A DNA stretch of 38,441 bases. Source: Sediminibacterium sp. (GTDB lineage Bacteria > Bacteroidota > Bacteroidia > Chitinophagales > Chitinophagaceae). A program made the position numbers and the translations under genes. Below the pieces are notes generated by a model. That model ran no database searches, was not told the DNA's origin, and worked only from the letters and a program-made list of their open reading frames with translations. Positions 1 through 38,441 of this stretch are shown here, one piece after another (position 1 is the first letter of the stretch; the number at the start of each line of letters is the position of its first letter). Where the stretch lies: positions 1-38,441 of the forward strand of contig JAIXYL010000070.1 of assembly GCA_027490265.1 (NCBI GenBank). The letters are read 5' to 3'.

Positions 1-534
1 CAAATTAGCTTTGCCCCTGATACAACAAATGGGCTTTCAGGAATTTGGGGTATCCCCAATATCAAATGGCGTAGTAATTACAATGACGAGGTTAAAATTT
101 TTCTAAATGAATTTATGATTAGACCAGAAAAAGTATTGGAAATTAATATCAACGAGATCGCATATGTAAAAGTCTTCAAACCCCCATTTTTAGGGGCTGC
201 CTTAGGGGCACCTAATGGCGCTATTGCGATTTATACAAAATTGGGGGATGAAGGGAATCATTTCCCAAGGGAATCAAAATTGACCAGTTTCATGATCAAA
301 GGATTTACTAGACCGCCAACATATATTCAACCAGATTATTCAAAAGCCAATAATAAAGCAGTGATTGATCAGCGTAAAACCTTGCTTTGGGCACCAACTG
401 TTCATCTTAGCAAAGAAAAACCCACAATGACCTTGGTATATTATAACAATGACCGGAGCAAACAACACCGACTGATTATTGAGGGCGTTAAACAAAATGG
501 GGAGATTATCCGAAGAGATTGGCTGGTTGAGTAA
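1..534 (+). CDS. C-terminal end of TonB-plug type outer-membrane protein (partial)
   Basis: The reading frame is open from base 1, so the gene begins outside the window; 177 codons are visible before the stop. The segment IAYVKVFKPPF followed by GAPNGAIAIYTK resembles the end of a TonB-dependent receptor plug domain, where a conserved Gly-rich turn precedes an IxIxTK strand. In Bacteroidota such plug-like domains also close long secreted proteins that start with a carboxypeptidase-regulatory domain and have no beta-barrel. The remaining ~80 residues (ending in a YYNND...LIIEG strand pattern) look like a final beta-sheet tail rather than a barrel, which favours that class. A cell-surface or periplasmic location is inferred. 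The exact family cannot be settled without the missing N-terminus. Confidence 0.7.
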   Translation, partial: QISFAPDTTNGLSGIWGIPNIKWRSNYNDEVKIFLNEFMIRPEKVLEININEIAYVKVFKPPFLGAALGAPNGAIAIYTKLGDEGNHFPRESKLTSFMIKGFTRPPTYIQPDYSKANNKAVIDQRKTLLWAPTVHLSKEKPTMTLVYYNNDRSKQHRLIIEGVKQNGEIIRRDWLVE

Positions 535-550
535 AAGTCTTGAACTTATT

Positions 551-580
551 TTGCGATTTATAATGTTTGGATTATATTTG
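551..580 (+). promoter_or_regulatory. Bacteroidetes-type promoter of tRNA-Arg
   Basis: TATATTTG at 573-580 matches the Bacteroidetes -7 consensus TAnnTTTG. TTG at 551-553 lies 19 bases upstream, as expected for the -33 element. The tRNA begins 17 bases downstream of the -7 box, so the tRNA is probably transcribed on its own rather than by readthrough from the upstream gene. Confidence 0.6.
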
Positions 581-597
581 CAGCCCCTTAAGGGAAT

Positions 598-671
598 GGC
601 TGCGTAGCTCAACTGAATAGAGCATCTGACTACGGATCAGAAGGTTTTAGGTTTGAATCCTAACGCGGTCA
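598..671 (+). tRNA. tRNA-Arg (anticodon ACG)
   Basis: A full cloverleaf can be folded. The acceptor stem GGCTGCG pairs with CGCGGTC at 664-670, with two G-U type pairs. The D arm is GCTC/GAGC. The anticodon arm is TCTGA-CTACGGA-TCAGA with anticodon ACG. The T arm is TTAGG-TTTGAAT-CCTAA. The discriminator base is A671, and CCA is not encoded (CAC-less end: ACA follows), so it is added after transcription. ACG decodes CGN arginine codons and normally has its A34 converted to inosine by TadA. Confidence 0.93.
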
Positions 672-672
672 C

Positions 673-702
673 AAAAAGAGCTGCAAATTTGCAGCTCTTT
701 TT
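673..702 (+). terminator. Rho-independent terminator after tRNA-Arg
   Basis: A near-perfect palindrome (AAAAAGAGCTGCAAA with its complement TTTGCAGCTCTTTTT) begins two bases after the tRNA and ends in a T run. It has A and T tracts on both sides, so it may also stop minus-strand transcription from the lipoprotein gene that ends at 760. Confidence 0.85.
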
Positions 703-759
703 CATTACTAGTAATCAAGACTCAATTGTATAAGGTGGTCAATTGATATGCTCACCCCT

Positions 760-1662
760 TTATTTACTCCGTCTGACGGGTTTTAAGTTCTTGCCGTAAT
801 AAATATCAGCTGGATTATGATGTCCTGCATAAACCTTACTTAGTATATTAAAGAGCACCGGATCATAAGCCTTTAAATCTTCAGGCGATTGAATTCTTTG
901 TGATTTATCAAAAAACTCATAATTAGACCAGAACCACCATTGTGTGCCTTCAGCCCAATATTCAGCTGATGTATTAATAGCATATTGTCCAGCATATTTG
1001 CCCGCATTTTTTGCTATGGTGTATGCTTCCAATATTTCTCGATATAATGCAGTATCACAGGTTCTAATTGCGTTCATCATATTATGACTAAATTCATGTA
1101 TGAGAATATTTTCGCCGTAATAGCGTGTATTGGGATAGCCCAGTAAATTTTCTTCTGCACAAGAAGTAATTGTACCTCCCATACCTCTAGCCCTTTTGTT
1201 CCAATATTCTCGATCTGTCATGCTCGCAATTCCTCCGGGTTGATCATAATTGTTTCTTTCGCCAGGTGTAAGGCGTTTGTCATCTCTGGTAGGTTTTTTC
1301 CAATTCCTCCTTTCTGGTAAATCAGTTTCCATTTCTGTTTCTGCCATAACCAGTACACGGGCTTTTTGCTGAATCAATGTAGACCGAATATCTGGTCTTT
1401 TGACCAACATGAAATTGACAATATCTCTTGCAATGAGTATGGCATCATCTGGTACTTTAGATGATGATACAATTGGAATGCCATACGCATCAGCATATTT
1501 TTTATAAAAACTATCTAACCCAAGCTGATGAGGAGGTGAATACACCATTTGTTGAATGTATGACTTGACTGATTGAAGGTTATTGGATGTGTCAATAATT
1601 TTTTTTGAAGTAGTGCAAGATCCCAAAAAACAAACACCAATGAGTTGCCAAAGAGACTTCAT
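760..1662 (-). CDS. Putative zinc-metallopeptidase-like lipoprotein
   Basis: The 300-residue product begins with a short hydrophobic stretch ending in a lipobox (LGSC, Cys16), so it should be a lipid-anchored exported protein. HEFSH at residues 189-193 fits the HExxH zinc motif. A second acidic cluster, SAEYWAEGTQWWF (Glu224/Glu228), lies about 30 residues later, where gluzincins place the third zinc ligand. The aromatic-rich segment after it resembles bacterial and fungal proteins with the same HExxH...EYWAEG layout, whose substrates are unknown. Cys158 and Cys202 might form a disulfide. It is divergent from the TetR operon and stands alone. The catalytic role is inferred from motifs only; no named family is claimed. 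Confidence 0.65.
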   Translation of the reverse strand: MKSLWQLIGVCFLGSCTTSKKIIDTSNNLQSVKSYIQQMVYSPPHQLGLDSFYKKYADAYGIPIVSSSKVPDDAILIARDIVNFMLVKRPDIRSTLIQQKARVLVMAETEMETDLPERRNWKKPTRDDKRLTPGERNNYDQPGGIASMTDREYWNKRARGMGGTITSCAEENLLGYPNTRYYGENILIHEFSHNMMNAIRTCDTALYREILEAYTIAKNAGKYAGQYAINTSAEYWAEGTQWWFWSNYEFFDKSQRIQSPEDLKAYDPVLFNILSKVYAGHHNPADIYYGKNLKPVRRSK

Positions 1663-1817
1663 ATGATAAATTTTATTAGAATACTTAAAGCTAAACGTCC
1701 ATTAGAAATCATTCTAGTCATTGATTATCAAGGTGTATTCATATTTTAACTCATGAATAAATTATTTAATTTTGAATATTAAGGTTTTATTAAGACTTAG
1801 TTCTTGACTAATTCTTG

Positions 1818-1825
1818 TACTTTTG
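1818..1825 (+). promoter_or_regulatory. -7 promoter element of the TetR/inositol-lipid operon
   Basis: TACTTTTG matches TAnnTTTG. The predicted transcript start is near 1830, about 25 bases before the TetR start codon. I see no good -33 TTG at 19-21 bases, so the promoter may be intrinsically weak. It is the only convincing -7 box before the operon. Confidence 0.5.
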
Positions 1826-1853
1826 GACCCGTAAACCATTTTGGTCTAAAAGT
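1819..1853 (+). promoter_or_regulatory. Candidate TetR operator (11-bp inverted repeat)
   Basis: Arms ACTTTTGGACC (1819-1829) and GGTCTAAAAGT (1843-1853) are inverted repeats with one mismatch and a 13-base spacer. The left arm overlaps the -7 box and the right arm ends 2 bases before the TetR start codon. A TetR dimer bound here would block the promoter. The assignment as operator is inference from position and symmetry. Confidence 0.5.
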
Positions 1854-1855
1854 TT

Positions 1856-2446
1856 ATGGTAAAAGAAGAGATTTTTAAAGAAGACATCATTCGGGAAGCC
1901 CAAAAGCTGTTCCAGACTTTTGGCTTGAAAAAGACCACCATGGAGGATATTGCCAAAGCTTTGGGAAAAGGCAAAAGTACCCTGTATTATTACTATCAAA
2001 GTAAGGAGCAAATTTTTGAAGAAGTCTTACAAAAAGAGCTTCAAGCCGTCTTTAATCAAACCCAAATTGCCGTTGGTGCAGTTGATTCAGCCGAAGAAAA
2101 ATTAAAAACATTTGCAGTCACTCGAATTAAGGTACTTAGCAATATGTTGAATCTTTACCGAGTGGTTTGTGGTGAGCTGAGTGAGCAAAATACTTGTACA
2201 AAGGGCTTGTTTAATGAGTACTCTCAGTTAGAGACCAATTTAATCAAATCCATATTAGAATTTGGTATTCAATCAGGTGAGTTCAGTCAAGCATTATCCC
2301 AAGAAATGGATTTATTGCCATCGGTTGTAGTCAGCAGCATCAGAGGTATTGAACGCGATTTTTTCAATGATAAATTGGTTGGTTTAGAACATCGAATTGG
2401 GGCGATTTCCAATTTGATGGTGAATGGGCTAAAAAATAAATTGTAA
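1856..2446 (+). CDS. TetR/AcrR family transcriptional regulator
   Basis: The 196-residue length is typical of TetR regulators. Residues ~10-57 form the N-terminal three-helix DNA-binding domain: AQKLFQTFGLKKTTMEDIAKALG, then GKSTLYYYYQSKEQIF, the diagnostic recognition-helix region. The C-terminal part is a ligand-binding helical domain without recognisable ligand residues. It starts the inositol-lipid operon, with ino1 only 20 bases downstream. An inverted repeat over its promoter suggests autorepression that also controls the lipid genes. The inducer might be a fatty acyl-CoA or lipid intermediate, but that is inference. The ATG at 1856 is preferred because the operator and promoter lie just in front of it. 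Confidence 0.9.
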   Translation: MVKEEIFKEDIIREAQKLFQTFGLKKTTMEDIAKALGKGKSTLYYYYQSKEQIFEEVLQKELQAVFNQTQIAVGAVDSAEEKLKTFAVTRIKVLSNMLNLYRVVCGELSEQNTCTKGLFNEYSQLETNLIKSILEFGIQSGEFSQALSQEMDLLPSVVVSSIRGIERDFFNDKLVGLEHRIGAISNLMVNGLKNKL

Positions 2447-2466
2447 ATATTTAAAGAACAAAATAT

Positions 2467-3792
2467 ATGAAACAACACATTACCCCTGCCGAAGGAAAAC
2501 TGGGGATTTTAATTCCAGGATTGGGTGCGGTAGGTACAACAATGATTGCTGGCGTTATCGCAGTAAATAAAGGCTTGTCGCAACCTGTAGGTGCATTGAC
2601 CCAAATGGGGAATATTCGTTTAGGGAAAAGAACAGAGAATCGTTATCCGTTAATTAAGGATTTTGTGCCTTTGGCAAATTTAAACGATATCGTATTTGGT
2701 GGTTGGGATGTTTATGCAGACAATGTTTTTGAAGCTGCTGCCAACGCAAAAGTACTTGAACCAATGTTACTACACGCCGTAAAACCAGAGTTGGAAGCCA
2801 TTCAACCAATGAAAGCGGTGTTTGATCATGAGTATGTTAAAAATTTGGATGGTACCCATATTAAAGAGGGTAAAAATAAATTTGATTTAGCGGAACAAGT
2901 TATTGCAGATATAGAACAATTTAAAGCAACGAATGGCTGCTCAAGAGTGGTGATTGTTTGGTGTGGTTCTACTGAAAAATACATTGAAACATCTGCTGTT
3001 CATGAAACTATTGAGGCTTTTGAAACAGGTTTGCACAACAACGATCCTGCCATTGCACCGAGTATGATTTATGCTTATGCAGCGCTTAAATTGGGTATAC
3101 CTTTTGCAAATGGTGCCCCTAACTTAACGGTAGATATTCCTGCATTAGAATCACTGGCCAAACAAACGCAAACACCGATTGCTGGAAAAGATTTCAAAAC
3201 AGGTCAAACCTTAATGAAGACAGTTTTAGCGCCTGGTTTACATGCGAGAGCATTGGGCATTAGAGGTTGGTTTTCTACCAATATTCTTGGTAATAGAGAC
3301 GGGCTAGTATTAGATGATCCGGATAATTTCAAAACAAAGGAAGTTTCAAAATTGAGTGTGCTTGAAGACATTCTTCAGCCTGAAATTAATCCCGCATTGT
3401 ATGGTGATTTGTACCACAAAGTGCGCATTAACTATTATCCGCCTCATGGTGATAATAAAGAGAGCTGGGACAATATTGACATTTTTGGTTGGTTAGGATA
3501 TTCAATGCAAATTAAAATCAACTTTTTGTGTAGGGACTCTATTTTGGCAGCACCCATTGTTTTAGACCTTGCGTTGTTTATGGATTTGGCCAAGCGCTCA
3601 AATATGAGTGGCATTCAAGAATGGTTGTCGTTCTACTTTAAGTCGCCTCAAACATTGCCAGGGTTAAGACCTGAGCACGATATTTTTAAACAATTAATCA
3701 AATTGCAAAATACACTTCGCCATATCATGGGTGAAGATCTTATTACACACTTGGGATTAGATTACTACCAAGATGTAGTAGAAGCGTTATGA
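2467..3792 (+). CDS. ino1: Inositol-3-phosphate synthase
   Basis: The 441-residue protein converts D-glucose-6-phosphate to 1D-myo-inositol-3-phosphate using bound NAD. The N-terminal Rossmann glycine motif PGLGAVGTT lies at residues ~17-25. The segments NGAPNLTVDIPAL, AGKDFKTGQT and the later CRDSILAAPIVLDLALFMDLAKR are characteristic of the MIPS family's NAD and catalytic region. Lys and Asp residues of the KDFKTGQT loop belong to the active site. The length matches bacterial MIPS rather than the longer eukaryotic forms. It is the committed step of inositol synthesis and sits first after the regulator. Its stop overlaps the next start by four bases (ATGA), indicating translational coupling to the phosphatase gene. 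Confidence 0.95.
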   Translation: MKQHITPAEGKLGILIPGLGAVGTTMIAGVIAVNKGLSQPVGALTQMGNIRLGKRTENRYPLIKDFVPLANLNDIVFGGWDVYADNVFEAAANAKVLEPMLLHAVKPELEAIQPMKAVFDHEYVKNLDGTHIKEGKNKFDLAEQVIADIEQFKATNGCSRVVIVWCGSTEKYIETSAVHETIEAFETGLHNNDPAIAPSMIYAYAALKLGIPFANGAPNLTVDIPALESLAKQTQTPIAGKDFKTGQTLMKTVLAPGLHARALGIRGWFSTNILGNRDGLVLDDPDNFKTKEVSKLSVLEDILQPEINPALYGDLYHKVRINYYPPHGDNKESWDNIDIFGWLGYSMQIKINFLCRDSILAAPIVLDLALFMDLAKRSNMSGIQEWLSFYFKSPQTLPGLRPEHDIFKQLIKLQNTLRHIMGEDLITHLGLDYYQDVVEAL

Positions 3793-4241
3793 TAAAATTG
3801 CATCAGATACTGACCAGTTTTTTTGGAATAGGATACATTTCAAAAGGTGGTGGTACAGTTGCAGCTATTGCAACAGCCATTATTTGGTATGTTGCAATGC
3901 CTTCACTGACTTCTGGTGTTGTAATAGTGATGACGTTATTGGTAATTGGCTATGGCCTTTGGGGCGCAAGTTGTGTTGAGCAAATATGGGGTAAAGACAG
4001 CAGTAAAGTAGTGATTGATGAAGTAGCTGGAATGATGATTGCGCTTGTATTTGTACCCATCAATCTCACCAATCTAATGGTTGCCCTTGGTTTGTTTCGT
4101 TTTTTTGACATAACAAAACCGTTACTGATTAGGCAATTAGAAAGTTGGCCAAAGGGATGGGGGGTTATGGCAGACGATGTGTTGGCAGGGCTTTACAGCA
4201 ATATTGTTTTACAAGGTTTATTGTATTTGAACCTATGGTAA
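3789..4241 (+). CDS. PgpA-family phosphatase, probably phosphatidylinositol-phosphate phosphatase
   Basis: The 150-residue membrane protein matches phosphatidylglycerophosphatase A. It opens with FFGIGYISKGGGTVAA (the conserved G-x-G-x-x-P/K-x-APGT-like region) and carries the VVIDEVAGMM metal/catalytic motif with Asp77 and Glu78. About four hydrophobic segments are visible. PgpA enzymes remove the terminal phosphate from phosphatidylglycerophosphate. Between an inositol-phosphate synthase and a CDP-alcohol transferase, the more likely substrate is phosphatidylinositol phosphate, as in the inositol-lipid cluster described in Bacteroides. That specificity is inferred from context. A housekeeping PgpA role cannot be excluded. 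Confidence 0.88.
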   Translation: MIKLHQILTSFFGIGYISKGGGTVAAIATAIIWYVAMPSLTSGVVIVMTLLVIGYGLWGASCVEQIWGKDSSKVVIDEVAGMMIALVFVPINLTNLMVALGLFRFFDITKPLLIRQLESWPKGWGVMADDVLAGLYSNIVLQGLLYLNLW

Positions 4242-4612
4242 AACATGTTTTCATAAAAGCACAAGCGGCATCATTAATTGCTTCAGGGGTAGATTTTTTA
4301 ATGACGGTATTCTTTGTTGAGGTATTGCAATTAAAAGCGGTATTGGCGGCGGCTTTAGGAACCATCAGTGGCGGAATGGTTAATTTCAGTTTAGGCAGGT
4401 ATTGGGTATTTAAATCCGCTGCAAAACCAATTCCAATGCAGGCTTTAAAGTATTTGGTTGTTTGGATTGGGAATTTATTATTAAACATAGGCGGCATGAC
4501 CATTATGATACATTATGTTCATGCCAATTATATGGTATCAAAAATTTTAGTTTCACTTTTAGTAGGTGTGTTTTACAATTATCTATTGCAAGGGAAATTT
4601 GTTTTCAAATAA
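4235..4612 (+). CDS. GtrA-like membrane protein
   Basis: The 125-residue protein has four predicted membrane segments and the GtrA pattern: an early ASGVDFLMTVFFVE helix, GTISGGMVNFSLGRYWVFK at the second helix, and a C-terminal NYLLQGKFVFK. GtrA proteins are thought to flip or support flipping of lipid-linked sugars. In this operon it may move an inositol lipid or a glycosylated derivative across the inner membrane (inference). A start is possible 30 codons upstream at 4145, but that would put a non-hydrophobic segment inside pgpA. The ATG at 4235, which overlaps the pgpA stop as ATGGTAA, gives the family's usual length. Confidence 0.85.
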   Translation: MVKHVFIKAQAASLIASGVDFLMTVFFVEVLQLKAVLAAALGTISGGMVNFSLGRYWVFKSAAKPIPMQALKYLVVWIGNLLLNIGGMTIMIHYVHANYMVSKILVSLLVGVFYNYLLQGKFVFK

Positions 4613-4622
4613 AGTATGGTTA

Positions 4623-7181
4623 ATGAAAGGCAGTTATTTTTTTAAGCTCTTGGTTACATTGGTTTTTTTTATAAAACTTTCTTCTGCATCTGCACAAGAA
4701 ACTGTGGTAAAAGGCATTGTAATTGATTCTATTACCAAACGTCCTTTGCAAGGGGTAAGCGTTTTCTTTTTAAAAGGGAGAGGGGTTGTAACAGATAGTT
4801 TGGGTAGGTATATGATTATTACCAATACGACCATTAATAAAGTAGTGGTATCATCTGTAGGATTTAGGCAGGTTCAGTTTAATGTAACACGCTTTAAAAT
4901 GCAGGAAATCAATATTGAATTAGGACCAGATCCTGCACTGTTAACCAATGTAACGGTGAATACCAACAAAAGGGCTAAGTATCGCAATAAAGACAATCCT
5001 GCTGTAGAATTGATTAGAAAAGTCATTGAGAACAGAGAGAATAATAGAATAGCCAGCTATGATTATGTTGAGTATGAGCAATACGAGAAAATTCAAGCTG
5101 CTTTAAGTAACTCAAACGATAAAGTAACCAATTCGCGGATGCTTAAGAAATATAATTTCTTATTTGAAAACCGCGATAGTTCTAAATTAAATGGAAAAAT
5201 TCTGCTCCCCATTTATTTGGAAGAACGACTGTCTAAACAGTATTTGCGAAAAGATCCATCAGCGTCTAAATCATTGATTTTAGGGGAGAAAAAAGTAAAT
5301 TTTGGCAGTTATGTTGACAATGATGGATTGAGTACACTATTGAATCGGCTTTATGAGAATATTGATATCTATCAAAACAATATCCCCATTTTTACCTACC
5401 AGTTTTTGAGTCCTATTGCCAATGCAGCACCTACTTTTTACATGTATTATATCCGTGATACCATTACAGATGATTACGGTACCAAATTGGTGAAATTGTA
5501 TTTTACGCCTCGAAATACCAATGATTTATTGTTCAGGGGAAATATGTACATCACATTAGATGGCAACTATGCGGTTCAGAAAATCAATATGTTTATCAGC
5601 CGAAATGCCAATATTAATTGGATCAAAGAGTTGTATGCAGATTTAGATTTTGAAAGAGGCGAAGACAAAAAATATCATTTGGTAAAAAGTGATTTAATGG
5701 CTGATATGGGACTCAGTAAAAACAGTACCAGTGGTGGTTTTTTTGGTGAACGCACCGTTTCATATAAAGGCTTTACAATCAATAAACCGAGGCCAGACAG
5801 CGTTTACCAAGGCCCTGCTGTAGTGCGCAATGATGATGTCATCACCAAATTGCCCGATAGTTTTTGGACAGCACGAAGACATGCACCGTTATCAAAACCT
5901 GAATCCAAAGTTTATAGTAATATTGATAGCTTAGAAAAAATGCCTTCTTTCAGAAGAACAATGGCCGTATTTACTTTATTGTTTGCGGGCTATGGTGATC
6001 TTGGACCAATAGAAGTGGGACCGGTCAATACGTTCTACAGCTTTAATCCAGTGGAGGGCTTTAGACTTCGCGTTGGTGGAAGAACAACACCAGCCATGAG
6101 TAAGCGATTGTATTTTGAAACCTATGGTGCATATGGATTTAAAGACGAACAGTGGAAAGGTTTTTTAAGTGCAACCTATTCTTTAAACAATAAATCAATT
6201 TATACTTTCCCTATGAATTTTATTAGGGTTAGTGCCCAAAGTGATACCAAAATTCCAGGTCAAGATTTAGAGTTTGTTCAAGAGGATAATTTCTTATTGT
6301 CATTCAAACGCGGCAATAATGAACGTTGGTTATACAATAATATTTATCAAGTAGAATTTGTAAAGGAATTTAAAAGTAGATTGTCCTACAATATTGGATT
6401 TAAAAATTGGCACCAACAACCTGCTGGTATTTTGACGTATACAAAGAATGCCAATACTGCGCCAGAGAATGTTCAGAATGTAATTACCACCGAATTGAGT
6501 GCTCAGGTTCGTTGGGCACCCAACGAAAAATTTTATCAAGGTAAAATTTATCGAATCCCCATTTTTACAAAGTATCCCATTTTCACTTTAAGTGCAGCAG
6601 CAGGCGTTAAGGGATTATTAGGTGGTCAATACAATTATCAAAAAGTAGATTTAAGAATTGAGAAGCGAAATTATATGGGCAGACTTGGGTATGCTGATGC
6701 TACTTTAGAAGGAGGGGTTATATTCGGACAAGTGCCTTTCCCATTATTAACTGTGCACAGAGCCAACCAAACATTTGCATATCAATTGAACTCTTACAAT
6801 ATGATGAACTTCTTAGAATTTGTAAGTGATCGTTACGCTTCTTTTACTTGGGTGCATCATTTTATGGGTATTGTGTTCAATCGAATTCCCTTATTAAAAA
6901 AATTGAAATTTAGAGAAGTCGCTTCTTTTAAAGTGTTGTATGGTGGTGTTAGATCAGAAAACAATCCTGTTTTGAACCCGAATTTATTTGCATATCCAAC
7001 CATCAATGGCGTCACTTCTACTTTTGCATTAGATCCCGCAAAGCCCTATATGGAAGCCAGTGTAGGAGTAGAAAATATTTTGAATATTCTCAGAGTAGAT
7101 TTTGTGAAGCGATTGAGTTATTTGGATAACCCGGGCATATCACCTTATGGAATTAGAACAAGATTCAGGTTCGATTTTTAA
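4623..7181 (+). CDS. DUF5686 / carboxypeptidase-regulatory outer-membrane protein
   Basis: The chosen ATG at 4623 gives 852 residues beginning with a signal peptide that ends near SASA/Q. The upstream in-frame ATG at 4566 lies inside gtrA and would bury the signal. Residues ~25-110 form a carboxypeptidase-regulatory-like beta-sandwich (VVKGIVIDSITKRPLQGVSV, then SVGFRQVQ). The rest matches the long DUF5686 region and ends in alternating aromatic strands with the terminal RFRFDF, typical of an outer-membrane beta-barrel with a final Phe. DUF5686 function is unknown. Its place between inositol-lipid enzymes suggests a role in exporting or anchoring the lipid at the outer membrane, though this is inference. 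Confidence 0.85.
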   Translation: MKGSYFFKLLVTLVFFIKLSSASAQETVVKGIVIDSITKRPLQGVSVFFLKGRGVVTDSLGRYMIITNTTINKVVVSSVGFRQVQFNVTRFKMQEINIELGPDPALLTNVTVNTNKRAKYRNKDNPAVELIRKVIENRENNRIASYDYVEYEQYEKIQAALSNSNDKVTNSRMLKKYNFLFENRDSSKLNGKILLPIYLEERLSKQYLRKDPSASKSLILGEKKVNFGSYVDNDGLSTLLNRLYENIDIYQNNIPIFTYQFLSPIANAAPTFYMYYIRDTITDDYGTKLVKLYFTPRNTNDLLFRGNMYITLDGNYAVQKINMFISRNANINWIKELYADLDFERGEDKKYHLVKSDLMADMGLSKNSTSGGFFGERTVSYKGFTINKPRPDSVYQGPAVVRNDDVITKLPDSFWTARRHAPLSKPESKVYSNIDSLEKMPSFRRTMAVFTLLFAGYGDLGPIEVGPVNTFYSFNPVEGFRLRVGGRTTPAMSKRLYFETYGAYGFKDEQWKGFLSATYSLNNKSIYTFPMNFIRVSAQSDTKIPGQDLEFVQEDNFLLSFKRGNNERWLYNNIYQVEFVKEFKSRLSYNIGFKNWHQQPAGILTYTKNANTAPENVQNVITTELSAQVRWAPNEKFYQGKIYRIPIFTKYPIFTLSAAAGVKGLLGGQYNYQKVDLRIEKRNYMGRLGYADATLEGGVIFGQVPFPLLTVHRANQTFAYQLNSYNMMNFLEFVSDRYASFTWVHHFMGIVFNRIPLLKKLKFREVASFKVLYGGVRSENNPVLNPNLFAYPTINGVTSTFALDPAKPYMEASVGVENILNILRVDFVKRLSYLDNPGISPYGIRTRFRFDF

Positions 7182-7191
7182 AGCGTAATTT

Positions 7192-7923
7192 ATGAGCCAG
7201 ACAACACCAAAATTCAGAGACCGCGCACAACAATTGATTTATGTTGTGATCAATCCCTTGGTTAAATTTTTAATCAAGTTAGGGTTAACACCCAATGCAG
7301 TCACATTGATTGGATTGGTCTTAAATATTTTGGTGACTGCTATTTTTATTGAAGGTGCTGAAAAAGGGAATAGAGGAGAGCTGAGTTATATTGGATGGGC
7401 TGGCGCAATGGTTTTATTTGCAGGCGTATTTGATATGTTAGACGGGCAAGTGGCCAGGTTAGGCAAAATGTCTTCCTCATTTGGGGCTTTGTTTGATTCA
7501 GTGTTGGATCGATACAGTGAATTGGTGTTGTTCCTAGGTATTTGTTATTATTTAATATCGCATCACTATTTCTATAGTTCTTTATTTGCCTTTATTGCCA
7601 TGATTGGATCGTTGATGGTGAGCTATACAAGGGCAAGAGCAGAGGGCTTGGGAGTTGAATGTAAAGAAGGCTTGATGCAACGTCCTGAAAGAGTGATTAC
7701 GATAGGGGTTAGCGCAATTGCTTGTGGCATCACAGCTTATTTTATAGGGGGGGATTATAAACTCTATTTATCAGGTACACGCATACAAGTCTTTGAAACG
7801 ATTTCTGTTTTCACCATACCGCTTACCATTCTAGCGGTATTAACCAATTATACAGCATTTAAACGTTTGTTTGATGCAAAACTGGCACTAGATTTGAAAG
7901 ACAAGCTTAAACAAGATGATTAA
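7192..7923 (+). CDS. CDP-alcohol phosphatidyltransferase, probably phosphatidylinositol-phosphate synthase
   Basis: The 243-residue integral membrane enzyme carries the complete family signature D-x2-DG-x2-AR-x8-G-x3-D-x3-D: Asp81, Asp84-Gly85, Ala88-Arg89, Gly98, Asp102 and Asp106. The aspartates bind the divalent metal and CDP-diacylglycerol, and the last acts as base. About six hydrophobic segments are visible. With inositol-3-phosphate synthase in the same operon, the acceptor is most likely inositol phosphate, giving phosphatidylinositol phosphate for the PgpA-like enzyme. Motif alone cannot exclude glycerol-phosphate as acceptor. A run of seven G (7747-7753) lies inside the gene and is read in frame. 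Its stop overlaps an alternative start of the next gene. Confidence 0.9.
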   Translation: MSQTTPKFRDRAQQLIYVVINPLVKFLIKLGLTPNAVTLIGLVLNILVTAIFIEGAEKGNRGELSYIGWAGAMVLFAGVFDMLDGQVARLGKMSSSFGALFDSVLDRYSELVLFLGICYYLISHHYFYSSLFAFIAMIGSLMVSYTRARAEGLGVECKEGLMQRPERVITIGVSAIACGITAYFIGGDYKLYLSGTRIQVFETISVFTIPLTILAVLTNYTAFKRLFDAKLALDLKDKLKQDD

Positions 7924-7942
7924 TTTTGTGTTGATTGAAAGA

Positions 7943-8524
7943 ATGAAACAATATCCTACATACAAATATCTCTTATCTGTCATGACATTGATGGTCTTAT
8001 CTTTTGGGCAATTTTCATATGCCAACGGTAAACCATATTTGATGGATCCACAGGATACCTTCCCGGTACCTACTAATATCAAAAATCAATTGTTTTATTT
8101 GCAGCGTACTACCAATACCAATACGGTGGTATACGCACTCAATATAAACGACAAGGGTGTACTAGATGAAAGCACACCGGTAAAAGTGTTTTGGATTCGA
8201 TATCCAGAAGGCGGTATGCGAAAAGATTTAAATTTTATTCAGAAGGCATTTGCTTACGGAACTATTTCAAGAAAAAACAAAGACGGCAGTTTTACGATTC
8301 AATTAGTGGCGTATAAAAAGAAAGAATTTATTTTAAAAAAATCGCCGCAAGACAACACGTATAAATTGTACACTTCAATCAATCATAAAGAGTCTGAAAT
8401 CAAACGCGTGTTTATTAAAATTGATCCGGGTGGCACATTGTTTAGTCCAAATATCGCTTATATAGAAATGAAAGGAAAAGAAGCGGATACCAATAAGCCA
8501 ATTATGGAAAGATTCAAACCTTAA
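7943..8524 (+). CDS. DUF4833 secreted protein of unknown function
   Basis: With the ATG at 7943 the product is 193 residues and begins MKQYPTYKYLLSVM, a signal peptide ending near SYA. The alternative ATG at 7916 overlaps the upstream stop and adds nine residues before the signal, so I prefer 7943. The mature part (NQLFYLQRTTNTNTVVYALN, a WIRYPEGG turn, KRVFIKIDPGG near the end) matches the DUF4833 pattern. I know no biochemical function. The family is recurrently found near PAP2/inositol-lipid genes in Bacteroidota, and its periplasmic location hints at a helper for lipid head-group transfer or lipid export. That role is speculative. Confidence 0.75.
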   Translation: MKQYPTYKYLLSVMTLMVLSFGQFSYANGKPYLMDPQDTFPVPTNIKNQLFYLQRTTNTNTVVYALNINDKGVLDESTPVKVFWIRYPEGGMRKDLNFIQKAFAYGTISRKNKDGSFTIQLVAYKKKEFILKKSPQDNTYKLYTSINHKESEIKRVFIKIDPGGTLFSPNIAYIEMKGKEADTNKPIMERFKP

Positions 8525-8533
8525 AGTGGAGCA

Positions 8534-9454
8534 ATGCCATTTAAAAAAAATATACGTGCATCTATTTTAGTCCTATTTTTTTCGCTAGCATATTTGGTGT
8601 TATCCTTTTTTTTAATTGGATTTAAAACTGATCAGTTAGTTTTAGTAGGCTTGTTCAATGGCCTTTATTATTTATCAGCAGTAACTCGAAAGTTCATATT
8701 AGGGTTCACCGTATTTATTGTCTTCTGGATCATTTTCGATTACATGAAGGCTTTCCCTAATTACCATTACAATACCGTTAGCATCCAGGATTTGTATCAA
8801 ATGGAGAAAACACTTTTTGGGTTTATGCATCAAGGGGTTTTGGTTACCCCCAATGAATATTGGCTAATCAACCACACCACTATTTTAGATATTTTATCTG
8901 GTTTGTTTTATTTGAGTTGGATTCCAGTGCCATTGACGTTTGCAGGGTATTTGTTTTTTTATCATAAACCTGCTTTTTTTTATTTTTCATTGACTTTTTT
9001 GCTGGTTAATTTGATAGGTTTTGCCTTTTATTATATCTATCCTGCGGCACCACCTTGGTATGTACAACAATTTGGATTTGATTTTATTGCCAACACCAAA
9101 GGCAATACGGCTGGTCTGTCACGATTTGATGCGTATTTTGGGGTCAGTATTTTTAAAGGGTTATATGAAAAGAGTTCAAATGTATTTGCCGCCATGCCCT
9201 CTTTGCATTCTGCTTATCCCGTGATTGTTTTATACTACGGTATTAAATATCAATTGGGCAAAATCAATTGGTTATTAGGATTGATCGTACTAGGTATTTG
9301 GTTCTCTGCTGTATACAGTAGTCACCATTATATTCTAGATGTACTCGCAGGCATTACTTGCTCGATTCTTGGTATTTGGTTATTTCAACAAATGATTAAA
9401 GGCAATACTTGGGTGCATCGAGCCATCAATCGTGCAGTAAAAGCACTTAGTTAA
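8534..9454 (+). CDS. PAP2-superfamily Aur1-like inositol phosphorylceramide synthase
   Basis: The 306-residue polytopic protein has the Aur1/Ipt1 type arrangement. Membrane helices fill the N-terminal half. YPAAPPWY lies at residues 169-176, AMPSLHSAYP at 220-229 (His225), and SSHHYILDVLAG at 262-273 with His264/265 and Asp269. The two histidines and the Asp form the PAP2 catalytic triad, which acts through a phospho-enzyme. The fungal enzyme moves inositol phosphate from phosphatidylinositol to ceramide. Placement with inositol synthase and a CDP-alcohol transferase supports the same reaction on bacterial dihydroceramide. The gene ends the operon and its stop overlaps by 8 bp the end of a convergent second PAP2-type gene. 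Confidence 0.85.
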   Translation: MPFKKNIRASILVLFFSLAYLVLSFFLIGFKTDQLVLVGLFNGLYYLSAVTRKFILGFTVFIVFWIIFDYMKAFPNYHYNTVSIQDLYQMEKTLFGFMHQGVLVTPNEYWLINHTTILDILSGLFYLSWIPVPLTFAGYLFFYHKPAFFYFSLTFLLVNLIGFAFYYIYPAAPPWYVQQFGFDFIANTKGNTAGLSRFDAYFGVSIFKGLYEKSSNVFAAMPSLHSAYPVIVLYYGIKYQLGKINWLLGLIVLGIWFSAVYSSHHYILDVLAGITCSILGIWLFQQMIKGNTWVHRAINRAVKALS

Positions 9455-10067
9455 ATGGCGCAATGATTCGCCTCGCAATCTTGATGATAAAATAAGGGAA
9501 TACAAATGCGGCAATCACATCAATGGTATAATGCACATGCTGTACTAATACCAATATGCCAACGATGATTCCACCCGTTAATACAATTAATTGGTCTTTT
9601 CTTTTCCTTAAACACAAGGACAGGCAAACAAGGGTTGCTGTATGACCAGAAAAAAACAAATCTTTCGTAATAAACTTTGCACCATAAAAACGATTGGTGA
9701 TAGGGTCTATTAATTCAACCAAATCTTTTGGGGGATCCAATGGTACAAGATAGATACTAATGATTCTGGAAATGAATAAAACATTTAATCCCCAAAGAAT
9801 CAATAAAATCAAAGCAGGATCATTGGCACTTTTATACAAATACCACAAACTTAAACTCCAGATAATGATGAACGTTGGAATTGAAACATTGGCACTGTCT
9901 ATATAATTCAGGACAATGTCGTTTAATTGGATGCCTCTACGGGCTTCAATAAACGCAAAATAATAGGGTAGGAAAGCTACCAACAATACCAAGATTAAAA
10001 TACCTAACGCCAATTTGTTGCGAAACAATTTATTTCGCCAATATGGGCGCCATTGCTCATTCATCAT
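9447..10067 (-). CDS. Sphingomyelin-synthase-like PAP2 enzyme (ceramide head-group transferase candidate)
   Basis: The 206-residue protein has about five or six hydrophobic segments. KDLFFSGHTATL (His142) matches the D3 motif of sphingomyelin synthases (FSGHT), and HVHYTIDVIAAF (His179, Asp183) matches their D4 motif (HYTxDVxxAY). These supply the catalytic His-His-Asp triad for transferring a phospho-head group from a glycerophospholipid to ceramide. In Bacteroidota the product could be ethanolamine-phosphoceramide, but the donor is unknown. It is convergent with the Aur1-like gene, overlapping it by 8 bp. It lies 15 bases downstream of nagB on the same strand, so it is probably transcribed with the amino-sugar genes. 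Confidence 0.8.
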   Translation of the reverse strand: MMNEQWRPYWRNKLFRNKLALGILILVLLVAFLPYYFAFIEARRGIQLNDIVLNYIDSANVSIPTFIIIWSLSLWYLYKSANDPALILLILWGLNVLFISRIISIYLVPLDPPKDLVELIDPITNRFYGAKFITKDLFFSGHTATLVCLSLCLRKRKDQLIVLTGGIIVGILVLVQHVHYTIDVIAAFVFPYFIIKIARRIIAPFN

Positions 10068-10082
10068 CCGGCAAAAGTAGGG

Positions 10083-11999
10083 CTAGTAATGCCAACGAAC
10101 AAATGCTTCCATGGCTGCATATTTGGTCATACCAAGTTCTGCATATAAATTGGCCGTATTGGCGTTTCTGTCTTCAGCTCTTTGCCAAAATTCACGGTTG
10201 TCAGATCCTTGAAAAGGCACCATGTCTTTTTGCGATTGGTGAATAAATATGCCAAAACGTTTTTTCTTTACTTGATCTGGACTCATAGGAATGGCCATTT
10301 CAATGTCGGCAATATCCCATTCTTGCCAAGCGCCTTTATACAACCATACCCAGCAATCTTTAACCCAATCATCTCCTGCAGCTTTAATCCGCCTTAGCGC
10401 TTCAAAAATGGCTTCTAAGCAAACCCGATGTGTACCATGTGGATCAGCTAAGTCTCCCGCACAATAAACTTGATGTGGTTTTATTTGACGAAGCAATGCC
10501 ATGGTAATGACAATATCTTCTTCCCCAAGTGGCTTTTTTTCAATCGTGCCTGTTTCATAAAATGGCATATTCATAAAATGCCAACGGCCCTCTGGTAAAC
10601 CTACGTACCTACATGTGGCTTTGGCTTCGCCTCTTCTAATTAATCCCTTCACTGCTCTGATTTCTTGCGTATCCATTTGGTCTTTTTTCTTAGACGCAAT
10701 GAATTGTTCTGCAGAAGACAGTTGTTCAATGCTTTTACTATTGTCCATGCCAAACATTTCTTCAAAGCCAACAGCAAAATCAATAAAGCGCGTTACAAAT
10801 TCGTCTGTTACAGCAATATTGCCACTTGTTTGGTAAGCAACATGTACTTCATGCCCTTGATCGTGTAAGCGCATAAATGTTCCACCCATACTGATGATAT
10901 CGTCATCAGGGTGGGGTGAAAAAATTAAACATCTTTTTGGATGTGGTTCAGACCTTTCAGGGTGAGCAGGAATGACCGCATTGGGTTTGCCACCAGGCCA
11001 GCCTGTAATGGTGTCTCTTAGCATGTAAAATACTTGGAGATTAATTTCATAAGCATCGCCTTGTTCAACTAATAAATCGGATAACCCATTCTCAGTATAG
11101 TCTAAAGTCGTTAAACTTAAAACAGACTTATTTAATTTCAGTGCTAAATACACCACCGCTCTTTTAATCATCGCATTGGTCCAAACACAATCTCCAGTTA
11201 GCCATGGCGATTTAATGCGCGTTAATTCCGTAGAAGCTGCTTCATCAATCACAAACGTACAATCGTTGTGTTGTTGTAGGATACTGGCCGGAATACTTTC
11301 GGTAACATTGCCTTCAACCGATTTGGCAACTATATTGGCTTTGTTACCCCAGGCTAATAAAATGATTTTTTTGGCTTTTAAAATGCTGCTGATGCCCATG
11401 GTTACAGCCAATCTGGGGACTTTACTAATGGTGCCAAATTCATACGAGTTAGCCAGTCTGGTACTGTTCTCTAAATTAACCAAACGGGTCTTTGACAGTA
11501 TGCTTGAGCCCGGCTCATTAAAGCCGATATGTCCATTTTGCCCAATACCTAATATTTGCAAATCAATTCCACCAGCAGCTTCAATGGCTTGCTCATATGA
11601 TGCACAATAGTTTTTGATGTCTGCTTTTGGGGCATTACCATTGGGCAAATGAATATTTGCAGGATCAATATCAATATGGTTGAAAAGATTACGATGCATA
11701 AAGCTCCAATAGCTTTGATATGCGTCTTTATCTATCGGGTAATACTCATCCAAGTTAAATGTGATGACATTTTTGAAACTTAAACCTTCTTCCCGATGCA
11801 TGCGAACCAATTCAGCATACATTTTTATAGGCGTAGACCCTGTAGCCATACCAAGGACTACTTTCTCACCTTTTGCGGCTTTTTCCTTGATTAAACTGGC
11901 TATTTGCTGAGCAGCATACAGGGATCCTTCAACAGCGGTTGGGTATATTTTTACCTCAATCTTTTCAAATGAATCAACCATAGTTAACTTATTTTGCAT
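10083..11999 (-). CDS. nagB: Glucosamine-6-phosphate deaminase fused to a PIG-L (LmbE) deacetylase domain
   Basis: The 638-residue protein has two domains. Residues ~12-280 are NagB-like: GMATGSTP at 50-57, FNLDEY at 81-86 (Asp84, equal to E. coli Asp72), and GQNGHIGFNEP at 153-163 with His157 and Glu162. The position of E. coli Asp141 is Asn155. Residues ~355-620 are a PIG-L/LmbE domain with HPDD at 363-366 and HGTH at 521-524, supplying the usual zinc ligands. NagB converts GlcN-6-P to fructose-6-P and ammonia. The PIG-L domain might deacetylate GlcNAc or GlcNAc-6-P, but its substrate is not known to me. This long fused form is common in Bacteroidota. GH20 lies upstream, 65 bp away. An alternative start is Met7. 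Confidence 0.9.
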   Translation of the reverse strand: MQNKLTMVDSFEKIEVKIYPTAVEGSLYAAQQIASLIKEKAAKGEKVVLGMATGSTPIKMYAELVRMHREEGLSFKNVITFNLDEYYPIDKDAYQSYWSFMHRNLFNHIDIDPANIHLPNGNAPKADIKNYCASYEQAIEAAGGIDLQILGIGQNGHIGFNEPGSSILSKTRLVNLENSTRLANSYEFGTISKVPRLAVTMGISSILKAKKIILLAWGNKANIVAKSVEGNVTESIPASILQQHNDCTFVIDEAASTELTRIKSPWLTGDCVWTNAMIKRAVVYLALKLNKSVLSLTTLDYTENGLSDLLVEQGDAYEINLQVFYMLRDTITGWPGGKPNAVIPAHPERSEPHPKRCLIFSPHPDDDIISMGGTFMRLHDQGHEVHVAYQTSGNIAVTDEFVTRFIDFAVGFEEMFGMDNSKSIEQLSSAEQFIASKKKDQMDTQEIRAVKGLIRRGEAKATCRYVGLPEGRWHFMNMPFYETGTIEKKPLGEEDIVITMALLRQIKPHQVYCAGDLADPHGTHRVCLEAIFEALRRIKAAGDDWVKDCWVWLYKGAWQEWDIADIEMAIPMSPDQVKKKRFGIFIHQSQKDMVPFQGSDNREFWQRAEDRNANTANLYAELGMTKYAAMEAFVRWHY

Positions 12000-12064
12000 C
12001 GCTAATATACATTAAAGTGTCATAAATCCGCATTAAATTATGCTGTTTTATGCGGTATTTTGAA

Positions 12065-13744
12065 TTATTTGCTGGGTTCGGGTGTATTGTTCGCTGGATC
12101 AAAAAAGGCTTTGCTATAGTTCAATCCCATCCAATCGTAACGTTTGAATGCTTGTAACAAACGTTTTTCAAAATTGGGCCAGTTCTTTTGTGATTTTGGG
12201 GTCCATAGTACTTCACTCAATGCACTCATTCTTGGGAAAATTTGGTATTCAACTTTAGCCGTATTGGTCATGTACTCAGTCCAAACATTGGCTTGTGCCC
12301 CCAAAACATATTTAGCGTCTTCTGTAGACAATGCTTTTGGAATTGGTTCATAGCTGTACACTTTTTGAATGGTTGTATATCCACCAATGGTAACAGAATC
12401 TTCATTCTTAGACTGTTTGTGATCAAAATACATCCAACCTCCTGGGGTCATGATCACATTGTGTTTTTGCTTGGCTGCTTCAATGCCACCTTGTTCACCT
12501 CTCCAACTCATTACTGTTGCATTTGGCGCTAAGCCTCCTTCTAAAATTTCATCCCATCCAATAATTTGTTTGCCCTTGCTGTTTAAGTATTTTTCTATTC
12601 TTTGAATAAAATAGCTTTGTAATCCATGCTCATCTTTTAATCCTTTGTCTTTGATTAATTGCTGACAATAAGCCGATTTTTTCCAAGCTTCTTTTGGACA
12701 CTCATCACCTCCAATATGAATATATTTTGAAGGGAATAATTGAATCACTTCGTCAAATACATTTTCTAAAAATTTAAATGTTGTTTCAGTGGGGGCAAAC
12801 ACGTCTTCAAAAACGCCCCAAACTTGTTGCACTTGTTTGCCAGATGTTGGTCCATTCCAAGCTGTATTTGATGGGTGTTTGGTACTTGAATCTGGAAAGC
12901 AACTTAATTCAGGATAAGCTGCAATCGCTGCAGAAGAATGGCCTGGTAATTCAATCTCAGGGATGACTTCAACATATCGATCAGCGGCATATTTGACGAT
13001 CTCTTTAATTTGTGCTTGGGTGTAGAATCCACCATAACGCGTATTTGTATTGCCGGTTCCTGGATATCTTCCAATGATGGTGCCATTTCTAAAGCCACCA
13101 ACTTCTGTTAATCTTGGATATTTTTTGATCTCTATGCGCCAGCCTTGGTCTTCAGTTAAATGCCAATGAAAGGTATTCAACTTATACATCGCAATAAAGT
13201 CAATGTATTTTTTAATAAATTCTACAGGGAAAAAATGTCTGGCTACATCTAAATGCATGCCTCTATAAGCAAATCTGGGTTCATCTTTCACTGATAATTG
13301 AGGAATACTGAGTGTGTTGGCTTTTGTATAAGGGAATAGTTGAATTAAAGATTGAACGCCATAAAATGCGCCCGCTTCGTTTTCACCCTCAATGATGACG
13401 CCATTTTGATTAACATCCAATGCATAGGCGCCAGGAATAATTGTAGATGCGTTCGCTTTTTGTTTTTTGGCATCTGGTTTTGCATAACTGATGACGATAT
13501 TCCCTTTAATATTGGCTTTGGTAGAAATGTTTAATTGTAAGCCATGCATTTGTTTGAGATAATCCTGCAAATATTTGGCAGATTTTTCAAGACCAGCGCC
13601 CATGATTAAAATTTGCGTTTTGTTATTGACTTCAAAACGACCTTTTCCCATGGTTAAAGACGCAGGCTGAGGGATGATTGGACTTTCTTGCGCCATAGAG
13701 AAAATAGAAGCAAGTAAGCAAATGGCAAAAAACCTTTTTTTCAT
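12065..13744 (-). CDS. GH20 beta-N-acetylhexosaminidase, secreted (first copy)
   Basis: The ATG at 13744 gives 559 residues starting MKKRFFAICLLASIFSMAQ, a clean signal peptide. The longer frame from 13816 adds 24 residues across a hairpin and is rejected. Residues ~20-150 form the GH20b domain, then the TIM barrel: RGMHLDVARH at 161-170, WHLTEDQGWR, IPEIELPGHS at 261-270, and HIGGDEC at 343-349 with the Asp347-Glu348 pair. GH20 uses substrate-assisted catalysis, with Asp orienting the acetamido group and Glu as acid/base. It removes terminal GlcNAc or GalNAc from chitin, glycans or peptidoglycan fragments. Downstream nagB shares its strand, fitting amino-sugar uptake and use. Confidence 0.93.
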   Translation of the reverse strand: MKKRFFAICLLASIFSMAQESPIIPQPASLTMGKGRFEVNNKTQILIMGAGLEKSAKYLQDYLKQMHGLQLNISTKANIKGNIVISYAKPDAKKQKANASTIIPGAYALDVNQNGVIIEGENEAGAFYGVQSLIQLFPYTKANTLSIPQLSVKDEPRFAYRGMHLDVARHFFPVEFIKKYIDFIAMYKLNTFHWHLTEDQGWRIEIKKYPRLTEVGGFRNGTIIGRYPGTGNTNTRYGGFYTQAQIKEIVKYAADRYVEVIPEIELPGHSSAAIAAYPELSCFPDSSTKHPSNTAWNGPTSGKQVQQVWGVFEDVFAPTETTFKFLENVFDEVIQLFPSKYIHIGGDECPKEAWKKSAYCQQLIKDKGLKDEHGLQSYFIQRIEKYLNSKGKQIIGWDEILEGGLAPNATVMSWRGEQGGIEAAKQKHNVIMTPGGWMYFDHKQSKNEDSVTIGGYTTIQKVYSYEPIPKALSTEDAKYVLGAQANVWTEYMTNTAKVEYQIFPRMSALSEVLWTPKSQKNWPNFEKRLLQAFKRYDWMGLNYSKAFFDPANNTPEPSK

Positions 13745-13770
13745 ATTGTTTGTTTGAGCATTAGAGTCTA

Positions 13771-13805
13771 AAAATAAAAAAGATTCCCTTGAATAGGGAA
13801 TCTTT
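13771..13805 (-). terminator. Hairpin and U-tract after pyk, just before GH20
   Basis: On the minus strand AAAGATTCCC pairs perfectly with GGGAATCTTT (10 bp, 7-base loop, 13779-13805), followed by TTTTTTATTTTT. This is a good intrinsic terminator for pyk. Only 26 bases separate its end from the GH20 start codon, so it could also act as an attenuator. Confidence 0.75.
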
Positions 13806-13837
13806 CTTTGACTCAATTTATTTGTAAATCATCTTGA

Positions 13838-15328
13838 TTAAATAACTCTGGTTAGTTTAATTAAGTTGGTAGGTAAATGTTGGTCTACTGGTGTGCTACC
13901 TGTATTAATCACAGCATCTCCTGGCTTCACAAATCCTCTTTGTTTTAAGATGTCAATTTGATCAGCAATGATGTCATCAAGGCTCTCTTCTTCAGAATAA
14001 TGAAAAGCTCTTACGCCCCAGCTTAAACTTAATTGGTTAACCAACGATTTTTCTTTTGTAAAAATAAACAGGGGAGAAGAAGGTCTGTAACTACTTAGCA
14101 TAAATGCAGTGTAACCACTTAGTGTCATACCTATTAACGCATTAGCAGATACATCTTCAGCCATTTTAGCCGCGTTGTAACAAACGGCATCACTGTAGAA
14201 TGAAGGTGAATGCGGTTGCGGTTTTAAGTCTTCTGATCGGTTATATCTGTATTCTTTCTTTTCTACTTCTGCAATAATTTTTCGCATGGTTTCTACAACC
14301 AATGCAGGGTGTTGTCCTGCAGCGGTTTCTCCACTTAACATCACAGCGTCAGCACCTTCTAATACTGCATTAGCTACGTCGGTGATTTCACTTCTATTGG
14401 GCTTCACGCGATCGATCATGCTTTCCATCATTTGGGTAGCAACAATCACTGGTTTCGCACGGTGGATGCATTTGCGAATCAATTCTTTTTGAATCAAAGG
14501 AATTTGTTCTACTGGTAATTCAACGCCTAAGTCGCCTCTGGCAACCATGATTGCATCACTTTCTAAAATGATGTCACGAATATTGACAAGCGCTTCAGGC
14601 TTTTCAATTTTAGCAATGATTTTGGTTTTGCTTTTTTTCTCGTCTAGCTTACTTCTTAAGATAACGATATCTTTTACGCTTCTTACAAAGCTTAGGGCCA
14701 CCCAATCGCACTGTTGCTCAATAATAAATTCTAAGTCTATTAAATCTTTTTCAGTTAAAGCAGGTAATGAAATTTTAGTGTCTGGTAAATTCAAGCCTTT
14801 TTTCGATGATAAAACACCCCCCAAAGTTACCACCACTTTCACATCTCCATTTTTCTCAATGCCAGTTACTTTCACTTCAATTTTTCCATCGTCAATCATG
14901 ATTAAGTTGCCAATCACAACATCCCCTGCTAAATTAGGGTAGGAGACGTATATTTTTTCTTTAGTACCAATGCATTTCTCGTTGGTGAAAGTCAATATAT
15001 CGCCCACTTGTAAGTCTAATGCATTGTTTTCAATTTCACCTACCCTAAGTTTGGGACCTTGTAAGTCTGCCAGAATAGCAATATTATAAGGCTGGGTTTT
15101 ATTGATATTTCTGATATGTTCAATAATGGCAAGTTTGTCTTCATGACTGCCATGAGAGAAATTCAACCTAAATACGTTAACACCAGCTTTTACTAAATTC
15201 AATAATTGCTCATAAGAGTCACAAGCTGGCCCTACTGTAGCCACAATTTTGGTTTTATGCATGACGTGTTTAACGCCTGCTTCTCTGTCCATGTTCTTGT
15301 GCAAGTACTTCTCTAAATTCTTTGACAT
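13838..15328 (-). CDS. pyk: Pyruvate kinase
   Basis: The 496-residue cytosolic enzyme turns phosphoenolpyruvate and ADP into pyruvate and ATP. Visible motifs in order are KIVATVGPACDS near residue 27, NFSHGSHED (PEP/K+ site), MVARGDLGVELP (metal site), and VATQMMESM with the ATP-contact loop. The C-terminal regulatory domain follows, ending NTGSTPVDQHLPTNLIKL. The length is slightly above the ~470-480 norm because of ~22 extra N-terminal residues. An internal Met23 right before HKTKIVATVG could be the true start. pfkA ends only 27 bases upstream on the same strand, so the two glycolytic control enzymes form an operon. A terminator lies 33 bases downstream. Confidence 0.96.
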   Translation of the reverse strand: MSKNLEKYLHKNMDREAGVKHVMHKTKIVATVGPACDSYEQLLNLVKAGVNVFRLNFSHGSHEDKLAIIEHIRNINKTQPYNIAILADLQGPKLRVGEIENNALDLQVGDILTFTNEKCIGTKEKIYVSYPNLAGDVVIGNLIMIDDGKIEVKVTGIEKNGDVKVVVTLGGVLSSKKGLNLPDTKISLPALTEKDLIDLEFIIEQQCDWVALSFVRSVKDIVILRSKLDEKKSKTKIIAKIEKPEALVNIRDIILESDAIMVARGDLGVELPVEQIPLIQKELIRKCIHRAKPVIVATQMMESMIDRVKPNRSEITDVANAVLEGADAVMLSGETAAGQHPALVVETMRKIIAEVEKKEYRYNRSEDLKPQPHSPSFYSDAVCYNAAKMAEDVSANALIGMTLSGYTAFMLSSYRPSSPLFIFTKEKSLVNQLSLSWGVRAFHYSEEESLDDIIADQIDILKQRGFVKPGDAVINTGSTPVDQHLPTNLIKLTRVI

Positions 15329-15355
15329 TGTATTGGTTTAATTTTTTTTAAGTGT

Positions 15356-16369
15356 TTAACTGGCTAATATTTTAACGATTCTGAGCCAATCTTCTGAAAT
15401 CTTTTGTTTGGCTTTAATAGCATGATCCAATGGTGTATAATGTAATTGGTTGTTTAAAATACCAACCATGACATTGTTGGAACCATGCAACAAACATTCA
15501 ACCGCAGCAAAGCCCATTCTGCTGGCAATTAATCGGTCTAAACAAGTAGGAGAGCCTCCTCTTTGTATATGCCCTAAAATACATACCCTAGTGTCGGCAT
15601 TGGGCAATCGTTTTTTTACAATATTTGAAATTTCGTTGGCGCCATATTTATCGCCTTCTGCCACAACGACTATATTCACCAGCTTTTTCCTTTTTTCTTG
15701 TTCAGATAAGGATTGAATTAAGGCTTCAATATCTGTTTCAGTCTCTGGAATGAGGATATTTTCTGCACCTGTTGCAATACCGCTGTGTAGGGCAATATAA
15801 CCTGCATCACGTCCCATGACTTCTACAATAAACAAGCGATCGTGTGCATCGGCTGTATCTCTGATTTTGTCAATCGCTTCAACAGCTGTGTTCACCGCCG
15901 TGTCAAATCCAATCGTAAAATCACTGCCTGCAATGTCTTTATCAATGGTGCCTGGCAATCCTATGCAAGGAATATCAAACTCATTACTGAACTTTTGTGC
16001 GCCTTTAAAACTACCATCACCACCAATGATCACCAAGCCATCTATGCCTCTTTTCTTTAAATTCTCATATGCAATTTTTCTACCGGCTTGTTCCATGAAT
16101 TCCATGGAGCGGGCCGTTTTAAGGATGGTTCCGCCTCTTTGAATGATATTGGCTACAGATCTAGAATTCATTGAATGAATATCATCATCAATCATGCCAC
16201 TGTATCCCCGCATAATGCCAAAAACTTCCAGTCCGTGATAAATGCCTGTTCTAACTACAGCCCTGATGGCGGCATTCATTCCCGGTGCGTCACCTCCAGA
16301 AGTTAATACCCCAATCTTGCTAACTTTTTTAATGCCCATGTTTTTCAATCTCTTTAATAAATCAGACAA
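15356..16369 (-). CDS. pfkA: ATP-dependent 6-phosphofructokinase
   Basis: The 337-residue enzyme phosphorylates fructose-6-phosphate to fructose-1,6-bisphosphate. TSGGDAPGMNAAIR near residue 24 binds ATP, and IGGDGSFKGA carries the Gly that marks ATP rather than pyrophosphate dependence. PGTIDKDIAGSD holds the catalytic aspartates, and MGRDAGYIALHSGIATGAE contacts the sugar phosphate. The family norm is ~320 residues, and the extra N-terminal stretch suggests that Met11 (MGIKKVSKIGVL) might be the true start. It is the first gene of pfkA-pyk and has a -7 box about 40 bases upstream. Fructose-6-phosphate from the nearby NagB would feed this step directly. Confidence 0.96.
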   Translation of the reverse strand: MSDLLKRLKNMGIKKVSKIGVLTSGGDAPGMNAAIRAVVRTGIYHGLEVFGIMRGYSGMIDDDIHSMNSRSVANIIQRGGTILKTARSMEFMEQAGRKIAYENLKKRGIDGLVIIGGDGSFKGAQKFSNEFDIPCIGLPGTIDKDIAGSDFTIGFDTAVNTAVEAIDKIRDTADAHDRLFIVEVMGRDAGYIALHSGIATGAENILIPETETDIEALIQSLSEQEKRKKLVNIVVVAEGDKYGANEISNIVKKRLPNADTRVCILGHIQRGGSPTCLDRLIASRMGFAAVECLLHGSNNVMVGILNNQLHYTPLDHAIKAKQKISEDWLRIVKILAS

Positions 16370-16408
16370 TCTATTCTAATCTTAATGTGTAGTGTATACA
16401 CGGAGTTC

Positions 16409-16416
16409 CAAAAATA
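16409..16416 (-). promoter_or_regulatory. -7 promoter element of pfkA
   Basis: Read on the minus strand, the bases are TATTTTTG, a match to TAnnTTTG, about 40 bases before the pfkA start codon. No clear TTG was found at the -33 position. Confidence 0.4.
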
Positions 16417-16432
16417 CGGATTTGAAAGGACA

Positions 16433-16462
16433 TTGCCTTGTAGTGTCGCAATCCTATTTTTC
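16433..16462 (+). promoter_or_regulatory. Promoter of the RmlD-like reductase gene
   Basis: TTG at 16433-16435, a 19-base spacer, and TATTTTTC at 16455-16462 (one mismatch to TAnnTTTG). The start codon follows 13 bases later, leaving a very short leader. It is divergent from the pfkA promoter. Confidence 0.45.
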
Positions 16463-16475
16463 GTAGCATTGTACC

Positions 16476-17357
16476 ATGAAAATTATGGTAACAGGTGCCA
16501 ATGGATTTACTGGACAACATTTGACGCTATATCTTGCCAGTAAAGGGTTTCAGGTGATAGCAGTGTCTAGGGGGCATGCCCAATTTGCACTCCCAGATCG
16601 GGTTCAATATTGTGCATGTGAACTAACGAATGTTAGTTCTGTTCATGACATTGTAGCCACATCAAAACCAGATTGGATCATTCATGTTGCTGCCATGAGT
16701 AAACCCGATGCGTGCATGCTTCAACCTGAACAATGCTTACTGCACAATGTTCAAGCAACGATTCATTTAGGCAATATCGCCAATCAATTTGGCGCCAGAT
16801 TCATGTATTTTTCCACGGATTTTATTTTTGGTGAAAATGGTCCTCATAAAGAAGCAGATGAAACTGGACCATTAAATTTTTATGGAGAAAGTAAGCTCAA
16901 AGCAGAACAATGGGTGCAGGAGTTTGTGCCACATTATGTCATTGTCAGACCCGTATTTATTTATGGACCTCAATTGGCTGGGATGCGATCCAGCTTTATA
17001 CAATGGGTTCAACAACAATTGAGTCAACAAAAAGCCATCAAAGTGGTGAACGACCAACAGCGTACCCCAACTTATGTGATGGACATTTGCTGGGGTGTTC
17101 AACAGATCATTGAACTGCATCAAGAAGGGGTCTTTCATTTGGCTGGTCCAGAAGTTATTACACCTTACGATATGGCGGTGCAAGTAGCCAATATTTTATC
17201 GTTAGATGCATCATTAATTGAAGCAGTAGACAGTCATATATTTCCTGAGCCAGTAAAAAGAGCTAAGCAATCTGGATTATGTATTGATAAGGCCCGCGAG
17301 GTCTTACACTACAAACCCCACTCTTTTAAAGAGGGGGTTCGCAAGTGTTTTGAATAA
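16476..17357 (+). CDS. NAD(P)-dependent SDR, dTDP-4-dehydrorhamnose-reductase-like
   Basis: The 293-residue protein is an extended short-chain dehydrogenase. TGANGFTGQHL at residues 6-16 is the Rossmann glycine motif, STDFIFG lies at 113-119, and YGESK at 136-140 contains the catalytic Tyr and Lys. The STDFIFG...GPLNFYGESKLKAE series matches RmlD rather than the epimerases. RmlD reduces dTDP-4-dehydro-rhamnose to dTDP-rhamnose. No rmlA, B or C lies in the window, so the substrate may be a different sugar nucleotide. The gene stands alone, divergent from pfkA and convergent with ctlX with a 4-base gap. Confidence 0.82.
   Translation: MKIMVTGANGFTGQHLTLYLASKGFQVIAVSRGHAQFALPDRVQYCACELTNVSSVHDIVATSKPDWIIHVAAMSKPDACMLQPEQCLLHNVQATIHLGNIANQFGARFMYFSTDFIFGENGPHKEADETGPLNFYGESKLKAEQWVQEFVPHYVIVRPVFIYGPQLAGMRSSFIQWVQQQLSQQKAIKVVNDQQRTPTYVMDICWGVQQIIELHQEGVFHLAGPEVITPYDMAVQVANILSLDASLIEAVDSHIFPEPVKRAKQSGLCIDKAREVLHYKPHSFKEGVRKCFE
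17314..17339 (-). terminator. Possible hairpin terminator for ctlX inside the end of the reductase gene
   Basis: AACCCC-A-CTCTTT and AAAGAGGGGGTT form a near-complementary stem 22 bases past the ctlX stop codon. It lies inside coding DNA of the convergent gene and has only a short T run on the minus strand. The assignment is weak. Confidence 0.25.
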
Positions 17358-17361
17358 ACCA

Positions 17362-18273
17362 TTATTTTAATGGTAAAAATATCTCAGCCATCATACAGCG
17401 CGCACTACCGCCGCCATTTGTTTCAATGGTGGTAATATCGCTGTGTATGATTTGATTAAAATGGTGTATTTGGCTTATTTGCGCTGCTGTCAATGATTGG
17501 TATGCTTGAGACGACATCACCAGAAATTTTTCACCATGCGCATTATGCACTTGTAACATATTTCCAGCAAAATGATTCATTTGATCTAAACTGATATCAA
17601 TGATTTGTTTACCAGAAGCAATAATGGTGTCTTTTACCATTTGCTGTTCTGTTTGATCGGCAATAGAAGCCAAACAAATGACTACATATTGATCAGCCAC
17701 GCACATCATGACATTGGTATGATAAATTGGATCTCCAGCTGCATCCACTGCTACAAAAGCAACTGCTTTGTATTCCATGGTTTTGCAAAATGCTTCAAGA
17801 ACGGTTTCGTTGGTTCGTTGAGACAAGCATGCATAGGCCAAACGATTGGTTCTGTCTAATACCATACTGCCCGTGCCTTCCAAAAACAAGTCATTGTTTT
17901 CAAAAGTGGTAAAGTCATGGGTTTGGTTGATTAAAAAGCGCTCTTGTAACTTGGCCAATACAGTAGGTTTGCGTTCTAATCTTCTATTAAGGGCAAACAT
18001 CGGATATAGGCAAATACTGCCATTATCATGGAAAGAAATCCAATTATTTGGAAAGATAGAATCTGGTGTATGGGGCGCAGGCGTGTCTTCTACAACAGTT
18101 ACATCAATGTCATGCGCCCTTAATACTTGGATAAATTGTTCAAATTCAGCCCTGGCTCTTTCTTGAACATTTGATTGGTCAGATTTTGTTTGAAAACTAT
18201 TATTCACAGCAGTTTCAGCATTAAAGCTGAACAAGACTGGTTGTATCATTAAAAGATGATTGGTATGTTGCAT
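17362..18273 (-). CDS. ctlX: Citrulline hydrolase-like guanidino-group modifying enzyme (CtlX family)
   Basis: The 303-residue protein opens with LLMIQPVLFSFNAETAVNNSFQ, matching the CtlX type of arginine-deiminase-fold enzymes. Other markers are PDSIFPNNWISFHD (substrate Asp), an LEGTGSMVLDR acidic loop, YHTNVMMCV (catalytic His), and GGGSARCMMAE with Cys293 as nucleophile. CtlX hydrolyses citrulline to ornithine, CO2 and ammonia; related enzymes act on other guanidino or ureido substrates. It lies 6 bases after an arginine deiminase gene on the same strand. The pair could therefore convert arginine to ornithine without carbamoyl phosphate. This specificity is inferred from motif and neighbour. 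Confidence 0.83.
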   Translation of the reverse strand: MQHTNHLLMIQPVLFSFNAETAVNNSFQTKSDQSNVQERARAEFEQFIQVLRAHDIDVTVVEDTPAPHTPDSIFPNNWISFHDNGSICLYPMFALNRRLERKPTVLAKLQERFLINQTHDFTTFENNDLFLEGTGSMVLDRTNRLAYACLSQRTNETVLEAFCKTMEYKAVAFVAVDAAGDPIYHTNVMMCVADQYVVICLASIADQTEQQMVKDTIIASGKQIIDISLDQMNHFAGNMLQVHNAHGEKFLVMSSQAYQSLTAAQISQIHHFNQIIHSDITTIETNGGGSARCMMAEIFLPLK

Positions 18274-18279
18274 AATTAT

Positions 18280-19710
18280 TTATTGAATGGGTTCTCTCCA
18301 TAATGGCATACTCATACAATGGAATCCACCTCTTGCTCTGGATAATTCAGCAGAAGGCATTAAAATAAATGTGTTGTGAATGTCGTCAGTTGTAATGCTG
18401 CCATTTTCTAATTGTTGTAATAAATCTTTTACACCAATAATTTGGAAGCCTGCATTTCTGAACGCTTCTGTAGTTTTATCGTTGCGGTCATAACCTAATA
18501 CAACGCCTTCTTTTAGTGCCAACAAATTACAAGAGTCGGTCCATTGTTCTCTGGCACTGTATGGAAACTCGTTATTGCCCGAAAAAATAAATCGTACTTC
18601 AGTATTACAGTGTAAATCGTTTTTACTGATATCAATTAATAAATCTTCCAAACTTTCAAAAGATAAAGGGTTTTCTGGATTGGCTCTGTGAAATTGTAAG
18701 ATTTTAATTTTTTCTTCTTTCTTAATTTCTAAGATTCTTTCAACAGCTGTTTCATCCTCATGCTTAACAGCTTTTCTTGAGAAATTACCCAACATCACCC
18801 AAACATCTCTTTTGACCTGTGTAAATACAGTATCAATATGCATGTAATCTCTTTTCTTTGGGATTTTTACAATCGTTACTTTATCCATTAATTCCATTTC
18901 GAATAAAGTCTGTGTGATTTTGACGGCTGCTTCACTAGAGGTTCTTTCACTCACCCCAACTAAAATATGGTTTTCACTCACCACCATAATGTCACCACCT
19001 TCCAAAGTAATTTTTCGATCATCGTCTTCTTTTGGTAATAGAAAACTGTGGTGTGAATCAGAGAGTTCAATGATTTTTTTAGTATAATCAGCAAAGAGTG
19101 GGTGGTTAAAGAAAATGTATTTTGCCAATAAAGCTTCTCTGGTTCTGGCTTTCTTGGCTGGTTTATTTAAAAGCACATGGTCTTTGATGGTTATCCCGAT
19201 ATCTCTTGTAAAAATAAAATTAGGGATGGGGGCAAATAACAATTGTCGATCTGAAGAAGTGCCTGAAATTAATGTTTTGGCCAATTCCGTTGGCGCATAA
19301 TTCAAGAGTTCATTTTGAATTTGGTAAGTACAACCTTCAACAGCACAAATGGCAGCAACCAATTTGGTTTTAATGGCATCGTCTTCTAATAACTGACCTA
19401 ACAGCCATTGAAGTTCAATCACTTTATCAGATTGATAAAATGCAGCATGTTCTGGTTTATAAAATGCCCGTTGGTTAGTAGGGTCATCTATCTGATTGAG
19501 TTTGCCCTTAATCTTTTCTGGATCTAAAAAATACAAAAGAATTTTAGTGTAATAATCGTATTCATCTTTGCGAATGGTATCTAAATGAACGATGTCTTCA
19601 AATAACCAATCCTGCGCTTTTGATGGCACTACTTTGCCTAAGCCACTGTCTGGGCTATGTACCAACAATCGTTTAAGCGTGCCAATTTCTGATGTAACGG
19701 AAAGTTTCAT
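18280..19710 (-). CDS. arcA: Arginine deiminase family protein
   Basis: The ATG at 19710 gives 476 residues beginning MKLSVTSEIGTLKRLLVHSP, the standard opening of the amidinotransferase fold. The frame extends 13 codons upstream but adds no conserved sequence. Motifs are FTRDIG, LEGGDIMVV (substrate Asp), HIDTVFTQV (catalytic His), and RGGFHCMSMPLWRE with nucleophile Cys465. Arginine deiminase releases ammonia from arginine to give citrulline. It is ~60 residues longer than classical ArcA (~410), with the extra sequence mainly in the N-terminal third (DIVHLDTIRKDEYDYYTK...). A typical Bacteroidota form is likely. CtlX lies 6 bases downstream. No arcB or arcC is present. Confidence 0.88.
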   Translation of the reverse strand: MKLSVTSEIGTLKRLLVHSPDSGLGKVVPSKAQDWLFEDIVHLDTIRKDEYDYYTKILLYFLDPEKIKGKLNQIDDPTNQRAFYKPEHAAFYQSDKVIELQWLLGQLLEDDAIKTKLVAAICAVEGCTYQIQNELLNYAPTELAKTLISGTSSDRQLLFAPIPNFIFTRDIGITIKDHVLLNKPAKKARTREALLAKYIFFNHPLFADYTKKIIELSDSHHSFLLPKEDDDRKITLEGGDIMVVSENHILVGVSERTSSEAAVKITQTLFEMELMDKVTIVKIPKKRDYMHIDTVFTQVKRDVWVMLGNFSRKAVKHEDETAVERILEIKKEEKIKILQFHRANPENPLSFESLEDLLIDISKNDLHCNTEVRFIFSGNNEFPYSAREQWTDSCNLLALKEGVVLGYDRNDKTTEAFRNAGFQIIGVKDLLQQLENGSITTDDIHNTFILMPSAELSRARGGFHCMSMPLWREPIQ

Positions 19711-19936
19711 ATACTGTTTATTGAAAAGTAAGATGATTGAAATAGACATATTGAATCAATGATACACCCCCCCAAAATAAGGATGCGATCATCTAAACCC
19801 TATGTAAGTATTATCTGGTCTAAAAGCTCATTAATTGCCCATTCAATGATCAGGCATTGGGTTTAATCCCCGGTACATCCACGCGAAGTGAGCGGTTATG
19901 AATGATATGGTAGAACAATGGTTCACTGGATGCAAA

Positions 19937-20626
19937 TTACAATTTTATTTCAAATGGCAATTTGCCATTTAGTTGCCCTTTAGATTTAAGGGGAATAAAT
20001 CGCACAAACATATCTTCAGAATACCATTTTTCTTGATGTGTTTTTTTAACGACTTCTGCATGTTCTTTCATTTTGTAAGCAAAACCCTTCATAGCCGTTT
20101 TGCTCTCCCAAATACTAAATGTGGCTTGTTTGATCCAAGGCACTTCTCCAATGCCTACAGAGGTTACAAATCCTTCAGCACCAGCCATTTGTTTGGCGAT
20201 AGCGTCTACATGCGACCAAAAACGGCCCAGTTGTGAGAGTCGAATGGTAGCTCTGGTTAAAATACCAATGGGGCCATCATAATCAGTTTGCTTAGGCAAT
20301 TGCCCAAATACTTGTTGCCCATCCCAAGTCCCATGGCCTTCTATGGGCAATAATTGTAATTCCCATTGTTCAACCTTGAAAAACTGCCACCAGGCTGTTA
20401 TGAAACTGGGGGTAAATCCTGCATGGTCCTCCTTACTTATGGTTAATAATGCCCATTGACGCCAGTCAGGGGATTTGTCGAAAGTGCCATTTTTGCCGCA
20501 CCCCATTAATTTGTAAAATGAAATCTTTTGGCTAAACCAAAGTGGTAATCTAAAAATGGCCATCGATAAAAATCCAGCCCATCCAAACATAACCGGGTAT
20601 CTCACAATTGTTAAAGTCGCAATCAT
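19937..20626 (-). CDS. Spheroidene monooxygenase (CrtA)-like protein
   Basis: The 229-residue protein resembles CrtA-like oxygenases with a dimeric ferredoxin-like alpha-beta fold. IGEVPWIKQATFSIWES, the following FAYKMKEHAEVVKKTHQEKWYSEDMFVRF with its conserved His residues, and ILTRATIRLSQLGRFWSHV fit that group. CrtA of phototrophs is a haem-type oxygenase that adds a keto group to carotenoids. No other carotenoid gene lies in the window, so the substrate may differ. A Trp-rich C-terminal half is usual for the family. It is divergent from hutI across 26 bases, and the gap likely carries both promoters. It may be unrelated to histidine breakdown. Confidence 0.7.
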   Translation of the reverse strand: MIATLTIVRYPVMFGWAGFLSMAIFRLPLWFSQKISFYKLMGCGKNGTFDKSPDWRQWALLTISKEDHAGFTPSFITAWWQFFKVEQWELQLLPIEGHGTWDGQQVFGQLPKQTDYDGPIGILTRATIRLSQLGRFWSHVDAIAKQMAGAEGFVTSVGIGEVPWIKQATFSIWESKTAMKGFAYKMKEHAEVVKKTHQEKWYSEDMFVRFIPLKSKGQLNGKLPFEIKL

Positions 20627-20652
20627 ACATTAAATTAAACTAATTTTCGGTT

Positions 20653-21891
20653 ATGAAATGGGTGATACAAAATATTCAACATCTGGTTAACATCAGAACC
20701 AATTCAATGGTTCTGAGAGGGGAAGCACTTTCTAATTTACCGATGTTGGAAAATGCATATTTAGTAATAGAGGATGATCGCATTCATGCCTTTGGCTCAA
20801 TGAGCGCCTTAACCGATGAGGTATTGGATGGGGCTGGGTTGATTGACGCTGCAGGGGCTTCGGTTTTGCCGTGTTGGTGCGACAGTCATACACATTTGGT
20901 TTTTGCTGCAACGAGAGAAGACGAATTTGTTGATAAAATCAATGGGTTGACATATGCGGCCATTGCTGCAAAGGGTGGGGGTATACTTAATTCAGCGCAA
21001 AAAATTGCCAATGCATCAGAGGATTTTTTGTACGAACAAGCCATGGAACGATTAAATGGCTTGATGCAATTAGGCACAGGTGCTATTGAAATTAAAAGTG
21101 GCTATGGATTAGACCCCATCAACGAATTGAAAATGTTGCGGGTAATCAAACGCATCAAAGCCAATGCCCCAATTCCAGTAAAAGCCAGTTTTCTAGGGGC
21201 ACATACTTTTCCATTGGCTTATAAAAATGATCATGAAAGTTATATACAGCAGATCATCCATGATATGTTGCCCACTATTGCAGCAGAACAATTAGCAGAC
21301 TATATTGATGTGTTTTGTGAGGAGGGTTTTTTTAGTGTGTCTGAAACAGAACGTATTTGTAAAGCAGGCATGGCGTATGGGTTAAAACCCAAAATACATG
21401 CCAATCAATTGCATGCATCGGGTGGGGTAGAGCTGGGGGTTCAATTAGGGGCGATATCTGTTGATCATTTAGAAACTATGTCGACTGCTGCAATTGATGC
21501 ATTATCTGGTTCAGCCACCATCGGCACTTTGCTGCCAACCGCCGCTTTTTTTCTACGCATGCCTTATCAGCCTGCAAGAGATTTAATTAATGCCAATGCT
21601 GCTATTGCCCTAGCGTCGGATTTCAATCCAGGGTCTAGCCCAAGTGGCAACATGAATTTTGTAGTTGCCCTGAGTTGTATTCAACTAAAAATGTTGCCAG
21701 AAGAAGCCATCAATGCAGCCACCATCAATGGCGCTTTTGCCATGGAATTGGGGCATGAACTTGGCAGCATTACCCCAGGTAAGTTGGCCAATCTCATTTT
21801 CACCAAGCCAATTCCCTCATTAGCCTATTTGCCTTATGCATTTGGCAGTAACTTGATAGATAAAGTGATGATCAATGGTGCATTTATTTAG
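20653..21891 (+). CDS. hutI: Imidazolonepropionase
   Basis: The 412-residue amidohydrolase opens 4-imidazolone-5-propanoate to N-formimidoyl-glutamate, the third step of histidine degradation. DSHTHLVF at residues 77-84 gives the first two metal histidines (His79, His81). GTGAIEIKSGYGL carries the lysine-containing catalytic segment, and ASDFNPGSSPSGNMNFVVALSC the conserved metal-binding Asp loop. The length matches HutI (~405-415). It is followed after 41 bases by hutG on the same strand, making a two-step operon. hutH and hutU are not in the window. The start codon at 20653 places the N-terminal strand correctly for the metal-dependent beta-sandwich. Confidence 0.95.
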   Translation: MKWVIQNIQHLVNIRTNSMVLRGEALSNLPMLENAYLVIEDDRIHAFGSMSALTDEVLDGAGLIDAAGASVLPCWCDSHTHLVFAATREDEFVDKINGLTYAAIAAKGGGILNSAQKIANASEDFLYEQAMERLNGLMQLGTGAIEIKSGYGLDPINELKMLRVIKRIKANAPIPVKASFLGAHTFPLAYKNDHESYIQQIIHDMLPTIAAEQLADYIDVFCEEGFFSVSETERICKAGMAYGLKPKIHANQLHASGGVELGVQLGAISVDHLETMSTAAIDALSGSATIGTLLPTAAFFLRMPYQPARDLINANAAIALASDFNPGSSPSGNMNFVVALSCIQLKMLPEEAINAATINGAFAMELGHELGSITPGKLANLIFTKPIPSLAYLPYAFGSNLIDKVMINGAFI

Positions 21892-21932
21892 TTATATTTA
21901 ATACACTGAAAAGACATTTAAACGATTGCCCT

Positions 21933-22985
21933 ATGCAACATTTTAAGTTTTACAACAAACAGGATGTATTATCTGTCACTAAGATTCGCCGATTCGAAAC
22001 CAAACTGGGCGAAAGAATTCAAGTGATTGCAGATGCCAATCGTTTTGAAGAAAGTTTACAACAAAGTTCTGCGCAATATATTATTTTAGGTATACCTGAA
22101 GATATTGGTGTAAAAGCTAATGGTGGTGTAGGTGGCACTGATAGTGCTTGGTTGGCATTTTTAAAAGCGTTTTTAAACTGCCAAAGCAATGATTTTTTAG
22201 AGGGAGGCAATATGATGTTGTTAGGGCATTTTGATTTTGCAGCCATAGCTGAACTAATTGATAAAAACGCTTACAATGAGGAAGAAAAAATGGCGGCATA
22301 TCGGCATGCGGTAATTACCATTGATGATGCAGTAGAACAGTTGATTCACTTAATCACACAAAATAAAAAAATTCCAATTGTGATAGGTGGGGGGCATAAC
22401 AATGCGTATCCATGTATTAAAGGTGCTGCCAAAGGATTTTACAAAGCAGGGGTGATTCCTATTGCACAAATCAATGCCATTAATTTAGATGCGCACGCAG
22501 ATTTTAGACCAATGGAAGGCAGGCATAGTGGCAATGGATTTTCTTATGCTGAAGAAGATGGGTATTTAGAAAAATACTGTGTCATTGGTTTACATGAAAA
22601 TTATATTCCACAAAATGTTTGGATGGATATGGTGAACAATCCGTTTATTGATTGTATTACGTTCGAAGACATTTTTGTGCAAGAAAAAAGAACTTTTATT
22701 CAGGCCGTTGCACACGCTACAGCATTTACAGATGATACCCTTTGTGGCATTGAATTAGACATGGATGCAATTGCGGATACGCTTTCTAGTGCACAATCTA
22801 AAATAGGCATTACACCCATACAAGCCAGACAGTATATGCAATATGTTTCTGCTGATACTAAAGCAGCGTATTTACATATTTCGGAAGGCGCTGTACAATT
22901 ATCCAATGGCGATAAAGATCCCGGCACTGGCAAACTCATCAGTTATTTGGTGAGTGATTTTGTAAAAGGCCATATGATATATTAA
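21933..22985 (+). CDS. hutG: Formimidoylglutamase
   Basis: The 350-residue protein belongs to the ureohydrolase (arginase) superfamily. Manganese ligands are visible in GGGHNNAYP (His155), NLDAHADFRP (Asp186, His188, Asp190) and GIELDMDAI (Asp276, Asp278). These give the full two-metal site. The preceding imidazolonepropionase makes N-formimidoyl-glutamate, so the reaction is most likely cleavage to glutamate and formamide. Arginase or agmatinase activity is less likely, because HutG-type enzymes carry this longer N-terminal region and the gene is coupled to hutI. It completes histidine breakdown to glutamate without tetrahydrofolate. Confidence 0.92.
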   Translation: MQHFKFYNKQDVLSVTKIRRFETKLGERIQVIADANRFEESLQQSSAQYIILGIPEDIGVKANGGVGGTDSAWLAFLKAFLNCQSNDFLEGGNMMLLGHFDFAAIAELIDKNAYNEEEKMAAYRHAVITIDDAVEQLIHLITQNKKIPIVIGGGHNNAYPCIKGAAKGFYKAGVIPIAQINAINLDAHADFRPMEGRHSGNGFSYAEEDGYLEKYCVIGLHENYIPQNVWMDMVNNPFIDCITFEDIFVQEKRTFIQAVAHATAFTDDTLCGIELDMDAIADTLSSAQSKIGITPIQARQYMQYVSADTKAAYLHISEGAVQLSNGDKDPGTGKLISYLVSDFVKGHMIY

Positions 22986-23028
22986 CGTTTATTTTGCAGT
23001 TGAATTTTTTTACTGTGCAAACTCGTCG

Positions 23029-23036
23029 TACATTTG
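23029..23036 (+). promoter_or_regulatory. -7 promoter element for the 67-residue gene
   Basis: TACATTTG is an exact match to TAnnTTTG. A start near 23043 would leave a leader of ~120 bases before the ATG at 23165. A TTG at 23000-23002 is too far upstream for a normal -33 element. Confidence 0.5.
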
Positions 23037-23044
23037 CGGCGTCA

Positions 23045-23132
23045 TTGAGCATAGCAATAAAGTATATATACAGGTAGACAAATAGAAAGCCATTCTATTC
23101 TAACGATTAAGTCAATTTCCTACCCTGCTCAA
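23045..23132 (+). ncRNA. Possible structured 5' leader or small RNA upstream of the 67-residue gene
   Basis: Three nested complementary segments occur in ~90 bases. TTGAGCA (23045-23051) pairs with TGCTCAA (23126-23132). GGTAG (23073-23077) pairs with CTACC (23120-23124). AATAGAA (23081-23087) pairs with TTCTATT (23093-23099) across a 5-base loop. I recognise no named riboswitch. The paired arms could form a closed domain upstream of the small gene. Confidence 0.35.
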
Positions 23133-23164
23133 CAAAAATTGTAAAAAATTAAAATAGTCATACA

Positions 23165-23368
23165 ATGAAAGGTGAAGTTATGCCTTCTATCGTACAGATA
23201 GATAAGGCCCATTTAAACGAATTAGTACAAGAAGTAAAGGAAACATTGGCAACAGACATGTTTGTACAAAACAGAACAGAAAAGAAAAAAGCATTTAGAG
23301 CCGTTGATTTGTGGAAGATTCATAGAGATATGAAATCTGCCAACAGAAACTTCCAATCTCAGTTCTAG
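23165..23368 (+). CDS. Small protein of unknown function
   Basis: The 67-residue product is highly charged and without signal peptide or membrane segment. Residues 8-30 look helical (IVQIDKAHLNELVQEVKETL) and residues 37-60 form a basic helix (KKKAFRAVDLWKIHRDMKSAN). It may be a small nucleic-acid- or ribosome-associated protein, but that is not supported by any recognised motif. The second ATG at 23180 is preceded by AAAGGTGAAG, an SD-like purine run that is rare in this lineage, so a 62-residue product starting MPSIVQIDK is equally possible. It has its own -7 box and a terminator, indicating a stand-alone transcript. Confidence 0.7.
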   Translation: MKGEVMPSIVQIDKAHLNELVQEVKETLATDMFVQNRTEKKKAFRAVDLWKIHRDMKSANRNFQSQF

Positions 23369-23387
23369 TTTTTTCTAATTGATTTCA

Positions 23388-23432
23388 GGTTCTTTACACG
23401 TGAATAGTCGCATGTGTAAAGAACCTTTTTTT
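23388..23432 (+). terminator. Strong Rho-independent terminator
   Basis: GGTTCTTTACACGTG and CATGTGTAAAGAACC form a 15-bp stem with one G-U-type position, followed by TTTTTTTATTTT. It begins 19 bases after the small gene. Its T tract runs into the stop codon of the convergent GH20 gene (ends 23431). The minus strand lacks a T tract. Confidence 0.85.
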
Positions 23433-25077
23433 ATTTTGGTGATTTACTCAAGTCCCAGTTTTTATAATCTTTGAACCAGCTGCTGTTCCAAAATTGATAA
23501 CGTGGTATGGCAGTTATGGTTAAGCGTTCTAAGAAATTAGCATAATTTTTTTTGTTGGCAGGAGTCCAAAGGGTTTCACTTAATGCGGTCATTCTCGGGA
23601 AAATCATATAATCCACTTTTTGATCGTTACCCATATATTCTGTCCAAACATTGGCTTGACCCCCAATTATTTTATGCCCCAAACCCTTTTGTAAAATTGC
23701 TGCTGGAATGGGATTGTATTGATATACAGCTTCCAGTGGGTTGTATCCATGAATGGCCAAACTATCATTGGGATCCATGGATTGATAGTGGTCAAAATAA
23801 AATGGTTTGCCCGGGGTATTTATAACACTAAATCCTTTGCTGGCTGCTTCAATAGCTTGTTTCTCAGTGCCCCAGTTCATTACAATGGTTGAAGTATCTA
23901 AATCCCCTTCATTTATTTCATGCCATCCGATGGTTTGTCTGTTTTTTTTGGCCAAATGTTTTGCAATGAATTCAATAAAATAGGTTTGCAAAGCGGTTTC
24001 ATTTTTTAATCCCTTTTCTTTCATAAAGGCTTGGGTATTGGGATCTTGCTTCCACCAAATTTTACTGCATTCATCACCTCCAACATGAATATAGGGAGAA
24101 GGGAATAGCTCAAGTAATTCATCAAAGACTGTTTCTAAAAATTTAAACGTAGCCGGTTTAGGCGCCAACACATTGTTTTGTCGATTATACATGCCCCAAG
24201 TGGTTGCAACCTGCCAATTGGTATCTGGTTTTGTACTGAGTTCAGGATAAGCTGCGATAGCGGCTCTACTATGCCCTGGAATGTCAATTTCAGGGATGAT
24301 ATTGATGGCTCTTATTTGTGCATAGTTAACAATCTCTCTGATTTCTGCTTTGGTGTAAAACCCACCATAACGAATGCCATCGTATTTAGCAGGGCTATCT
24401 TTAAAATGTCCAATCAAGGTTTCAGCTCGGTAAGCACCAATGGAATTTAGTTTTGGATATGCGTCCATTTCAATGCGCCAACCCTGATCATCGGTTAAAT
24501 GCCAGTGAAAGGTATTGAACTTATGAAACGCCAAATAATCGATGTATTTTTTGATGTAGCTGACTGGGAACATATGCCTCACGACATCTAAGTGCATGCC
24601 TCTATAGGCAAACCTTGGATAATCCTCAATGGTTACAGCTTGCAATGGAATGGTTGTGTATTGCCCAATTGGCATCAATTGCAATAAACTTTGAATGCCA
24701 TTCACCAATCCTCGGGTTTCCTGAAAGAACAACTTAACAGTAGATTGATTAATCCTAATGGTATACCCTTCCGCAGGTTGTAGGGCCATCGTTTCTGGAA
24801 TCAGGTAAATCCCTTCTACAGACAAATTCGTGAAATCGTTTACTAATGAAAGATTTAATCGTATACCAGTTTGTTGATGGATTAATTGTTGTAAATAAAT
24901 GGCTTGCTGTTCAAATGCTGCTGTGTAAATAATGGGTTGTTGTGCATTGAGTGAGAATGTTGACCGCCCTTTAGGATAGCTGATTTGAACAGGCTGTGGG
25001 ATAATCATATCAGCTTTTTGAGCGGATACTAGGGAACCCATCAATAAAAAGATTATGAAAACGTATTTGTATATCAT
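23431..25077 (-). CDS. GH20 beta-N-acetylhexosaminidase, secreted (second copy)
   Basis: The ATG at 25077 gives 548 residues with a signal peptide (MIYKYVFIIFLLMGSLVSAQ). The longer frame adds 12 residues that break the signal. The GH20b domain is followed by the barrel: RGMHLDVVRH at 159-168, WHLTDDQGWR, IPEIDIPGHS at 261-270, and HVGGDEC at 331-337 with Asp335-Glu336. The residue spacing is nearly the same as in the copy at 12065-13744. The loop after PELS (residues ~281-300) is shorter and lacks its inserted Ser/Thr-rich stretch. The two are diverged paralogues and probably differ in substrate or linkage. It stands alone, divergent from the cyclo-ligase gene. Confidence 0.93.
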   Translation of the reverse strand: MIYKYVFIIFLLMGSLVSAQKADMIIPQPVQISYPKGRSTFSLNAQQPIIYTAAFEQQAIYLQQLIHQQTGIRLNLSLVNDFTNLSVEGIYLIPETMALQPAEGYTIRINQSTVKLFFQETRGLVNGIQSLLQLMPIGQYTTIPLQAVTIEDYPRFAYRGMHLDVVRHMFPVSYIKKYIDYLAFHKFNTFHWHLTDDQGWRIEMDAYPKLNSIGAYRAETLIGHFKDSPAKYDGIRYGGFYTKAEIREIVNYAQIRAINIIPEIDIPGHSRAAIAAYPELSTKPDTNWQVATTWGMYNRQNNVLAPKPATFKFLETVFDELLELFPSPYIHVGGDECSKIWWKQDPNTQAFMKEKGLKNETALQTYFIEFIAKHLAKKNRQTIGWHEINEGDLDTSTIVMNWGTEKQAIEAASKGFSVINTPGKPFYFDHYQSMDPNDSLAIHGYNPLEAVYQYNPIPAAILQKGLGHKIIGGQANVWTEYMGNDQKVDYMIFPRMTALSETLWTPANKKNYANFLERLTITAIPRYQFWNSSWFKDYKNWDLSKSPK

Positions 25078-25172
25078 TGTAGTTAAATGCTTGAGGAGGG
25101 TTAAAATTATCAAATTGGTTGGCTATTTGGTAAATTGCATCATTGAATTTATGACCGCTTACAAAATAATGT

Positions 25173-25739
25173 ATGGATAAAGCCGCTTTAAGAGCTTTTT
25201 ATAAAGCTAAACGACAAGGGATTGATGGAAAAGAGCGGCTAAAATTAGACGACTTGTTGTTAATTCAATTTCAACAAATTGCTTTAGATGGCATTACAAA
25301 CGTATTGACTTATTGGCCTATGGCCAACCAAGCAGAACCCAATACCCATTTATTCAATGGTTATTTGAGGCATATGATTCCTCAACTACAATTGGCTTAC
25401 CCAGTGGTTCAGAATCATGAAAAAATGCAAGCCATTTTAGTGGATGAAGATACCGTGTATCAAACCAATCAATGGGGGATAACAGAGCCAACAAGTGGCG
25501 CAAGCCTAGATTTGTCCGAAATTGATTTGGTATTAGTACCACTATTGGTTTTTGATGAATCCGGGTATCGGGTTGGCTATGGCAAAGGCTTTTATGATCG
25601 ATTTTTAGAACACAAAGAAGCCTATACTCAAATTATTGGGTTTTCTTATTTTGATCCTGTTCCGCTAATCAGTGACACCCACGAATTTGATATACCTTTG
25701 CATATAGGCATCACCCCTAAGCGTGTTTATGAATTTTAA
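25173..25739 (+). CDS. 5-formyltetrahydrofolate cyclo-ligase
   Basis: The 188-residue enzyme uses ATP to convert 5-formyl-THF (folinic acid) to 5,10-methenyl-THF. DLVLVPLLVFDESGYRVGYGKGFYDRFL is the conserved family region, and the GYGKGFYDR loop binds phosphate/ATP. The N-terminal basic segment MDKAALRAFYKAKRQG is also typical. The length fits the family (180-200). The end overlaps the start of lpxK by 11 bases, so the two are cotranscribed, although they have no metabolic link. The protein falls just within the YgfA/MTHFS family by motif. Confidence 0.93.
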   Translation: MDKAALRAFYKAKRQGIDGKERLKLDDLLLIQFQQIALDGITNVLTYWPMANQAEPNTHLFNGYLRHMIPQLQLAYPVVQNHEKMQAILVDEDTVYQTNQWGITEPTSGASLDLSEIDLVLVPLLVFDESGYRVGYGKGFYDRFLEHKEAYTQIIGFSYFDPVPLISDTHEFDIPLHIGITPKRVYEF

Positions 25740-26814
25740 TACCATTTTTCTTAAGTCTTTTCGTGTTTTGTTATTACCCATTGCAGTGTTGTATGGCTTA
25801 ATCATTTTTATTCGGAATAGACTATTTGATCGCGACGTATTAAAATCAGCGGCCTTTAATTTCCCCATTATTTGCGTGGGCAATCTTGCAGTGGGCGGTA
25901 CAGGTAAATCTCCAATGGTAGAATATTTGCTGGAGTTATTAAGCCCTCAATATAAAATGGCCACTTTAAGCAGGGGCTACAAAAGAAGAACAAAAGGGTA
26001 TGCGTTGGCCAATGATGCAACAACTGCTTTAGAAATTGGCGATGAACCCATGCAATTTGCCATTAAGTTTCCAAATGTAGCCGTTGCAGTTGGGGAAGAG
26101 CGCATTGTGGCCATTCCGCATTTATTACAGGATCATCCTGAATTACAAGTGATTGTTCTTGATGATGCTTTTCAACACCGAACGGTTAGAGCAGGGTTTA
26201 ATATTTTACTGACTGAGTACAGCAATCTGTATACCAGCGACTTTTTTTTACCGACTGGTGATTTAAGAGATGAATGGGCTTCTGCCAAAAGGGCTCAGGT
26301 CATTATTGTTACCAAATGCCCACCAGATTTAGATGAAAAAGCCAAATCGTCAATTTTGAGAGAACTTAAGCCTCTGCCATCTCAAAAAGTATTTTTTACA
26401 TGCATTGAATATGGCATCCCATATCATATCTGTGATCGCAATATTCAATACGCTGTTAATTCAACCGATGAAGTGATGTTGGTTTGTGGAATTGCGAATC
26501 CGAAACCACTAAAGGACTTCTTATTGCAAAAAGCCAAAACCTATTATCAGCAAGATTATCCTGATCACCATATTTTTTCGATTGATGATTTAAAAGAAAT
26601 GAAGCAAAGATTTGATGATATTTCAGCCGATCGTAAACTATTTATAACAACTGAAAAAGATGCTGTAAGACTGATCAAGTTTAAAGATGAGTTAGCCAGT
26701 TTGCCTTTTTTTGTAATCCCTATCAGACACCGTATTCTTTTTGATGAATCTTGGCATTTTAATGAATTGCTGATTAAATTCATTCAAGATTTTAATTTCA
26801 ATCCAAACCCATGA
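25729..26814 (+). CDS. lpxK: Tetraacyldisaccharide 4'-kinase
   Basis: The ATG at 25729 gives 361 residues; the frame's GTG at 25723 is two codons upstream. LpxK phosphorylates the 4' position of the lipid A precursor at the inner membrane. An N-terminal hydrophobic anchor (residues ~8-25) is followed by the P-loop GNLAVGGTGKSP near residue 50. LSRGYKRRTKG, GDEPMQFA and LDDAFQHR complete the family signature, with the Asp-Asp pair of the last forming the metal/catalytic site. The length exceeds E. coli LpxK (328) slightly, as in other Bacteroidota. The stop overlaps the rnr start as ATGA. Presence of LpxK shows that the organism makes lipid A. Confidence 0.95.
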   Translation: MNFNTIFLKSFRVLLLPIAVLYGLIIFIRNRLFDRDVLKSAAFNFPIICVGNLAVGGTGKSPMVEYLLELLSPQYKMATLSRGYKRRTKGYALANDATTALEIGDEPMQFAIKFPNVAVAVGEERIVAIPHLLQDHPELQVIVLDDAFQHRTVRAGFNILLTEYSNLYTSDFFLPTGDLRDEWASAKRAQVIIVTKCPPDLDEKAKSSILRELKPLPSQKVFFTCIEYGIPYHICDRNIQYAVNSTDEVMLVCGIANPKPLKDFLLQKAKTYYQQDYPDHHIFSIDDLKEMKQRFDDISADRKLFITTEKDAVRLIKFKDELASLPFFVIPIRHRILFDESWHFNELLIKFIQDFNFNPNP

Positions 26815-28772
26815 GTTCCAAAAAGCCCAAATCGAAACAAAAACAAAAAGCCAAAACCATTACCGTACAAACCCTGAAAGGCAAATTGGATGTAACCCGT
26901 TCTGGGATGGGCTATGTAATCATGGCTGATCAAACTGGTGATGTATTGGTAAAGCCCAATGATTTTGGAACAGCTTTGCACGGTGATACCGTTCGGGTTA
27001 AAGTGGTTAGAGAAAATGTAAGAACAGGTAAGAAAGAAGGTAAGATCACAGAAGTGGTTGAGCGTAAACAAACTGAGTTTATTGGCAGATTGCAAGTGTC
27101 TGCGCATCATGCATTTTTTGTGCCAGATACCGATAAGCCAATGCCTGATTTATACATTCCATTACAATCAATCAATGGGGCACAGCATCGTGACAAAGTA
27201 TTGGTGAAATTAGTTAGATGGGAAAAGGATGATAAAAAGCCAGTAGGAGAAGTCATTTCAGTAATGGCTGCAGATGATGTGAATGATGCTGCGATGAAAG
27301 AAATATTGGCTGAAGCTGGCTTCCCACTTAATTTTTCAGATGAAGTCATTGAAGAAGCGGGTCGACTACTCGATACCATTGATCAAGCAGAAATTAATAA
27401 AAGAAGAGATTGTAGATCCATCCGAACGTTTACCATTGATCCAGTAGACGCAAAGGATTTTGATGATGCCATTTCAATCAGGCAATTAGGTGAAGATAAG
27501 TATGAAATTGGCGTACATATTGCTGATGTTAGCCATTATGTATTGCCTGATTCGGCTTTAGATGCAGAAGCCTATAAGCGCGCTACTTCAGTGTATTTGC
27601 CTGATCGTGTAAATCCAATGTTGCCTGAACATATTTCAAATGAACTTTGTTCCTTAAGGCCTCATGAAGATAAGTTGACTTTTTCTGCCATTTTTCAAAT
27701 GACTGCTAAGGGAGAAGTCAAACAATATTGGTTAGGGAGAACGGTGATTCATTCAGATCATCGCTACACATATGAAGATGTGCAATCCATTATTGAAACC
27801 AAGGATGGCTTATACCATGAAGACATTTTATTGTTGAATGATATGGCTCAGCTCTTGCGCAAAAAAAGGTTTAGTAAAGGCGCCATTAATTTCTCTTCGC
27901 AAGAAGTAAGGTTTCAATTAGATGAAAAGGGAGTGCCAATTGGCATAATTGTAAAAGAGAGCAAAGCATCGCATCAATTAATTGAAGAATTCATGCTTTT
28001 AGCCAATCGAACTGTTGCTGAGAATATTGCCAAGCAACACGTCAATAAAAAGCCAATCCCTTTCCCATATCGCGTGCATGATCAACCCGATGAAGAAAAA
28101 TTAGCACCCTTTATTCAGTATGCAAAGCGCTATGGGCATCAATTTGACGTTTCTTCTCCAGAAGCTATTGCGCATAGTTTCAATGGGATGTTGGCCGATG
28201 CCAAAGGTAAACCAGAGCAACATGTATTAGAACAATTGGGCATCAGAACAATGGCCAAAGCCATTTATACGCCAGACAATATTGGTCATTATGGTTTGGC
28301 TTTTGATCACTATTGTCATTTTACCTCTCCAATCAGACGGTACCCTGATGTATTGGTCCATCGCATTTTGCAAACCGTGTTAGATGGAACACCCATGATT
28401 GATAAAAAAATGCAAGAAAAGTGCAGACATACCAGTGAAAGAGAAAGAGCAGCAATGGAATGTGAACGCGCTGGTAATAAATACAAGCAAGTAGAATTTT
28501 TGCAATCACATATTGGAGAAAGTTTTGAAGGAGTTGTAAGTGGAGTAACCAGTTTTGGATTTTTTGTAGAAACGGTTGATCATAAATGTGAAGGACTGGT
28601 CAGCATTGTTAGTTTGAGTGATTTTGATGACTTTAGATTGGTTGAATCTGAATACAGTTTGGTCGGCCGAAGAAGCGGAAGAATATTCAAAATGGGCGAT
28701 CGGGTAACGGTCACTTTAGTAGCTGCTAATCTAGAGAAAAGACAACTTGATTTTGAATGGGAGTTAGGGTAG
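26811..28772 (+). CDS. rnr: Ribonuclease R (VacB/RNase II family)
   Basis: The 653-residue 3'-5' exoribonuclease degrades structured RNA. After a basic Lys-rich N-terminus, cold-shock-like OB domains span residues ~17-150. The RNB catalytic domain holds TIDPVDAKDFDDA at ~208-220 with Asp210, Asp216, Asp218 and Asp219 as magnesium ligands. RLHPHE-like spacing and HYGLAFDHYCHFTSPIRRYPDVLVHR mark its C-terminal part. The final S1 domain is GESFEGVVSGVTSFGFFVE (~575-650). The protein is shorter than E. coli RNase R (813) because it lacks the N-terminal helix-turn-helix and the long C-terminal basic tail. It starts inside the lpxK stop, and only 5 bases separate its end from the convergent lutA-like gene. 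Confidence 0.95.
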   Translation: MSSKKPKSKQKQKAKTITVQTLKGKLDVTRSGMGYVIMADQTGDVLVKPNDFGTALHGDTVRVKVVRENVRTGKKEGKITEVVERKQTEFIGRLQVSAHHAFFVPDTDKPMPDLYIPLQSINGAQHRDKVLVKLVRWEKDDKKPVGEVISVMAADDVNDAAMKEILAEAGFPLNFSDEVIEEAGRLLDTIDQAEINKRRDCRSIRTFTIDPVDAKDFDDAISIRQLGEDKYEIGVHIADVSHYVLPDSALDAEAYKRATSVYLPDRVNPMLPEHISNELCSLRPHEDKLTFSAIFQMTAKGEVKQYWLGRTVIHSDHRYTYEDVQSIIETKDGLYHEDILLLNDMAQLLRKKRFSKGAINFSSQEVRFQLDEKGVPIGIIVKESKASHQLIEEFMLLANRTVAENIAKQHVNKKPIPFPYRVHDQPDEEKLAPFIQYAKRYGHQFDVSSPEAIAHSFNGMLADAKGKPEQHVLEQLGIRTMAKAIYTPDNIGHYGLAFDHYCHFTSPIRRYPDVLVHRILQTVLDGTPMIDKKMQEKCRHTSERERAAMECERAGNKYKQVEFLQSHIGESFEGVVSGVTSFGFFVETVDHKCEGLVSIVSLSDFDDFRLVESEYSLVGRRSGRIFKMGDRVTVTLVAANLEKRQLDFEWELG

Positions 28773-28777
28773 CTTGT

Positions 28778-29497
28778 TTACCAACCGCTGGTTAATACAT
28801 CAGCCAGATGCATCATTTGCATGTTTTTGCCTTCGTGTTTGGCGCAACCATCAATATGCATCAAACAACTCATATCCGTACTAATTAAAATAGTGGCATT
28901 GGTGTCAGCAGCATTGTTGATTTTTTGATTCCCCATAGCAATACTGATGGGTTCAAATTTCACGGCAAACGTGCCACCGAAGCCACAACAGGTTTCTACA
29001 TCAGTCATTTCAACAATAGACAAGCCACTCACATTTTGTAAGAGTTGTCTTGGTTCAGTTTTTATTTTACATTCTCTTAAAGCGGCACAACTATCGTGAT
29101 ATGTAGCGGTTGCATGTAAACTTGCACCAAAATCTAATTGCTTTAATACATTGACTAAAAAATCAGATAGTTCATATACACGTTTGGCTGTTTCAGTAGC
29201 TTGATGTTTATGGGCTGAATTTTCAAAAAGTTGATGGTAATAATTTTTGATAAACCCAACACAACTGGCACTGGGTGCAACAATATAATCACTTCCTTCA
29301 AAGTCTTGTAAAAACTTGGTACAGACTTCTTTCGCTTCGCCATGAAAACCAGCATTAAATGCCGGTTGACCACAACAGGTTTGTGACTCATTGTACTTTA
29401 CAGTACAGCCTGCTTTCTTTAGCAACTTCACCATATTAAACGCAACAGTAGGGTAGAGTTGGTCTATAAAGCAGGGAACAAAAATCTGAACGGTCAT
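28778..29497 (-). CDS. lutA: LutA/YkgE-family iron-sulfur protein
   Basis: The 239-residue protein has two CCG-type cysteine-rich motifs: CCGQPAFNAG at residues 41-50 and CCGFGG at 170-175. Single cysteines lie between them (PSASCVG at ~79, YHDSCAALREC at ~137). The two CX-CCG modules bind a non-cubane iron-sulfur cluster in this family (heterodisulfide-reductase-like). LutA works with LutB and LutC in lactate oxidation to pyruvate, and the window shows neither. Some Bacteroidota have lutA apart from the other subunits. It lies 11 bases after ribH on the same strand, so its expression probably follows the pdhA transcript. It may take electrons from an unseen partner. Confidence 0.85.
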   Translation of the reverse strand: MTVQIFVPCFIDQLYPTVAFNMVKLLKKAGCTVKYNESQTCCGQPAFNAGFHGEAKEVCTKFLQDFEGSDYIVAPSASCVGFIKNYYHQLFENSAHKHQATETAKRVYELSDFLVNVLKQLDFGASLHATATYHDSCAALRECKIKTEPRQLLQNVSGLSIVEMTDVETCCGFGGTFAVKFEPISIAMGNQKINNAADTNATILISTDMSCLMHIDGCAKHEGKNMQMMHLADVLTSGW

Positions 29498-29508
29498 GGG
29501 GTGTTGCT

Positions 29509-29988
29509 TTATTTTAGTGATCGGTTCAATTGAATCATTTTAAGCGCTGTAATGGCCGCTTCTTCGCCTTTGTGACCATGTATGCCACCAATGCGTTCTT
29601 TTGCTTGTGCTTCATTTAAAACAGTCAGTACGCCAAAAATGACTGGTACATCAATTTGTAAATTCAATTGCATAATGCCATCCGTTACACCTTTGCATAC
29701 ATAATCAAAATGAGGGGTATCACCTTGTATTACTGCACCTAATACAACGTAAGCGTCGGGTATGCGTTTGCTATAAGTATAGTGTTGCTTTACAGCAAAA
29801 GGCAGTTCAAATGCACCAGGCACAATCAGGGTTTTACTGCTGGTGCCTGTTTGTTTGAATACTTGCTTTGCACCTTTTTCAAGGGCATTAATGATGGTGC
29901 TGTTCCATTCAGTCTTGATGATAACAACAAAGGCATCCTCTGGAACGGGGATGCCTTTATGTAATGCGTTATTTCCTTTTGTTGCCAT
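29509..29988 (-). CDS. ribH: 6,7-dimethyl-8-ribityllumazine synthase
   Basis: The 159-residue enzyme joins 5-amino-6-ribitylamino-uracil and dihydroxybutanone phosphate to form the riboflavin precursor lumazine. GAFELPFAVKQ at 58-68, VVLGAVIQGDTPHFDYV at 81-97 (His93 as the catalytic histidine) and PVIFGVLTVLNEAQAKER are the family signature. The length is normal (~155-160). A single-base overlap (TAATG) with the preceding TPR gene indicates coupling. ribA, B, D and E are elsewhere. It is one of several metabolic genes appended to pdhA, perhaps because flavin cofactors serve the same oxidative pathway, though this is speculative. Confidence 0.95.
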   Translation of the reverse strand: MATKGNNALHKGIPVPEDAFVVIIKTEWNSTIINALEKGAKQVFKQTGTSSKTLIVPGAFELPFAVKQHYTYSKRIPDAYVVLGAVIQGDTPHFDYVCKGVTDGIMQLNLQIDVPVIFGVLTVLNEAQAKERIGGIHGHKGEEAAITALKMIQLNRSLK

Positions 29989-30677
29989 TAGTCAGCTAGA
30001 TCGTTTTTTTCGATGCTTAAACGATAAATGTATTTGTCTGCTTGAAAACCTTTGTCAGTTTTAGGGAACTTTGTTTTCAACGATTTGTACAATTCAAGTG
30101 CTTCTTGTGTTTTGCCAGTTGTTTCTAGCAATAAAGCAGCACGGAATAAATATTCTGATGCATTGGTTTCGTCTTCTTCAAAAGTAGCTGCTGCTTTTTT
30201 GTAAGCATCAATGGCTTCTTCTTTTTTATTTAATTCAGCATAAGCATCACCTAAGCAACCAGTGGCCAACAATTGCACTTGTTTGGCATCTGTTGAAAAA
30301 TCTTTTAAGTGTTTCACTGCATTATCAAATTCACCCAATTTCAAATAGCTAATACCTGCATAATAATGGGCTAAATTAGCCGCTTTGGTGCCACCAAAAT
30401 TGCTGATCACATTCAATACACCTTTGTATTGTCCGTCACCATTTAATACCAATTTTGAAGAGTCCATTGCAAAATATTGTTCAGCCTTAAATAGGGCTTC
30501 TGCTGCTTTTTCTTCTTTTGGTTTAACTACATATTGCTGGTAAGCAAACCATCCACCACCCAAAACCAATACGGCCACAATAGCCCCTAATAGTGGTTTC
30601 TGAATCTTTGACAATGTGGTTACTGCTTTATTTGCTGCCTCTTGAGATACAACTTCAGGCGCTTGATTTTCGCTCAT
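29988..30677 (-). CDS. Membrane-anchored TPR protein (YfgM-like)
   Basis: The 229-residue protein has a short cytoplasmic N-terminus, one membrane helix at about residues 29-49 (LLGAIVAVLVLGGGWFAYQQ), and then tetratricopeptide-type helices. Visible repeat units are LAHYYAGISYLKLGEFDNAVKHL, LATGCLGDAYAELNKKEEAIDAY and YLFRAALLLETTGKTQEALELY. It belongs with the YfgM/TPR-21 group that helps the secretion machinery and outer-membrane proteins in other bacteria. The exact partner here is unknown. The N-terminal acidic segment and periplasmic TPRs suggest protein-protein contacts. It sits 26 bases behind pdhA and overlaps ribH by one base. Confidence 0.85.
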   Translation of the reverse strand: MSENQAPEVVSQEAANKAVTTLSKIQKPLLGAIVAVLVLGGGWFAYQQYVVKPKEEKAAEALFKAEQYFAMDSSKLVLNGDGQYKGVLNVISNFGGTKAANLAHYYAGISYLKLGEFDNAVKHLKDFSTDAKQVQLLATGCLGDAYAELNKKEEAIDAYKKAAATFEEDETNASEYLFRAALLLETTGKTQEALELYKSLKTKFPKTDKGFQADKYIYRLSIEKNDLAD

Positions 30678-30703
30678 TATGATTGATTATACTGTTTGAT
30701 AAA

Positions 30704-31699
30704 TTAGTCTACAATAAAAGGATAATTCTGGTCGATGTATACGTCTTTCAATACTTCATTATCATCTGGCCAAGGACTCTCTTCTGCAAATTTCACAGAT
30801 TCTTCCACTAACGCATTTACTCGTGCATCAATGGCTGCTAAATCAGCTTCGGTTGCAAAGCCATTGTCTAATATAGTATTGGCCACTTTTACAATTGGAT
30901 CTTGGTCCTTGTATTCTTCAACTTCTTCTTTAGAGCGGTATTTCTGAGGATCAGAAACAGAATGGCCTTTGTAACGATACGTTTTCATTTCTAAAAGGGT
31001 AGGACCGTCGCCTTCTCTAGCTCTTTTTACTGCCCTGGCAACAGCATCATGCACCGCTTCGGGCGTCATGCCATCAATTTTATCTGCTGGCATTTCATAG
31101 GCATCTGCTAATTTATAAATATCAATAACGTTGCTGGTTCTTTCAATAGAAGTACCCATTGCATAGTTATTGTTTTCACAAATAAAAATGACAGGTAATT
31201 TCCACAACATCGCCAAGTTAAAGGTTTCATGCAACATCCCTTGACGTGCAGCACCATCACCAAAATAACACAAGACTACATTTTGCGTGCCTCTGTATTG
31301 TTCTGCGAATGCCAAACCAGCACCTGTGCCAATTTGCGCACCTACAATCCCGTGGCCACCAAAGAATTTGTGTTCAACACTAAAAAAGTGCATACTTCCA
31401 CCCTTGCCCTTGGCACATCCGGTTGCTTTACCATACAATTCAGCCATACAAGCATTGGCAGATACTCCTTTGGCCAAAGCCAATCCATGGTCACGGTAAG
31501 CCGTAATAAATGGATCGTCTGCCTGTGTAGCCGTCATACAGCCCGCTGCAATGGCTTCTTGGCCTACATATGCGTGGAAGAATCCGCGGATTTTTCCAGC
31601 CATTTTATACATTTCTTCGGCCTTTAATTCAAACTGACGAATCAGTTGCATTAGTTCATACCAATAGAGGTAGGTTTCTTTAGAAAACTTTGTAGACAC
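30704..31699 (-). CDS. pdhA: Pyruvate dehydrogenase E1 component, alpha subunit
   Basis: The 331-residue subunit is the thiamine-diphosphate half of E1. GDGAARQGMLHETFNLAMLWKLP starts at ~147 and ends with CENNNYAMGTSIERTS, the usual TPP/Mg signature (GDG...N). The segment YRYKGHSVSDPQKYRSKEE contains the phosphorylation-loop equivalent. YRDHGLALAKG (residues ~68-78) is also characteristic. The beta subunit and E2/E3 are not nearby. In Bacteroidota, pdhB is often separate or fused to E2. The TPR, ribH and lutA genes follow with 26, -1 and 11 bases, making pdhA the head of a four-gene operon with its own -7 box. Confidence 0.94.
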   Translation of the reverse strand: MSTKFSKETYLYWYELMQLIRQFELKAEEMYKMAGKIRGFFHAYVGQEAIAAGCMTATQADDPFITAYRDHGLALAKGVSANACMAELYGKATGCAKGKGGSMHFFSVEHKFFGGHGIVGAQIGTGAGLAFAEQYRGTQNVVLCYFGDGAARQGMLHETFNLAMLWKLPVIFICENNNYAMGTSIERTSNVIDIYKLADAYEMPADKIDGMTPEAVHDAVARAVKRAREGDGPTLLEMKTYRYKGHSVSDPQKYRSKEEVEEYKDQDPIVKVANTILDNGFATEADLAAIDARVNALVEESVKFAEESPWPDDNEVLKDVYIDQNYPFIVD

Positions 31700-31717
31700 T
31701 TTTCAAAAATTTGATGG

Positions 31718-31725
31718 CAAATATA
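31718..31725 (-). promoter_or_regulatory. -7 promoter element of pdhA
   Basis: On the minus strand the bases are TATATTTG, exact to TAnnTTTG, 18 bases before the pdhA start codon. This gives a very short or leaderless mRNA. No clear -33 TTG is at the expected distance. Confidence 0.5.
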
Positions 31726-31746
31726 GGGGTTATCCTTGATAGTTCC

Positions 31747-32223
31747 CTACCCAACCAATTCGGCCTTTGCTACTTCTTCTGGAGGATAAGGAATGCGGAT
31801 CTGATTGATGTATTGCTCCTCTAATAAATCGGCAAAAGTTGAAAAATAAAGGACCACATCTTCTCTTACATTGCGTTTAAGCCATTTAAATCCGCCAGGC
31901 AAACGATTTAAGACCGTTTTATCGTCTAAATATTCTAAATGATGAATATCAGAAGGCGTGAGGCCAATATCCGTTAATTTCTTAATCATTAAATTGACAG
32001 GCGTTTGGCTAACCGGACAATACTCTTCTGCTAATTCGGTCCATTCACCAAAGCCAGTATGTGCATAGGTTAAGATTTCTTCCTTACTCACATTGGCCAC
32101 AACCTGTAATAAGTTACCACAATTACAAGCGCCATGATTGCCCCAAGCATAGTGGGCACCTTCACTCAATTTTTTGGCAGTTTGTCTTAATACATCTACA
32201 AGGATCAGGTTTGGATATGCCAT
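31747..32223 (-). CDS. Conserved protein of unknown function
   Basis: The start at 32223 (MAYPNLILVDVLRQTAKKL) yields 158 residues; the ten residues before it are basic and unconserved-looking. There is no signal peptide or membrane helix. A Cys-x-Cys pair (HGACNCGN, residues ~32-39) and a further Cys (EEYCPVS) together with His residues could bind a metal or iron-sulfur cluster. Further on, the pattern LTPSDIHHLEYLDD, FKWLKRNVREDVVLYFSTFADLLEEQ looks mixed helical. I recall similar Bacteroidota hypothetical proteins but no function. It is not part of the pdhA operon, since pdhA has its own -7 box between them. It is divergent from the fasciclin gene. Confidence 0.75.
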   Translation of the reverse strand: MAYPNLILVDVLRQTAKKLSEGAHYAWGNHGACNCGNLLQVVANVSKEEILTYAHTGFGEWTELAEEYCPVSQTPVNLMIKKLTDIGLTPSDIHHLEYLDDKTVLNRLPGGFKWLKRNVREDVVLYFSTFADLLEEQYINQIRIPYPPEEVAKAELVG

Positions 32224-32436
32224 ATCAGTTTTTTTTAAATAACAAGCTTTCATTAAAAAAAGTTGTTTTCAATAACAATTTATTCTCCTTTCTCGGGGCG
32301 ATAAAATTTGTACAAGCAAATGTTTGAATTCTCAACCAATCACTCAACAAGCCTACCACTCATCCCTAAATATTCAAATCGGGCACAACCTTTTTCTTGT
32401 TTAATAGTTAGATATAAAAAATTAAACAAATTATTT

Positions 32437-32949
32437 ATGAAAATGCGCATTTTATCTTTGATGATGGTAGCTGTAATGGGATTATTCGGCACCGTATCTG
32501 CTCAAAAAACAGTAGTTGATATTGCAGTTGGTTCAAAAGACCATTCAACACTAGTTGCTGCAGTTAAAGCGGCTGATCTAGTAGCCACTTTACAAAGTGC
32601 TGGACCTTTTACAGTATTTGCTCCAATTAATGCAGCGTTCGACAAATTACCTGCAGGAACTGTAGCAAACTTATTAAAGCCAGAAAACAAAGCAACATTG
32701 GTGAAAGTATTAACTTATCACGTTGTAGCTGGTAATTTAGATGCAGCTGCTGTAATCAAAGCTGTAAAAGATGGTAAAGGAAAGGCAGTAGTAAAAACTG
32801 TTGCAGGTAATTCTTTGACTGTTACTTTGAAAGATGGTAAAGTAACTTTAACTGATGAGAATGGTGGTGTTGCTACCGTAGTGGCTGCTGATTTAAAAGC
32901 AGGTAATGGTGTAGTACACGTGATTGACACAGTGGTTTTACCTAAATAA
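32437..32949 (+). CDS. Secreted fasciclin (FAS1) domain protein
   Basis: The start at 32437 gives 170 residues beginning with a signal peptide (MKMRILSLMMVAVMGLFGTVSAQ). The longer frame from 32308 adds 43 residues ahead of the signal and is rejected; Met3 is an alternative start. The mature part is a single FAS1 domain: STLVAAVKAADLVATLQSAGPFTVFAPINAAFDKLP (H1-like), LTYHVVAGNLDAAAV, and NGVVHVIDTVVLP (H2 region). FAS1 domains mediate cell adhesion or surface contacts. No anchoring signal was found, so it may be secreted or periplasmic. It is followed by a terminator and lies alone, divergent from the 158-residue unknown. Confidence 0.92.
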   Translation: MKMRILSLMMVAVMGLFGTVSAQKTVVDIAVGSKDHSTLVAAVKAADLVATLQSAGPFTVFAPINAAFDKLPAGTVANLLKPENKATLVKVLTYHVVAGNLDAAAVIKAVKDGKGKAVVKTVAGNSLTVTLKDGKVTLTDENGGVATVVAADLKAGNGVVHVIDTVVLPK

Positions 32950-32969
32950 TGGTACCAAACACTTTGAAT

Positions 32970-33000
32970 AAAAAAGGCTGCAAAATTTGCAGCCTTTTTT
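32970..33000 (+). terminator. Bidirectional terminator between fasciclin gene and pruA
   Basis: AAAAAAGGCTGCAAA and its complement TTTGCAGCCTTTTTT form a GC-cored hairpin with A/T tracts on both sides. It can therefore end transcripts of both convergent genes. Its core GCTGCAAA/TTTGCAGC is shared with the tRNA terminator at 673-702. Confidence 0.85.
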
Positions 33001-33020
33001 ATTGTCTTATATCGAAACCA

Positions 33021-34652
33021 TTAAGCTTCTAACATAAATGGATAGCCATAATGCACTGGTGGATTATAAGTCTCCTTAATGGTTCTGGCGCTTAACCATC
33101 TGTATAGGTTGAGGGCGCTGCCCGCTTTATCATTGGTGCCAGATGCTCTAGCGCCACCAAATGGTTGCTGTCCTACCACTGCTCCAGTAGGTTTGTCATT
33201 GATGTAAAAATTACCAGCAGCATTTCTTAGTTCATTGGTTGCCAATTCAACTGCCGCTCTATCTTGCGATAAAATGGCGCCAGTTAATGCGTAAGGAGAA
33301 GTACTGTCAACCAGTTTTAGTGTTTTCTCAAATTGTTCTGCAGGATATACATAAATCGTTAAGACTGGTCCAAAGATTTCTTCACACATGGTAGTTGATT
33401 TTGGGTCCTTCGTCACAATAACAGTTGGTTCAATAAAGTACCCTTTTGCTTTGCTAAAATTACCCCCAGCAACAATTTTTACTTTTTTGTTTTTCTTAGC
33501 GTTGGTGATATAACGCGTGATGCTTGTATAAGATTTTTCGTCGATGACTGCATTAATGAAATTGCTGAAATCTTCTACAGTACCCATTTTCATGGTATGG
33601 ATAGCAGCCACCAATTTTTTGATGACTTCATCTGCTATATTGCTTGGAATATACGCTCTAGAAGCAGCTGAACATTTTTGACCTTGGAATTCAAAAGCAC
33701 CTCTTGCCAAAGCAGTGACTACTGCATCAACATCTGCAGATTTATGCGCTACAACAAAATCTTTACCACCGGTTTCACCTACAATTCTTGGATATGATTT
33801 GTAAAGCCCCATGTTTTCTCCAATCACTTTCCACATATGGTTGAATACGCCAGTTGATCCAGTAAAGTGCACACCAGCAAAATCTCTATGCGAAAAACAA
33901 ACTTTACCAATGGTAGGACCATCTACATAAATTAAGTTGATGACACCATCCGGTAAACCTGCTTCTTTTAAAATACGCATGAACAATTGAGCCGAATAAA
34001 TTTGCGTATTCGCTGGTTTCCAAACCACCACATTGCCACACATTGCCGCTGAAGTAGGAAGGTTCCCACCAATGGCCGTGAAATTAAAAGGGGTTACAGC
34101 CAAAACAAATCCTTCTAATGGACGCCATTCTAAACGGTTGTGCATGCCTGGTGCTGAAATAGGTTGTTGCTTATAAATTTCACTTAAGAAATGAACATTG
34201 AATCTTAAAAAATCAATCAACTCACAAGTGCTGTCTATCTCTGCTTGAAAGGCATTTTTACTTTGGCCCAACATAGTGGCAGCCAACATCTGAAAACGAT
34301 ATTTGGTAGCCAATAAATCTGCGGCTTTTAAAAAAATATGGGCTCTGTTTTCCCAACTTAAATTGGCCCATTTCTCCTTGGCTTGTAATGCAGCTGCAAT
34401 GGCCTGGTGTGCATGTTTTTCGTCACCAGCACTGAAATGTCCGAGTGTATGCGCTAGTTCATGCGGAGGATGAATGGCTACTCTATTATCGGTTCTAACC
34501 GCTTTACCGCCAATATACATGGGGATATCTAATTGCTTTTTCTTGGCTTCAGCTAAAGCTTTTTTTAAAGCTGCTTTTTCAGCACTTCCAGGCGCAAATT
34601 GCAACACTGGTTCGTTACTGGGCATGGGGTATGAAAATGTACCAATTCGCAT
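33021..34652 (-). CDS. pruA: L-glutamate gamma-semialdehyde dehydrogenase (1-pyrroline-5-carboxylate dehydrogenase)
   Basis: The ATG at 34652 gives 543 residues (MRIGTFSYPMPSNEPV); the frame extends ten codons upstream into the divergent promoter region. This aldehyde dehydrogenase oxidises glutamate semialdehyde/P5C to glutamate with NAD+. FTGSTGVFNHMWK is the NAD loop, YPRIVGETGGKDFV carries the catalytic Glu, and FEFQGQKCSAASRAYIP carries the nucleophile Cys. PFGGARASGTNDKAG near the C-terminus is typical of the single-function P5C dehydrogenase of this length (~540). The proline dehydrogenase partner is not in the window. Ornithine made by arcA-ctlX could also enter here through an aminotransferase. 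Confidence 0.94.
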   Translation of the reverse strand: MRIGTFSYPMPSNEPVLQFAPGSAEKAALKKALAEAKKKQLDIPMYIGGKAVRTDNRVAIHPPHELAHTLGHFSAGDEKHAHQAIAAALQAKEKWANLSWENRAHIFLKAADLLATKYRFQMLAATMLGQSKNAFQAEIDSTCELIDFLRFNVHFLSEIYKQQPISAPGMHNRLEWRPLEGFVLAVTPFNFTAIGGNLPTSAAMCGNVVVWKPANTQIYSAQLFMRILKEAGLPDGVINLIYVDGPTIGKVCFSHRDFAGVHFTGSTGVFNHMWKVIGENMGLYKSYPRIVGETGGKDFVVAHKSADVDAVVTALARGAFEFQGQKCSAASRAYIPSNIADEVIKKLVAAIHTMKMGTVEDFSNFINAVIDEKSYTSITRYITNAKKNKKVKIVAGGNFSKAKGYFIEPTVIVTKDPKSTTMCEEIFGPVLTIYVYPAEQFEKTLKLVDSTSPYALTGAILSQDRAAVELATNELRNAAGNFYINDKPTGAVVGQQPFGGARASGTNDKAGSALNLYRWLSARTIKETYNPPVHYGYPFMLEA

Positions 34653-34713
34653 AGAATTCTTTTTAAGTGTTTGAGGCCGCAAGTTACAACAAAAAGCGTA
34701 TTAGGTTTTCGGC

Positions 34714-34721
34714 TACATTTG
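34714..34721 (+). promoter_or_regulatory. -7 promoter element immediately before the GlmU-family gene
   Basis: TACATTTG is an exact match to TAnnTTTG and ends 3 bases before the start codon at 34725. The transcript would begin at or within a few bases of the ATG. No TTG is present at -33. Confidence 0.45.
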
Positions 34722-34724
34722 TGT

Positions 34725-35897
34725 ATGCACTTGATACTATTTGATCCACCATATCGGCATTTGTTGTCTCCGCTGTCTGCAACAAAAGCAGTGGCGAAAT
34801 GTCATTTCGGTTTATTGTCCATTCAAGAAAGATGGGAACGAATGCTGAATCAAACCAGCTTTGTTAAAACAGCTGATTATTTGCAAAAACTTTACGATAC
34901 ACCAACGACTTTATCAATCAGTTGTTGGATCGACGCCTCCGTTATACCAGATGACTCCTTGGTTGCAAGCATTGTATCATTGGAAGAAGGCGCTTGTTTG
35001 GTTGACGCCAAAGGGTTAGTTGCGGGAAAAGGGCGTATTCCTTTTGATCAGTTTGATCCAACCGATTATGCCACTTATTTTTCTAAAATACAATCCATTG
35101 ATGCAACCAAACGATTACAATTTCCTTGGGAAATCATGTTGTGGAATGATGCAATGATTAGAGCAGATTTTGCATTGGTGACGGCCAATCGACCATCTGC
35201 ACCAATTCCGGAAACAGTGCAATGTATTGGTGCTGATCAACTTTTTATTGAAGCAGGCGCGCGATTAAACTATTGCACCCTCAATGCGACTACAGGCCCA
35301 ATTTATATTGGCGAAAAAGCAGAAATCATGGAGGGCTCAACCATTCGTGGGCCATTTGCTATAGGGTATAATTCTGTTGTTAAGATGAATAGCCGCATAT
35401 ACGGGGGCACTTCTTTAGGCCCCTACTGTATGGGTGGCGGTGAAATTAAGAATGCCGTAATGATGGGCTATTCCAATAAAGCACACGATGGCTATTTAGG
35501 GGATGCTGTTATTGCGGAGTGGTGCAATTTAGGTGCAGGTAGTACCAATAGTAACTTGAAAAACTCAGCAGGAACCATTCAAATTTTCAGCATGGGATTA
35601 CAAAAGCTGATTGATGTTGGCCAAAAATGCGGAGTAATCATGGGGGATTATTCTAGAGTAGCCATTAATTCTAGTTTAAATACGGGGTCTATGATTGGCG
35701 TGAGTTGCAATGTTTTTGGGGAAGGGCTATTGCCTAACTATGTACCTGACTTTAGTTTTGGGGTAAAAGGGAAACAATACCAGTTAGAATCCGCTATCCA
35801 TGACATCAATAATTGGAAAGGATTAAAAGGGATGTCGTTGTCAAATGATGAAATCAGCGTTCTAGAATATATATTTACAAACAAAGCGCAATTATGA
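34725..35897 (+). CDS. GlmU-family sugar nucleotidyltransferase-like protein
   Basis: The ATG at 34725 gives 390 residues (MHLILFDPPYRHLLSPL). The frame extends 18 codons upstream past the pruA start region without conserved sequence. An N-terminal NTP-transferase-4 type domain contains the RWERMLNQ segment and lacks an obvious G-x-G-T-R loop. Residues ~190-340 form a left-handed beta-helix of hexapeptide repeats: IYIGEKAEIMEGSTIRGPFAIGYNSVVKMNSRIYGGTS, LGDAVIAEWCNLGAGSTNSNL, CGVIMGDYSRVAINSSLNTGSMIG. The layout is that of GlmU-like proteins of Bacteroidota, in which acetyltransferase and uridylyltransferase activity has not been clearly assigned. It overlaps tpiA by four bases (ATGA). Confidence 0.82.
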   Translation: MHLILFDPPYRHLLSPLSATKAVAKCHFGLLSIQERWERMLNQTSFVKTADYLQKLYDTPTTLSISCWIDASVIPDDSLVASIVSLEEGACLVDAKGLVAGKGRIPFDQFDPTDYATYFSKIQSIDATKRLQFPWEIMLWNDAMIRADFALVTANRPSAPIPETVQCIGADQLFIEAGARLNYCTLNATTGPIYIGEKAEIMEGSTIRGPFAIGYNSVVKMNSRIYGGTSLGPYCMGGGEIKNAVMMGYSNKAHDGYLGDAVIAEWCNLGAGSTNSNLKNSAGTIQIFSMGLQKLIDVGQKCGVIMGDYSRVAINSSLNTGSMIGVSCNVFGEGLLPNYVPDFSFGVKGKQYQLESAIHDINNWKGLKGMSLSNDEISVLEYIFTNKAQL

Positions 35898-36655
35898 GAA
35901 AACAAATAGCAGCAGCCAACTGGAAAATGAATTTGAGTTTACAACAAGGTGAACAATTGATCAACGATTTATTGGCAAAGCCACATGAGTTAAAAGCCCA
36001 TCAAATGGCTATTTTTGCTGTGCCAGCTCCTTATTTAATGATGGCACAAAACAAGTTGAGCAATAAACAGCATGTGGGGGTTGCAGCTCAAAACTGTTAC
36101 AGTAAAAAGAGTGGAGCATATACTGGAGAAATATCTGTTGAGATGCTCAATTCATTGGGTGTTCAATATGTAGTGTTAGGACATTCCGAAAGAAGAGAAT
36201 ACTTTAATGAAAGCAATCAGTTTTTAGCTGAGAAATTAGACATCTGTTTGCAACATCAAATTACACCCATTTTTTGTTGCGGTGAGCCATTGCAAATTAG
36301 AGAAGCTGGCACACAGAATGCTTTTGTTGCAGCACAATTAGCCGAGTCACTTTTTCATTTGAATGCAGCAGATATTGTAAAATTAGTCATTGCTTATGAA
36401 CCCATTTGGGCAATCGGAACAGGCAAAACAGCCAGCAGTGAACAAGCACAAGAAATGCATGCGTTTATTCGCAGTCAACTAGCGCATCAATATGGTCAGG
36501 ATACAGCCAACCAAGTGTCTATTTTGTATGGGGGAAGTGTAAAAGCCAATAATGCAGTTGAGCTGTTCTCTCAGCCAGATGTAGATGGTGGATTAGTTGG
36601 TGGGGCATCGTTAATTGCGGATGAATTTGCAGCCATTATCAATGCATTGAAATAA
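35894..36655 (+). CDS. tpiA: Triose-phosphate isomerase
   Basis: The 253-residue enzyme interconverts dihydroxyacetone phosphate and glyceraldehyde-3-phosphate. Residues Asn9 and Lys11 in AANWKMN, His97 in VVLGHSERREYF and Glu169 in AYEPIWAIGTGKTA are the catalytic set. The phosphate loop VSILYGGSVKANN and VGGASL are also present. The length is typical. It begins within the stop of the GlmU-family gene (ATGA), so it is translated with that gene. Carbon flow through pfkA and pyk elsewhere in the window depends on this step. Confidence 0.97.
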   Translation: MRKQIAAANWKMNLSLQQGEQLINDLLAKPHELKAHQMAIFAVPAPYLMMAQNKLSNKQHVGVAAQNCYSKKSGAYTGEISVEMLNSLGVQYVVLGHSERREYFNESNQFLAEKLDICLQHQITPIFCCGEPLQIREAGTQNAFVAAQLAESLFHLNAADIVKLVIAYEPIWAIGTGKTASSEQAQEMHAFIRSQLAHQYGQDTANQVSILYGGSVKANNAVELFSQPDVDGGLVGGASLIADEFAAIINALK

Positions 36656-36661
36656 TCAATC

Positions 36662-36701
36662 ATCAAGGATTCTAGTAGACAGTTTTACTGGAATCCTTGA
36701 T
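36662..36701. terminator. Hairpin between convergent tpiA and the Sua5 gene
   Basis: ATCAAGGATTCTAGTA and TACTGGAATCCTTGAT form a 16-bp stem with one G-U pair and an 8-base loop, in the 57-base gap between two convergent genes. Neither side has a long T run, so it is either a weak or Rho-assisted terminator or an RNA 3'-end protector for both transcripts. Confidence 0.55.
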
Positions 36702-36712
36702 CATCTTACCGT

Positions 36713-37666
36713 TTATTTAAACATAAACTGCGCACGACTAATGCGGTCGTTAATAGCAATCCCAACACCTTCATTGGGAAATATTTCAGATAAGATGACA
36801 TCGTATTGACCTTTGTCAATTGCACGCATGGTTGCAAATAATTGGCTTGCAGCAGTAGACAACTGTTGATCAGGCGCTAAAATAAAATTGTCAACACCTT
36901 CATATTTGGTTGCTAAACTGATCACGGCAATTTTTTTGCCCTCGTGTTCATTCAATAAGGATTGTATCTGGCCCATAAACAAAGGGGTATTGGGCGCATA
37001 ATGACTTTTTAATTGACCCGGTGTTGATGGCAAAGCGTGTGCATTTGTATGCACAACAGTCAGCCCAGATACATCAGTCAATTGCGCTGCTGTAATGGCG
37101 CCTGCTCTGTGTAAGATGAGATGATCATCCGCCACTTCGCAAATTGTTGATTCTAATCCCACTGTTGTATGCCCCCCATCAAGTATGTATGGAATCATGC
37201 CTTGTAAGCCGTCCATTACATGTTGTGCACTCGTAGGGCTGATATAACCAGAAGGATTGGCACTGGGTGCAGCCAATGGAAAATCAATTGCCGATAATAA
37301 AGCCAGTGTCAGCGATTGCTGCGGGATTCTAATGGCTACTTTTGAACTGCCCGCAGTGGTAATGTCTGGAACCCTTGCTTTTTTAGGCAATAAGAGTGTG
37401 AGTGGACCTGGCATCAATGCATGCGCTAATTGTAGACTGATCTTGTCTGCAACAGCATATTCTTCAATTTGATCTAGATGAGCAATATGTAGAATTAATG
37501 GATTAAAACTGGGTCTGTTTTTGGCAGCGTATATTTTGGCAACAGCTTTTTCTGATAATGCATTGCCCGCCAATCCATACACGGTTTCTGTTGGGATGGC
37601 TACCAACTCATGATTGTTCAGCAATAATGCTGCTTTTTGCAAATCTGTTCCTATTTCCGTGGTCAT
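36713..37666 (-). CDS. Threonylcarbamoyl-AMP synthase (Sua5/YrdC family)
   Basis: The 317-residue protein makes threonylcarbamoyl-AMP from threonine, bicarbonate and ATP for the t6A base in tRNAs that read ANN codons. IPTETVYGLAGNA, IYAAKNRPSFNPLILHI, KVAIRIPQ and AAPSANPSGYISPTSAQHV are the YrdC core, with the Lys, Arg and Ser residues that bind ATP/threonine. The C-terminal LKSHYAPNTP and following helices are the extra Sua5 domain, so this is the longer two-domain form. It starts 3 bases after the stop of the potassium channel gene, suggesting one transcript. The usual partners TsaB, D and E are not nearby. Confidence 0.93.
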   Translation of the reverse strand: MTTEIGTDLQKAALLLNNHELVAIPTETVYGLAGNALSEKAVAKIYAAKNRPSFNPLILHIAHLDQIEEYAVADKISLQLAHALMPGPLTLLLPKKARVPDITTAGSSKVAIRIPQQSLTLALLSAIDFPLAAPSANPSGYISPTSAQHVMDGLQGMIPYILDGGHTTVGLESTICEVADDHLILHRAGAITAAQLTDVSGLTVVHTNAHALPSTPGQLKSHYAPNTPLFMGQIQSLLNEHEGKKIAVISLATKYEGVDNFILAPDQQLSTAASQLFATMRAIDKGQYDVILSEIFPNEGVGIAINDRISRAQFMFK

Positions 37667-37669
37667 GCC

Positions 37670-38441
37670 TTACATTTTTATCGGCAATGCTGCCATCGTG
37701 TAATCGTCTAATTTTTCTAAATGCAATACCGTGCTGGTATTGTTGTCATTGGGATGAAACATGGGTACAAATTTAGCCCCATATACAAACTCATCAAAAC
37801 TATATGAACTACGTGAAATAACCGTATTAGAAAAACTCTCATCAAAGCCTTGTACAAAGACCAACATTTCAGCTTGGGCTGCATCAATATCTGCTTTGGT
37901 AAAATTGTATAATGGACTGTTTTCATTCACTACATGAACCAATGTCCAGTTGGCTGTTAAGGTATTGGCTTTGGCAATTTCTAAAGGCAGGTCAAAAAAT
38001 TTGTTTTTTAATTGCCCATCTTCTTCTACACGGAGTGCCATGGTGATTTTCACTTCAACATTGACCAAATAATTTTTGGTGTAAGGCACCATTCTATACA
38101 TGAGCGCTACGCCATCTTTGTATGGTGCAAACAAAGCATTTTTACTGTATTTGATGAATGCTCTTGGCCGAGCAAATCGGCCATACAACAAGCCTGTTGC
38201 TAGGGCGAAACTCATTAAGCCAATTAACGCTTCTAAAGAGGCCGTTAAACTTGCAGCGAAGCCAATTGGGTTAATTCTGCCATAACCAACGGTGGTAAAT
38301 GTTTGTGCGCTGAAGAAAAAAGCTTCGCCCCATTTATCACTTTCACTCGTGACCACCATACCGCCCAAATGGTCAATGCCAATCAGTATATACAAACTTG
38401 CAAAAAACAAATTAATCAATATAAAAAAAAGCAAAATGGTG
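37670..38441 (-). CDS. Inward-rectifier (KirBac-type) potassium channel, N-terminus outside window
   Basis: The frame is open to the window edge, so the start and ~50-60 residues are missing; 257 residues are visible. AFFFSAQTFTTVGYGRINP contains the pore helix and the selectivity filter TVGYG. The next segment (ALIGLMSFALATGLLYGRFARPRAFIKYSKNA) is the inner helix followed by the conserved FARP region that leads to the cytoplasmic immunoglobulin-like domain. The C-terminal part (VALMYRMVPYTKNYLV, WTLVHVVNENSPLYNFTKADI, FVQGFDESFSNTV, FVPMF) matches the KirBac cytoplasmic domain. The channel passes potassium across the inner membrane. The ends fit a full Kir C-terminus. The TTG at 38434 is not credible as a start. 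Confidence 0.9.
   Translation of the reverse strand, partial: TILLFFILINLFFASLYILIGIDHLGGMVVTSESDKWGEAFFFSAQTFTTVGYGRINPIGFAASLTASLEALIGLMSFALATGLLYGRFARPRAFIKYSKNALFAPYKDGVALMYRMVPYTKNYLVNVEVKITMALRVEEDGQLKNKFFDLPLEIAKANTLTANWTLVHVVNENSPLYNFTKADIDAAQAEMLVFVQGFDESFSNTVISRSSYSFDEFVYGAKFVPMFHPNDNNTSTVLHLEKLDDYTMAALPIKM

Follow-up and report, generated by a model that had tools for sequence, protein, structure and literature searches.

Inositol sphingolipids of Bacteroidota are already known from gut species, and the pathway itself is familiar. In the accessible portions of the accounts of Bacteroides thetaiotaomicron, the BT_1522-BT_1526 cluster is described as encoding an inositol phosphate synthase, a PgpA-type PIP phosphatase, a GtrA protein, a PIP synthase and an AUR1-like synthase; those portions mention no natural TetR, DUF4833 protein or operator, and TetR enters them only as part of an engineered inducible strain (PMC9246714, PMC8791184). 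The first of these accounts, as far as its accessible text goes, also mentions a carboxypeptidase-regulatory-like neighbour, BT_1527, and a changed resistance to antimicrobial peptides when B. thetaiotaomicron has lost its inositol lipids (Heaver et al. 2022, PMC9246714). Our literature search found no account of how inositol sphingolipid synthesis is controlled in Bacteroidota. For the ceramide half, the described counterpart is the Caulobacter SPT/bCerS/CerR pathway, and the available part of its source states that for bacterial sphingolipids no flippase or lipid transporter has been identified (PMC11087976).

Within the stretch of 38,441 nucleotides analysed here (the window), which comes from a Sediminibacterium-type genome, eight ORFs on the + strand form one tight unit at 1856-9454, and the ORF list and Pfam agree with the original prediction on the placement of all eight. 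The first cistron is tetR, encoding a TetR-family regulator (1856..2446; TetR_N, 53.7 bits), followed by ino1, encoding inositol-3-phosphate synthase (2467..3792), a pgpA-type gene for a predicted PIP phosphatase in the role of BT_1525 (3789..4241; PF04608, 127.8 bits, and synteny), a gene for a GtrA-family membrane protein in the presumed role of BT_1524 (4235..4612, with its ATG at 4235; PF04138, 62.5 bits), a DUF5686 gene (4623..7181), a gene for a CDP-alcohol phosphatidyltransferase of the BT_1523 type, the putative PIP synthase (7192..7923), a gene for a DUF4833 protein with a hydrophobic helix at its N-terminus (7916..8524; PF16117, 154 bits) and a gene for an AUR1-like PAP2_3 enzyme, the predicted inositol phosphoceramide synthase (8534..9454). 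Each product scored above its Pfam gathering score, the families in order being TetR_N, NAD_binding_5/Inos-1-P_synth, PgpA, GtrA, DUF5686 with CarbopepD_reg_2, CDP-OH_P_transf, DUF4833 and PAP2_3. Successive intergenic gaps measure 20, -4, -7, 10, 10, -8 and 9 bases; the 20 bases between tetR and ino1 leave scant space for a separate promoter, and one may instead lie within tetR. Compared with the Bacteroides cluster as described above, the operon holds DUF5686 and DUF4833 inside and has TetR at its head. A cluster comparison, which the original prediction had called for, found the same gene order in many other genomes, a recurrence that exceeds chance.

Among solved structures, Ino1 is best matched by 7nwr (563 bits over residues 1-424). 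The PIP synthase falls within the NCBIfam BT1523-type family (NF052561; 380.5 bits, cut-off 350) and retains an intact Dx2DGx2AR...Gx3Dx3D motif (D81, D84, G85, A88, R89, G98, D102 and D106), the residues of which are invariant across alignment A1. Almost the whole PAP2 enzyme aligns to the phosphoinositol dihydroceramide synthase family (NF052609), at 321.7 bits and so short of the cut-off of 480; the enzyme also aligns with the AUR1 structure 9vj3 (E 3.3e-17) and contains the stretches SLHS and HHYILDV, which we take to be catalytic motifs. Judged by its gene families, the eight-gene unit is the inositol-lipid pathway of Bacteroides BT_1522-1526 and not a new one. This bears out the proposal of a Bacteroides-type operon led by TetR, for which we also found a matching predicted operator over the promoter box; that operator, the SPT/ceramide gene neighbourhood in relatives and the standing of DUF5686 and DUF4833 as regular members go beyond what had been proposed.

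We consider it likely that the locus is a TetR-repressed operon for inositol phospho- and sphingolipids. In the mechanism that we propose, Ino1 would convert glucose-6-phosphate to inositol phosphate, the CDP-alcohol enzyme would combine inositol phosphate with CDP-diacylglycerol to give PIP, the PgpA-type phosphatase would convert PIP to phosphatidylinositol, and the AUR1-like PAP2 enzyme would transfer phosphoinositol to (dihydro)ceramide supplied by a separate SPT/CerS-like/CerR-like locus of the window genome. TetR, on the dyad at 1822-1850, would cover the promoter box and thus repress tetR and the seven genes behind it, until a ligand, most plausibly acyl-CoA, a lipid or a membrane-active compound, lifts the repression. 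DUF5686 and DUF4833 would act on the products outside the inner membrane, with DUF4833 beside the PIP synthase and DUF5686 in the outer membrane.

The original prediction called the operon complete, which holds for the inositol branch and fails for the ceramide half, whose genes sit on another contig (C101). There, an SPT gene whose product exceeds its NCBIfam cut-off (NF047600; 660 bits, cut-off 640) is followed by GNAT and epimerase genes, and the matrix scan found no operator at this SPT locus. We presume bCerS to be of the GNAT type and CerR of the epimerase-like type. In carrying an SPT together with GNAT-type and epimerase-like genes, the window genome resembles the Caulobacter pathway as its source, in the part available, describes it (PMC11087976). 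In many relatives the inositol cluster lies directly behind SPT, ceramide-synthase-like (GNAT) and ceramide-reductase-like (epimerase-like) genes, unlike the window genome, which keeps its ceramide genes at a separate, operator-free locus. Among 80 named loci, which are the best of 585 confirmed and so biased towards the window's relatives (11 of them under 18 kb), SPT, GNAT and epimerase-like labels were all present in 45, with the caveat that the reductase label also matches unrelated genes; the SPT label was found in 52, though in at least one of them (L121) at a distance from the cluster. A fatty acid hydroxylase label occurred in 48. This adjacency in relatives supports inositol phosphoceramide as the predicted product, and in Chitinophaga and Pedobacter strains the super-operon that runs from SPT to the IPC synthase would offer a one-locus set for heterologous expression.

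Upstream of tetR, a conserved block contains the predicted TetR operator, a 29-bp inverted repeat TTTGGAC-N15-GTCTAAA (1822..1850, + strand), which overlaps a TAnnTTTG promoter box (TACTTTTG; 1818..1825, + strand). In Bacteroidota, TAnnTTTG serves as the -7 consensus. TAnn precedes 36 of the 38 operator sites that start with TTTG, where the frequency of TAnn before TTTG throughout the loci predicts 2.3; this is a fairer comparison than our earlier chance estimate of about 1 of 63, which ignored the TTTG shared by box and dyad. At up to 3 mismatches the dyad occurs once in the window genome (a backward-pattern control gave 0), and it is kept upstream of tetR in both Sediminibacterium groups. 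Using a matrix trained solely on 18 distinct Sediminibacterium-type sites, we scanned 71 other loci; an earlier matrix had drawn on 30 seed sites, part of which came from scanned loci, including the RND loci L282 and L284. The threshold of 15 bits was fixed ahead of the control, in which reversed sequence scored 14.5 at most. Of the 17 loci with a related TetR, 12 carried the dyad in front of the first operon gene, as did 1 of the 54 without such a TetR (Fisher p 5.8e-9, a value that overstates independence because of the kinship among the test loci). The scan left out L128, L129, L153 and L170, whose upstream ends are cut, as well as loci in which no PIP synthase or core gene was called. In five of the 17 TetR loci the stretch ahead of the first gene stayed below 15; a score of 23.7 came from one locus in which no TetR was called. 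The sole related tetR lies downstream of the PIP synthase in 10 of the 17, nine of which carry the dyad before SPT or Ino1. By our count on the TetR tree, a downstream tetR is found in about three TetR lineages, and a single clade of all cluster-linked TetRs barely escapes rejection (p-AU 0.06) in AU tests from which the distant L294 row was omitted and to which L153, L155 and L188 were added once the tree had been inspected. The regulator is, on this pattern, provided with an identifiable candidate operator that covers a promoter box and recurs with it, and this defined site gives a direct handle on the control of inositol-lipid synthesis.

The nearest solved structures to this TetR are 3f0c, followed by 3vpr and the fatty-acid regulator 3whb, and the protein is weakly similar to the fatty-acid regulator FadR. 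We sampled 395 genomes evenly across the class, and 10 of them have a TetR match of at least 100 bits; among these, only the window genome has its TetR at the inositol locus, and 8 of the other 9 matches precede genes of RND-pump size, one such operon having been checked by Pfam. The label 'dedicated', given to this TetR in the original prediction, is supported only as a feature bound to its lineage. A TetR match of 100 bits is missing from 25 of the 26 PIP-synthase genomes in the sample other than the window's, so the switch is not a general one. RND-linked relatives of the regulator (about 91-137 bits) have this 29-bp dyad ahead of tetR, and in many cases ahead of the membrane-fusion gene as well, whereas the predicted target of the window TetR is a lipid-synthesis operon. 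Given these kin with their shared dyad in front of RND efflux genes, the regulator of the inositol operon looks recruited.

DUF5686 and DUF4833, regarded in the original prediction as extra exported proteins, are present in 76 and 75 of the 80 named loci, respectively (again the best 80 of 585), and are therefore regular members of the cluster. DUF4833 is fused to the PIP synthase in 51 of the 93 PIP synthases examined, a count that omits six loci and identical sequences, and its model (mean pLDDT 90.3) has a helix at 16-30. In DUF5686 a CarboxypepD_reg-like N-terminus and a middle region are followed by a predicted barrel of the BamA/TamA/Sam50 type at residues about 460-851 (structure comparison, rows covering 460-851). 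The protein differs from the Omp85 superfamily in that N-terminus and in the absence of a sequence-profile match: profile A2 found no Omp85 chain among its 8 PDB matches at E <= 10, all of which lay on the N-terminal domain and belonged to SusC/RagA-type receptors and carboxypeptidases. The two little-known envelope proteins may help to carry lipids to the cell surface, and export by them is a plausible role. As for the regulated synthesis-plus-export system first envisaged, regulation gains a predicted operator, and export is a reading of the predicted Omp85-type barrel. The PIP-synthase/DUF4833 fusion and its Omp85-like partner are two candidates for a missing envelope step, and DUF5686 and DUF4833 might fill the sphingolipid transporter gap noted in the accessible part of the Caulobacter source (PMC11087976). 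In a fuller version, which we regard as unlikely in its entirety, DUF4833 would be a lipid-handling domain periplasmic of the PIP synthase that passes lipid to DUF5686, whose Omp85-type barrel, with its CarboxypepD_reg-like periplasmic part, would insert inositol (sphingo)lipids into the outer membrane, so that synthesis and delivery are coupled under a regulator taken from an efflux-pump system.

The operon could instead yield only phosphatidylinositol and free inositol phosphate, with the PAP2 enzyme using an acceptor other than ceramide. The sub-threshold score of that enzyme (321.7 against 480) and the position of the window genome's SPT, outside the operon and lacking the operator, would fit such an outcome, as would the same-genus genomes with Ino1, 4 of 12 of which (the window's included in the 12) gave no SPT match of 600 bits or above the family cut-off; three of these cluster-bearing genomes are 98-99% complete (G021, G033 and G043), and G060 is only 56% complete. 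In these relatives, with no recognisable SPT, the operon may end at phosphatidylinositol. However, the window genome has an SPT above the cut-off, SPT, CerS-like and CerR-like genes occur within the same cluster in many relatives, and the PAP2 enzyme is similar to AUR1; we judge a phosphatidylinositol-only operon quite improbable here and retain inositol phosphoceramide as the likely end product.

The ligand and the envelope proteins invite other readings that we weigh more evenly. TetR might be mainly a drug- or stress-responsive regulator of the efflux type, through which membrane-active compounds turn on inositol lipids as an envelope defence, a proposal that concerns the ligand and is compatible with a TetR-repressed inositol-lipid operon. 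The RND pump genes behind its relatives outside the cluster, with the same dyad, point this way, as does the altered antimicrobial peptide resistance on loss of inositol lipids in B. thetaiotaomicron, in the accessible text of that study (Heaver et al. 2022, PMC9246714); yet one operator copy was found in the window genome, reading the ORFs of 1-14000 by eye revealed no pump gene, and the weak FadR similarity fits a lipid ligand equally well. We give the defence proposal some credence, short of favouring it. DUF5686 and DUF4833, for their part, might be general envelope proteins co-transcribed by chance and without a specific inositol-lipid role, and here we lean against the idea without dismissing it. 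DUF5686 relatives (E <= 1e-60) occur in 308 of the 395 genomes, and some PIP-synthase genomes have theirs outside the cluster; several relatives also encode a second DUF4833 paralogue at another site. Against a chance association stand the DUF4833-PIP synthase fusions (51/93) and the distribution of close DUF5686 matches, which reach at least 700 bits in 21 of 27 PIP-synthase genomes versus 6 of 368 others when two candidates per genome are scored, a difference that partly reflects plain relatedness to the window.

A convergent PAP2_C gene (9447..10067, - strand; PF14360, 33.7 bits, cut-off 27) is a neighbour outside the operon and shares 8 bases with the last operon gene. Its product contains the stretches DLFFSGHT and HYTIDVIAA, which we take to be sphingomyelin-synthase-like.

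The eight genes at 1856-9454 lie on the forward strand with intergenic gaps of at most 20 bases, in the order tetR, ino1, pgpA, gtrA, DUF5686, phosphatidylinositol phosphate (PIP) synthase, DUF4833 and AUR1-like PAP2 enzyme by Pfam and NCBIfam assignment. The structural match for Ino1 is 7nwr, an inositol-3-phosphate synthase taken here to be BT_1526 from Bacteroides (Heaver et al.); it scores 563 bits and spans residues 1-424. The CDP-alcohol enzyme exceeds the NCBIfam cut-off for BT1523-type PIP synthase, and the PAP2 enzyme gives an AUR1 alignment at E 3.3e-17 and a near full-length match to the NCBIfam phosphoinositol dihydroceramide synthase, with a score under the cut-off. Alignment of the PIP synthase shows that it retains the Dx2DGx2AR...Gx3Dx3D motif given in Heaver et al. 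2022 (PMC9246714). That study and Sartorio et al. 2022 (PMC8791184) report, from deletions, phosphatidylinositol and inositol phosphoceramide synthesis by the Bacteroides counterparts, so the pathway itself is already known; for the GtrA protein, one of the two studies reports no lipid phenotype and the other lower inositol phosphoceramide. What is new is the genetic setting, with an identifiable TetR operator, a separation from the ceramide genes in the window genome, and two conserved putative envelope proteins (DUF5686, DUF4833), through which inositol-lipid export is a testable idea. The sequence evidence gives good support to this reading of the regulator and the pathway. The genome measures 2.87 Mb, the window being its contig C155, and Sediminibacterium sp. 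FEMGT703S, Sediminibacterium sp. C3 and S. salmoneum carry some of the nearest named PIP synthases, which suggests a source in that genus or close to it. For the 300-aa protein upstream of tetR (760-1662, reverse strand), neither Pfam nor NCBIfam gave a match at E 0.01.

Across Sediminibacterium groups the sequences upstream of tetR are largely dissimilar apart from one common block, TTTGGAC-N15-GTCNAAA, found in every strain except a few with an upstream called start; the window copy (1822-1850) leaves five bases to the tetR ATG at 1856. Some strains additionally share a stretch resembling a tRNA, or the tail of the gene before. With up to three mismatches, the 30-base dyad pattern occurs once in the genome, and the backward control gave zero. 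A matrix from 30 seed sites, some of them inside the scanned loci (RND loci L282 and L284 included), produced 69 matches of at least 16 bits over 2.42 Mb (129 fetched loci) and none in reversed sequence. With a stricter matrix, trained solely on 18 distinct sites from tetR-ino1 loci (threshold 15), 71 other loci were tested, of which 17 have a TetR above 90 bits and 54 do not. The dyad preceded the first operon gene in 12 of the former and in 1 of the latter (Fisher p 5.8e-9, which overstates independence because the loci are related). Ten of the 17 have their sole >90-bit tetR downstream of PIP synthase, mostly after the PAP2 gene; the dyad stands before SPT (serine palmitoyltransferase) or Ino1 in nine of these, and the tenth scores 14.9. 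Among 63 site contexts, 38 start with TTTG, preceded by TAnn in 36 (2.3 expected), forming a TAnnTTTG box (1818-1825 in the window), and the simplest reading is that TetR would repress by promoter occlusion.

The origin of the regulator was surveyed in an even sample of 395 genomes of the class, of which 10 had a TetR match of at least 100 bits and 27 a PIP synthase at E <= 1e-30. Only the window genome had both at one locus; G796 carries both on separate contigs. The remaining nine TetRs include eight that lie before RND-pump-sized genes (one such operon confirmed by Pfam), and each of these eight loci has at least one dyad match of at least 16 bits with the 30-site matrix. In a tree of 70 TetRs, a single clade of the 24 tetR-ino1 proteins is compatible (p-AU 0.545) and one for all cluster-linked TetRs borderline (p-AU 0.06), in tests that left out the distant L294 row and included L153, L155 and L188, added after the tree was seen. 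The regulator may have been taken over once and then have moved within the cluster, or it may have been taken over several times. In five RND-type operons (L282, L284, L285, L288, L290) the dyad stands before tetR and also about 20 bases before a membrane-fusion-sized gene.

The ceramide genes are separate from the inositol operon in the window genome: SPT (660 against a cut-off of 640) lies on contig C101, of 4.8 kb, and the genes after it are of GNAT and epimerase type. Beyond the genus, the inositol cluster often directly follows SPT, GNAT and epimerase-like genes, and a fatty acid hydroxylase often precedes its PAP2 gene. Among the best 80 of 585 confirmed loci, 52 bear an SPT label, at least one match (L121) lying away from the cluster, and 45 bear the SPT, GNAT and epimerase labels together. 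Eight of 12 same-genus genomes with Ino1, this one included, have an SPT match of at least 600 bits; G021, G033, G043 and G060 have none at that level nor any above the SPT family-model cut-off, and G073, from another family and with Ino1, likewise has none above that cut-off. A PAP2_C gene convergent with the operon (9447-10067, reverse strand) occurs in all 12 genomes of the genus whose SPT match is strong and in 11 of 49 without; it has sphingomyelin-synthase-like stretches, and its protein may be a second enzyme for ceramide head groups.

A serC-like gene, a phosphoserine transaminase by family assignment of the L021 copy, immediately precedes tetR-ino1 in the second Sediminibacterium group (L131, L134, L136, L139, L159, L165, L175, L184); it may or may not be linked to SPT by serine, the SPT substrate. 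A second DUF4833 gene adjoins a gene of about 567-584 aa at L016 (12051-14371), L017, L018, L114-L117 and L122; the L016 copy of the latter had no Pfam match at E 0.01. This pair lies upstream of tetR in close relatives and is absent there in the window. Locus L128, from a contig with the label Azovibrio restrictus (a Pseudomonadota MAG), has a cluster of the Bacteroidota type, and its TetR is identical to that of L129; the label is probably a binning error.
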